Below are positions 1 through 64,000 of a DNA stretch of 64,000 bases, in pieces; the first letter of the stretch is position 1, and each line of letters opens with the position of its first letter. The notes below the pieces were generated by a model that saw nothing but the letters and a program-made list of their open reading frames with translations, did not search any database and was not told the DNA's origin. The translations under genes were made by a program, and so were the position numbers. The stretch covers positions 3,388,723 through 3,452,722 of the forward strand of contig NC_045145.1 in NCBI RefSeq assembly GCF_008831285.2, written 5' to 3'. This DNA is from Nymphaea colorata (lineage: Eukaryota; Streptophyta; Magnoliopsida; Nymphaeales; Nymphaeaceae).

Positions 1-620
1 AGACAGTAGTTAAGTTTCGGTTTTGGTGAAGTCGAAAAATGAAACGAGCTTGGGAGAAAAAAGTATTCAAAAGAACGAAAAAGAAAAATACTTGAATATG
101 AGAGGAATAAAGAGAAAGAGAGAAAAAAGAGATTTTGAAAATCACAAAACAAAAGAATTAAAAGGGAGATATATATATATATATATATACACATATGAAA
201 GCTTATAAAAACAAAGTATAAATCAAATAAAAAGGGCGAAAAAGATTTTAAAAAGAGAGAGATTTTATAGTTGAATATACGTATACATATTTATATGTAC
301 ATATACGAGAATTTGTAAAAGAATATGTTAAATCATAAAAACAAAAGGACAAAGAAAAATAGTCATGTGCACGTATACGTATATAACATGTATATACACG
401 TCTTTATAAGAATTGAAATAAAAAAAATAACTTAAAAATATCCAACTTTGATTTTTTTAAGTATGTCGGAGAGGAACTTAGGCTCATGCAAGAGCCTATG
501 CTAAGTCTCCAAGGCCTCATTAAAAAGGGTTCTTGCTTTCAATTTTTTTTTGGAAAACATGATCATAAATATGTAAACATAAAACCATAATTATGACAAG
601 AAAATCGATTTATCCCACAA
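1..620. other. AT-rich spacer, no gene
   Basis: No coding structure is visible. The stretch is purine- and A-rich, with a short AT dinucleotide run near 169-189 and several ATAC/GTAT-rich patches. The only open frame is a low-complexity Lys/Glu-rich one ending in the AT run, which I take as non-coding. Confidence 0.6.
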
Positions 621-633
621 TTAGGCTCCGTTT

Positions 634-780
634 GATGCACAGGGATTCACTGTGCATCAGGGTAAATTTGTCGAACTTGTACGGCTTTTGTGATTCCAGC
701 AAGCAGGTTTTTCCCCTTGGTAAAAGGTTGGATCCAGGGTAAAATTACCCTGGAAAAAAGTTGGACCCTAGAGGGTCTGA
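634..780. repeat. Left subterminal palindromes of the Harbinger-like element
   Basis: A hairpin GATGCACAG...CTGTGCATC sits directly inside the left end (perfect 9-bp stem, 7-bp loop). A second near-palindrome, CCAGGGTAA-AA-TTACCCTGG, lies near 733-752. A near copy of the second one recurs close to the right end, which ties the two ends into one element. Confidence 0.55.
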
Positions 781-1060
781 CTTTTTGGCGGAGACAAATT
801 TTCTGCCCGTTAGGCATCCTCATCACCATCATTCGCTCCAGCCTCCAGCCGTCGTCCGCTCGCCGTGCTCTCCACCACCGACGCTGGTCTGCCTCCAGCC
901 ATCGTCGTGGTATTTCGAAGAAGTTGAAGTACGCTATCCCTATTCTGCGTTCTGTATTTTTCTATTCATCGCCATCTGCTTTTTTCCTTCCGCTGCTTCA
1001 TGGGTGATCCTTGCCTTCTTCCGTCCTCAATCTGGATGGCTCTAGATGGTCAATTCTTGT
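690..1060 (+). other. GC-rich leader-like segment inside the element
   Basis: A C/T- and CCG-rich stretch in AT-rich surroundings, resembling a plant 5' untranslated first exon. It has overlapping open frames in more than one phase, and none resembles a known protein. It may be the captured promoter/leader of one of the source genes, but the source cannot be named. Confidence 0.3.
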
Positions 1061-1663
1061 TTTAGAAAGACAATGAACTTAAAGATTCCTGTTGTACTCA
1101 GATTTCTTAATCAAATCTGTTTTAGGCAATCCCAACCAAGACTACACACTTAGTGGATATCCCTATCAATGGAAACTTTTCCCTCTTTAAAAGCTTGTCC
1201 CCCTGATTTCTGTGCAGTGGGTTCCAACTGCCCACTCAAGACCACTTGCTTGCAGTGGGCTGGAGGCAATGCCGCCTACCTTGGAAACCATGCTAGTGAC
1301 CTCCATATTAACGCCAACATGTTGTCTGATCTCTGCCACAGTTGTAGAAATCTTATGGCCACTTTACAATAGGACTGACTTTTGTCATGCTTCATTTATC
1401 GTTTTGAACGTTCTCTTAACTTCAGGAGCAAGAAAAACAGGGCTTCCAATGGTTGAACTACCAACATACTGAATCTAGAATTTCAGTTGTTAATACAGTA
1501 TGATATGATACAATGACCAAAAAGATATCCCTATATGCATATTTTGATGATGGCCTGTGGCCCTACCTTCCTTGAATCAGGCCATTGTATCTGGGGTCGC
1601 AAGAGCAGCCTTTGGTAAGAATTATGTCTGGGACATGTTAATTTAAAGAGTGCACTTTTCTAG

Positions 1664-2500
1664 GTCAGCATTTATCACTGCAAACGTTTGTGTGATGATT
1701 TTTGTCATCATAGCGGGTAGTGTCCTTGGATTTCCAATGGGTAAGGGAAAAGTGCACTCTAGATGGTTATGCACTTTTTACTTTTTCTCCTATATGCACT
1801 GGAACTATTTTTATGAGAAATTCTCAATTTATTTCTTGGTTTTGTTGAAGGTTCTTGTTGTGGTTCTAGGTACTTTCCTTTTGGAGTTAATGGGATGCTT
1901 GCTGGATCCGCTACTGTTTTCTTTGCATATATAGGCTTTGATGCGGTTGCAAGCACGGCTGAGGAGGTATATTGCTATTTACGTAATTATGAATGCCCTT
2001 CAATGCATTTTTGCTTCATTCCATGTGACAAAAATTGTTGAAGTTGGATATAGCAGAAACAATTCGTTATTAACTTTCATAGGCACTTGTTAGTCAAAGC
2101 TTTTATTGTAAATATAGCCTGATATTTGTAGTCAGTAGTCACTTCATGCTTGACGCTCATCCTATCTTGCAGGTGAAGAATCCACAACGTGATTTGCCAT
2201 TGGGAATTGGAATCGCATTATCCCTATGCTGTGTCTTGTACATGCTGGTATCTGTGGTTATAGTTGGTTTGGTGCCTTATTATGGAATGGATCCTGACAC
2301 ACCAATTTCATCTGCTTTCTCCAGCCATGGGATGCAGTGGACAGTGTAAGTCAGCTTCAATGGAAATCGTGTTGTTTTTTGTAGGTTAGCCAAATGACTG
2401 TGGTTGGCTTAATTCATCTGCGTTTTGTTTTAGGTACATTATCACTGCCGGTGCAATTACTGCTCTCTGTGCAACATTGTTGGGTTCAATCCTTCCCCAG
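1664..2500 (+). pseudogene. Cationic amino-acid transporter (CAT) fragment
   Basis: Exon-like blocks at 1664-1740, 1870-1966, 2173-2345 and 2434-2500 encode a transmembrane stretch of the plant CAT family (APC superfamily, H+-coupled basic amino-acid uptake, often vacuolar). Recognisable motifs are NVCVMIFVIIAGS, GMLAGSATVFFAYIGFD, ASTAEEVKNPQRDLP and GLVPYYGMDPDTPISSAF, ending at GSILPQ. Splice acceptors flank the blocks. The last donor is GC (GCAAGT) instead of GT. The 5' half of the transporter, a short piece between the first two blocks, and everything after ILPQ are missing, so no functional carrier can be made. The intact CAT family has about 600 residues; only about 135 remain. Introns are kept, so the copy came from genomic DNA. 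Confidence 0.85.
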
Positions 2501-3048
2501 GCAAGTTCTTCGCAGCTTGAACAAATAGTTAACCAATGAGATTGCATACCATTGCAATTATTTAGTAATCATGTATTTGCTTGTTTTTTGTCCTGTACAT
2601 GTAAAACATGTGTTGGAAACAACGTTAATGATTTGTGCTTACTGCCTTTTTCATTTTCATGAAATTAGAAATTAGTGTCCAGGTGCATTTTCTGAATTTT
2701 TTTCATACATATTAGGTTCATCTGTCAATTTTTGACATTTTTTTAGTTTAATTTTTTGAAAGTACATCCTCTGTGTGTGTTTATACATTCTTGCAGTCCT
2801 CTTCCAAAAATTTTTCTAATGGTTTTGTTAGTTTTTCTGTGGATTTTAGTCTTTGGTGGTTTGATCCCACAAGCTCCCCTGATTGAAGCTTCAGTTGATT
2901 TGAGAAATTTTTATTTGTTTGTTCAAGATTGTGGAGTTAGTTGCACTACTTAGAATTTCAACTAAAAGTTGCAAGTTTGTAGTGAACATTTGTTTTAGCA
3001 GCATTAATCTTTGTATAAACTAATGTTTCTGTATTCCATAACTTGTAG

Positions 3049-3138
3049 ATGATTCCAGTGGCTTTGAACGATGTAGCGTTTTCAACACACGCGGTTCTAC
3101 TGACAGGATTCACAGTTTTGCAAGTTTTAATCTATGAA
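3049..3138 (+). pseudogene. Cystinosin-homologue exon fragment
   Basis: A 90-bp exon-like block, preceded by TTGTAG and followed by GTAATT, encodes 30 residues including MIPVALNDVAFSTHAVLL and VLIYE. This matches the middle of plant cystinosin homologues (PQ-loop lysosomal/vacuolar cystine transporters, seven membrane spans). No neighbouring cystinosin exon is recognisable. Finding it about 550 bp after a CAT fragment, in the same orientation, shows that two source loci were joined here. Confidence 0.75.
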
Positions 3139-3424
3139 GTAATTGGATCATCTAACGGAACCTTCTTTTTTTGCTGTCTTCTCCTGGTTTTCGTGCAGTT
3201 TTATAGAGGATGGCTTGTTATCAGTTTTAACAGATGATGTTTACAACTTTCTAGCGTTTATGTTGTACATTACACAGGGTTTTATGTAATAACTCTATTA
3301 TTGAATGGCTTTAAATATTTTTTCCATGGCTGAATTGCATATCTATGTGTAGGTGGTGGACGGTCGGTTGCAGTTTTTGACCATGACAAAAAACGGTCAA
3401 AAAAATTTTTCTTGAAAAAATTTT

Positions 3425-3589
3425 CCTGCCTATCAAAATAGGCATTCTTTCCCCTTCAAAAAAGTTCCAGACCATCAAACATGGTCTGAAACAAGAAGAA
3501 GGGAATTTTACCCTTCTGTCATTTTTTCAGGGTAAAATTACCCTAGAAAAAGTTCCCCCTCTAAAAAATCGGTGCCATCAAAAGTGACC
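3425..3589. repeat. Array of short palindromes at the right element end
   Basis: Four successive small hairpins: GCCTAT-CAAA-ATAGGC, AGACCAT-CAAAC-ATGGTCT, a GGTAAAATTACC-type palindrome (near copy of the one at 733-752) and GGTGCC-ATCAAAA-GTGACC, the last being part of the terminal repeat. Three share a loop built on ATCAAA. This looks like a subterminal protein-binding array. Confidence 0.5.
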
Positions 3590-3592
3590 TTA

Positions 3593-4989
3593 GGTATGAA
3601 AGTGAAATGGAGAGCAACATAAGAAAACACACATTGGGGTTCCTAATCGGATGTTTAAGAAAAAAAACTGAGCACGAAAATTACATGAAGATGCACTTTA
3701 ACATTTATATCTCCGTGAAGGGCTTTCCCAACCTAAAAAATCAACATAAGATTGAAGAAGTCTCAACCAACCACTCATTTTCACCGTGCATTTGCTCATT
3801 AATTAAGGAAAAAATAATACACCATGGATAAACATAATCTTCAACATAAACGATGAATAAAACAATGTAACAAACATATTTTTGGAAATAAATGAAGAAA
3901 TGAGATTTATTTCGCCTTACTCATACTCCCCGTGCACTCAAGAGTAGCTTTCGACTCTCGAGAGGAAATCTTTAGAGGGCTATGGGGAAGTTGCAAGAGG
4001 AAATGAAAATAAAATAGAAATAAGAGGAAGACTACATTCTAAGCCAAGGTCTCAAGTCATCCAGTCAACCCGCGCTTTTTTGAAGAATTCTGCACCCATG
4101 GGCATATGGCCTTGGCAGGCCTTCCCTTGCTGCCGTCCTCGAATATAGATGATATTAGAAATAAGCCTCCTCCTTTGAATGGTTCTAGGATCACCTTGGA
4201 TGAAGCTCCAAAATGATGAAAATATCCCCCCCAAGAGGTCTCAATGTGCTCTTTTGAATAGTTTGAACTTGGAGAAGCTTGCATCCAAGGTTGGAGAAGA
4301 GGAGAAATGTAAAGAGAGATATAATGAAAAATTTAGATTTTTAAGTGAGAAAGCAATGAAGGTTTCCCAAGGGTTAGCTCATGCCCAAGAGAGAAGATTA
4401 TAGGGGCATTTATAAAAGGTTTTGGAGTCAAAACTCAAAATTTGAAGTTTTTTAAATTTCACAAAATCTTCACGAGAATTTCAAGTATTTTTAAATGTTT
4501 TTTTATTTTTCTTTTTAAATAAACTTTGATTAAGTTGGATTAGCCCTTATCCGTGCAAATATCTCTTTGGTGTCCAGGGAGGGCTATTGCCAACAACAAG
4601 GCCAAAACCGTTTCTCAAGTGGTGGTTTTTGACCCAAAATAGGATCTGCACCATGTGCAAGCCCTGTGCCGATGCATTGCACTTAGCAGCGCGCACGCCG
4701 ATTCTTTATAATGGGGGGAAAATGCCCCCTTTATTGTCTTGTCTGGACCAATGAGGGGCGGATTCACCTCCCTAACCTAAAAAGAGGGCTGTTCATAAAA
4801 ATATTAACAAAAATCATATTTTAAATATGCAAAAATGGTTTTTGTTACAAATGGGGAGGCTGACACTGTTTTAAGTGACTCTGGGCCTTTTTTAGATTCA
4901 GATTAGGTTCAATTGGTCGCAGACACGTTCTAGTGAGTGGTTTAACGTCAAAAACGTATTTTTGGTGTGAGAACAAAACATAAAACAAA
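3593..4989. other. Spacer, no recognisable gene
   Basis: I see no gene or family match. Short open frames near 4050-4400 overlap on both strands and show no conserved motif. The sequence is mixed AT-rich with a GC-richer patch at 4560-4760. Confidence 0.5.
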
Positions 4990-6330
4990 GGGAGGGTCCG
5001 TGCATGTGTGTGTAGCGCTTGGTAGCATCAAATTTTGTTGGTTCAATCTCGGCTTTGGATTTTGGTTTGAAATTCTCAATTTAGATCTTAACTCAGGTTT
5101 TTGGATCTAATTCGGATCCAAGAGTTGGATTTTAGATTTGAATTTTGTGTTTGGGTTCGGACATGGGTTTAGAGATTTATTTTGGATTGAATAGCCATGA
5201 ATTTGTTTTGGAACTTTGATTAGGTAGTTGAAATTTGGATTTCAAATAAAGTTTGGATAATTGAAGCTTAGCTAGGGACTTTTGGAATTGAGAATTGGAC
5301 TTGGAATCTAAAAATTTGAGCTAGGAACGACTAGAAAATTTGCGCTAGAATTTTGGAGATAGTTTGGGTTTTGGGATTTGAAACCGATTGGAAAATTTCT
5401 TGGGAGCCTTTGAACTGGAATTTGGTTTAGAAGCCAAAATCTAGAAATTGGATTTGAAATAATTTGAGAAGCGAATCTTGGAGGTCAAAATTTTGGGCTT
5501 TAGAATTATTGGGACTCGACAACCTCAAAATTTTTGAAAAAATATTCGGATTTGAGCATTAGTGCTTCAAAATTTTGCTCCCAAAATGGGTACTGAAAAT
5601 TGGATAATCTAAATCGTAGTCATGAGGAATTTTCTTGATTTTTGGATAATTGGAATTTCGGTTTGGGAATTTTGAATAACTTTGGATGTTCGTTAGACTC
5701 TAAGATTTTTTAGATATTTTTTTTCGAAATCCTGAATTTTTTTTGAGACTTTGGTTAAGGTCATGAAAATTTCTTGATTTTGACTAGATTGTAGATTGAG
5801 AATTAATTCCAAGATGAAATTGATTTTGAGAAAATCCCAATCATTGAATCCATTTTAAATCGACTTTAAAAGTTCTCAGTTTTTGTAGTTATTTTGAGAA
5901 ATTTTTGTATTTTTCCTCAAAAAATAAGTGAAGTATTTAAGTTTTTCTCGTAATATGACTTGACTTGATCACGGTAACAACTCCAACTCGACTCGCTTAA
6001 GTTTAGGGATTAAATTTTAGGAAATGCTTTCTTGGCCAGGAAAATCGCATTTTTGAATTTCTCTAGGTCTCTTTGGGACGAAGTTCTTCCTTTTAGAAGC
6101 TTGGTTTTGATTAGAATGCTGGATTTTTGTAAAGTTAATAGTTTTTGGAATAGCTTGAATTTTGGAAATACGTATTTCCAAATGTACTTTGTAAAAAATC
6201 GGATTCTTTTTGTAGTTATTGGTTTCGACTACCCATTGGGCCAAAATCCTTGCATTTCGATCAAGAGATTCCTAACTAAATTAGGCATTTTGGTTATTGC
6301 TGTTTTTCAAAAACATAGAAATTTCTGAAA
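4990..6330 (+). repeat. Dispersed repeat, copy 1
   Basis: A T/G-rich block (TTTGGATTTG-like runs) that is clearly homologous and in direct orientation to 20440-22235. Shared landmarks are the stretch from 'attgaagctta' through 'gatagtttgggttttgggat' and 'gccaaaatctagaaattgga' (near 5256-5460), and the segment after 'ttaggaaatgctt' near 6018. It carries no coding sequence. It is probably part of a long terminal repeat or a non-autonomous retroelement, but I see no TG...CA ends or primer-binding site. Confidence 0.6.
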
Positions 6331-6849
6331 ATTTTTAGAAATCGAAATAAGCTTGATTTGATTGCTTTTTCCATTTATAAGATGGACTGCGCTCATGACT
6401 TGAGTTGGGGAATGGATTTGGTTAGCTATGGAGTCGGATCCACCTGCCCCATTCAAAACAGAGTTTAGGTTTGGATTGATGGTGTAAATCTCGAGAATGC
6501 ATGCACATATGCTTTTCACATATACATTTTTGTGTGGCGACCCAACTAGACATCATTCCTAGCTTTTAAGAAACCCTACCCCACACGTTGGCTCGCTTTC
6601 TTATGTAGGAAACTGCGATAAATACATATACGTGTTATATTTTTTACTATATATATTATATAATATACGTATCTTAGTATTATAATAATAACATAACATG
6701 TACATACGATGTTTATAACATATTATGTTTACAACTTATATTATATTTTGGTCACATAATGTATATAATATACTATATACATTATTATGCTATACATCAT
6801 TCCAATAATAAAATGGATTAGTGCCTCGCTAAAACTTCTTAGTCCGCTG
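6331..6849. other. AT-rich spacer
   Basis: No gene is seen. 6620-6800 is extremely AT-rich with TATA/ATAT blocks. The segment near 6535-6600 may be a further remnant of the preceding repeat. Confidence 0.4.
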
Positions 6850-7470
6850 GTGGTCAGACGCATCCGACTAAAATGTTATTGATTCGCACCCGACTCGCGT
6901 TTGACGCGAGTCCGGTGCGGTGTCTGTGCATTTTTGTCCTTTCTTTTAATTGTAATGAAAAACTATGGCGGGCACGACTTTTTCGTTTTTTCCCTTTGCT
7001 AACGCCTTCAGCCTTCTTAGTTCTCTCTCTCTCTGCTGCGATCCCTTCCACCGGCGGTAGCTTCCTCCCTGAGTGTCCGGCGACCGGTGTTGGCACTTGG
7101 CTGCGATCGTCTTCTTCCGGCTGCATCAAATTAGTTCAGGTAGTTTGTTTTTTCCAGCCGTCTGTCTCCCTCCATTGTTTTCCCCATTTCATCTTCTTCC
7201 TCAACCCTCTTTCAATGCCCTTGTTTTCTCTCGGTTTATTGTTACAGCCATTGCCTTTCCTTGCATAGCAGAAGGATTTCCTTGTGCGTGGAACTTGACC
7301 CACTCGGTTGCCTGCAGAAAGCGAGAGCAAGTGCTGCCACTCTTTGTACCCAAGGTATTGCAGAGTTCCACGATCAGATATTTTTTTCTCCTAACCCGAA
7401 GGGATGCAGTTATCTTTAGTGTTAGGGTTTCTCTTTTGTGCTTGGATTGATGTATCTCGTTTATTTGTTT
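6850..7470 (+). other. Orphan 5'-leader-like segment
   Basis: A GC- and CT-rich stretch, with TTCTCTCTCTCTCTGCTG near 7020, CCGGCGACCGG and a CTTCTTCCGGCTGC tract, looks like a plant transcription start region and untranslated first exon. A possible splice donor follows CCCAAG near 7351 (GTATTG), and an intron-like T-rich stretch with 'agggtttctc' follows. No coding exon of any recognised gene comes after it; the next gene is the UGT pseudogene 1 kb away. It may be a detached or captured 5' end. Confidence 0.3.
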
Positions 7471-8427
7471 CTCCGATCATGAATCGAGTTTTTTGTTGCT
7501 CTAATGATCTGAAATCTTGATTGGAAACTCGGAATTCGTCTGAGATCATGAGGGATTTGGGGCTAATTGTTTCGGTAGCCTTCAGAAATTTAGGTGTATC
7601 ACCTGAAAACCTGTTTCCTAGGTTTCAGGTTTGGATGTATAGATTATTAAGCAGGGCGGATTAGTGCCATTTTGATCAGCCTTTACTTTGTAAACTTATG
7701 TAAACTCCATGCACCGACAGTCTTTGTGTCTTACATAGAGTGGTTCATAAACTAGATACTCAATGATACTGAAAATTGTTAATAAGGGAAAGCAGGACCT
7801 TTTATTTACACAAAGCAAGATCGCTTTAGATGAGCAAGAACTGTTAGCTATTATGAGAAAATGTTTATTGTGGATTCCTTGGAGGTTTTTTTTTTGTCAT
7901 ATATATTATATACATATTATTATTATTACAATAAATTAGTAATAATAATAATAATAAATACTCTCGCCGCACCGCCGCACTTAAATTTTTTGAAATGTGC
8001 CGCGCCGGCACCCGCACCAGCACCCACACCACGCACCTTGGTGGCATGCTTAACCTCAAGTTTTTTGAGTCGTTCGTGTGCAGCCCTACTTCTAGGTAAT
8101 GCTTTCCTAAAAAAAGTTGGAAAAGAGTCGGAGGTTTTAATGTAGAAAACAAAAGAAGACATATTCATGTGATCAAAGGCAAACTACATATTAAAGAGGC
8201 AACCGGACATGCATATTTGAACAGTAGATTTCTTTCACTTCGGATCCCACACAACCCTCGGATCTTCCAAGGCTACCAATCACCTCCTTATTAGCAGATC
8301 TTCCATGTTGGCTCTTGAAAGTTTCCCCTTCTACCAACATATAACCAGGTTTGGTTATTAACTTGCCCTTCAATTCAATAGCTTTCCAACATTCTTATCT
8401 GTAGCAGCCGTCACCGAGTCGTGCACT
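7471..8427. other. Spacer with ATT/AAT microsatellite
   Basis: No gene is seen. An imperfect trinucleotide tract of ATT and AAT units lies at about 7911-7962. The AT-rich block before it has TATATA patches. Confidence 0.5.
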
Positions 8428-9821
8428 ATGAACTCTAAGAAGCCATGGATTGTGATGGTTCCAAGTGCGGGCATGTGCCATATCTTGCTTTTCATCCGCT
8501 TCACTGAGACCATCGTCGAACACGGCTTCAACGTCATCTTTGTTGCCACCAAATCCACAGTATCATATGCAGAATGACACCATATTTCTGCATTCCTTTC
8601 ATCTTCTCCAGGCGTACATCCTCTATGGTACGACCCTCTTCCCCTGAATCCTAACTCTTCCCACCACAATACCACTGATCCATTCTGCCTTCAGTTTGAA
8701 ACCTTAAGCCGCTCGAAGGACGTACTTCGCCCTCTCCTAAGCCAACTTGCTACGAAGGCCCCTATCTCTGCCTTCATCTTCGACATCTTCCTTGTTTCCT
8801 GCATGTGCGACATCAGAATCACTCTATACCGAACTACGTCCTCTTCGTGTCCTCTGCAACCATGCTTGCTTTCAGCATCTGCTTCTCAAGCTCTGAACCA
8901 AGTGGCGACCTGACCGAGGAAATTCAGATACTGGGAGTCGGGGCCGTCCCGTCTTACTGTGTTCCGCCGGCCGTAAAGAACCACGAGCACCTCTTCACCA
9001 CCCTCTTCCACAAGAACAACAGAGCTCTCAACAGAGCAATTGGAGTTCTCATCAACACATTCTCCAAGTTGGAGGCAGAGTCTTTACAGGCACTCACTGA
9101 TGGGAAGCTGGCACTGATGTCGTTGCCGAGCATGTTTCCCATAGGCCCGTTGGTGGGTGGAAGGCCCGCCGGCGGCGAGGGTTGTGCCCATGTGACCGAG
9201 TGGTTCGACGAGCAGCCTGAGGGCAGTGTGCTGTATATCAGTTTTTGGGAGTCGTCACGCTCTGGCGCCTGCACAGGTTGTGGAGTTGGCTAATGGGCTG
9301 GAGATGGCTGGCTGCAACTTCTTGTGGGTGCTCAAGACCAAGATTGTGGACAAAGAGGAGAGCCAAGGGGAAGCTCAGAATGTGTTGCCTGATGGGTTTG
9401 TGGAAAGGGCTAAGGCCAGGGCCCTGGTTGTAGACAATTGGACTGACCAAGAAGAAGTGTTGGCCCATGGCTCGGTCGGTGGCTTCCTCAGTCACTGTGG
9501 TTGGAGCTCAGTGATTGAGGCAGTGTGGCATGGGGTGCCCATTTTTGAATGGCCACAGGCTGGAGATCAGCTGCTCAATGCTATGGCTGTGGAGAGGAGT
9601 GGACTGGGGATCTGGGAAAGAAGTTGGAGAGAGTGTAATGGAGGAGGGCTGCTCAAGGGCCAGGAGATTGGCAGGCAACTGAGACTGTGGATGGGAGACA
9701 AGCATCTCAATGAGAGCACGCCCAGCAGCTGCGGGAGGAGGCTAGGAGGTCGATTAGCATGGCTGGAGACTATCGTAGGACTCTGGCCGAACTCATGGGT
9801 AGATGGAAAGCAGTTGCGTAA
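8428..9821 (+). pseudogene. UDP-glycosyltransferase (UGT708-like) pseudogene
   Basis: An intronless family-1 plant glycosyltransferase, closest by eye to the UGT708 flavonoid C-glycosyltransferases, about 464 codons as is usual for the family. The N-terminus has VPSAGMCH with the catalytic-type His. The PSPG sugar-nucleotide box runs from about 9440 to 9572 (WTDQEEVLAHGSVGGF, HCGWSS, GVPIFEWPQAGDQ). The reading frame is broken by an in-frame TGA at 8575-8577, a frameshift between about 8800 and 8835, a one-base gain in the T run at 9242-9246, and another frameshift near 9705-9715. The family-like C-terminus ends at TAA 9819-9821. Homology runs from end to end, so this is a former gene that decayed by point lesions, not a captured piece. 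No product is expected. Confidence 0.88.
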
Positions 9822-11750
9822 TCTTGGATCTTGTTCTCTAAAATGTGTAGATGTGGAGGATGAAAATGGAACGTCAATAAATTTGGTGTAGAAATTTGTG
9901 TTGTAGGAATGGCTATTTTGGTGGGTTCAGAAGTATGCGGTTCAGTTGCTTTTGTTTAAGAAGCTATGTGAACTCAATTTATGCTCCTTCTGATTTGGTT
10001 TCCATCATTTGTTTCTTTGTTTCTTTTTTCATTTGAATGTAATGGCATTGCTTGTTAGGTTTCCAAAGAAAAATGTAATCACATTGCTTCAAGCATTTCT
10101 GTGTTGTTCCTTGTGCAGTGAAAATGTTTCTTGTATAATGAAAAGGTTGTAGAATTAGATTTTTCTAGCTGGCCGCACCAAACGCTGGAAAGAAATTGTG
10201 GAGGACGAGTGTTCTCTCGTCACCAGAGAACGCAAAAACTGTTCCTACAGCTTGTAACGCCCAAACAGTATGAGAGAGAGACAGAGAAAGCTGTATGAGA
10301 CATTATGCCAGAGACAACAACCAAACAGTTTTAGTTCAATGGCTAACATGTTTCTTTTTTGGTGATCTAACCTTACTTTAAGAACAGGTTGATGTAAAAC
10401 ATGTATTAGGTTGAACATTTTTTGGGGTTTAGTAGTCCTTTCTAGTAAGCAAAGATGAACAGCTCCCAGTAATATCAACATTTTACAGAACTTCACATTT
10501 TTCATAAAAACAACTAGAACCAAAGCATGCTTACGTTAAATATTTTTTTAAATATATTAACATGTTTATATTTTGTTTAAAATGTTTTAATAAAACTTTA
10601 ATGGGCTTGGTTTTTGTCCCTGACCTATTGGTATGAGAAAGAAAGACAGTGGGCCCCTCTAACCAGGTTTGGCTGGTGCAATCCTCTGTCATTCATAGCA
10701 CAAGTCCTGATTCATGCATCGGGGCACACACACACATGAACCGTGGTGCATTTGTCAGAATAGATCAATCCTAGCTGGAATGATCCAACTTTTATATATA
10801 TATATATATTGCTGATTTTTCCATTCTAGGTTGGATGGAAAAGTCTTTTGGCCTCTTACTGCACACCATTTGTTGCATTGCATTGTAATAAAAATCCAAT
10901 TTGAGAGGTGATCTAATATGTCATGTATAGCAAAACACCACAGGCCAAAAGGGCTAAGATGAGAACTTTGAAGACCCATGGTAGGGGTGGGTTTGGATCG
11001 AACTAAAACAAGGCCTGGTCTATGTTAAAGGCACCAGGTTGGCACCTGATGGGTATTTAGTATCTGACCCAACTCGGGCCCTGGACCAAGCCTATTCGAT
11101 ATCTTATTTTTAATATTATTTTATTTAAATAAATATAAAATTATATATGTTATAAAAGTATATTTTTTAATCGAGCCCAATTGTAGGCAATCCAGATGGA
11201 CTCAGGTGCGGGCTACAGTCACGCTATGGCCTGGCCAGATGCCTAGTCCTGGCCAAGATCCTTGCAGATGGGGCCATCTCGTTGTTTTATCAAGGATCAC
11301 TCTCAGTTCTAAGTTCATTTTTAGAGAAAAACATGCAAGTCTTGTACTTGGTAGATGATGACATTTGAGTATACACTATCTAAGTAATTAATAAGTATCA
11401 AACTAAACAACTTCTTAAAGGGTCTCCTCATTGAATATGAATCTATTTTTTAAAATCTAATACCTAAATGCAATCCAAGACCCAAATGATAACCCAATAA
11501 AACTGGTCCAATTGGAACACTCAGAGTTGAGCATAATAAGTTTGCTATGGGTTTTAGGCCTAGATCTCTTGGTGCCCTTAATAATTGACCCAGATGATTA
11601 GTGACATATTTGGATTGGGTTTAGATATTTGGCAAGGAAAATCTCCCACTTCATTTCTTGTCGGCCTAAACAGGAGAAGAGTTGAGGCTGGGCTCGACAC
11701 CTGAAATACTCAACTGGAGCTCGATTCCAACTCAAAAAATTAGGCTCAAG
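9822..11750. other. Spacer, no gene
   Basis: No gene is seen. 10260-10520 holds only a weak antisense open frame with no family match. A short TATATA run lies near 10794-10810. 10980-11740 is degenerate repeat-like sequence ending at the hAT insertion site. Confidence 0.5.
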
Positions 11751-11940
11751 CTAGGGCTGCACAACGAGTCGAGCTACTCGAGCTCGATCGTTTAAGCTCG
11801 ACTCGTAAGTTAAACGAGCTGCTTCATTAGTTAAACGAGTCGAGCTCGAGTTCACGAGTCAACTCGTTTAACTAATCGAGTCGAGCTCGAGTTCACTCTA
11901 CAGGACTCGTTAAAGCTCGACTCGGCTCGATTAACATACC
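11751..11940. repeat. Left subterminal repeats of the hAT element
   Basis: After the terminal repeat come dense, overlapping TCGAGCTCGA / GAGTCGAG / AAACGAGCT motifs in both orientations. Such arrays are typical transposase-binding regions of hAT elements. Confidence 0.7.
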
Positions 11941-11959
11941 GGTTTTAAAAAAATCGGTT

Positions 11960-12270
11960 CAGCTGTCTCACTTTTCTCAGGCGGGAAAAGAAAAAGTTTA
12001 GGCTAGGGTTTCTTACTTTCTTTTTTTCGTTCTCCCTCTTTCCGACTCCGACTCTCCCTCTCTCTCTCGGTCTCTCCGTCGACCGTCGTCTCCGACAGTC
12101 CGACTTCTCTTCTCTTCTCCGCCTGACACCTGTGCTCTGCACAGCTGCCGCTGCCGCCCTGCTTGTGCTCTTCTTCTCCGCTTGTGCTCTGTGCTCCTGC
12201 CGGCTGCCGCTTCTCCTCCTTCGACCAGCTTCTCCATTGTGGTTGTTCCAGGGTGGGTGTCCACTATTCA
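11960..12270 (+). other. CT-rich untranslated first exon of the hAT gene (putative)
   Basis: A strongly pyrimidine-rich stretch with CTCCCTCTCTCTCTCGG-type runs and the plant-like 'aggctagggttt' lies just inside the left end, where hAT transposase transcripts usually start. The open frames on the opposite strand are Arg-rich composition artefacts. A long intron up to about 14.6 kb would separate it from the transposase coding region. Confidence 0.4.
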
Positions 12271-13654
12271 ACCTTTTATTATCTGGATTAATTGTATCTT
12301 ATATATGAAACCGTTGGAGTCACTGTAGTTGTCATTGTATGCGCTTCTCTAGTGAATGTAAATTACTTGTTATACAGTTTACTTATCTAGGATCATCTAT
12401 CTTCTTGATGTCGATATTTTGGATTTCTGTTTCTGGAGTTTTTGAACAAGACTTTATTTTCTGGCTGAGAGATTTGAGACATAGGTTTTGAACTTTAAAA
12501 CATGTGCTTGGGGGGCCAAACATTTCAACCGTCTGCATTGCACTCGATAGGAGTGTGAACTTTCATGATGTTTAGGTCTTCAGAATTTAAGTCTAAAACT
12601 TAGGTAACGAAGCTGCCTCAGGTCATGCCTGTCATATACAGCCTTAATCTCCAAAATGGATGTCTGACTGATTACATTTCTCTAGATCATATACTCACCT
12701 ATTTATCATGGTACTGCATATGGTTGTAATGCTTGTCCACCGGTACTATTTATCATCATCCTCATCATTGTGCCTTGCCCATTTGCATAAGGCTGCCCAA
12801 ACTGATTATATTTCTTCATACAACATTACTTTTGATCTTAAATGTCGGTAAACGTTTAGTTTTTTCATATTTAGTAAGCAAGTTGGGCGATATCCATTCG
12901 GCTATTGATACTAAGACTTCTTGATGATGGTTCATCCTCGTCTTTCTTTTATTGTTTTCCACTTTTGTAATACATGGTTTCTGGATATTAAACAATTTTT
13001 ATGTGTTTTCCCTGGGAGTTTAAGATGTTAGTTTTTTTTAGTGTAGAGCAACTGGAGTAGCAATCATAGCACCTAGCTGATTAAGTACTTTTCTCCCTTT
13101 TATATTATTTGAGTTTTCTCCTAGTTTAGCACGTCTGAGAACAAGGAATTAAGGTCGCTTTTCTAATTGTAGAGCCTTCCCTTGCCTCATAGCAAATCAT
13201 TTTTTGTTTGCAGGTTGTTGCAACAATCATGCCTGAGGATTATCGATACATGAAGGTGAAAATTTAGTACTTGTTTAAAATATGTGCTTGGTTCTTGAAT
13301 CGATTGGGCCTCTTGCCTATTCAGGCTTTCGTTTGCTTTCCCCCAAGTGTAGGCTGAGGTCAAAACAAGCTCAAGCTAAGCAAATCCAGAGCAATATTTC
13401 AAAACACAAAGATGCTATGACTTGGCATTCACTAAACTTCCCTAACCAAACTACAAGTCAACTCACTCTGGGTCATTTCTGTTTGTTTTTCATGTGTGTT
13501 GCAATGAAGAATCACCAAGCTTCACCAAGCATATGAATGTTTAGGCAGTATAGGTCAAAGCAAGGTTTTAGTTTTGTGCAATTTTAGTCTTTTTTTTCTA
13601 TGACTTGCATAAATTTCCATAACAATGTATCTAATAAAAATAACTCTCTTGCAG
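12271..13654. other. hAT interior, mostly non-coding
   Basis: No recognised gene. One exon-like block at 13214-13255, bounded by TTTGCAG and GTGAAA, encodes 14 residues (VVATIMPEDYRYMK). It may be another captured exon, but I cannot assign it. Confidence 0.3.
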
Positions 13655-13798
13655 GGAGCTTTACAGTAACAATTTAAGTGGTGCAGTACCTAATGAACTT
13701 GGGAATCTTTCAAGCCTGGTTAGTTTGGATCTTTACTTGAACAAGTTCGTTGGACCCATTCCTAGCACTTTGGGCAAGCTTACAAAGCTGCGATTCCT
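13655..13798 (+). pseudogene. SERK/BAK1-type LRR kinase exon, captured
   Basis: A 144-bp block bounded by TTGCAG and GTAAGC encodes two 24-residue leucine-rich repeats ([20 protein letters not shown], then [10 protein letters not shown]...GKLTKLRFL). The length and phase match the repeat-exon layout of plant SERK co-receptors, plasma-membrane LRR kinases in brassinosteroid and immune signalling. No other SERK exon (signal peptide, leucine zipper, kinase) is visible nearby. It lies within the hAT element upstream of the transposase, so I read it as a transduplicated exon. The frame is open and both splice sites look usable, so it could be spliced into a chimeric transcript. Confidence 0.82.
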
Positions 13799-14644
13799 GT
13801 AAGCAAAAACTGTTTTCATATCTTGATCTGCAAATGTTAATTTGATTATACTTTTATCTTGGTCTTTTGGGCACACATTGTTTGCAAGGCTGATGATGAT
13901 ATTTTCTTATACTTTGCAAGGCTGTTGATAATATTTTCTTTGTTGTTAATTTTGCATTCCAAAGCACATGATATGTGTTAATGCAGCGTGTGATGCATGT
14001 ATGGAAGTATGATATGCATACCTATCATACTGTGTGTTCTTTGGTGGTAACACTTCAAAAGTCTTCTTCTCTTTCCACCTTCTCAACACATTTGCTTTTA
14101 GTGCAACCATGATTTACAGCATGTCACAGTCATGTATTTAACTTAACAAAACAGTCTAATGTCATTTGAAAAATGCTTGATGTCATTGTTTTTTTATTTT
14201 TTTTTTGAACAAGTATTTGTGTCATTTGTGAAATGAAAAGGCAGTTGATGTCACAATGATTGGTCTGGATGACATCATATGGAAGGTTCTAATGCTTCTT
14301 TAAGGATTTCTGTTAAAACGCTCCAATGGTATTTGGGTATATTTCATATTTTTTCTTTTCTGTTTATTTATTGCTTTGTTGATTTTCTACTATGTTTTTA
14401 AATAAATCGATGTGAACCTGTTCTTATCAATCAATGCATGCAAGCAAAACTAAGTGTGGTTCAGTTATGCCACACTATATATATATATATATATATATAT
14501 GGATGGATGTCTTCTTTTGGTATTCCCTTAAATTGTAAGGATGTCTTTTGTTGGTATTCCCTTAGATTGTAATATGTTTCTGTTAAATTTCATGTTCAAA
14601 TAGGAGAAAAGCTTGAGCAGGAGGGAAGAACACTAGTTTGAAGA
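13799..14644. other. hAT intron-like region with tandem repeats
   Basis: No gene. It holds an AT microsatellite at about 14476-14500 and, directly after it, a 34-bp unit repeated twice (14505-14538 and 14539-14572) with three or four differences between copies. Confidence 0.6.
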
Positions 14645-16842
14645 ATGACAAATTTAGGAAGAAATATCATTGATAAGGGCAAACAAGTATGTGATTCGAG
14701 ACAGAGTTCAGATGATGTCCCAAACGGAGTACATTCCTCTAATGAAACTCCTATGGATTCGCAAGACACTGAAAATGAAGGAGTTTCAATAGATGCTCCT
14801 GAAGTATGTATAAGTGGTGCAAAAAGATCAAGGTCAAAGACTTCATCAATATGGAATGATTTTGATGAGGCCATTATAAATGGTATCAAAAAAGGAAAAT
14901 GTAAGTACTGCAGTACACTATTTTTAATAAGTGCAGGAGGATCTACATCATCAATGAGAAGACACAAATGTTTGACACGTTTTGCTAACAAAAAACAAAC
15001 GATTTTAAGTTTTAAATCTGAGAATACTTCTGATGTCACGAAGAAGCTTATGGAAATAAGTTCCAACATCAATGCTCAGGCAATAAGAGAGATAATTGCA
15101 AAACTAGTGGCAACCGGAGAACATGTTTTTTCCATAGTAGATAATTGTTGGTTTAGATTCCTTCTTAGGCTTGGTTTTCCTAATTGGGTGCCAGTTTCAA
15201 GAACGACAGTTAAGAGAGATGTTATGAAATTATATGAAGATGAAAAGAAAAAATTGCTTCATGTCTTGAAGGGTGTTGATAAGATTGCTTTGACTACAGA
15301 TATGTGGACGTCAAACCAACAACTTAGATATATGGCATTAACAGCACATTTCATTGATAAAGAGTGGAATATGCAACAACGTATCATCAACTTTACTGAA
15401 GTTGAGCCACCTCATACTGGGTTAGTTTTAGCAAATGTAATTGCTAAGCATCTTGCAGAGTGAGAGATTAAAAAAAATAATATCCATTACAGTTGACAAC
15501 ACTTCATCAAACGATGTTCTTGCTAGAAAATTAAAAGATAACATGGAAAAAAGTGGTATCAGCTTGTATTATGGAGGTAAATTTTTTCATGTGCGATGTG
15601 GTGCACATATTTTGAATCTGATGGTACAAGATGGGTTGAGTGCCATTAAAGATGAAATCATTAGCATTAGAGATGCAATTAAATATATCAAAATGTCACC
15701 TTCAAGACTCCATGGTTTTGCTGCTGCAGCTAGAGAGTTGGATCTTTCAACGACAAAGAAGTTTGTGTTAGATGTACCAACTCGATGGAATTCAACATAT
15801 TTTATGTTGGAAACAGCTCTTGCATATAAAGATGCTTTTGCAAGGTATAGCATGGAAGACCCAGGTTTTGTATGGTTGCTTGGACCTAAGGATTGGGAAA
15901 AAATAGCAGTGGTATGTGATTTTCTTCAGGTTTTCTATGATGTGTCCACCTTATTTTCTGGGTCATCGTATGCAACAGCAAACTTATATTTTCTTGAAAT
16001 TTGGAGAGTTAAAGAAATATTGCAGGAAAAGGTTGAAAATGAAGGTGGGTTTATGAAGGCAATGGCAGTGAAAATGAAGGAGAAATTTGATAAATATTGG
16101 AAATCTTGTAACTTGTTAATGATTATTGCATCCATATTAGATCCACGCGTGAAACTCACATTATCAGAATTTTTTTTTTCAAGAATTTACCAGTCAAGAG
16201 AAGAAAGGGAAGAACAAATGCAAATAATAAAACAATCTTTACAAGATGTTTATGAAAGTTACATTCAAAGAAATGAAGTGGATGTCAATATTTCTACTGC
16301 ATCAACTACTTCCTCTAGTATTCAAGGTCGAGAGAGTCGAGACGCCCCACGTAGTGGAACAGAGCTATTTTTTGAGTTCTTAGGTAAAGCTGAGAATGTT
16401 GCTTTTCAGGTCACCAAATCTGAGATAGACACATATTTGGAGGATGGATTGATTAAGCATGATGATAATGGTGATGAAGATTCTTTCAATATTTTGCAAT
16501 GGTGGAAGGATAAGGAATCTAAGTATCGAATTCTTTCACAAATGGCGCGTGATCTGTTGTCAATTCCAATAACTTCTGTTGCTTCAGAAAAAGCTTTCAG
16601 TACAGGAGGTCGAATTATTAATGATAGTTGTAGTTCATTGATGCCAAAAACAGTTGAAGCTTTGGTTTGTTTGGGTAATTGGGTAAAGAATGATGATGAT
16701 CCAATGCATGAAGTTTTAACAAAAGTAAGTATGTTTTGAAGAAATTGTATTCATTAAATATTTTGTAAATAATTTGTTAATTGACTATATGTATTTCTTT
16801 CAGGTTGAGGATGAATCAAGTGAATATATATCATTAGAATGA
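14645..16842 (+). pseudogene. hAT transposase (BED zinc finger, hATC), one frameshift
   Basis: Starts at ATG 14645. The first frame has a BED finger at about residues 75-112 (CKYC...MRRHKC) and the first catalytic Asp in TTDMWTSNQ (about residue 219). It stops at 15461-15463. Homology continues at once in the +1-shifted frame from about 15465 with ITVDNTSSND (second Asp), RCGAHILNL and the C-terminal hATC dimerisation region (WWKDKESKYRILSQMARDLL, then SVASEKAF). A last intron fits 16725-16803 (GTAAGT...TTTCAG), with a 13-codon final exon ending in TGA at 16842. Without splicing the frame ends at 16739. The family is the plant Ac/Daysleeper-like group, which cuts and pastes hAT DNA in the nucleus. 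The single frameshift removes the full-length enzyme; apart from it the frames are open, which suggests that activity was lost fairly recently. Confidence 0.9.
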
Positions 16843-18046
16843 TTCAAGTTATCTCTTGGTAATGCTTTTTTTTTTTTTTTTCGTTGTTTTGTTTTCTTTT
16901 TTTTCTTGATCTAATGTGATTCTAGTGTCTGTTTCAGTTGCCTCTTGTAGTTTTCTGCTTTGATGTCCAATGTTCATGACTCATGATTGTGTGAAGAGCT
17001 TCTATATGAAGTGAGTATGTGAATTCGAGTTAGTGGTACCGTTTCTTAACTTTCCTTTACCAATTAAGAGCAGTATTTTAAATTTGGCAATAATGTGACA
17101 TAGCCTTTTTTTCTATGTCATTCAGGAGGTGGCTGTTATTGTGGCTAGAGGAAGGGATGATTTATTTTCAAGTTTTGGTTCCTTGAGAGTTGAGAGGAGT
17201 GAGGGTTCTCAAAACATTTGTTCACTTATTTTTACATACTTATGAACAAGCTAATTATGTTTAAGTCCCATTCATTTGGAATGAATTTGATGGACTAATT
17301 TTCTGCACTGTCATTTTATTTGTTTATGATACACTCTATGAAACTTTGTAACTTGTAAGTTCAGAAGTCCATCAGGGACCTGCTGTTCTTAGAATCGCTA
17401 TGGTTGTGAACTTGCGATGGCTGAGGAATTGGGACTTGAGATGGCAATTCGCTCATATGTGAAAGGTGGCAAAACATCTATACCTGTTCAACAACTTTCT
17501 GCCTGCACGTTGAATGCTTTCCAAGCAACTGATGAGTGATGACTCATCTATTGCATGTATGTGGTCTATTAGTAATGTACTATTGTTGGTAGTCTGGTGC
17601 TGCTGTTGCATACTAAGATATTGATTCATATGTGGTCCTCATGGAAAACCAAGTTGCCAAAGGAAAGTTGGTCTATTATTGTTCACGTGTCTCCAGCATG
17701 TGATTGAGTTCTGGTAAGTTATTTACAGTGAGTTCCAAATGTGTGTGTGTGTTACTTATATTTCATTCTTCTTGTGATTTGCAATGTATAATTTTTCTTT
17801 ATTATTATTACTAGGCCCAATTTGAGTAAGTCATGGTTTTTAACTCAATTGTATCAGCTAAATGCTTATGTGGACTTCATTGCTTTCAAACGGGCTCCTT
17901 CTTTTGTTAGTACTCCTACAAACTGTAAAAAGACTTTTAGATTTCACGTTTGGTGCATGCCTTTACATAATTTTGACTGAAGATATACATTTAAAGGTGT
18001 AACTTTTGCCACTAAATTTGAACGATTGGTCACTTCATCTTTGCAG
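16843..18046. other. hAT interior downstream of the transposase
   Basis: No assigned gene. A T-rich stretch lies at 16866-16910. A 40-codon open stretch at 17417-17539 (MAEELGLEMAIRSYVKGG..., ending TGA) reads like real coding sequence and may be a further captured exon. I do not recognise it. Confidence 0.35.
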
Positions 18047-18335
18047 GTCTGGAGATTGGTGGTGAAATGAATCTGACTTCTGGAATTCAAGTGGCTCAAC
18101 TAGCACTTAAACATCGCCAGAACAAAAAGCAGCAACAGCGAATCATAGTATTTGCTGGAAGGTTTGTGTAACTAACATAATTTGACATACCATGAAAAGT
18201 CTTTCGTATTCATTTTCTGCTTGAAATTCTGTGGTTGTAGTCCAATTAAACATGATAAAAAAAAGTCTTGGAGGCAATTGGAAAGAAGTTGAAAAAGAAT
18301 AGTGTTGCTCTTGTCATAGTTGGGTTGAGTCACTG
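18047..18335 (+). pseudogene. RPN10 (26S proteasome ubiquitin receptor) fragment, captured
   Basis: Exon 18047-18161, bounded by TTGCAG and GTTTGT, encodes part of the VWA domain of RPN10/PSMD4 (GLEIGGEMNLTSGIQVAQLA, LKHRQNKKQQQRIIVFAG). The next exon starts at 18241 after TTGTAG with SPIKHDKK, then shifts frame within the A8/T region. The homology resumes as LEAIGKKLKKNSVALV. RPN10 binds polyubiquitin in the proteasome lid/base. The VWA start, the rest of the domain and the ubiquitin-interacting motifs are absent. The intron is kept, which excludes a processed copy. Its place inside the hAT element points to DNA-level capture. Confidence 0.85.
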
Positions 18336-19050
18336 GGTTACACTAATCAGCGTCAACACAAGTTTGTGTCAGAAGATAGATTCATTGGTTGAATCCCTTA
18401 ATTGAATGAGATTATGTTTTTTGCTAAATACTTACAGTGATGATAAGACTGGTTCATGAGTTCATTGAAAAGGTCAAGGCCCATATCATGATTGGCAGTA
18501 CAGTACTCGTTTTCCCTAGCTTTTATCTTGATGAAACTCACTTAAGGCGTTGATTAAACCAGAGATCCTGAGGAGTCAAGGGCCTGCCAAGTTCCAGTTT
18601 AGCACATGACAGAAAGCGTAAAAGCTGAACTCATCCTTTAAACTTTTTGGGCCTTTTTCCATGTATCTTATCTAACAGTTTGATGAAGCTTGAATTGGTA
18701 TATTATGTTCCTAAAGTTACGATATTATTGCCCTAAAATGTAGACATGAAAGTGCTCAGCATGCGGGCCCCAACAACAGATTTGGTTTGTAGGTGATTGT
18801 GATTGATGGCCGGTCAAAGTTGTAGATCAGTTGAGATTATGTATCTCAAGTTCTCAACTGATTAACTGTAAGTATATTGGTCTAAATTTTTTATTACTGA
18901 TTCAGTTTCTCTCTGACAAAAAGGTAAAGATGATTCTACAGGTCTACTATCAACTAATTGAGCTTCATTTTGCCTTTTCTGCAGTTTTCTTTCTTTCATT
19001 TCTTATTACCATGTTAATATTTCTTCCTTCTTTTTAAATTTTGTGCTCAG

Positions 19051-19548
19051 TGGTTATTGGGCACCTACAACACACATATTCTTTTGATAGTATTCCTTGC
19101 GGTTGTTTCGATGCTGCTAGCGGGTTTCTTCATATACCATGCTCATCTCTGTCTGTCAAACACCACGACTAATGAGGTTTGTTGAGATCTTAATGCGAAG
19201 ACTGCTTGCTTTTTTTAGGTGACTTTATCTGATGAAATCTTGTATTTTGAAATTTACAGACTTTTAAGTGGGCAGACTACATAAGCTGGAAGACCCGAGT
19301 AAACAAGGCTAAGGCAAGCAGCGCAGCCCTCAAGGAGGGTGGGTGCTTGGAGGGGTGGCTTAGTGTATGGCAAAAGCCGTTTCCAAGAAAGAAGGTGCAT
19401 CTGGCCCTTCTCTGCCTTCCGGTGGGAGGAGGAGGAAGCTGCTGCTTCTAAGGAGAACCTATATGATCAACGGATGTCGTATAATTTGTTTGAGATCATT
19501 TGTCCACTATCAGAAAGAGCCTCTTTTTCACGGAGGAAAGCACCGTGA
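19051..19548 (+). pseudogene. DHHC S-acyltransferase C-terminal fragment, captured
   Basis: Exon 19051-19176, bounded by GCTCAG and GTTTGT, encodes [20 protein letters not shown] through [11 protein letters not shown], the last membrane segment plus the TTxE motif of plant DHHC protein S-acyltransferases. A second exon starts at 19260 after TTACAG (TFKWADYISWKTRVNKAKAS). A frameshift near 19400-19440 separates it from the C-terminal tail (ENLYDQRMSYNLFEIICPLS) that ends at TGA 19546-19548. The catalytic DHHC-Cys-rich domain is missing. The intact family palmitoylates membrane proteins. The fragment lies in the sense direction near the right end of the hAT element. Confidence 0.8.
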
Positions 19549-19820
19549 TGCCCACTTCATGCTGGGACCTAGGCACTCAGATGATCCATTTTTTTGGCAC
19601 CATGTTTTTTTCATATTTTGAGTTTGGGACCTAGGCAATCGTCAAAATTTGATGGTGATGGTTACAATCTGCTTCCTGGTTGGATCATGGTGTCCACCTC
19701 CATGTGCTATGGTGATTGCCTTGGCAATGCTGGCTCGTGACGAGTTGGGCATGACCTATGGACTATGGTGATGTTCTGGCCACAGACGTTCTTGTAAATT
19801 TACTACTACCGAGCATTTGT

Positions 19821-19864
19821 ATGTGTCAAATGATGTTAATATATGTGTCAAATGATGTTAATAT
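19821..19864. repeat. 22-bp tandem duplication
   Basis: The unit ATGTGTCAAATGATGTTAAT plus AT occurs twice head to tail with no difference. It lies just before the right subterminal region of the hAT element. Confidence 0.85.
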
Positions 19865-19869
19865 ATGGC

Positions 19870-20094
19870 GTGGAGTTAATCGAGCTTAAACGAGTTGTTC
19901 TTGCGTCTGTCTCTTCAAGAGCAAACGAGTTTATCGAGCTTAATTGAGTCGAGCTCGAGCTTGACTCATGACTATCGAGTCGAGTTTGAGCTATTGTAGT
20001 CGAGTTATTGTCGAGCCGAGCTTGACTCTTACTTAGGCGAGCCGAGTTCGAGCTAGCCGAGCTCGGGCTCGACTCAGCTCGTGTTCAGCCCTAG
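19870..20094. repeat. Right subterminal repeats of the hAT element
   Basis: Dense GAGTCGAG / TCGAGCTTGACTC / GCCGAGCTCG motifs mirror those at the left end and lead into the right terminal repeat ending CAGCCCTAG. Confidence 0.7.
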
Positions 20095-20439
20095 GCCTCA
20101 GGCTTAACTTCATAATGCATGTCTATAACTGTACTCTGATAAACTTGTTCATTTGATCTTCAAATTATCTAACTAAAATCTGCCACTTACTTTATCAAGG
20201 TAACAAGACTTTGAAATAATGACTAAGATTGGATGTGAAAGAGAGGGTGTCATCCTAATGGGAATTAATAGCAAAAATTGGAGAGAGAGAGGGAGAAAGA
20301 GATACACACGATAAAATAGAAATATATGGCAAAATTTGAGGACAGACAAGGCGGGAGAGTCACCCTGCATTAGTAGACAAGGTTTAGGTTTTTCTCAAGC
20401 TTGACAAGCTATGTTTTTCATATGCCTATACAAGAATTG
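20095..20439. other. Spacer
   Basis: No gene. A short GA-rich run (gagagagagagggagaaaga) lies near 20282-20301. Confidence 0.5.
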
Positions 20440-22235
20440 GATTTTGGAATTTTTTTTTAAGTTTATTTTGAATAGAGACTTGGATTTGTTTAGAAATATT
20501 TTGTATTTCAGGAATTTTGAAGATTTTAAATTGTCTTTGGAATAGAATTATTGGATTAATGCCAGATTTAGTAGTTGAACTTTGATTTTACCCCAAAAGT
20601 TGGAACTTTGAATCGGTGAAATTTGGATTTTAAATAAAATTTGAACAATTGAAGCTTAGGTAAAGGATTTTTGGACTTGGAAGCTAAAATTTTAGGTAGG
20701 GACGACTAGAACATTTAAGCTATAATTTTGAAGATAGTTTGGGTTTTGGGATTTGAAACTGATTGGAAAAATTCTTGGGAGCATTTGAACTGGAATTTGG
20801 TTTTGAAGCCAAAATCTAGAAATTGGAGTTGGAATCATTTGAGAATTGAATCTTGGAGGTCGAAATTTTGGGTTTAGAATGATTGGAACTCGACAAATTC
20901 AGAATTTTTGAAAACATATTTGGATTTGGCATTTAGTGCCTTGAAATTCCGGTCAATCTTAGTCATGAGAAATTTTCTTGATTTTGGGCAAATTTGAATT
21001 TTGGTTTCGGAATTTTGAATAATTTTGTACGTCCGTTAGACTTTAGGATTTTTTAGAGAAGTTTTTTTTAGAAATCCTGAAGTTCTTTTGAGACTTTGAT
21101 AAGGACATGAAAATTTGCTTGATTTTGAGTAGATTCTGGGTTGAAAATTGACTCCAGGATGAAATTGATTTTGAGAAAATCTCAATCATTGAATCCGTCT
21201 GAAATCGACTTTGAAAATTCTTAGGTTTGTAGTCATTTTGAGAAATTTTGTATTTTTTCTCCAAAACAAGTGAAGTGTTTTTAAGTTGTTGTCGCAATAT
21301 GACTTGATCATTGTAGCGAATCCTACTCGACTCACTAAGATCTTGGCAAAGATGAGTAGGTGCATTTATGAAGTGAGTGCATGCATGCTTCCATTAAAAT
21401 AAACTACATCTTTATTCACTTCTCATTTCATTTAAAGGGTGAGTGGTTCATTCCACCGCCCTAAGAAAGGCCACTTGACCCCTCCCCTCGGTGACCCCCT
21501 CCTTGGGTTTTTACATAACATGCTTCAGGCCTTTTTATGGGCCAAAGTTAGAGCGTACTGGGATGTAACAGTGACCACTCCAAGGTTCGAACCTGAGTCC
21601 TTAAAGGAACCAGACCATCTTACCGTCCAGTACCACCCCTTGGGGTATCTCTATTAATACTTCACTCTATTTCTCTCCATACACAATTTAATTGAATCTC
21701 ACATAGACATTGGTTCACCTTGGAAGTAAGAAATGTTGGACGTCCTCCAAGTCTATTCTCGATGTCGAGAAGGCTTTTAGGAGTAAGGTCCAGGAGCTTA
21801 GGTTTTGAAATCTTCGTTTTGGAAATCCATAGAATTCCAAAATTTTATTTGACAAATTGTGAGGGATTGATTAAATTTCATTTTTGGCTCGACCGTGGGT
21901 AAAAATGGGTTTATTTGATCAAAACCCAAATTTAGGGACTAAGTTTTAGGAAATGCTTTATTGGCCAGGAAAATCACATTTTTGGATTTCTCTAGATCTT
22001 TAGAAGCTTGGCTTTGATTAGATTGCTGGATTTTTTTAAAGTTAATAGATTTTGGAATAGCTTGATTTTGGATATACGTGTTTCCAAATGTACTTTGTAA
22101 AAAATCAGATTTCTTTGTGGCTATTGGTTTCGACTACCCATTGGCCAAAATACTTGCATTTCGATCAAGAGATTCTTTTAGAAACTATTTAAATTAGGCA
22201 TTTTGGTTAATTGCTGGTTTTCAAAACCATAGATG
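20440..22235 (+). repeat. Dispersed repeat, copy 2 with internal insertion
   Basis: Homologous and collinear with 4990-6330. The two parts that align are about 20550-21320 and about 21930-22235. The roughly 600 bp between them (about 21335-21925) has no counterpart in copy 1, where the two parts abut near 5995. It therefore represents an insertion here or a deletion in copy 1. The insertion contains a SINE-like block. No coding sequence is present. Confidence 0.6.
21436..21655 (-). mobile_element. Candidate tRNA-derived SINE
   Basis: Read on the minus strand, the block starts near GGGGTGGTACTGGACGG, which resembles a tRNA A box. About 35 bp later comes GGTTCGAACC, a perfect pol III B box. 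The remaining 150 bp is GC-richer than its surroundings. The body is not a tRNA: no cloverleaf or CCA-end stem is seen. The layout fits a tRNA-derived plant SINE, but there is no clear 3' tail or target duplication. Confidence 0.4.
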
Positions 22236-22423
22236 TCTGGAATGTGGACTCGGCTGGATGACACCACCACACTTGTGGAGCTGGAATGCTTCTCTCTCTA
22301 GGGCCGTTTCAGCTAGCTTGAGAGAGTTCCCTTGCTGGTTTTCAACGGGCCTAATTTATAGGCACCTGAAATTTGGGGGACTCCCACTTGATTTTGCATG
22401 GGCAGGAAGACACCACGTCTGTT
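22236..22423. other. Spacer between dispersed repeat and solo LTR
   Basis: No gene. The sequence is interrupted by the LTR insertion at 22424. Confidence 0.4.
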
Positions 22424-22744
22424 GCGTGTGTTAGAAACAACACAGAATAAACTCTCATCTCGCACTCTCAAGAGGGGGTTAAAAGCAACAAAGAAGAAGA
22501 CAACGATTTACGTGGTTCGGAGCAATAATCTCCTACGTCCACGGTCGCACAGATCTCTTGTATTCTCTCTCTTCTATGAACACACAGAACAGACACTCTC
22601 AAGCGGCGGCCATCCTCAAAACATAAGGATTAGGGCAAACCTGCATTTGTACAAAATGACATATATGCCCTTACCGCGAAGTTGGATCCGCGGTATTGCA
22701 AATGAGTGTCCAGTATGGATCAACTTCCATACACCAACAGCGTG
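22424..22744. mobile_element. Solo LTR with 5-bp target duplication
   Basis: A 311-bp unit (22429-22739) begins TGTTAGAAACAACACAG and ends CATACACCAACA, i.e. TGTT...AACA ends as in plant Ty1/copia LTRs. It is flanked on both sides by GCGTG (22424-22428 and 22740-22744). The motif ACGTGGTTCGG...CTACGTCCACGG, common in plant retroelement LTRs, lies at about 22510-22544. No internal domain or second LTR follows, so LTR-LTR recombination has removed the rest. Confidence 0.8.
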
Positions 22745-25224
<2,480 letters not shown>

Positions 25225-25229
25225 CACCA

Positions 25230-25457
25230 TGTTGAAAAGATGTGTCTTATCAAGATAAGGCGGATAAGGTGGATCAATCTTCTTAAGATCTTATCTAAAG
25301 CTAATCCTTGATCTTAGGCAACATTAGAGGTTTCTATGTATATCACCAAAATCAAAGACTATATATATTGTGTAGTCGACAATGAATAAATCAACTTCTT
25401 CCTCTTCTCTCGTTTTCCTCTTTTCCCTCTTGTTCTCTTCTTTCACAATCTTTAACA
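25230..25457 (+). repeat. 5' LTR of the copia element
   Basis: Begins TGTTGAAAAGATGTGT and ends ATCTTTAACA; 228 bp. Contains a TATATATATT stretch near 25362 that could serve as TATA box, followed by CT-rich DNA. Matches the 3' LTR base for base by eye. Confidence 0.95.
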
Positions 25458-25469
25458 TGGTATCAGAGC
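25458..25469 (+). other. Primer-binding site (initiator tRNA-Met)
   Basis: TGGTATCAGAGC directly follows the LTR CA end. It is complementary to the 3' end of plant initiator tRNA-Met, the standard primer of plant copia elements. Confidence 0.93.
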
Positions 25470-26299
25470 AGAGTAAAGATGAGCAATGGCATATGCTGTC
25501 TTTGCAGAAATTTCCAATCTGACAGACCAAGGGATCGTCACAGGCCAGAGGTAATCCCAGCCATCGTCACAGGCCAGAGCGTTGTATACTTCGGTGATCA
25601 TTCCCCTTCATAGTGCCCAAAGGGCATCCTTGGGTCGTTCGACTGGAACCAACGCCTGAGCAGGCAGGAATCGAGGAAACTTGGGCATCCTTCTTCCTGT
25701 GCGACTGAACAGGGGCAAAACCAGACTTCCGCCCTCCGATCATCTGCTTGCCGCTGTTTTCACTAGAGTTCATTCACCATGAAATTGCTCAAGCAATGTC
25801 TCCGGTGAGTGGCGGTTCCAACAGACATGAGCTCGACCTGTGTGGTGGTCGGTACCCGCCGGAATAGCCCGATTTCTGGCCTCCTGTCCTGTTATTGCCT
25901 GTTTGGGCGTTAGTAGCTTCATCAATCGCTAGCGACAATTCCAGCGATCGACGGCGTTCTTGGCGCTCAGACTGACACTCCAGCCTAAGGCGACCGTGCT
26001 GGATCCTGAGCCGGCCGGAATTGAAGTTTCTTCTGGCGGTTCCCTGTTCTGCTGCAGGCCTCCTATTGCAGCGCCTTCTAGCGGAGAGTCCTGTTCCACT
26101 TTTCAATCAGAAAAACATGTTGTTCCAGAATTCTTTCTTCTGAACAGAAAAGTGATGTTCTGGTTTCTGTTCTGCAACACTCGGTGACTTCTGAGTTTCT
26201 CCGGCTTGAGGTGCAGGCGACCCGCGTTGCTGCTGCTGCATCGCTGTTGCTGTGGCAACGATAGCTGCGACTGCAGAGAACCTCACAGGTTTGGGGAAG
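25470..26299 (+). other. Untranslated leader of the copia element
   Basis: About 830 bp between primer site and first gag ATG. GC-richer than the flanks. Open frames on the minus strand here (for example 25789-26106) have no family match and are taken as chance. Confidence 0.6.
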
Positions 26300-29200
26300 A
26301 TGGCAGAAAGGGGAGAGGTCATTCTAAAGGAACGCAAAGATGACGACATTAGTACAGGAAGCCCATATTATGTTCATCATTCTGATGGACCAGGTACCCC
26401 TTTAGTCTCTAATGTCTTGACAGGAGATAACTATATGATGTGGAGGAAGGCCATGACAATGGCCCTTTCCGCCAAAAACAAGTTATGATTTGTCGACGGA
26501 TCCATCACCAAGCCTAACAGTCCTATGTTCCTCAAAATTACGTGGGAAAGATGCAACAACTTGGTTCAATCTTGGATTTTAAACTCCATCCATAAAGATA
26601 TCTTGGCTAGTGTAATTCATGCCAAGACTGCTGCCCAAATTTGGAGTGATCTTGAGGCTCGATTTTCTCAAGCCAATGGCCCACGCATTTACCAAATACA
26701 ATTTCAGATAATGAATTGCAAGCAAAATCAATCGTCTATTGCAGCTCATTACACAAGAATGAAGGGATTATGGGATGAGTTAGCCCTCTATGCTAACATC
26801 CCTGATTGTTCGTGTGGTACCATGAAGGCTATTGAGAATCTTCACCAACAAGATCAACTTATGCAGTTCTTGATGGGCCTTAATGATAGCTATGCAGCCA
26901 TTAGAAGCCAACTCTTGTTGATGGATCCGCTTCCTACTATAGCCAAAGCTTATTCTCTTCTTATTCAGGAGGAGAAACAAAGGGATGTGAATATGGTACA
27001 TGCTCAGGAAAAGGTCTCTATTCTTGCAATGCAGCCTTCACCACAAATGTATGAAAGAAACAAAAACAGTCAGACCAAGGAGAGAGGAAGACCACGTATG
27101 AAATGCGAACATTGTGGTAAAATTGGACACATCAAAGCTAAGTGTTATTTTCTTGTTGGTTTCCCTAACAGGTCTGGTTCTTCTAATGCATTGACAAAGC
27201 CAAAGGCTAACGCTGCCCTAGGAACTGCATCCAACGATCAACCCAATGAGCAACTATTCAAAAAATTCCTTGACTTCATGGAGAACTCTAATCAAGGTAC
27301 CATTGAACCCAGAGTTAACCTCTCAGGTAAATACTCCTCGCCCATTTCATGTCTTAAACAATCATGGATCCTTGACACCGGTGCAACCCACCATATCACT
27401 AACGTTATCTCCAACCTTTATGAACCCATCATCACCAATCACCCTCCTATCAGTCTACCAAATAGGTCCAAAGCCAACGTCACCCATATAGGTGACATTC
27501 ATTTGAGCCCTAAGATAACACTGAAAAATGTTCTTTATGTTCCTAGCTTTGCATTCAACTTGATATCTATTCCTAAACTCTGTAGTGATTTAAGATGTGA
27601 TGCAAAATTTAATGAGAACTCTTGTGTGGTGCAGGACCGTCACTCGACGACTATGATTGGAACGGGTAGATTGCAGAATGGATTGTATGTCCTAGATGAA
27701 ACAAATCTCAGCATAAACTTAGCTACCACCAAATCTGCTCCATGGCATCTTCGGCTCGGGCATGCTTCTGATTCCAAACTTTCTATTTTATCTCGTTTGA
27801 ACCTTATTGACACTTGTAGATCTGTTGATACATGTGATATTTGCCTTGTTGCTAAGAACACTAGACTTCATTTTCCCAACAGTACTATTTCAACACATGC
27901 TCCTTTTGACTTAATTCATTGTGATGTGTGGGGAAGTTATCACACGCCTTCATTGACTGGTGCACAATATTTTCTAACTATAGTTGATGATTTTTCTCGA
28001 TCTACATGGATTTATCTTATGAGATATAAATCTGAAGTTTTTGGAGTCATTAAAAATTTTGTCGCACTTATTGAAAACCAGTTTCGAACTAGAATCAAAA
28101 TTCTTAGAAGTGACAATGGAACTGAATTCTTTTCACAAGAGATGAATAACTTTCTTCATGAAAAAGGCATTGATCGTCAACATAGTTGTGTTGCGACTCC
28201 TCAACAAAATGGTGTGGTCGAACGCAAGCATCGAGACCTCTTAAACATGGCACGAGCATTGATTTTTCAAGCTAAACTACCCATAAAATTTTGGGGAGAA
28301 TGTGTCACCACTGCTGCTTACATTATCAATAGGTTACCATCTAGTGCATTAAATAATAAAACTCCATATGAAGTTTTATACAAACGCCCACCAAACTACA
28401 AACATATGCGTGTTTTTGGATGTCTATGTTATGCCTACAATATTCATAAAGATCACAAGTTTGACTTAAGGGGAAGGCGATGCATATTTCTTGGATATCC
28501 ATATGGTCAATCAGCTTACAAGGTTTATGATCTTGAAAGTGGGTCGTTGTTCACCAGCAGAGACATCAGATTTTGTGAAAATCATTTTCCATATAAAAAT
28601 GAAGTGCACACTGGGGACAATGAACAAGTGGTTCTTCCTTTACCATTCAATGATTATGTCTCAGGAGAACATGAGTTTCTTTCAAGCCCAAGCAAACCTC
28701 TTCTAGATGATGAGACCAACCCAGATCCCATTCCTCAATCCATCGAACCTACTCATAATGATTCAATCCAGCTTCGCAGATCTATGCGACCTAGGCATAT
28801 ACCAACTCATCTAAAGGACTACAAATGTTTCTCAATCTTGCCCAGTTTCAGCCATTTGTTGAAGAGTGAAGGGACAAGCCCCACAAAAGGTACTCGTTAC
28901 CCGATTGCACAATGTCTTGATATCACTAACTTCAATTCCAACTACAAGTGTTTCATGTCTACCCTCCTTGAGCAATGTGAACCTTCATCCTTTGCCCAAG
29001 CCATGCAGGACCTTAGATGGCGTGATGCTATGAAGGCTGAAATTGATGCATTAGAAGCCAACCATACCTGGACTGTGACGAAACTTCCTCCTGGCAAAGT
29101 TCCCATAGGCTGCAAATGGGTATTCAAAATCAAATACCAATCTGATGGCTCTATCGAGCGATACAAGGCCCGCTTAGTTGCAAAAGGGTATACACAAACA

Positions 29201-30517
29201 GAAGGAATTGATTACAATGAGACTTTTGCTCCAGTCGCCAAGATCTCTACTATTCGAGGTCTATTGACTATTGCCGCTATTCAAAAGTGGCACTTGTTTC
29301 AAGTTGATGTTAATAACGCCTTCTTACATGGTGATCTAGAAGAAGAGGTTTATATGCAATTACCTCCTGGATTTAGTCGACAAGGGGAGGAAGGAATGAC
29401 ATGTCGCCTAAATAAGTCTATATATGAGCTTAAACAGTCTTCTCGAAATTGGTTTTCCAAACTTGCTACCTTTCTCAAAGACATGGGCTATATTCAATCC
29501 AAAGCAGATTACTCATTATTTTCCAAGATCGGCACTAGAGGACGAACATTTGTTGCAGTGTATGTCGATGACATCATCATTGCAGGGGATGATTTGAATG
29601 CAATCAATTCCCTAAAGCACATGATGAATGAAAGATTCAAGTTGAAAGATTTAGGCAGACTCAGATATATTCTTGGCATAGAATTAGCTACTTCAAAGGA
29701 TGGTATCTTCTTATCTCAAAAGAAATATCTCCTCAACATACTTCATGAGACAGGGTACATGGGAGCAAAACCATGTGAGACACCTATGGAACAACACATA
29801 AAGTTTGACAATGAAAAGGGAGACATCCTCAAAGATCCAAATCATTATAGAAAAGTGATTGGGAAACTAATATATCTGACCTTAACAAGGCCAGACATTG
29901 TTCACACAGTCCACATCTTGAGCCAATTTATGAGTCAACCACGAGTGCCGCATAAAGAAGCCATGAACCGTTTATTGAAATATCTGAAGGGAACTGCTGG
30001 ATATGGAGTTATGTTGTCATCAAAGGGGCCGATTCACCTCAAAGCATATTGTGATTCAGATTGGGCTTCATGTCCAATGACACGAAGATCTACAAGTGGA
30101 TATTGCACCATGATTGGGAATAGTCCTATTACTTGGAAAACCAAGAAGCAAACAACAGTCTCTAGATCATCTGCAGAGGCAGAATACAGGTCTATGGCCC
30201 TCGCCACATGTGAGCTTATTTGGCTAAAGGCTTTACTCAAAGATCTCGGGATCGTCCACAAAGAGCCCATGACGTTATTCTGTGACAACCAAGCTGCAAT
30301 GCATATTGCAGCCAATCCAGTGTTTCATGAGAGAACAAAACACATCGAAATAGATTGTCATGTGGTGAGAGATAAGATTCAGAATGGAGACATCCAAACT
30401 CAATTTGTTCCCACAACTAAACAAGTTGCAGACATGTTTACCAAGCCCTTGGGACGAGAAGCATTCCACAGTCTGAGAAGCAAGTTGGCGCTTGGCAATC
30501 CGAGAGCGTCAACTTGA
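26300..30517 (+). pseudogene. Ty1/copia gag-pol polyprotein with one nonsense codon
   Basis: The first in-frame ATG is at 26300. The frame runs 62 codons to a TGA at 26486-26488, then stays open in the same frame to TGA at 30517. From about 27100 come a zinc knuckle (CEHCGKIGHIKAKC), the protease signature LDTGATHH (about 27370), integrase with DVWG, RSDNGTEF and NGVVERKH (about 27920-28230), reverse transcriptase with YVDDIIIAG (about 29560) and RNase H ending near HIEIDCHVVRD. The domain order is that of Ty1/copia. All catalytic signatures I looked for are present, so the premature stop in gag is the obvious defect. Such a copy could only move with proteins supplied by a relative or by readthrough. 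Confidence 0.9.
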
Positions 30518-30524
30518 AGGGGAG
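30516..30524 (+). other. Polypurine tract
   Basis: GAAGGGGAG lies immediately before the 3' LTR, where plus-strand DNA priming occurs. Confidence 0.85.
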
Positions 30525-30752
30525 TGTTGAAAAGATGTGTCTTATCAAGATAAGGCGGATAAGGTGGATCAATCTTCTTAAGATCTTATCTAAAGCTAAT
30601 CCTTGATCTTAGGCAACATTAGAGGTTTCTATGTATATCACCAAAATCAAAGACTATATATATTGTGTAGTCGACAATGAATAAATCAACTTCTTCCTCT
30701 TCTCTCGTTTTCCTCTTTTCCCTCTTGTTCTCTTCTTTCACAATCTTTAACA
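30525..30752 (+). repeat. 3' LTR of the copia element
   Basis: 228 bp, TGTTGAAAAG to CTTTAACA, identical by eye to the 5' LTR, followed by target duplication CACCA. Confidence 0.95.
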
Positions 30753-30757
30753 CACCA

Positions 30758-31543
30758 TCCCTGCCAATACCATTGTTGTTGTTGCCATATTTGTTCTGCA
30801 AACCGGCCCGACCTGCTGCAATGCATGAATCCCTAAAAGAATCCAGTTAAGTGATAAGACAATCAAATAATGAACACTCAAATTCATGAACCCTAAATTT
30901 CAAACAGTAAAGTATATCAATAAAACACTCAAATGAAGAACACATAGTTTCAAGAATGAAAAAAAAAAAAGCGAAGGGAGGGAAAAGAGAAGGCTGACTT
31001 GCTTGTCTCTCGCAATCCTTTGGTAATAGCAGTGACTACAAACAGAAGCTGAGAGTGCAGAAGATCGAGAGAGAGAGAGAGAGAACCATTAACACCTCGG
31101 GTGATGTACGGATGACTTTGAGAAGAGAGCATGTTGAAGGAAGAAGAAAACACTGGATTGCTCCTCGATTTGGCACTCCTTGACAGAAATGGCAATTGCA
31201 AATTGAAGCTAAGAGATGAAGAAATGGTGGAAAATCTAAAGTGAGAGAGTCAGACATGAAATCGGAACTCCATGAGCAAGAAAGGATGTCAAAACTTAAG
31301 TGAACCCAAGCTTCACTAGGTTAAAACAAGTGACTTCTAATAAAAACTCGTACTCTTTTCATTTGTACAACTCAAACTTAGGCTCGAAAGGAGCTTTATT
31401 AAGTCGAGTCTGTGCTACTTTACTCATCGTTAAGGCTAATTTCTTACCTCCAATTTTACCTTCTAAACATTTGATTTTCTCAAATTCTCTCGTCATCTAG
31501 CCATCTAACTTGCTTACCCTCTTTTACCTCGTGTTATTTTTCA
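30758..31543. other. Spacer
   Basis: Continues the sequence interrupted by the copia insertion. No gene is recognised. A GA run lies at about 31067-31084. Confidence 0.5.
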
Positions 31544-31703
31544 GGGTCGTTTGACAATGAGAACAATAATATATTATTCTATGTACCCAAAGTATTGAGG
31601 TACATTCATCGAATACTGTAACATAGTATTTCATAAATATACCCCAATTATTGGGGTAAATATGTAAAAATAGAATGTTATTGTTGTCATTGCCAAATGA
31701 CCC
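31544..31703. mobile_element. MITE, family shared with 54166-54346
   Basis: About 160 bp with imperfect inverted ends: left GGGTCGTTTGACAATGA, right (reverse complement) GGGTCATTTGGCAATGA. The similarity goes on for some 30 bp (AACAATAA...). No coding sequence. The flanks show no convincing target duplication, so the superfamily is open (hAT-like is my guess). Confidence 0.6.
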
Positions 31704-33351
31704 ATTAATGTCAATCAATCTTGCTTCCTTACAAATACAAATTAGGTTGTAAGCCTCAAATAGTTTCACCATGTATCAGTTGAACAAATAATGATATTCA
31801 AATTGTTAACAAGATGAACTCATGGACAAAATATATTTAATGAGAAAATGAAAAATGTAGGAGTACTTGAAAATAGCTAAGAGTATTTCCTCTTATAAAA
31901 ACACAACTTTTTTGTCGATCCAGGAATCCCATTATTGTGTTTTTACATTGAAGATGAACCACTCCATTTGTACATAACATTTCTCCAATAAGACAACCTA
32001 CATAAAAAAAAAAAGTTAAAGAGATTGGACAAGAAAAAAAGGTGTCATAGTCCAAAATAAAATCACCTTGTAAGATGGCATTTGTGTATAATTCATTCTA
32101 AATTTACCTAATGCATTATACTTTTGTTAAAACCTTCAAAAATTATGAAGAGTTTCTAGCTTATTTGGCAAATGAAATAGTTTGTAACTGTTCTATAAAT
32201 CTGTCTTAAAAGTTGAAACACTTTTTAATGTGTTCTATATGAATTTGCTGCAATCTTTAGACCATATTAATGGGACAGTTACATATTATTCAATTTGCCA
32301 AATGAGTCTAAAGGGATACTTTTGAAGAACTCCAGCTAAAGGCATTCATGATTGAGAGATTATTATTTATTACTGCTTACACGACAATTCACATGCATAA
32401 CAAGAGAAAAACCCTAAAAATTTTGTTCCCATAAGCTTTCACGCATATATATTATACAAGATTCGCATCCATAAACTGGCATTCTTAGTGCAAGATGGCT
32501 AGTCTAAGGACAAATTAAAGGTAATTACAATAATATCCAGTTGGAGTACTCAAATTGGTCATTTATGAATACAACCAGAATATAAAAATTTTATATATTT
32601 ACTATATATAACTACATGACTATATACACATCATTAGGTAAGAAGAGGGAACTATGATGATGACCTTATTAAGTCAGATACACATATACAAAAGGTGCTA
32701 CTTTGTAAGATTGTCAGATTCCGAAGTGGGTATGTATATCTTGGGCGTAAAATTTAAATCCAAGAGATAAATATAAAAAGTAGCATGTGTTTATAGCCAA
32801 TAATGCTTAGTTCTTAGTAGTGAAATCATGGTTTTGTGAATATAGTTTCCGAAAAAATGTATTCCATGTTTGTTGTTGTCGCACACAAAATTGCATTAGC
32901 ACTTTTGAGTAATGCAAGCCTCACAATCTAGAGAATCATTCGTACGTGAAAAGAACATTATGTTTTGGAAATTTAAGTTATCAAAATACATGTTTCAAAT
33001 ATACCATGCATTTATTCCAGAAAAATGGCGGGATTATGTCTTTGCATTTGGTATTAGATTTAAGAACGTCTATAGTTATCATGTTTTCTTAATCAAGAAT
33101 ATAAATATGTGTTGTAGGAACATGTATCCTGGTAACATAACGTTTTAGTTTTCCAATCAAATGCACCCAGGTGTTTTCGAAATTTTATGTAGTTAGAACC
33201 TTAAACCCTATTATGCAATAAAGTAATATTGCCAACGTTTTCTCCATTCAAACCTTTTAATTCACATTATAGCATGAGGCTTGTCCACATGGTCGGCTTG
33301 AATGATCATGCGATTTTTGGGTGAACAGAAAAAGTATTTCATTCTACTGCC
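31704..33351. other. AT-rich spacer
   Basis: No gene or known repeat is recognised in this stretch. Confidence 0.5.
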
Positions 33352-33409
33352 AGAAGATAGCCGAAGCTCCCATCAACCCTAGAAGATAGCCGAAGTTTCC
33401 ACCAACCCT
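33352..33409. repeat. 29-bp tandem duplication
   Basis: Two head-to-tail copies of a unit starting AGAAGATAGCCGAAG and ending CACCAACCCT or CATCAACCCT, with three differences. Confidence 0.85.
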
Positions 33410-33816
33410 TTGTCAACTTCAAAGTATGCTTTTGGTGTCTCGAGGTACCACCCTAGCCATGTTCCAACTTATGTACCAGTGACCTCCGTTTGAAGTGCAA
33501 AGGGTTAAACTCTAGGGATTCAAAACACTAACTAGCGACCTACCAAATCCTGTGGACCATTGTGCCAACTTTCTCCGAAAAATGACATGCCATTTGAGGA
33601 CACAAATATACACATTAACAAAATCAAGGTCACCAACTATTTTGGACTAAAAACATGTGATGATTGAGAAGGCCGACGAACTCTCAAATTGTAATAAAAA
33701 ATCTGTTAATTAAAAAGAATTTATCTATATTAAAATGAAGGCAGATTTGGTCCACGCTATAGAATACCTATTGTAGTAGATGTGAAATTCACATTCGGAT
33801 TCAAACTTGAACCTAG

Positions 33817-34287
33817 TAGGGATGTCAACAGATCATATTCAAATCACATAAAATCTTAACCACATCCATTTTGTTGGATATTCATGTATTTAGATTTGAA
33901 TTCAGATTTGAATATGAATGATGAAAAATCATATCTGGATCTGAATCCAGAATCAGATTTCATAATCCAAATTTGGTCTGAATCAGTTTTTTTTTTATAT
34001 TTATATCCAAATTTAAATCTGAATTTTGAACCAAATCTAGCTGATTTAGAAAATATAAGAGCATTGAATATATGATACTTATTTAAAACTAACTCCTATC
34101 TGAATTTAAATAGACATTTATATATATTACATATCTGCATTTGTATCTGAATTTGATCCGATGTCATTATATGTATTCTTTCATCCGATTTTTTAATTAG
34201 ATATTAAATCTTGTTATATTCTTTTTTTTTTTTTAATTGAATGATTTTGATCGCATACCCGAATGAATAAATATATTGACATCCTTA
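33817..34287. mobile_element. Candidate hAT-like MITE
   Basis: 471 bp with ends TAGGGATGTCAA and, reverse-complemented, TAAGGATGTCAA (11 of 12 identical). The interior is rich in degenerate GATTTGAAT/ATTCAAATC words on both strands. The flanking 8-mers do not match, so the element is old or the call is wrong. Confidence 0.4.
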
Positions 34288-35160
34288 CCACACCAGATCC
34301 AAATTCGAGGCGTTCATAGCTACGAACCTCCTGCCACCTTCCCTCTCAAGCTCATACGTGGCGTAAGATTTTGCATTGCACATAAAGATAGACTGGATCC
34401 GGATCGGACCCGTTTGTAGAACTACGGAAGGTGCATGACTGGCAGTTCTACCGGATCGACAGGTCATCCCGACGGTAACGACGAGGCTATCGGCATCAAA
34501 TGATTGAGCGCAATTCTCCACAACGCCCACATCATTCACTCTAATTTCAAATACAAGCCTTCATGTGGAGGTTCTATTAAAATTGAAAATGACTACATTA
34601 AGTTAGTTATGGATTTAGATCCGAGTATCTTATTGATTCGTTGTAAAAAATTTGGATATATAAAATAATTTAATATCCAATTAAAAAGTAAAACTGAATT
34701 TAGATTTTAAAAATGACAACCAATCAGATTTGAATGATTTCGTTTCAAATTTAGACATACTTAAATATCTATTCGAATTTGAATTTGATTAAGTTTTGAA
34801 TAAATATCCTATATTCAATGCTTTTATATTTTGAAAAAGTGTGTAGATTGAATTCAAAATTTAGATTCAAATTTGAATATAAATGTAAAAATCAAATTCA
34901 AATCCAATTCAGTTTGTGAAATCAGATTTTGGATTTTGATTCAATTATAATTTTTCTGTATTCATATTTAAATCAAAATATATAAATATAGATACTATTA
35001 AAGGTATGTGTAGATCTAATGAAAAGTTTTCAAGGAAGCCTTTATCCTGAAAATATTACTGGATTTTATTATTGGAAAATCGTTGGTTTTCCGTGATAAA
35101 GGACACGGGACAATGGAGAATCTTTTGTTCTTCGATTTAGTTTTCTTAAAAAAGTCAGTT
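34288..35160. other. AT-rich spacer upstream of the macro-domain gene
   Basis: No gene. 34560-35000 has the same degenerate ATTTGAAT words as the MITE to its left and may be a relative of it. Confidence 0.4.
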
Positions 35161-35920
35161 TAAGTTGTTAAATTGTGGAAAATGTTGTTCCCAGAAAAGA
35201 AACTGACCGATGAAGCTTGTTTGAGGAATTAAGGGCAATAGTTGGACTGGAAGGGATTGTCAGGGAAAATGAGATGGAAAAAGGAAATACAGTTTGGAGC
35301 TTCCCCACTATTATTAGCGCTCTCTCTTCCTCTCTCTCCGAGGGGAGGAAGATTGTGAAACGGAAGAGACGAGCACAACGGAATTCGATCTCTGAAGCAT
35401 CACGATCTCGTTCTTGGTAGACAGACGTGAAAGTTTCCATTTCCCCTTAATTTCTGCTATCTGTCCGGCAAGTTTTTTTTTTCTCTTAATTGGAGTTTTT
35501 TGATTGATGTATGCGGTGGAGATGTTTGGGGATTGAAAAACTCGGACATTTGATATGGAGTTTCTGGCTTAGATCGTAAAATTGTTGCATGATACGTGAA
35601 AGAACGGAAGACGGAGTTTAGCTCCGTCTGGAGCCCATTTTCTTGGGCGATTGGCTACTGGATCGGAGGCCACCGGAACTGGGATTTGGTGTTTTCAGAG
35701 GTAACGAATCATGCCACTGTTTGAATTGGACTTGGTCTAGGGTTTTGAGAAATAGTTGATGGTGTTTCGTGTGCTGCAGTCTTTCTGCTCTATGACTTGA
35801 TCTTCAACGGAGAGGTTCTCTTTTTGGGGAGTGGATATTCTTTTAGTCCTTAAGTTAGTGGGAACGCGTAATTAAAAATCTAAAGGTTGGAAAGGATTTG
35901 GCGATCTGCGGGGCGCAGAC
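35161..35920 (+). promoter_or_regulatory. Promoter / 5' UTR region of the macro-CRAL-TRIO gene
   Basis: A CT/GA-rich block at about 35310-35420 (TCTCTCTTCCTCTCTCTCCG) followed by GC-richer leader-like sequence up to the ATG at 35921 is typical of a plant core promoter and leader. The exact transcription start cannot be fixed. Short upstream ATGs are present, and an intron in the leader is possible. Confidence 0.4.
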
Positions 35921-38900
35921 ATGTACCGGTCGGCGGCGTCCATGGCTACGTCCCGAGGGGGGGTGGCCACTGATAGCGGGGACAATGTCGTGACGCTCGA
36001 CCAAGTTCCGCGTTGGATTGATGTAGAGCAACGTTCTTTGTCTCCCCGTGATGGTGACGACCATCCGTTCTCAGACCAGTGTTTTGCGGATCCACTGATA
36101 GCCCCTTCTACTGCGGAGACCAGCTCCGCCGGAACTCTGTCGAAGTTTCCAGTTGATAACGACATCAATTCGAAGATCTATTTATGGCGTGGCCAACCAT
36201 GGAACCTTGAGGTTGATGCGGTAGTTAATTCCACGAACGAGGTACAGGGTTTATCTTCGTCTTGCAGTATAAACCTTTCTTTAATTTAGATTCCAGCTTG
36301 CTGCTCTCACCTTTCATTATCTTATCTTCAATTGCATAAACTTTTGAATGAATTTGACAATGTCATGACAAAATTCATAATTCAATTGTTCAGATTTATT
36401 TTATATCTAATACCTAGATTAATTCTTGTATTCATCTTTGGTTGTGATTGAAGCGACTATTCGTCGAATGTGGCCTAATCTTTGTTCACGATGTATGCAT
36501 TTTTTTTAAGGGCATCGTGTTGGGCAAAGCCCAACCACACAATCTAGATACAGGTATTCCACAAGGTCTAGGCTTGCAATGTTAAGCGGATGGGAACCAC
36601 TCAGGTGACTTGTCTTTGCATATTCTAGTTCCATTGACCATATTTACATTTGATAGACAGTTTTCTATATAACTAGAACTTTGATCAACACACACACACG
36701 TTTGACGTTAGCAAAATGCAAGAAAAAGTTGCAGATTTGAGTAATTTCCTATCGCCCACTCTTCTGCGTTTTAAGCCTTCTGGGATAACATTTACCATAT
36801 CTCTTGGCAAGACTGCAACCAATGTTCACTTGGTGGACCTGATGAGGCCGAGAGGCTGTTGCTGTTCATGCAGTTATTGTTCAGATGTACTTACCTCTTG
36901 AGAAGCGGTTGGGGAAGGATCATGAGAAGGGTCCTGTCCAGCGGATGATCACGAAACTTAGACACTACAACAAGAGAATCCCTAGAAGGAGACTCGTAAA
37001 GGAATGACTCCAAAAGAATAGGAGGAATAGGTTGTGGGTCAGATGATAGTGACATCTCAGTAGAGGTAGGTGAGGAACTATAATAAGGCTCAGACTCAAA
37101 GAATGTCACATCCGCACTGATATACTCCTTTTGAGTCAAGAGGTCAAAGCATTTGTAACCTTTATGATTCCTGAAGTAGCCAATAAAGATACACTTAATG
37201 GCTTGGGCACCCAATTTATCACGTGTGAGTCCAAATATGTGAACGAAGCATGTGCAACCAAATACTTTAGGAGCCACTAGAAACAAGGGTCGTTGTGGGT
37301 GCACAAGTTTAATGAGAACCTTGTTGTCAATGGAGGATGAGGGTAAACGGTTGGTCAAGTAACAGGCACTAAGGATGACATCTTCCAAAAAATATGCAGG
37401 TAGATTAGTATGAAGCATTAGGGAGCGTGCTGCATTTAAAAGTTGGCGATGTTTCCACTCAGCTACTCCATTTTGCTGGGAGGTATGGGGACAAGTAAAC
37501 TGAAGAGAAATGCTATTATCAGAGTAAAATTTCATTAAGATAAATGCCTTGAACTCAAGAGCGTTATCAGTGCGAATGCTTTTAACAAGAATACCAAACT
37601 GGGTCTTTATTTCAATAATAAGGTTCTTGAGAGTACATATGACTTCAGACATTTCTTTCAAAAGAAAAACCCAAGCGACTTGAGAATAATTATCAACAAT
37701 GACAAGGAAATAACAAAATCTAGACCTACTAGCAACTCTGCTAGGACCCCACACATCAACACGAAGAAGATCAAATAGTCCACAACTGGGCGGACTAAGA
37801 CTCGATGAATAACTGCTACGGGTGTGCTTGCCAAGTTGACAGCCCCCCAAGGGTACATTCGGAAGTGGGCTCGGGAACCCGAGGGGTCGTCGGAAAAAGA
37901 GCAGCAGCCAGTCCTTCCAGCCGCCGATTGTACGATTTTCGGTCACTCTCGTTTCTCAGCTGTCCGTAGTCGGATGAGGCTGAATCTTGGCCCGTTGAAC
38001 AGCTTGTCGCCGGACGAATCTTTTCACACTGGAACATCTTTGGTACTAATAGATGAGGAAGTAGGTAACATGAGCTTGGAGACAGATGGATGACCAAGTC
38101 TGAGATGTCACTGAAAGGAGGAGGACAATGAAAAAGTTGAAACGGCTGCAATACCCACAGAATCAGACAGGAAGTAGATGCCCCCTTTCTTATAGTCTCC
38201 ATCAATCGTCTTTCCAGTTTGCAAGTCCTGAAATGAACATACACTAAAGTCAAATGTAACACGACAATGTAAATCATTAATCAATTGTCCAACTGATAAA
38301 AGATTAGTGGGAAACTTAGGAGCATATAACACATTCGGAATTGTCATAGACTGAGAAATCTTAATATCTCCATAACCCATAATAGGAGACCATCTACCAT
38401 CTGCAAGTCTCACATGACGTGTCTGAGGTAATGAGTGTAGCACGATAAACGTAGAAGGTCTATTACAAAAGTGCCTCGATGCTCCTGAATCAATAATCCA
38501 AGTAGTACTTGTATCATATGGAGCAGTATCAATGGACATAGCACTGTCCATCATAACTGTAGAGGCCGACGGTTTAGTAGATCTGTGTACTAAAAACTCT
38601 TCATACTCTGACCTATTGATATTTACAGTCACAGTCGCAGAATTGGAAGAAGATAAAGACCCCTCTACTACTGATGAAGCTGTCTGGATAGATCCAATAG
38701 GAGACTGTAATGAATCCTTGCCCTGCTTAGATGCAACACCTCTTCCTAGGGGTATAGCAGAAGGACGACCATGCTTATTCCAACATCTGTCTTCCGAATG
38801 CCCTATTTTTCCATAGAAGGTGCACTGAAATCTACCACGACCTCCTCCTGACCCTCGACCTATGCCCCTCCCCCTGAAGAAATTACGTCCACGACTTCTT

Positions 38901-39672
38901 GAAGCTACCAAAGCAGAGAGAGTGGCATCGGTGGAAGACGTAGAAAGAGTCATAGCAAGACGGCTGAGTCTGTTGTAAGCCTCAACTAGGTCAGGAATTT
39001 TTGCTCCAACCAACATCTGTGCCTTTGCTACTACATACTTGGGAGAGAGACCCTGTAGAAACTTTTCTACCATAGACTATTCACCATGAGTCTTGTGGCA
39101 TGTGGGACATGGAGGACGCAAAGCTTTAAGTCTTTCATAGATTGACTTGATGGGAGCGAAGTACTGAGCAGGACTTTGGTTACCCTGTCGCAAATTAAGT
39201 AATTCCTCTTCCATCTGCAAGATCTTGCTAACATTCTTTTCATTTGAGTATGTTTGCTTCAAAAAATCCCACATTTGTTTGGCAGAGGTATAATATGCAA
39301 TAACAGAGGTAATCTGTGGTTGCACACTATTCATGGTCCATGACATGACAATATTATTATCTTCTTTCCATGAACTATATCTTCCACTATTCATCATTGG
39401 CTCATTTTCTTCTATAACATGTTCCTTTCGATGTCCAATCACAGACATCATAAATACACATGACCAAATCTCATAGTTAGATCCATCTAACTTTACAGTA
39501 GAGCCATAAGAAAAGAGATTGTCTGTGTTCTTATGCTCATACTGCATCTCTGTCTTGCCTTCAGCGGCTATAGTGCACGACTTGACAATGTGATCTTAAT
39601 CTGGTTGCACTATGATATAATCAAGAGCATAGCATGCAACAATCAACTTGAGAAAACTTAGGCAGCACAATA

Positions 39673-39703
<31 letters not shown>

Positions 39704-42700
39704 TTCGCACCAAAAGAAGTCCTTAAAAAGATTTCTATGAACTTGCTGCTCAGTAAATCAGTCCACCAATCATAGCAATCAAGAAATGAACAAGAATATA
39801 TGAATTTGCTGTTCAAAACAGTCCCCCAGGTTTCTACGTATCCACGTATGCATATAAAAAAAACTTTGCTGTTCAAATCAGTCCACCAGACTATAAAACA
39901 AACATTCAATCTGAAAAAAAATATACCCAACATGCAACTACTCCACTTGCAGCCATTTTTCCACAGTCAACAAAAAATATGATAAGAATATGGTCCACGT
40001 GCAGTTAATCTTCCACGAGCCCAGATCTGAACAAGAATCCACATGCAACTACTTTTCCACGAGCCTAGATCTGAATAATAATGGAGTCCATGTGCTGCTA
40101 TTCATCCACGAAGCTAGATCTGACTTACAACTTTCCACTGCAACTCCCACGCAGTTGCTTACGGTCCACTACATCCACGTTGGGGACCTAATCACACATA
40201 CCTCTCACATGTGATTAGTCCCCTTCCACGCTGCTTCACTATCTTTCGATCAGCAGAGAGAAGAGAGAAAGGAAGGATAGAGGAAGAGAAGAAGTGGGAA
40301 GAGATGGGAGAGGAAGAGGAGAAGGGGTCGCTGGAAAATCACGACAGCCGCCGGCGGAGAGGGGTGGAGATCGCCGGCTCTGATACCATGTTACAGCCGG
40401 CAACCTTAGAGAGAGAATCATTAATCCATTCACTAACCCTAATCTCCATAATAAAGAGATTAGGGTTGAAGAGAGATTTACAAAGTACATCAACAGAAAA
40501 TAGAGGAATGTTTAAAGAGACCTCCTAACTATTAAATATTGCAAAGAACCACCTAGAAACATAAACTCTTCTAATTCAACATCCTTCATGGTTCATAACC
40601 GAAAAACCCATTTAACATCTATTTCTCCATCTGCTGAAAACGTTTATCTTAAGTCAACCAGAATGGTGGTTTCCAACAATCAGCGGAAATGCAAGGATGT
40701 GGTCTCTATTCTCTACAATGGTTGTGGACCATCAACTGTGTATTCGATTCATTATAAACTCTGCCCCATGTTATACTGTCATTCCTTTGTTCCCACATTA
40801 CGTGAACCCCAAGTTGAAAACTGAAACATGGTCAATGCACTGGATCAGCATGGAAACCAACTTTTCACTTTTCAGACATGCAAGTTCTTCTTCCAGCATT
40901 TGTGGAGATTGATCTTGTAATGTTGCATTCAAGGAAGAGGTGATTTATTTATGCTTCTGGCTTGGCAGATAAATAGCGTCTGTTTGCAATAGAAACCCCA
41001 CTTTTTTGTATGACCTTAGCACATATTTTAGCTCACATTGCAAACATGAAAAAGTCATACTTGTCATTTCTATTACTGATTGGATGTTCAACAGCCTTGG
41101 TAGCTACTGGAAAATTCCTTGAGAAATCAATAGCATGGGAATATGTTGAAGAAGGCTCTAGTTATCTGATCTTATCTGAGTTTAACGTATTTCAAAGAAA
41201 TCATCTTACCAGTTATTGTGCTTCTGATGAACAGGATTTGAGAATCTCTATCTGTAAATTAACCTGCAGGTTTTTTTTTTCCTATTCATTTTGACATGTC
41301 TTTGGCTTTTAATCATCTTTTTCCTAATAAATGGGCCTTGCCATGATTTCGATGAGTGCTTGTATCTATCAACAATTTGGTATCCCTTTTCAATTAATTG
41401 AGATAGTTTTCCATCCTGTGGTTGGAGTGGGATGTGGTAAGCAATTTATTTGGGGTTATGGTTTCTAAGAAAAAGATGAAAATTCACGGTAAACAATTAT
41501 AGGTGTTTCTGGAGCTGGGATATCATGCCAGTTCAGGTTTCAACTCACCTTCAGGATTTGACAGTGGAGTTGGAGGTCTAAGTACAGATTATATTGCATA
41601 CCACTCATTTAGACATGCAGCAAGTTCACCATATACAATAGTAACGTACAATGCAGCTCCATGTAAAGGAGTCACCTTCATGACTGCTCATTGTTAGAAC
41701 TACATATGGGATATCTCAACCCAAGATCGTACTGCTTACTTGCATATGATTATGCAATCTCATAATGCTTACTTAGATAGAAAGCATAGTAATCAGAACA
41801 AGTAGGTTTAGTTGTTGAGGCATGGACTAGTCCACGCCTAGGTGTGAGTCCACACCTAGGCATCACCCTCTGTGAGTCCACACTCGTCTGTCCATCACTT
41901 AGGCGACAGGTGTTAGACTGGTGCCTAGGCTGGACTAGGCGCTAGCACGCCTAGTCCATGGGAAGGTGAAAAGTCACCTTTCCTTCAAATTAAGTCCTGT
42001 AATTTTATTATACACTGTTATACTGTATATACTTATATTATATGCAGTTATGTTATATAATTTCTGTTCTTTGAGTACAGTTTGCTGTACGTTAATTACA
42101 TTTCTATATCAACTCATCAAGTGGAAGTTTCAGCCAAATGTTAAGTACATTTTCTATGAAGCCATGAATTTCTGTATATATCTTATGTGCTCTAAAACAT
42201 ATTTTGTGGAACGTATGCCAGCCTTCTTGCCCATGTTAAACCCTAGGTTTATGGTAAAATGACCACCAGTTTCTTTTGTTTAGTGCATATCTAGTAATCA
42301 AAGAAATACGTGGAGACCTCACTTCAACATAGTATGATGTTAGAGCTGCAAAGAAACAATATGAACTATGTAGATGATAGTCCACAGTCCACAGTCCACA
42401 CATGAAGCATAAAACATTTCCTAAATTACTATGTTGTAAAAATCCTCTTTGATGCTTATACTTATCAATGCATGGTCATCAAATATTTAGTACACAAGTA
42501 ACAGAGTAAAAGTTTGTTAAATATTGGTAAATTTCTTCATCTTCATTTACAGGCTAAATGCAGTTCTTGATTATGGCAACTAACCTTAGCTAGATATGAC
42601 ATGATTACAGAAGAGCTCTCAAACAACTGAAGTGTTAGTACTTACTACTTAGTAACAGAATAAAAGTCTGCTAGATATGAGACGCCTTTTAGGCCAGGCG

Positions 42701-45700
42701 TGGCTAGGCGCCAGGTGTTGGCTGGTGCCTAGGCAGCACGTAGATGCCTTGACAACTACGCAAGTAGGGATGTAAGCCTGCTTGATGCGCTGATATTAAA
42801 TCCTGAATGGGGTTCCCATAATAATTTGAAGCTTTCTAGCTGCTTTGGCAGATCTGGCTTTTCTAGTAGGAGCTTTAAGAAACATGTATTTTTAGCTGAA
42901 GTTATAGTCATACAGATTAATGACTTGGCAAGTTTGCATGCTATAACATGTCCATTTTAAGGATTTAAATTTTAAAGCCAGTACTTTTCATGAAAAAGTT
43001 ATCGACAACTAAAATAATAATATGAGCAGAACCTGAAAAAAAGTCCTTAGTCCTTTCAACAGTCCTTGTCCTGAGCATGTCAATTTTAGTTATTGTTCTT
43101 GTTCTTGTATACTCCTTTTGCTATTTTATAGACATGCTGCAGGAAAGAAAATCAACATCTTATCCTGATTTCAGTCAAAGGCACACCAAAGTTCCAAACT
43201 CCTGCCTAGGTATTGGGTGGTAGCCTAAACACCTAGACTGAGGCACTTAGTCTGTCCAAATAAAAAGTGTCAGTTATTGTAAGTTGTTTTGTTTTTACTG
43301 CCTTCTATATTGATTGAGATGGAGCTTTTTTAAAAGTTCCATTTTGACCCTTTTATCTCATTTTCTGTTTCCCCATTTTATTGTTTCTGCCTTTTCTTTT
43401 TCTGTTGAGCAGGACCACCTTGGCCTTTCTATGGGGTCTGCCACCCAGGCATGCCTAACACCTTAACTGCACATCTATCCTATTGGGGGGACTTTGACTC
43501 ATATGAGATAGCAACTTGGCTAGTTAATGTCTTCCACTAGTGTTTGCTTTTCTTTTCTGTGTTTTGTTTTTGTGTAAGGTACTTCAAATGAAGTGGTTTT
43601 GCATATGTGTACTGTTTCATAGACATGATGAAGTGGATTCCATTCGATCTTGTAACTAGCTCTAATTTGCACCCATTTCAGAGCTTGGATGAAGCACACA
43701 GCAGTCCTGGACTGCATGCTGCTGCTGGACCTGGTCTTGCTGAAGAATGTGCCACACTGGTAAGGTTGGTTTGTTGGTTTAGTTACATGGGTTCATATGA
43801 TCTTTCACTTCTGATATCTTGGATATGAACAATTATGTTAATGTTTCCAATTGTGCCAATGGGTGGATTGTCTTTCAGGGTGGATGTCGAACTGGTATGG
43901 CAAAAGTTACCAATGCATATGACCTTCCTGCTAGGTGTGTTTTTCAGAACAGATATCTTCCTCTTATCTTATTATGTTCCATACCTGAATCTCCTGCTTA
44001 ATAAGATAAGTTAAGAGCCTTCCCTACTATTTTAATGTTATTGGTAAGTGCTTCTGGATTAGCTATTCAAATTGAAGAATACTATTTCACCCTTTGTTCT
44101 CCAAGAAAACTGATCATCATTAATTTTTTATTTGGTATAATTAGTTAACTAAATTCTGTCCATGCAACAAGGAATTAACTTTTGTGATTTAGTTCATCAT
44201 CTTCTCCATATTCACTTGGATATGCAGGAGAGTGATTCATACGGTTGGTCCAAAGTATGCCGTGAAATACCATACTGCTGCAGAAAATGCTCTTAGTCAT
44301 TGCTACCGTTCATGTCTTGAACTTCTAATTGACAATGGACTTCAGAGGTTTGTGGTGGAAGCCATAATTTCTTTTTATGTTAACATGCAGCTTTATGTTT
44401 AACCTGTTTTTGGAGAATGCCCAAGTATATCATGACTTGACTTCCCTCTTTGGCATTTTTCTGAGGCAGTATTGCTATGGTCTGCATATATACAGAGGCA
44501 AAAAATTACCCACGAGAACCAGCTGCCCATGTAGCAATTAGTGAGATACTATTTAACTTATCTCATCTATTTAGTATTTTATTAACTTGAAATTTTTGTG
44601 CATCATTCACCTAATGATTTTTTTTGTGCAGGAACTGTTCGACGATTTTTGGAGAAACAAAAGGATAAGATCAACGCAGTCGTATTTTGTACAACCACAT
44701 CCTATGATACAGAAATATACAAAAGGTGCTTGAACTTCGGCTTGGAAGATCCTATCAGTGTGAAACTCATGAACCACCAACAAAAATTATTTTGGTTATA
44801 CAAACTTATCAGTATTTTGTCTTAGTCCTAGGCTCCTAGCCGTATTGCCCTTTATTAATATTATATACTTTGAAAATTTTCATCCTTGTATGTTGTCATG
44901 GCCTTATTGTTTTGCTTCTGAGTTCCTATACTGAATCATGATGCTGGAAACCAATAACTTTCTTAGTAATACCTGCAAAGTTGTGGTCCACGCAGACTGC
45001 TTCCACTTTATTTCCCCAGGGATAAACTTGAAGAGGAGTTGGCACTATCAAAGCTTCCGGCAGATGTAGGGGACGAAAATGGTGAAACAACTATCGATGA
45101 ACGTAAAATCAGAATTAAGCCTTTACCTGCTGTGTCGGCAACTGTATCTAGACCACCTTCACCTGAGGTTAATCATCCTAGCAATGATGTTGGTGATGTT
45201 GGTTGTGTACAAAGAAGGTTGGTAATTTATCAGTTAAAATTTTGCTAAATGTAATTAGCTTTTTATTTATTGACACTGAAAATGTTAATATTGCTTGTTA
45301 AATTGGCATCATAAAATGGCCATTTCACATGCTTGTTTAATGCTGATAACAGATTGTGTGTTAGCATATGCGTTTATCGTCATTTTGTTTAACTGGGTAG
45401 CCTATACACATTGTTGATTCTGTATTGTCCGTTTTCTTTGTTTTCTGTGGAACGGTACAGTTCTTTCAACATTTCAACACAATCAAGCAATTGATATTTA
45501 AGATTCTTAAAATTCTTTTCTTATCATACGGCAGTTGACATGTGACATTGTATGACTCTGTTGAGGGTCACTTTGAAATTCTTTGGGTTGCCAACTATAT
45601 AGTCAAAAACAGTATACAGCTGATCTTTAAAAGGACTAGGTGAGAGCTAGCCAGGTCAAAAATAGCAAATGGAAGAAGGAAGAAAAAGAAAAAGAAGAAT

Positions 45701-48700
45701 AAAGAAAAAAGAAGAAGAATATGATGATGCAGAAAACAACCTTCTTAAGACCTTTATTCATTTTCATGCCTAGGCAGTACAGTCTAGACAAGAAGGTGGC
45801 TGTCCTGGAACTGGGTGTGCTTAGATGAGCAACTAAGCACAATTTTGGCTACATAGGTTGCCAATTAGCTGTTGCTCCAGCCTATAAATTGTTGCTTCAG
45901 CTACTTTTGTTTTCTTTGTCATGATCTCGTCCTTGTTCCTTGTTTTAGACATAAGCGAGAGCTTACATCAATTCTTGTTCAGGTAGTTTAGATTATGATA
46001 GCTTTTCTGGATTGATCTTCTTGAATGGTTTGCCATTAACAGAACATTGCTTCCAATTTTCACAGGCACACGTCATCCTTGGATTCATACTTGGATCCTG
46101 CATTCATGTCGTTGACAAAGGATCCAGATCAGAAGCGAAAAGAACAATGGGAAAAGGCTGCTCAAGCTCAGGCTGGGTGGAACTGTGCTAAATTTTTTGG
46201 ATTTGGTGACCTTGGTAGCCCTCCACTAACTCCAGCAGAGGAATATTCACTTCATGCCAGATATCTTGCAAAAGCAAATTCACTTAATCTTTCAGAAATT
46301 GCTGAAATGAAGATTGTGTAAGCCTTGTTTTTCCATAAAATGGCCATGTTCATACCTGATTTTCTTCTCGAAAAGGAAAATTGAGTCAAATTCAAAGTTT
46401 ATTGTTTAGCTGAAGTGGTTGCTGTGCAATGACTTGGTGGTTCAGTTTGCTTATCATGGTGTTTTAAATATCAAAATGTGGTTCTGTTTTCTGAAATTCT
46501 TTCTCTTTTTTTGCCCATCTCAGCCCTTTGTTGGTTGAATTCTTTAGTCCCCAAACTTTTTGCCCCAAAGGATAGCTTAAACTCAATCTTTGACTGAGAT
46601 TAACACTTGGGAAAAATAATTGGTTGCCCACTGAGCTCACTCCGTTGCACGAGAAGTTGCATGGCCACATAGATGCACCCATGTGACATGGATCTCAGTG
46701 GAGGATGCAGATATACAGTCTGACTTGTGTTATGCATATTTTGGACAAGCTTATCCATGCATCCTCAAGTTGCAATTTGTAACTTTCTTTTGTTTGTTCT
46801 TTCATTCTCGTTGACTTCATTTTTTCCATTTCATTTTAGATATCGTGGGGGTGTGGATAGCGAGGGACGCCCTGTCATGGTTGTGGTGGGCGCTCATTTT
46901 CTACTCCGTTGTCTTGATCTGGAGCGCTTTGTCCTGTATGTTGTCAAGGTATTTGCCATGGATGGCTGGTCTTATTGGAAATTATAAGCTTCTATTGTTT
47001 TCCTCATTTTATTTGTAGTACACCAGGTATTATTTTGCCTCCTCAACCAACAGTGTCCAATAGTTCTGCTGGGTATGCTTGAAAAGCTCACCCTTTTTTC
47101 TCTCATGAACACAAAAATGCTGATTCATGCATGATCTAATTTTAAGTATTAAGCAAAGATAGTTGGTTATGTTGACTTGCATTATGTTGGCTGGGCTTTT
47201 ATGGTGCATTATTTTAAGTCACAGAAAATGCGTTTTTTTAAAAAAAAAAAACTCGAAAAAAACACGATAAATTAAATGGCCGTTTAAAACTTTTAAAAAA
47301 AGCATTTTTTTGAAAAAAACGTTAAAAAAGAAAAAAACGCGTTTTTAACACATTTTTTTTCACTTTTTCCAGTTTTTTTTTAATGCCAAACCTTTTTTTT
47401 AATTTTCTATTTTTTATTTGTTGCAAATTTAGTTATCTTTTGATGTTTGTGTTATGAGTTTCTCACTTATTTTATTTCTCTCATTTTTAGTTTTTTCAAA
47501 TTTTTAAAAATTTATCGTATTTTTCCCTTTTTTTCAAGCTCGTTGTATTATACCCGAAAAAAACCTTACTGTTTAAAACATGAGACATTATTTGTGACTA
47601 TGATTTTAATACTGAGCAATTATTTAAGAACTATATTGTGCTTCTGAGTTCAGTGGTGATCTCTAATTTCTTTTAGTATGACTATATTCTTTATACTTCC
47701 CTTTAGTGTTTCTACTTTCTACGTTTAGACAAGCCTTTTCTTTTTGAGGAAAGATAGAAGGGGAACGGAATTTGGACATCTCAAACTTTATATTTTGTCT
47801 TTTTCTTCAGGAATTTGAGCCATTGATACAGAAGCCTTATACAATTGTCTACTTTCATTCTGCTGCATCTTTACAACTGTAAGTGTGCTGAAACCTAAGA
47901 AGGACAAATGCATGGGAATTCTCATTTTAGACCTTGCTGTAATACTTTTTTTCTCCAGAAAAAAGATATGGGTTGCACAATGGTCATGATTTTGCTTTGA
48001 TATATCATCTGCATTTTCAAAAGTTTTATTTATAGTTCCACTTGGTGTTGATTGCTGAGGAACTATGAGCTCGGAAGGGCATCCCTTGCATAATATATTA
48101 GTAGGATCTTTTTTTCCTTTTATGATTACTTTGGTACTTTTTCGATGAAAGTGGGCTGGGAGTCCCCTTCCATTTGAGAAAAAATAAAGAATAATATGTA
48201 CAAATCAAAGTCGACCAAAAGGTCTAACTACCTCTGCTCAGAAAGCAAGGTAAGAACATCAAAAGATAAAGCTTGTTTATATACTATCATCTTGCCAAGA
48301 ACATTATTATCATGGTAAAAACTAAAAACCATTGATTAGAGCTGACTCCTTAAGATCATGGAGCCATGATTTCCACTGCACGTTGTTAGCTCTGAGCCAA
48401 ACTCTGCTAGCACAATCAGGAACATACTGCAGAAGGCTTAGCCATATATCTGTTTCAACAAAACCACCAGATCGAGTGTCAGGAAGAGCTTGCTTGGGAG
48501 ATGATTTCTCCATTATACCAAAGAATGCCAGCACAAAAATAGCTTGTTGTCGTTTTTGCAGAGGCGATCTCAATCAGATATCCTTCCAAACTATCAGTAT
48601 GCCAGAAGGGACCGAACACTCCTATCAACAACCATAGTTGGATTGCCTTAAGCATCTGATCTGTCCTGTGATGTTTCAAAATATTTTCAGAACATGCCCA

Positions 48701-51700
48701 CCAAACTTCCTGATTGGCTTCAGAAACATCTTTGTAAGTTTCTTCATGGGAGTACAAATTCCTAAATCCCCATATTTTTCAAACCGTGATGCTGAAACAA
48801 GTTCTCCAGCAAACTTTAAGCTCTTTACATGAGAATCTCCTACCATGCCACCATAAAAACATGGAGTAGAAGGTTTCTCTGGGTTTAAAGAAAATCCAAA
48901 TTTGGAAGCAACAAATTTCCAGATCATCAAGGAATAACGACATGTAAACAGAACATAGTGTTGATCTTCAGTAGCTTGCTGACACAGCCTGCAGTTAGAA
49001 ACCAAGGAAACCCCTAGTCTTTGCAATCTGGAATCAGTGAGCAATCTGCCATAGCTGGCAATATACACAAACCAACATACTCTCGGAATAGATTTGCTGT
49101 TCCACACCCACTTCCATTTCATAACAATACCCTTAGCTCTGATATGCTCCCATGTTTGACATTGCATAGAGATTGGCTGACGTGAGTGCTTCCAACATAG
49201 AAAATCAGATCCTTCCCTCAATCTGATTATTGCCCCATTAGCATCAGTACAATACTGAAGCCATCTATTATCATTAACTGCATATTTAGCCAATGACTTA
49301 CTTACTAAGAGGCATGACTCTTGATCCATTTCTAACATCTCATTTATAGGAAGACAGTTGATGATTCTCTCATTCTTCCAAGGGTCTATCCAGAATCTAG
49401 CCATCTCGTCATTCCTGAGCTCCCAATAAATGTCATGTCTAACTCTCTTCCAATCTTGAAAAATGTCTTTCCATAGTGGACAATGACTTCTGCTATTTAG
49501 GTCATCCCAAGTGCCTTTCTTGCCAAAATATTTTAGTCTACAGACCTTGGCCCAAATACCATGATCCATGACTACAAGGCATCCCATAAAACTGAGATAA
49601 GATATATTGACCTCCCCTGGTCTCTTTAGTCATACTCCACCTTCAATGATAGGTAATGTAAGAGCTTTGGCTGATAACAGGTTCATTTTCCTTGTGATGT
49701 CTGAGTCTCCCCATAGAAATTGAATCATCACATCTTCAATCTTCTTAAGCACTGCTGCTGGGCATTTAAGAACCATAAACTAGTAGTTAGGGATGCCAGC
49801 AAGTACGAATTTGATAAGACAAAGTTTTCCAGCATATGACAAGTTCCTGCTTTTTCATTGGCTCAATCTGTTTTACATCTTAATAACAACGCAATCCCAG
49901 TGAGCAGCAGTTAGGTGACATGGAGATAGAGGTAACCCAAGATACTTAGTTGGAAAGATACCTAACATCCAACCATATTGTTCACTGATAGCAGTAATGT
50001 CGCTATTTGGCATAGCGAAGCTGAAAAAGTTGGATTTCGAAGCAATAATTTTCATCCCAGCAGAGTTCTCAAATTCCTTAAGAATCTCAACAAAAGTAGG
50101 AAAAGAACGAGGGGAAGCCTTAAGAAAAAGAAACATATCATCCGCATACAAAGTTGTAAACATGCCATCTACTCCTTGACCAATTTTTGGAATAGAAATT
50201 TTCTGCCTGATTATAGCTGCCCGGTATATTTCCATCTCAATTACAGTAATTTGCTTTTTCCTGATGTGGCCTTTAATAAAAGCATGAAAAAAACTATTAT
50301 TCTCATCACCAGCTTGCAACCATCTTACTCTAGCTTTTGCTTAAGCATAATCTCTTCTTCCGCAAATGCATCCAAGAGAGCTTCCCAAATTTGCTTTTCT
50401 TTGTTTGTTCAAGGACAATAATATGGACAATTAGCCAAGATCTGAGTATGCATTTTTGGTCTTGACACACCAGCTATATTTCTGTCTTGGCATTTGGTCC
50501 AAAACTGCATAATTCCACGATAAGTATCTTTCTGTGCTATTGCGCAGTAGCCTCATCCCCATGCCATCTATGTACTTGAGTCCCTAGATCTTGAGCTTTT
50601 TTTGACCTTGCATTTGTGGCCCCTTCTGACCTTGTATTTGCAGATTGTCATTAGGTGCACTTTATTCTCCAAGTCTCTTGTTATTGGGAAGGGAAAAATA
50701 TATGTTCAGGGCTTGAATTACTGCTCAATGAATTTAAAAAAAAAAAAAAAAATCAAGCTTCCAGCATGAATCAAAGGTATTTATAATCAGGTGGTACCTC
50801 AAGTATCTTCCTGTAATGTAATAAGCCTTTTTGACCAAGTGTCAGTAGAAACACATTGTTTAGGAAAATTCAGCTTACTTCTTTGACAAAATAGAACAAG
50901 GATAGTAAGAACGTGCTTTTCCATTTCTTCTGTTTCCTTGGCATTACACCCTTCTGAGTACTGTGCGAGATCTACTGCCTTGGCAAATCAGTGTAAAAGA
51001 ACTAATAATTAGGAAAGTATGTTTCTAACTTTCTAGCAGGTGCTGCCTACTGAGCTACCAGGAAGATGAAAGAGAATAATCAAATTATTTTTCATAATTT
51101 CAGAACAAGCAGACTGTTTTGCGTCCATACACATTCTAATATTTTTCATAATTCGTCTGTAGAAAAGTTTTCTCCAGACGATTGATGCTTGTGATAATTT
51201 ATTTCTCAGGGTTGAAAATTTTGAAAGATCAAAAGAGCAAGAACATGCTGTCTATTTAATGGAGAGCTGACGTATGTCAGCATAGCTATATTTGAGGGCT
51301 ACGTTGCATGGATGGCGTGAAGTTGGGAACATCCCAAAAAATGAGACATTTGTCATAGAGGCATCAAGATACTTTACTAAGACAGTCAATTTTTTGTCAC
51401 TAACTTATTTGACCGATTACTTTTAGGGCTCTTTTCCAAATTCATCCATGGCTTATAAACAATTATCAACTTTATCCTTGCCTGCTTGCTATGGAACTTT
51501 TACCTACCTGTCTAGGTCGGGACCTGAGGTCGAATTGGTGAGGGTAAACTTTTCTAGAATGTTGCAAATACTATTAATGAATGAAAAAATAAAATTAGTA
51601 GAATGACGTACATACCAATCATACCATGGTTAAAGAAGTAAAAGGACAATTTTTTTAAAATGGCCAAAATTTGGTTAGATTCATCAATTACGATAAGGAG

Positions 51701-53139
51701 AGGGTGGATGTTTCAATTGCCTATGGTAATCATGTTTTATTTCTGTAGTATGTCTTTATTTTTTTTTTTGAAACGACATGACACACCAAGCAAATTTTCA
51801 CTGTAACGATGCATCCACATCTGTATCCATGTAAGATGGTTTGATGGTTGACAGAATCACTAATTGGAGGCATACTAGCTTTTTGTAAAGTAATTAATTA
51901 ATAGAAGAGAAACTTATCATAATGGTTTTAAAATGGAAAAGTCATGATTCTGAGTCTTTGACGCAGCTGGAACTGCATACTTGCTATCCTGATCATTGGT
52001 GTTCTATTTGTTCTCATTTTACTTCACAGATGACCTTGTATTGGCCATTTCAAATTTTTAGCCTCCCATGAATGTGAGGCATCTTAGTTGTAATATGGGT
52101 TCTTTAGTGTAACAGTTCAACTCGGTATAGTATTTAATGTTTGACAATTTAGCTGCTGTTGTGATGATCAGGCAGCCGGATTTAGGATGGATGAAGCGAT
52201 TACAACAAATACTAGGCCGAAAACACCAGCGTAATTTGCATGTGAGTGCTTTATTGAGAACATTAGCCTAATAGCTCTGCCAAAGTGTTCCATCTTATGC
52301 TATCATTCCTTATACTGCAACCTTTTACGTTGACATTTTTTCAGGCAATATATATGCTGCATCCGACGTTTGGATTGAAGGCTACAGTCTTGGCCTTACA
52401 GTTGTTTGTTGATGGAGAAGTATGTTGCTGTTTCTTGTCTCTACCCCATCAATGCCGTTGGGCTTCATAGACCATAGACAATTATAGATATGATAAGCTT
52501 TAGGCTAAGGTCCATGTGCAGATGGAACCGTGTTTTTTCATGTTATCTTGTCCTTGATAAAGTTGTCACAAGAGGCACAGGTTAACAGCTTCTTTTTCAA
52601 CGAAATCTCTAAATCATGTTTTATGGTAATAGTGGGGGTTCAGATCCGGGATTTCATTACTGTAGTTCATCTGATGTCTGGTCATGCCCATGCTATCTTG
52701 ATAAAAAAATCATGTTGCTCGTACCATGAAGTTTGCATGGTGGTTAGTAGGCAGTTTGTAGCTGAAGGTTTCGGCAGTATTAATTCCTAGAAGGCAAACT
52801 TGAATCACTTTTTGAAGCCATGTATTCCTCTTTACAGGTGTGGAGAAAGGTCGCGTATGTTGATCGACTTCTACAGCTGTTCAGACATGTCCCACGGGAA
52901 CAGTTGACTATCCCTGACTTCGTTTTTCAGTGAGTTTTTGTTATAATACAGTCTACCTTTAACATTTCTTCTATTGACTGTGCTCCTCCTTCTGACTATC
53001 CTTTTTCGGTCTATGAAGGCATGATCTTGAAGTGAATGGAGGAAAAGGCCTTATTGTAGACCCGAGAACCAAATATATATATCATCGGTCTCCTGGATCA
53101 AATCCATCTTCTTTGCCTACCAACAGAAGCTTAACCTAA
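35921..53139 (+). CDS. Macro-domain + CRAL-TRIO (GDAP2-like) protein, 14 exons
   Basis: Exons 35921-36241, 43682-43759, 43879-43934, 44228-44347, 44470-44540, 44632-44725, 44996-45217, 46066-46317, 46840-46948, 47811-47878, 52172-52241, 52345-52419, 52838-52929 and 53019-53139 join in phase with GT-AG borders into 582 codons plus TAA. Residues about 85-250 form a macro domain (EVDAVVNSTNE, SSPGLHAAAGPGLAEECATL, GGCRTGMAKVTNAYDLPARR, VIHTVGPKYAVKYHTAAENA), a fold that binds ADP-ribose. Residues about 405-545 form a SEC14/CRAL-TRIO lipid-binding domain (YRGGVDSEGRPVMVVVGAHF, VYFHSAASLQ, EVNGGKGLIVDPRTKY). The linker carries LSKLPADVGDENGETTIDER. This is the layout of animal GDAP2 and its plant homologues, whose substrate is not established. 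Intron 1 (7.4 kb) and intron 10 (4.3 kb) are swollen by a copia and a LINE, both antisense. No break in frame was found, so I take the gene as functional. Possible AATAAA signals lie near 53327 and 53497. Confidence 0.93.
36891..39547 (-). pseudogene. Decayed copia gag-protease-integrase
   Basis: Three broken frames: gag 39547-39077 (LDGSNYEIWS, PAQYFAPIKSIYERL); late gag plus protease 39073-38108 (CTFYGKIGHSEDRC, in which the second zinc-knuckle Cys is Tyr; protease IIDSGASRHF); integrase 37946-36891 (CQLGKHTRSSYS, VDVWGP, RTDNALEF, QQNGVAEWKH). Between protease and integrase (about 37820-38100) the frame is disrupted and the sequence is unusually GC-rich. Stops and shifts make it inactive. 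It differs clearly from the young copia at 25-31 kb. Confidence 0.85.
39669..40200. repeat. AT run and degenerate tandem repeats in the copia leader
   Basis: An AT run at about 39669-39694 is followed by a T tract. Then TTTGCTGTTCAAA(A/T)CAGTCC-type units recur three times between about 39740 and 39893. TCCACGAGCC(C/T)AGATCTGA-type units recur three times between about 40011 and 40132. They lie in the untranslated leader upstream (minus strand) of gag. Confidence 0.65.
40377..40388 (-). other. Primer-binding site of the intron-1 copia
   Basis: GCTCTGATACCA is the complement of TGGTATCAGAGC, the initiator tRNA-Met site, and abuts the LTR. Confidence 0.85.
40389..40581 (-). repeat. 5' LTR of the intron-1 copia
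   Basis: 193 bp, TGTTACAGCC...TAATTCAACA as read on the plus strand, with TG...CA ends, placed directly next to the primer-binding site. No second copy is found to the left, in line with 3' truncation. Confidence 0.75.
40582..43681. other. Remainder of intron 1
   Basis: No exon or recognised gene. 41820-41960 and 42690-42750 hold GC-rich CCTAGGCG / CGCCTAGG-type direct and inverted words (for example GTCCACGCCTAGGTGTGAG followed by GTCCACACCTAGGC), probably small degenerate transposon remnants. Confidence 0.4.
48109..50640 (-). mobile_element. 5'-truncated L1-type LINE in intron 10
   Basis: Antisense to the host gene. Reading leftwards: a piece before the reverse transcriptase (KARVRWLQAGDENNSFFHAF, about 50345-50280), an internal deletion, the polymerase core LYADDMFLF (about 50150-50120), then the C-terminal zinc-binding RT region at 49587-48676 (FWIDPWKN, WKHSRQPISM, PRVCWFVYIASYGRLLTDSR, CRLCQQATEDQHYVLFTC). 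The 3' UTR contains GGGGACTCCCAGCCCACTTT and ends in an A-rich tail seen as T's at 48109-48115. The right boundary is approximate. Stops and the deletion make it dead. Confidence 0.8.
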
Positions 53140-54165
53140 TAATGCTAATGATATTGGAGGTTCAGAGTGTACTTTTGTATCTAGATGTTGGGCTGCCACA
53201 AGATAGTGTGAATAACTTGAGGTTGATTTTGATTCTTGATCTAGTCTGCTAGTACATGTAAAGTTCTTCATTGTGATTATGAAAAGCAGATCTCGTCCCC
53301 ACTTCTTTGCCGTTAAACGGTTATGTAATAAAGTTGGTAAGAATATTTCCTCTTCCACCTGGTAATCTGTGTATGTTCCCTCTAAAGGCGTGATCTGTGT
53401 TTTTTTGTACAGAAAATGATTTGGATTTCTGAAATTTATCGTCCCAGGTTTTTGAGGAACTTCATCCCACTGTCCTGTAATCACCAAAAGTCCACAGAAT
53501 AAAGCCATTGATGAATGCTTTTGGTGTCAGAAAATGGGTTTAGCTAGATCATACAAGACCATTAACTCTTTATCTCCTGTAACTTTCTTTCAGTAGGAGA
53601 TAGTTGATTCCAGACCCCTCAGAAGATGGATGCCAGCTCAACGTTTATTGTTAATTACAGCGCCTATTTTATAGTAGGGAAGAAACAGAGAGTAACCATT
53701 TTAATAAAAAATTTGTTACTCTTCTCGCCTGGTTTTCTTAGTGCAACATGCACAGGGACACATGGATGAGATGGTGGCCTAGCTTTATGTAACATGCACA
53801 AAGGGCGAGTTCACCATTCCTACGAAGCTGATGACATTTCGAAAACTCGTCATAGTTTTTGTTTTGGATTCATAGAACTCTGAATGGTTTGATATGAAGG
53901 CCTCATCGCACATGTGATGCGACGTTGATAAGCTTTCCAAACTTCAGCCTCATCCTACACATGATTCTACGATGCTTGGAAGTAGTTAAAAAATTAATGT
54001 TAATTTGCAGTGGGGATGTTCAACTTCCCTCTGGACCAGTACATTACTTCACAAAAAACGTTAAATGTCCCCAACATGATCAAAGATGTGATATCCTTGA
54101 GCCAATTTACTTTTCGATTTTTCCCTACACTTTTTTAGTATAAGAGATTTCATTGTGCCACAAAA
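53140..54165. other. 3' flank of the macro-CRAL-TRIO gene
   Basis: Probably 3' UTR at first, with AATAAA motifs near 53327 and 53497. No other gene is seen. Confidence 0.45.
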
Positions 54166-54346
54166 CGGTTACTTGGCAATGGGAATAATAATATATTGTT
54201 CCATGTATCAGTCCCAAAGATTGGGATAGATTCATATAACATTGTATATAATGTTTCATGAATGTCATAATGTTTTATGAATCTACTTAATTTTTTGAGG
54301 TAGTTACATGGAATAATATATTAATCTTCCTGTTGCCAAACAACTG
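54166..54346. mobile_element. MITE, second family member
   Basis: About 180 bp with long imperfect inverted ends (left CGGTTACTTGGCAATGGGAA, right reverse-complemented CAGTTGTTTGGCAACAGGAA) that continue through AATATATTRTTCCATGTA. The ends and the interior (CCAAAGATTGGGATAGATTCAT) resemble the element at 31544-31703. No coding capacity. Confidence 0.6.
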
Positions 54347-54649
54347 CTAAGAAACTATTGGGCTATTCACTAATGCAGAATATGTTTCACTATTAGGATA
54401 GACAGTTCTCTGAGACAATTGAAGTGTGTCAAATAGTAGTACACACAAACTTCGTTCTCCGCCCCATAATGGCATGCGTTAGTCGTTCATTCTCTAATGC
54501 ACTACTTTTTTTCTCCTTTGACAGACGCCCTCCGACGTAGTCTTTAAAGTAGCCCAAGGTAGCACTAAGTTTGCATAAATATTTCTCTCTTGGAAACCAG
54601 AGAACATGGGAAAAAAGGTGAAAATTAAATGTTTCAAGAACAGTACATT

Positions 54650-54770
54650 AGCGCAGTTGATTTGCTTTGATGAAGTGATGTGAAGCGGGAAACAAAGCTA
54701 AAAGTAAGGAATACATTTTAGCAACGGAGAGCGGATTTCCTGGTAAGGATATATTATATATGACATGTCA
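54650..54770 (-). repeat. Duplicated CYP94 3' flank, copy in the relic
   Basis: AAGTGATGTGAAGCGGGAAA-CAAAGCTAAAAGTAAG and the following GCAAC...GGATTT...CTGG match 56615-56720, the downstream flank of the intact CYP94 gene. Together with the coding relic at 55025-55111 this marks the remains of a tandem duplication. Confidence 0.7.
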
Positions 54771-55024
54771 ATATCTTTACAAGGTACTACAAATAAGGAA
54801 AAAGAAAAAAGAAAAGAGCATTATTTTCTACACCACGGCAATATGTCTGCGGATAACACATTACAATTTAAGATGTACAAGGAGTGTGCAATGACCAAAA
54901 TACCTTTATTAAAATAAAAAAGAAACTTTTTAAAAAAGTTAAAAAGTTTCACTATTTTATAAAAAAATTCAAAAATGCCTTCAACCTTTTTAGTGCATAC
55001 TTATTGTGTGCACAAATGCAGTGT

Positions 55025-55111
55025 GGGTCAGAAAGGCGCGTAATGTATTGGTTCGTGCCGGCGGCAATGGAGAAGAAAGAACCTACGAAAGGGTAGGATT
55101 TGGGTTCGGGG
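55025..55111 (-). pseudogene. CYP94 N-terminal relic
   Basis: Read on the minus strand this encodes PEPKSYPFVGSFFSIAAGTN followed by QYITRLSDP. It matches residues 36-62 of the intact CYP94 gene 2 kb away (SPKCYPLVGSLFSIVANGDR). The rest of the P450 is absent: within about 350 bp the sequence passes into the duplicated 3' flank, implying an internal deletion of some 1.3 kb. It lies in the same orientation as the intact gene. Confidence 0.75.
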
Positions 55112-55227
55112 GAGGGTGGTGATGGGGATGATGCATGCTTCTGGTGCTTTGACTTATAGTTGGCTGACTCACCTGGTTGGCTCGAAAACCGCTCGAATCG
55201 GCTCCGATCCCTAGAAAACATGGTCAC

Positions 55228-56993
55228 ACCTGACTCGCTCGATTCAGTTTATTTTACAATTCAACTGAGTCGATGAGCCAACTCACTGACCTAGTAGCTC
55301 GGTCATTTGTCGATCCGAGTTCGAATCACAGGTTTGCCAACATGAATTTGGTGGGGAAGAGATTCGCAAATATCAACAGCACTGTTCCTTCCATGTTCCT
55401 CAATGAAAAAAGAGAGAAAGTACAATAAAAACAAGACAAATCACGTTTGTGCAACAAAAATTCGCATGTTCATGGCACCCGTTTGCATGTCCGGGCAGTT
55501 CACACGATCACACAAAATTGGATATCTACATGGACAAATCTGCACATTTAGAGGCGCACGTGGAGACAGGTGTTTTCATTTGAAGAGCTAATTAGTTTCA
55601 AATTTTTAATAGAGCCAAAACATAATTTTTTAAAATTTTACATCAGCGAAATGAGAATTTTTAAAAATTATATACAAATTTTGCCTTTTAAAATTTGATG
55701 GGGAGCCATAAAACCTGCCGGCCCCTTAACTCTTCGCCCCTATACACAAGAGAGTTTTACTGTTGGTATATTTCTCCCTTAATATTTGATGCCAAAAAAA
55801 TCTCGAATAGTTCTTTTTTCTTCTTGTTAATTGTCTTAGAAGGCGAAGCATAGTTAGTTGGATTGATAGACATGAAAAAGTATGGCTGGTAGTTTGATTC
55901 CTGTGAACATATATTCTTCTAAATTGCAAATGATAGAGATATGCAATACTCTAGTTGACAAGTGTTTTGCTTCTCACCTAAATTTTAAAGCAGCTCTCAA
56001 TCTAAAAAAACAAAGGAGGAGCTTTGACTAAGGACTCTGATTGTGAATCCACCAATTAATGATAGACTTTGAGCCACCAATCGATGATCTCGCCTAATGA
56101 ATTTTTTTCTTAGCTAAGTAAGTTCGAGTAGGGTACTTATTTTCAACAATTTCTTTAAAAGTATCCCAGTTTCTTAAAAACGTAAGTCGATAGTATCATG
56201 CAATAAAAAAATTAACAAAAGTCTTTCTGTTTCTATGTCATTCTTATTTTTACATATTTTGGTAATTTTAAGGCTTTTTGTTGGGGCATAACAAACAAGA
56301 ATCTCTATATTTTCCCTATCCGGAATTTTTTAAATTTCAATATAATTATTGCCTATTAAAATGTTGTATAAGCAAATGCAGAAGTTTTGTTATTTCTTGC
56401 TTTTTTTGCCGATCGATCATCGATGAATTCGTAAGGTTTTACAGTAACTAGTGCACGAGTGTTTTCTGATGAAGCATATGCTGTGAACTGTTTTATATTC
56501 TCGAGCATTTATTTGTAAATTCTGAAATGTTAGATGGCTACAATTCATAGTCATAACTCTCTACATTTTGACCTGAACAACAATCTGCTAAAAAAAATAA
56601 ATGCTTCATAATTTGCGTTGATCATAAAGTGATGTGAAGCGAGAAACAAAGCTAAAGTAAGTACTACAATTTGCAAATGAAAAGAGGATTTTCTAGCAAC
56701 TATTCCATATGATGTCGTTAACTTTGTAAGGTATAATTATAAAGTTAACCAAAAAAAAAGGAAAAAGAAAAAACTGAATGCTTCATTATGTTTCATGGAA
56801 ATATATTTGATAATGACAAAATACATGCAGATGCAGATGCAGATGCTGAAGGAAGCAAGGGAGACAGAGTATGTCCTTCAATTGCACCTTTTTAAAGTTA
56901 TAAACATTTTACATTGTGCACAGTTTGAACTTCTAATCATTTCGCCACGGCACTTGATTCAGATTAACTTCACTGAGATTCAGGCACTAAAAT
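55228..56993. other. Spacer between CYP94 relic and CYP94 gene
   Basis: No gene. 55150-55330 has GGCTCGAAAACCGCTCGAATCGG-like CTCG-rich words similar in style to hAT subterminal DNA, but without ends. 56615-56720 is the partner of the duplicated flank at 54650-54770. The 3' UTR of the CYP94 gene should lie next to 56993. Confidence 0.4.
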
Positions 56994-58523
56994 CTATGAA
57001 CTAGAACAGACATTCCTCTCTTCCACCCTCACCGGAAAACCGCCCTTCATCTTTGACGAAATGTCTACTGTGAAAACTGGCTCAAAGTCTGGCGGAGCCG
57101 CCACCACCCTGAACCGCCGGAGAACAGCAGCGGCGACGCTCTTCATCTGAATAAATGCCATCTCCTTTCCCAAACACACCCTTGGCCCTGCCTGAAACAC
57201 CGGATATTTGTAGGGGTCCTCTGCCATGAACCTCCACTTCCCTTCTGCACCTCCACCATCCTTTTGTAGCCATCTCTCCGGCCGGAACTCCTCCCAATCT
57301 TTTCCCCACAGTGATTCGATCCTCCCCATTGCATACGGATGATAAGCAACAATTGCTCCTTTTGGCACCACGGTGCCGTCCGGCAAGATATCATCCTCAG
57401 CTGCTTGTTTGCTGTCGCTCGGCACCGGCGGATAGAGTCGCATGCTTTCACAGATGGCCGCGTGCAAATAATTCATCTCTTTTACTTCTTCGAAGCCCAA
57501 CGCTTCCCTTTCAATGGCGGACAGCTCCTTGAGGATCTCATCTTCCACCCGGTCATGGCGCGAAACAAGCCAGAAGAACCACGTAAGCGCCGCTGAAGTG
57601 GTGTCTCTCCCTGCTAGTATGAAGCTGATCACCATGTCTTTGACGAACTTCTCATCTGCATCATCGCTAGAACTAATAAACCTCCCGAGGAGGTCGGAGT
57701 TTTCAGCCATGGAATTCGCCTGTTGCTGCTGCTTTCGCTCGCGTACAAGCTTTTCGGCGAAGCCATTGACGATTGCCAAAGCATCTTGGAGCTGCTTCTC
57801 GGAACCAACCCTGAGGACGCGTTTGATCTTCCATATTATGGGGAAGACGGTGGTGAACCTTTTGCCGAGAAGCCGGACGGCGTCGTCGAAGGCGACAACA
57901 AAGTCGGACGGCGGCCGGCTGGGATCGAGGCAGCCGAGGTCAAACCCAAAAGCGATCTTGCAGATGTTATCGAACCCGAATCTCTGCAGAACGTCTTGGA
58001 GGTCTAGGACCCTCTGTTCGGCGGCGGCGGAGCAGAGCAGGGGAAGCAGTCGGCCGGCAATCTCCGACCAGATGGCTGTGTCGATGAACTTGCGGAGGGA
58101 CCGGTTGTTGAACTCGTGGCTTGAGATCTTCCTCTGGGTCTTCCACGACTCGCCGTCGGTGTTGAAGATGCCGTCGCCGAGGAGATCGTAGAGGGTGACG
58201 TAGAAGGTGGAGCCTTTTGGATAGGCGTGGAATCGCGTCTTGAGGATGTGCTGGACGTTCGAAGGGTTCGCAGTGGCGATTAAGCAGGAGCCAAAGGGAA
58301 GGGGGAAGAAGGCAGTGTGGGTGGGTGAGGCTCTGATGAGGTCGGACATGTATTGGGCGATGCGGTCGCCATTAGCGACTATAGAGAAGAGGGAACCGAC
58401 CAGAGGATAGCATTTCGGTGACGAATGCTTCAATTGTGGTGCTCTAGGTGTTGCCTTAAGGAATTTGGTGATCAGAGTGATGAGCAGGAGACTAGCAAAG
58501 AGCAAAAGAACTCTTTCCTCCAT
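56994..58523 (-). CDS. Cytochrome P450, CYP94 family, intact
   Basis: An intronless 509-residue microsomal P450. The first ~25 residues are a hydrophobic signal anchor (LLLFASLLLITLITKF), followed by a proline-containing hinge and CYPLVGS. The oxygen-binding I-helix motif AGRDTT is at 304-309, the ExxR pair at E359/R362, PERW at 415-418 and the haem loop FQAGPRVCLG with the Cys ligand at 450. SKQAAEDDILPDGTVVPKGA and YPVFQAGPRVCLGKEMA are typical of CYP94, the family of fatty-acid omega-hydroxylases and jasmonoyl-isoleucine hydroxylases/carboxylases. The substrate cannot be fixed from sequence. The start is the only upstream Met that gives the usual length. A CAAAATAAAAGC stretch about 80-95 bp upstream could be the TATA element. 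A truncated tandem copy lies downstream. Open frames on the opposite strand are shadows. Confidence 0.95.
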   Translation of the reverse strand: MEERVLLLFASLLLITLITKFLKATPRAPQLKHSSPKCYPLVGSLFSIVANGDRIAQYMSDLIRASPTHTAFFPLPFGSCLIATANPSNVQHILKTRFHAYPKGSTFYVTLYDLLGDGIFNTDGESWKTQRKISSHEFNNRSLRKFIDTAIWSEIAGRLLPLLCSAAAEQRVLDLQDVLQRFGFDNICKIAFGFDLGCLDPSRPPSDFVVAFDDAVRLLGKRFTTVFPIIWKIKRVLRVGSEKQLQDALAIVNGFAEKLVRERKQQQQANSMAENSDLLGRFISSSDDADEKFVKDMVISFILAGRDTTSAALTWFFWLVSRHDRVEDEILKELSAIEREALGFEEVKEMNYLHAAICESMRLYPPVPSDSKQAAEDDILPDGTVVPKGAIVAYHPYAMGRIESLWGKDWEEFRPERWLQKDGGGAEGKWRFMAEDPYKYPVFQAGPRVCLGKEMAFIQMKSVAAAVLRRFRVVAAPPDFEPVFTVDISSKMKGGFPVRVEERNVCSSS

Positions 58524-60430
58524 GATCTTCAGTTGAGAAAGCCAAAGAGAGAGAGATGGCTTGGTAAGTGTGATGATAAGACTATTCTTTGGGCTCGATC
58601 GCTTTTATTTTGGCCCACCCATTTGCAGCATGAGATCGATGAAGCCATCCTGAATCAAGAATTTGCAGTTTTTAATGGCTGCCTTCGTTTCATAGTGTCG
58701 TGGACAGATATTTCAACACGAGTTGCAGGTCATGGAGAAGCTGAAGTGTCCTCATCCAACAGGGCTTCTTAAATCAAACAAAAAATTTATTACGAGAACG
58801 ATGCCAGTGGCCCATCACCCGACCGAACGTTATGACAACGAAAGCTTCACCCAACTAAACGAAAAAAAATTTTAACAGATGAATACCATGGACCTAGTCT
58901 AACTTAAATGACTTGCAGATGAATTCTCGTATTTCATGTTTTTCACTTGCCAATTCTTCAGGGTGTCTATGGCTATAATTAATAAACTTTAGGAATTCTA
59001 TTTGGTCGGTGGGGGGGGGGGGGATCAGTTGCGATCAAGTGGACCTGTAATTCACATTTTCTACGAGTCAGTTCGTCTTTAAGGCACTCTGCCCCACAAA
59101 TAATTGTGCACAAGAAACTGACATGAAAATAGTTATGTGCATGAGATTCTGTGAAAGCATTTAGGTAATGTTTGATAGCATCATATCTCATATTTAGGGT
59201 TGCATTAAAATGTGTAGATTGTAAGTTCCTCAATTTAACTGAGGATCTTAGTAGGATTCATGTTACACTGGATTGATTTAAGGTCAGATGGAGGGACATG
59301 TCCGATCTTAAATCTATGTATATGAGATCCGGATAGATCTCAGATCTGTAGTGCATGAAAGCTGTCCTTAAATTTGGATTACCAAGAACGTGGATGTTGG
59401 TAAAAGGAGCAACTAGAATCCAAAAGGATGGTCTACAATAGCACCACCTTGGCTATTGTCGGACCCAGTCCACGACTTGGCTATAGGAGTTTTAACTTTT
59501 CTTCTTCCTACTCCTTTATCATGTGTTACCGATTAAAAAAAAGCCATTGATCGAGGAGTTGGCTAAGATGAGTTAGCCGGCAACTGTTGACGTACAATTT
59601 GCAAATGCTAGATCATTCATGGCCTAAATATTTTTTAATTAGTTGTCTGATAGAAGTTTTTTCTTGTTTTGTCCCTTGCTTGGAGTAGGATGGAGGTGTT
59701 CAACTATTATATTTTCACCAATCATTCTTCAGCTGTTTTATTGCGATCAACAAATTGGAACGTGAACAGACCTCTATGGCCAGTATTCATTGGATGGTAC
59801 TGGCCGATCTCATCTGCTGGTTCACAAATGCATATATGCTATTTCCTGCTCTTTAAAAATGCACGCTCTAACTGTCAAGCTCAGTAACACCTTCAATTTT
59901 GCAACTGATTTTCATAAAAAGTTAGGGGACAGTGGTAAACTTACATACAACTCCATCTTCTTTTTAACGATGATAAATTACAAATTGACAAAACTGAAAT
60001 TGGTTTACTTGGGTGCCAAAGTACACCGACAAGAAAAGAGAGAGAACAGGTGTTCTAAAAGGCCGTCATACATTTGATTCAAACCGATTTTCTGCCATGA
60101 GAAGATGCAAGCAAGCTTCTTCCTTCGATGACTGCAGCCAACAGGATCATCGACCATATAGGCTATAGTCCACATGTAACAAATTTGACGAAAATCAAAG
60201 GGCCCAACTTTCTACTGCGATGCTGGCATGCTGCCAAAGAGTTTGGAGATGGAATAGAGTTCAAGGCATCGTCAAATGCTTCTCCAAAAGTTTTCTCATC
60301 ATACCTGTGGCTTGCAAAACTATTTCATGTCAATCCAGTATAAAAATGACAACCATAATCAGTTTCAAAGCCTTGAATATATATAGACCAAACCAGGGTC
60401 CTCCTGACTTTCATCTGCTAAAAAGGAGTC
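58524..60430. other. CYP94 promoter side and spacer
   Basis: 58524-59000 is the presumed promoter of the minus-strand CYP94 gene. A run of about 13 G's lies near 59011-59023. The rest contains short open frames on both strands with no recognised product. Confidence 0.4.
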
Positions 60431-60453
60431 TCTCTCTCTCTCTCTCTCTCTCT
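60431..60453. repeat. (CT)n microsatellite
   Basis: An uninterrupted TC/CT run of about 11-12 units. Confidence 0.85.
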
Positions 60454-61954
60454 TGACAGCAAGAGAAGGAACGAAGAAGAAGACACAAGGATTATTTTTT
60501 CATGTTCAGACACAAAATTCTCCTACATCCACGCCTACAAAGAGTTTTTCTTCACCATCTCAGAAAGGTCAAAAGCACAAGAACACAACCGCCCCACACT
60601 TAAACACGGAGAGTAGGGAGGCCAATTAAGTATAGATCTGACTCCATAGTCCAACATCTTGTACGTACTCTGTTCTGTTCCTGCAAAGCAGCAGAACGGT
60701 TTCACTGTCATGGATAAAAGTGTTCGATTAGGATAATCTGAGAAATGGTATTCAATCGGATTCGGGAAAGCGAAAAAGCAAAACAGCAAAGTTCCAAAAC
60801 CATGTCCTATGGCTCCAGCCATGCAGCTCCTGTGGGATAAGTTTTCCTGCGTACAATGCATTATGTGCCTCAGAATATATAAATACCAGAACACATTTTG
60901 GAAACAGGAAATAAGAGCAAAGATGAACTCGAATCAGTTGCTGCAAAAAGTCTTAGCACGCTCAAGGTTGAAGTGGGCAGCCTTCCAAGAAGGAGAAGAC
61001 TCACAGGGGTGACCTGAGAACACAGAATAGACGAAGGCAATGCTAGGACGGAAAGACTATAATGAAACCGTTGAAGACAGAAGACTGTGCCCCCAACTAG
61101 AGCAGGCTTTGGTGATCGCCACCCTAGCACTCTGTTGAGCCCATGCACTTCCATGTAGCTGAAACTTAGATCGAGGGCAAAAGGAATCATCCGAGTGCTG
61201 GACTGGCGATCACCAAACGTCTGATCATCAGAATGACCTCACTGTGCATAGCGTCCACCTGTGTTCCCAGGCTCACTCCCGCGAGTTTCTCCTTCGCTGT
61301 TTTTTCTGAATCCCGGCATTGTATTCGAATACTTGGATTTGTGGCTTCTAGTTTAAATAGATCTGTGGAGTACGAGCCCTGAGAAGATGGTGGTGTCAGT
61401 AGGATGTCGACAGCATGTGCTGATAAAAACTGGCCCCGCCATTTTGTGTACACACGGTGTCGACATTTCTGCAAGCTCTCTCGTTCTAATCCCGCCATTT
61501 ACATTAGTTTCATCACATCCGATCCGATATAGAAAATGTTGCTGCTGTCTTGTGTATAACGTGTTTAAACTTTTACTAGTTACTGATAAGATGATCTCAG
61601 ATTCTCAGCGGAGCCCAACCACGGGTAGCTTGCCTCGAATCCCTGCTCAAGTTACATAGCCCATTGCATCTGCTGGTGATAGTGGAAGGAAGTTTCTGCA
61701 ACGTTTTTGGTCCTGCCAAAAAGATCGTAGGCGCAGGGCCAAGTCCATCTTCACGCTAAAAGACTCCTAGATCCATATGAAAAGATATATTAGAGATGGA
61801 CTGACAAAAATCTTGAAGGCCACTGGACTTTTAGATGATTAGCCTATAAAGCAGCTCAGGGAAGGTCTGATAAGAACAATGTATTTTCTGTAAGATAGGG
61901 AAATTTCTGAGTGGAAGACGACGCACCTGTGGAAACCATGGATGCCCTTTGTTG
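60454..61954. other. Unassigned segment
   Basis: Moderately GC-rich with open frames of 90-120 codons on the minus strand (60535-60894, 60870-61190, 61187-61498). None shows a domain I recognise, and they overlap plus-strand frames of similar length. One stretch on the minus strand near 61190-61270 (AGVSLGTQVDAMHSEV) reads more protein-like. I cannot support a gene. Confidence 0.35.
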
Positions 61955-62190
61955 CTCTGATACCATATAGCAATACGTAGACTCGGTGAGAACAGAATAT
62001 TTCCTTCAATTAATGAGCACAGCAAGAAATCGTTTACAAAGTGGGCTCAATATTCACGCTGATACAAGAAGCTTCTCCAATCCATATTACAGGCTTTGAA
62101 CCGGATCAGATTTGTGATCTCATGCCTGCTCTGTTTCAAGTGGGTTTGTTTCTGGTTATTCCCACAACAAGATATCAAGCACACCACGCT
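61955..62190 (-). mobile_element. Possible LTR-retrotransposon remnant
   Basis: GCTCTGATACCA (61955-61966) is the complement of the initiator tRNA-Met primer site seen in the two copia elements of this window. The DNA to its right could be a decayed LTR in minus orientation, but the expected TG/CA ends are not clear and no internal domains are seen to the left. Confidence 0.3.
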
Positions 62191-62540
62191 CTTAGTTTCA
62201 AAAATATAGTATAATTAGATAAACAAGAACAGCAATCTCTTTAATTGTACCATGTTTCCTCAGACAAAGGTACAGTGTTCTCGAATCATGTTCTTGAGAA
62301 ATACATGTTCTTGGGTGGAGTCGTTCAAGTCATTAATCCTGTGAGTTGCCTTCAAAATTGTTCATCTTTGACGTAATCGTCGTATAGGCGTCTCGGAGGG
62401 TTCTCTTTTCGGGGTCCTTGCTCTTCCACGGCTTCACGGACTAAGCGCGGTTGAAGATGGATTTGGAGCTTCCCTTTGCCGTGCACATGAAAGAAGAAAA
62501 TTCATTTCTCTTTTTGTTCCTCTGTTGATGTTCACGGGAG
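62191..62540 (+). promoter_or_regulatory. Promoter / 5' UTR of the PPR gene
   Basis: The interval upstream of the PPR start. An in-frame ATG at 62487 is closed by TGA at 62526-62528, so translation should start at 62541. Confidence 0.4.
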
Positions 62541-64000
62541 ATGGCGAGATCAATGGTTACATTCTTCATTTCGCCAAGATCATGGTTTCGTGGAAGGATG
62601 AAGTGCACCCTCCTCATTCACACCTCTTCAGTCTACCAACCCCCGCCAAAGCACTCCACAGTCGAAAACTATGAAGGTCTAGATCCCCAACGCCTTCTCA
62701 ATTTGCTCAACTCGTGCACAAATTTCGAACAGATGAAGCAACTACACTGCCAGATGGTCACAAGTGGTCTCTCTTACACCATCCCCACTTCCGTGAAGCT
62801 TATAGAGATCTCTTCTTCTTCTTCTTCAAGAATGGACTATGCCAGCCTAGTCTTCCGTGAAGTGGAAAACCCAGATACCCATCTTTGCAATTCCATGATT
62901 AGAGCCAATGCCCATCTTAATTTGCATGAAGAAGCGATTTTTGCATATATCAAGATGCACAGGCAGTCCATCCTTCCTGACCATTACACATTTCCGATTT
63001 TGTTGAAAAGTTGTGCTCACTTATCACTTTTGGATCTTGGCATGTCCACCCATGGCGCGATACTCAAGTTGGGTCTTGACTCTAATGTGTTCACAGATAC
63101 AGCACTAGTCTACATGTACTGTAGCTGCAAATGCCTGGACTCTGCGCGGCAAGTATTCGATCAAATGCCTGAACGAAATTCTGTTTCATGGAATGCTATG
63201 ATAACTGGCTACACGCATAATCGGAGATTTATGGAGGCTTTGGATCTGTTCTCCAGGATGTGTGCTTGGAAAATTGGAGTAAGTGAGGTTACTGTGGTTT
63301 CCGCACTCTCAGCATGTGCTCATCTCGGTGCTCTGAACCAAGGGAAATGGGTCCATTCCTTCATCAAACAAAACGAGATAAAATTGAATGTGTTCGTAGG
63401 TACTGCTCTGATAGATATGTATGCCAAATGCGGGAGCATAACCGAGTCAGAGAAGGTATTTCAAGCAATGAAAAGAAAGAATACTTTCACCTGGAATGCG
63501 ATGATCTCAGGGCTGGCCATGAATGGACACGGTGAAGCTGCTGTTGAGCTCTTCTCCAGGATGTTGGAGGAGAATATCAAGCCTGATGGGGTTACTTTCC
63601 TAGCTATTTTGTGTGCTTGCTGCCATCAAGGTCTAGTTGATGAAGGGAAAGAATTTATGATCAGAATGGAGAAAGAGTTTGCACTGCGACCAAATATCGA
63701 ACACTATGGATGCATGGTTGATCTTCTCGGCAGGGCAGGCTCTTTAGACGAAGCCATGAAACTGATCAACAGCATGCCTATTAAGCCTGATGCAGCTATC
63801 TGGCGGGCTTTGCTTGCTGCTTGTAGGGTACATGGGAACATGGAACTAAGCGAGTTGGCAATTGGTAATCTTCTTGAGTTAGAGCCTAATAAGGGTGAGA
63901 ATTATATTCTTCTTGCAAATTTACTTGTACGATCTCGAAAGTGGGATAAAGTTGCAGAAGTGAGGAAGACGATGACTGAACGAAGGATTAAGAAGGTCCC
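62541..64000 (+). CDS. PLS-type pentatricopeptide-repeat protein (E subgroup), partial
   Basis: A single open frame of 486 codons from ATG 62541 runs off the window. The N-terminus is basic and rich in Ser/Arg (MARSMVTFFISPRSWFRGRM), fitting an organelle targeting peptide. PLS-type PPR units follow, with signatures such as VFREVENPDTHLCNSMIRAN, DSARQVFDQMPERNSVSWNA, NVFVGTALIDMYAKCGSI and VEHYGCMVDLLGRAGSLDEA-like helices (here IEHYGCMVDLLGRAG). The C-terminal part shown (DAAIWRALLAACRVHGNMEL through VRKTMTERRIKKVP) is the start of an E motif. Plant PPR-E proteins bind RNA in mitochondria or plastids, mostly for C-to-U editing. An E+ or DYW extension, if present, lies beyond the edge. The gene is intronless as far as seen. 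Confidence 0.93.
   Translation, partial: MARSMVTFFISPRSWFRGRMKCTLLIHTSSVYQPPPKHSTVENYEGLDPQRLLNLLNSCTNFEQMKQLHCQMVTSGLSYTIPTSVKLIEISSSSSSRMDYASLVFREVENPDTHLCNSMIRANAHLNLHEEAIFAYIKMHRQSILPDHYTFPILLKSCAHLSLLDLGMSTHGAILKLGLDSNVFTDTALVYMYCSCKCLDSARQVFDQMPERNSVSWNAMITGYTHNRRFMEALDLFSRMCAWKIGVSEVTVVSALSACAHLGALNQGKWVHSFIKQNEIKLNVFVGTALIDMYAKCGSITESEKVFQAMKRKNTFTWNAMISGLAMNGHGEAAVELFSRMLEENIKPDGVTFLAILCACCHQGLVDEGKEFMIRMEKEFALRPNIEHYGCMVDLLGRAGSLDEAMKLINSMPIKPDAAIWRALLAACRVHGNMELSELAIGNLLELEPNKGENYILLANLLVRSRKWDKVAEVRKTMTERRIKKV

Follow-up and report, generated by a model that had tools for sequence, protein, structure and literature searches.

The 64-kb window analysed (the whole stretch of Nymphaea colorata DNA, 64,000 nucleotides) contains, between positions 11752 and 20093, one member of a hAT transposon family with many copies in the 407.8-Mb genome of this species. 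The matching hAT ends proposed in the initial annotation were confirmed by genome searches with the left and the right end, and the comparison of 12 copies placed the true borders at 11752 and 20093, each 1 bp inside the 11751 and 20094 previously given. A left-end query of 550 bp scored at least 40 places among 954 candidates and a right-end query of 510 bp at least 40 among 676; these copy counts, like the 99 of 814 candidates scored in the transposase search, are lower bounds. On the forward strand, the 5' end (TAGGGCTGCACAACGAG...), with its subterminal repeats and leader, occupies 11752..12252, and the 3' subterminal region and end (...GTGTTCAGCCCTA) occupy 19873..20093, both being defined by the respective end search and by copy comparison. 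A stretch of the leader (about 12210-12256) recurs elsewhere in the genome at 89-98%. The short terminal inverted repeats (TIRs) TAGGG...CCCTA are common to the family, as read at the ends of the 12 copies and of L050, L051 and L053; in L023 the left end has diverged from them, and in L039 the right end, which was placed by approximation. Rfam and tRNA scans across the 64-kb window gave no matches.

The hAT backbone carrying the transposase gene (14380..17488, forward strand) was delimited by comparison with other copies: stretches between 14475 and 17334 are common to them at 92-96%, and 16742-17488 is common to the sister copy on C11 at 94%. The transposase is encoded by two forward open reading frames, an N-terminal part (14645..15463) with a weak BED match, closed by an in-frame stop, and a C-terminal part (15441..16739) in which profile matches identified the hAT-like RNase-H (PF14372, 3e-30) and hATC (PF05699, 8e-28) domains. 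The zf-BED match stays below the curated cut-off both in the window (E-value 0.12) and in a relative whose frame is open (0.028). The transposase of a relative with an open frame matches Hermes structures (best E 2.6e-14). Of the BED/hATC transposase described earlier, the hATC and hAT-like RNase-H part is thus retained, whereas the BED finger is weak and the frame is broken near 15,461-15,478. None of six copies (window, L023, C4, L034, L039 and L041) has an unbroken transposase frame over the coding block, and four close transposases with open frames of 691-699 aa were found at other loci among the 99 of 814 candidates scored. Because its transposase is broken, the window copy is probably no longer mobile by itself.

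Between the 5' leader and the transposase backbone, the forward strand carries segments matching other loci of the genome. The fragment at 12254..13363 corresponds at 93-95% to C5:18086722-18087965(-), a locus showing a RING and a zinc ribbon, and derives from what we take to be a CHY/RING-type E3 ligase gene. An exon within about 13213-13258 is also present in the donor (44/46 bases identical), and about 135 bp of the donor are absent from the piece at an AATCT overlap. A 74-bp fragment (13402..13475) matches C9:18276256-18276328 at 89%; reading frames were listed at this locus and none could be assigned to a gene. The SERK-type LRR kinase fragment (13474..14354), which includes intron sequence, matches C8:18477155-18478282 at 92-94%. 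It has one exon near 13652-13800 and lacks about 260 bp of the donor near 14257-14265, and the donor locus holds a recognisable kinase part. When the exon was compared with proteins, the lowest E-values belonged to long LRR receptor kinases with many repeats (GSO1, FLS2 and others), and the SERK matches in the same comparison spanned all 48 residues of the exon. The presence of a SERK-type kinase fragment, already suspected from the window, is therefore real according to both the genome donor and the protein comparison.

Downstream of the transposase gene, also in forward orientation, an RPN10 gene fragment with exons and introns (17479..18320) matches C9:24619056-24619913(-) at 95%, and its second exon contains two inserted bases that the donor lacks. 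The C11 sister has no RPN10 at that point, about 250 bp of other sequence lying between the same two backbone points. An NCBIfam search for RPN10 gave weak matches, none near its cut-off; the genome donor and the protein comparison establish this previously noted fragment. It is followed by a backbone remnant (18317..18390) matching the C11 sister, where the middle is longer by 55 bp, by a 403-bp fragment (18425..18827) of C3:18536354-18536764(-) at 94%, to which no gene could be assigned from the reading frames listed there, and by a second remnant (18846..18893) matching L023 on C3. The 3' part of a DHHC-type acyltransferase gene (18895..19845) matches C3:15788271-15789263 at 94/91% and lacks about 60 bp of the donor at a T run. 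This fragment, too, is real and has a genome donor; its gene name is the weakest of the three originally proposed (PF01529 E 2.5e-4, below cut-off), and a comparison with the PDB gave no match at E up to 5. A 22-bp tandem duplication marks its junction with the 3' end (19820..19867, forward strand), where the C4 and C7 copies have a single unit.

In total, six interior segments, in the order CHY/RING gene, short 74-bp piece, SERK, RPN10, 403-bp piece and DHHC gene, match other genome loci at 89-95% (E-values from 1e-17 down to 0) and account for 4,259 of the 8,342 bp. The search for intact sources found a donor for each of the SERK, RPN10 and DHHC fragments; the count of three captured host genes did not stand, since six donor loci were found, the CHY/RING, 74-bp and 403-bp pieces being additional. 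The donor loci are distinct from one another in the N. colorata genome, with 5/6 on other contigs, and recognisable gene parts are present at four of them (SERK with kinase, RPN10, RING plus zinc ribbon and, weakly, the DHHC end). The space between the TIRs thus holds coding-gene fragments that each have a source locus of their own. The pieces are arranged as a mosaic in which hAT backbone separates 3/5 neighbouring pairs, and the four pieces with an assigned gene all lie in the same direction. The introns inside the pieces indicate that copying was from DNA. Divergence from the donors is 0.030-0.065, and 0.104 for the 74-bp piece; these ranges overlap and are too coarse for the order of capture to be resolved.

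Other copies with the same ends were found and their interiors differ. The copies on C13 and C11 are collinear end to end at 94.5-95.5% without the window cargo, C11 having an internal duplication. In the transposase-bearing copies compared, the ends and the central transposase block are constant and the stretches flanking the transposase gene vary; the latter contain sequence taken from genomic loci that are unrelated to one another, among them several host genes together with their introns. The exit junction from the DHHC piece to the 3' end is the same in the window, C4 and C7 copies, which also share RPN10 stretches. The window and C4 copies moreover have in common differences from the donors (two bases in RPN10; bases and a 7-bp insertion in DHHC), taken as derived by assuming that the donor state is old. 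The recurrence of the DHHC-to-3'-end junction in two further copies indicates that the DHHC cargo moved after capture. Among the genome search matches, no other hAT copy carried the CHY/RING piece or the C3:18536 piece, nor was one found for SERK with a 241-bp query, most of it inside the 881-bp piece; these three were seen in the window copy alone, so that the evidence of movement after capture extends to the DHHC cargo and not to them.

A degenerate 8-bp target duplication had been proposed and was not confirmed at the true ends. The left flank 8-mer GCTCAAGC (11744..11751), also present at the matching place in an empty-site-like C1 paralogue, differs from the right flank 8-mer GGCCTCAG (20094..20101), and the window copy has no convincing 8-bp duplication. 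To obtain the 6/8 pair, both borders have to be moved outward by 1 bp; other displacements give up to 7/8, and a best match of at least 6/8 over the same 25 offset pairs arises in 9.4% of random flank pairs. Among the 15 copies whose ends were read, ten have perfect 8-bp duplications, one 7/8 and one 6/8, the window, L023 and L039 (3/15) being without a clear one. A genome search with the joined flanks gave three places besides the flanks themselves, two crossing the junction at about 70% identity and one matching the right flank only. The search for empty sites was therefore successful in part: two places resemble such sites, but the right flank is without the expected second 8-mer. As far as such sequence similarity can tell, the two junction-crossing places support an insertion at the window site.

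The missing duplication would be accounted for if the window copy were a chimera of two copies, the left half (5' end, CHY/RING, SERK and transposase) having been joined by recombination or gene conversion to the right half (RPN10, DHHC and 3' end). The 5' cargo, found in the window copy alone, and the 3' cargo, partly common to C4 and C7, would fit such a joining. However, the window and C4 share an unbroken transposase block (14475-17255, 95%) together with part of the 3' cargo, and the two places of about 70% identity follow the joined flanks without a break in order, as a single insertion would predict, which makes the chimera unlikely. The ends were not found to belong to two different elements in the form once envisaged, the DHHC tail and 3' end being one unit in two other copies. 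Nor did the other refutation envisaged, fragments collinear at one locus without hAT ends, apply within this genome, where their donors are at different places.

Nested transposons could also have brought several gene pieces into one hAT element, and some C4 cargo does overlap sequence present at many places. No second ends or target duplications were seen, however, at the junctions inspected without a repeat library, and the donor matches end at short overlaps or fillers. The SERK query (13640-13880) matched three places and the DHHC query (18851-19600) also three, one of them a 43-bp backbone match, so these pieces are not repeats. Helitron or MULE passengers were consequently rejected, and nested insertion in general appears very improbable. 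That ancient host genes stood in place and a hAT inserted among them and decayed, without any capture, would agree with the common direction of the four gene-assigned pieces. It is scarcely credible for four unrelated gene pieces within 8 kb that are each 91-95% identical to sequence at another locus, alternate with backbone and recur in part in other hAT copies, and it is contradicted by the DHHC/3'-end junction common to C4 and C7. The donors, the same-ended copies with other interiors and the empty-site-like places uphold the proposal of a hAT that combines a transposase gene of its own with captured host gene pieces. With good confidence, the stretch is a decayed element of 8.3 kb that belongs to a hAT family encoding a transposase and that holds captured genomic pieces on either side of the transposase gene.

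Ten junctions were examined: three show overlaps, two have 1-nt fillers and five contain 18-38 bp that could not be assigned. RPN10 is flanked by a 6-bp ATACCT and a 4-bp TAGT overlap, one per side, and a 2-bp CA overlap joins the 74-bp and SERK pieces. With overlaps at 3/10 junctions, two of them longer than 2 bp, template switching is not proven against fragment end-joining. We infer that each capture would be opened by a break within the element, following excision or the collapse of a fork, and that DNA synthesis during its repair would switch, where short matches occur, to an ectopic template, so that a piece is filled in; the element would later move with the pieces already gained. These may be tolerated through their positions, in a 5' untranslated intron and past the transposase stop.

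Cargo was traced in four copies (window, C4, L023 and L050, the last three on one side only; L034, L039, L041, L051 and others were left out), and 4/4 had interior stretches with matches outside the family, C4, L023 on C3 and L050 on C13 having other donors. At the C2 and C1 donor loci of the C4 copy, the reading frames listed allowed no gene assignment (a third donor, C1:25347973, was left out), and part of the C4 cargo overlaps sequence present at many places. All 6/6 pieces with an assigned gene (CHY/RING, SERK, RPN10, DHHC, GlyRS and AAA ATPase) lie in the sense direction (two-sided sign test 0.03, for a pattern noticed post hoc and with GlyRS judged by the neighbouring exon). L050 on C13 and L053 on C3, both 6,750 bp and 1 base apart, have perfect and differing 8-bp duplications (CACACGGG and GATGGACG), retain an open transposase frame of 699 aa and contain a piece of about 1.05 kb that comes from next to an exon of a glycyl-tRNA synthetase gene. 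To judge by these sequences, they look like a hAT that bears cargo, was active recently and is possibly autonomous. Tentatively, at somewhat less than even chances, the genome may hold an autonomous gene-carrying hAT active now or very recently, and the family would take up host DNA only into two non-coding bays flanking the transposase gene. The whole analysis rests on one genome, without an outgroup.

That a hAT with both a transposase and several captured genes is unusual, as had been supposed, is too strong in view of the grapevine family Hatvine-6 (Benjak et al. 2008, PMC2528002). In the available text of that study, the transposase coding sequence and TIRs are common to the copies; outside these the sequence is in many cases unique and frequently has matches in the genome, both genic (introns, exons) and non-genic. 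In that study 35 transposase-bearing copies are listed, 17 with potentially functional ORFs. The N. colorata family similarly shares transposase and TIRs and has a variable interior matching genic sequence, a likeness of structure and description, the transposases themselves not being compared. Hatvine-6 differs in its host, in a TSD listed as 9 and in a 13-bp TIR, and no donor-by-donor junction map such as that given here was found for it in that text (PMC2528002). The phenomenon is thus already known from grapevine, and the value of the present element is resolution, not a new kind.

Pack-hAT elements, as far as the accessible part of the Pack-TYPE description goes (Gisby and Catoni 2022, PMC8903248), have hAT ends around coding-gene fragments, as here, and are defined as non-autonomous, any transposase-matching element being filed as autonomous by the pipeline; the N. 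colorata element, with its broken but matching transposase, would not be counted. With transposase-bearing elements placed in another class, a step before non-autonomous Pack elements is easily missed. Maize Ds2 and Ds-l4 (PMC3260210, 2011) are hATs with filler DNA, some of it genic with introns, for which an origin by repair error was suggested and gene capture in hATs was called rare; they are nonautonomous Ds types, and a transposase-bearing element with several donors was not found in the portion of that paper available. For animal Pack-TIRs, the available text (PMC8277862, 2021) presents gap filling and FoSTeST models, with short breakpoint matches supporting template switching and hAT as the commonest superfamily (208/370); the hosts are animals, and multicopy cases are rare (four).

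How cut-and-paste transposons come by host sequence is still an open question. Within one genome, the N. colorata family offers a series, from cargo-free backbones, through differing donors around one transposase block, to sisters with common cargo. The copy in the window is a decayed case. What is of greatest interest is found elsewhere in the genome, in L050 and L053, where the series ends in copies that are nearly identical, bear cargo and keep the transposase frame open, and in which new captures could be watched for.

Non-hAT genomic matches were found for six interior stretches of the element, which total 4,259 bp, or half of its length, and a gene was assigned for four of them. The first piece (12254-13363) matches at 93-95% a locus on contig C5 of the same genome, which we take to be a CHY/RING gene of the RCHY1-like E3 ligase type. 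The donor sequence by itself contains RING (2.6e-7) and zinc-ribbon (PF14599, 9.7e-17) segments, and the zinc ribbon reached 8.6e-27 when the window exon, which has 44 of 46 bases in common with the donor, was placed between the donor segments. A 74-bp piece (13402-13475; donor on C9, 89%) is followed by the SERK piece (13474-14354; 92-94%), whose donor, 15 Mb distant on C8, harbors a kinase domain (4e-42) and leucine-rich repeats. All 48 residues of the corresponding window exon align with SERK1 and SERK2, and lower E-values were obtained with longer LRR kinases. The RPN10 piece (17479-18320; C9, 95%) was identified through a match of RPN10 to its C9 donor locus and, separately, to the window exon alone. 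The last two pieces, C3:18536 (18425-18827; 94%) and DHHC (18895-19845; 94 and 91%), have donors on C3. The initial annotation had recognized exon fragments of SERK, RPN10 and DHHC, and the search for source loci located each of them elsewhere (on C8, C9 and C3, respectively), but six donor pieces are present instead of three and only the end of the DHHC domain was matched at the last C3 locus, by a hit (E 2e-4) that falls short of the curated cut-off. Introns are included in the pieces, which indicates that the copying was from DNA.

The genome (407,766,735 bases, 783 contigs), in which the window occupies C8:3388723-3452722, was searched with the terminal 550 bp (left) and 510 bp (right) of the interval reported (11751-20094), and many places with the same ends were revealed, 40 being scored of 954 and of 676 candidates, respectively. 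Both family ends, T-AGGG(C/G)TGCACAACGAG and CTCGTGTTCAGCCCT-A, were read in 12 copies of the family. Since this comparison fixes the ends, the element extends from 11752 to 20093 (8,342 bp), and the hAT ends described initially are retained with borders 1 bp further inside. Perfect 8-bp duplications were observed for seven of these 12 copies, a 7/8 and a 6/8 match for one copy each, and no clear match for the window copy, L023 on C3 and L039 on C13, the right end of the latter having been located by approximation. Three copies read afterwards (L050, L051 and L053) have perfect 8-bp duplications. At the canonical ends of the window copy the flanking 8-mers mismatch and no 8-bp duplication is found there. 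The degenerate target duplication proposed previously is not convincing, as its 6/8 pair arises only when both ends are shifted outward by one base. Matches of up to 7/8 are obtained with different shifts, and 9.4% of trials with random flanks, over the same 25 offsets, yielded at least 6/8. In the search for an empty site, the joined flanks matched across the junction at two places with ∼70% identity, on C1 (E 8e-11) and C12 (E 1e-6); a third match concerned the right flank only. The left 8-mer GCTCAAGC is present at the corresponding point of the C1 paralogue. Such matches are as would be expected for an element inserted into an older repeat.

Other features were observed in the window. Shortly beyond the right end of the element lies the second copy (20600-22233) of a duplication, 80-83% identical to 5208-6319 and interrupted by ∼590 bp. 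At 25230-30752, two 228-bp direct repeats (100% identical) surround a single gag-pol-like open frame of 1,342 aa (26489-30517); this element, presumably a Copia-like LTR retrotransposon, is probably a very young insertion. Sequences that we take to be glycosyltransferase-like (8700-9891, two frames) and cytochrome P450-like (56994-58604, minus strand, a 536-aa open frame) were also noted.

The transposase gene attributed to the element is indeed present, as two overlapping frames (14645-15463 and 15441-16739), but a stop codon and a shift of frame near 15,461-15,478 interrupt it, and it is most likely dead. The transposase protein search yielded 101 matching stretches (99 of 814 candidates scored), among which four relatives, 87-88% identical, retain a stop-free open frame of 691-699 aa. 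Collinearity of the transposase block is maintained in the copies compared, and the differences are found before and after it. The leader ends in CAG and an AG lies shortly before the transposase start, suggesting a possible 5' intron between them. All six gene-assigned pieces, two of them in other copies, are in the sense orientation, a pattern seen post hoc in a small sample.

Family backbone separates three of the five neighbouring piece pairs (14380-17488, with the transposase; 18317-18390; 18846-18893) and closes the element at its 3' side (19873-20093); the CHY/RING, 74-bp and SERK pieces are contiguous, without intervening backbone. Where the window element has RPN10, a C11 sister carries a different sequence of ∼250 bp, bounded by the same backbone points, and this sister may represent the older state. 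An exon-like backbone stretch common to both (17361-17488 in the window) may be an older capture. L039 and L051 (C11:17965862-17972492) are collinear nearly end to end (94.5-95.5%), contain none of the window's cargo and were taken as the cargo-free form. The 3' part of the L051 transposase lies in a partial internal direct duplication, and the target duplication of this copy is perfect (TCCATAGG). At the RPN10 borders, both templates account for 6 bp on one side (ATACCT) and 4 bp on the other (TAGT); the 74-bp and SERK pieces overlap by 2 bp. Single-base fillers occur at two of 10 junctions (12253 and 18894), and at five others of the 10, 18-38 bp are assigned to neither side, one of these stretches being partly a 22-bp tandem repeat. 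Donor stretches of about 135, 260 and 60 bp are missing inside three pieces, the first and the last at short repeats (AATCT and TTTTTT, respectively). Captured pieces may arise by DNA synthesis switching templates, and the junction overlaps and donor gaps are compatible with such a synthesis, short of proof. In animals, gap filling with short matches is supported by PMC8277862.

Two other copies, on C4 (L026/L025, duplication AAGTTAAT) and C7 (L042), share the tail of this DHHC piece and its exit into the 3' end. The window and C4 copies have in common several differences from the DHHC donor, including a 7-bp insertion, and two base differences from the donor in the RPN10 stretch; the C7 copy contains a different RPN10 stretch of 120 bp. 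The shared exit and donor differences argue that the DHHC and RPN10 captures predate the split of these three copies. Genome searches detected the CHY/RING, SERK and C3:18536 pieces in no further hAT copy, and later movement is thus supported for the DHHC and RPN10 pieces but not for these three.

The donor search was extended to one interior stretch in each of three more copies. For the C4 copy, matches outside the family were obtained at three loci, on C1 and C2, and a gene was assigned at neither of the two loci examined. A 1.8-kb stretch of L023 derives from a locus on C14 that includes an AAA ATPase gene. This gene is presumably PEX1, although CDC48/VCP structures match it best; the C14-derived sequence recurs in part on the opposite side of the transposase. 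An 830-bp segment, partly from the AAA-ATPase locus, occurs twice in L023 (2236-3063 and 6787-7616, 97.7% identity), flanking the transposase. L050 (C13:16590414-16597163) has acquired 1.05 kb of a C12 locus directly upstream of a glycyl-tRNA synthetase-like exon (Pfam 2e-5, below cut-off; glycine-tRNA ligase structure 8e-13), which the piece excludes. L050 and L053 (C3), each of 6,750 bp, differ by one base and are flanked by perfect but different duplications, which suggests that an element with cargo has moved very recently. Both have open transposase frames of 699 aa (no stops in L053), and an element of this type may be autonomous.

No report of hAT gene capture in Nymphaea was found among the matches listed in the open-licence literature, and a term search did not detect the word hAT in the main text of a 2026 plant gene-capture review (PMC13317346). 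Gene capture was termed rare in hATs, yet demonstrated for Ds elements, in a 2011 work on maize Ac/Ds, and Pack-hATs were found in maize and rice, transposase-bearing elements being classed separately (Gisby and Catoni 2022). In grapevine Hatvine-6, as described by Benjak et al. (2008), transposase and TIRs are common to the copies and the rest is variable, often matching genic sequence; the Nymphaea family can be described in the same terms. The gene-capturing, transposase-bearing hAT is thus a phenomenon already known, to which the Nymphaea family adds a further case.
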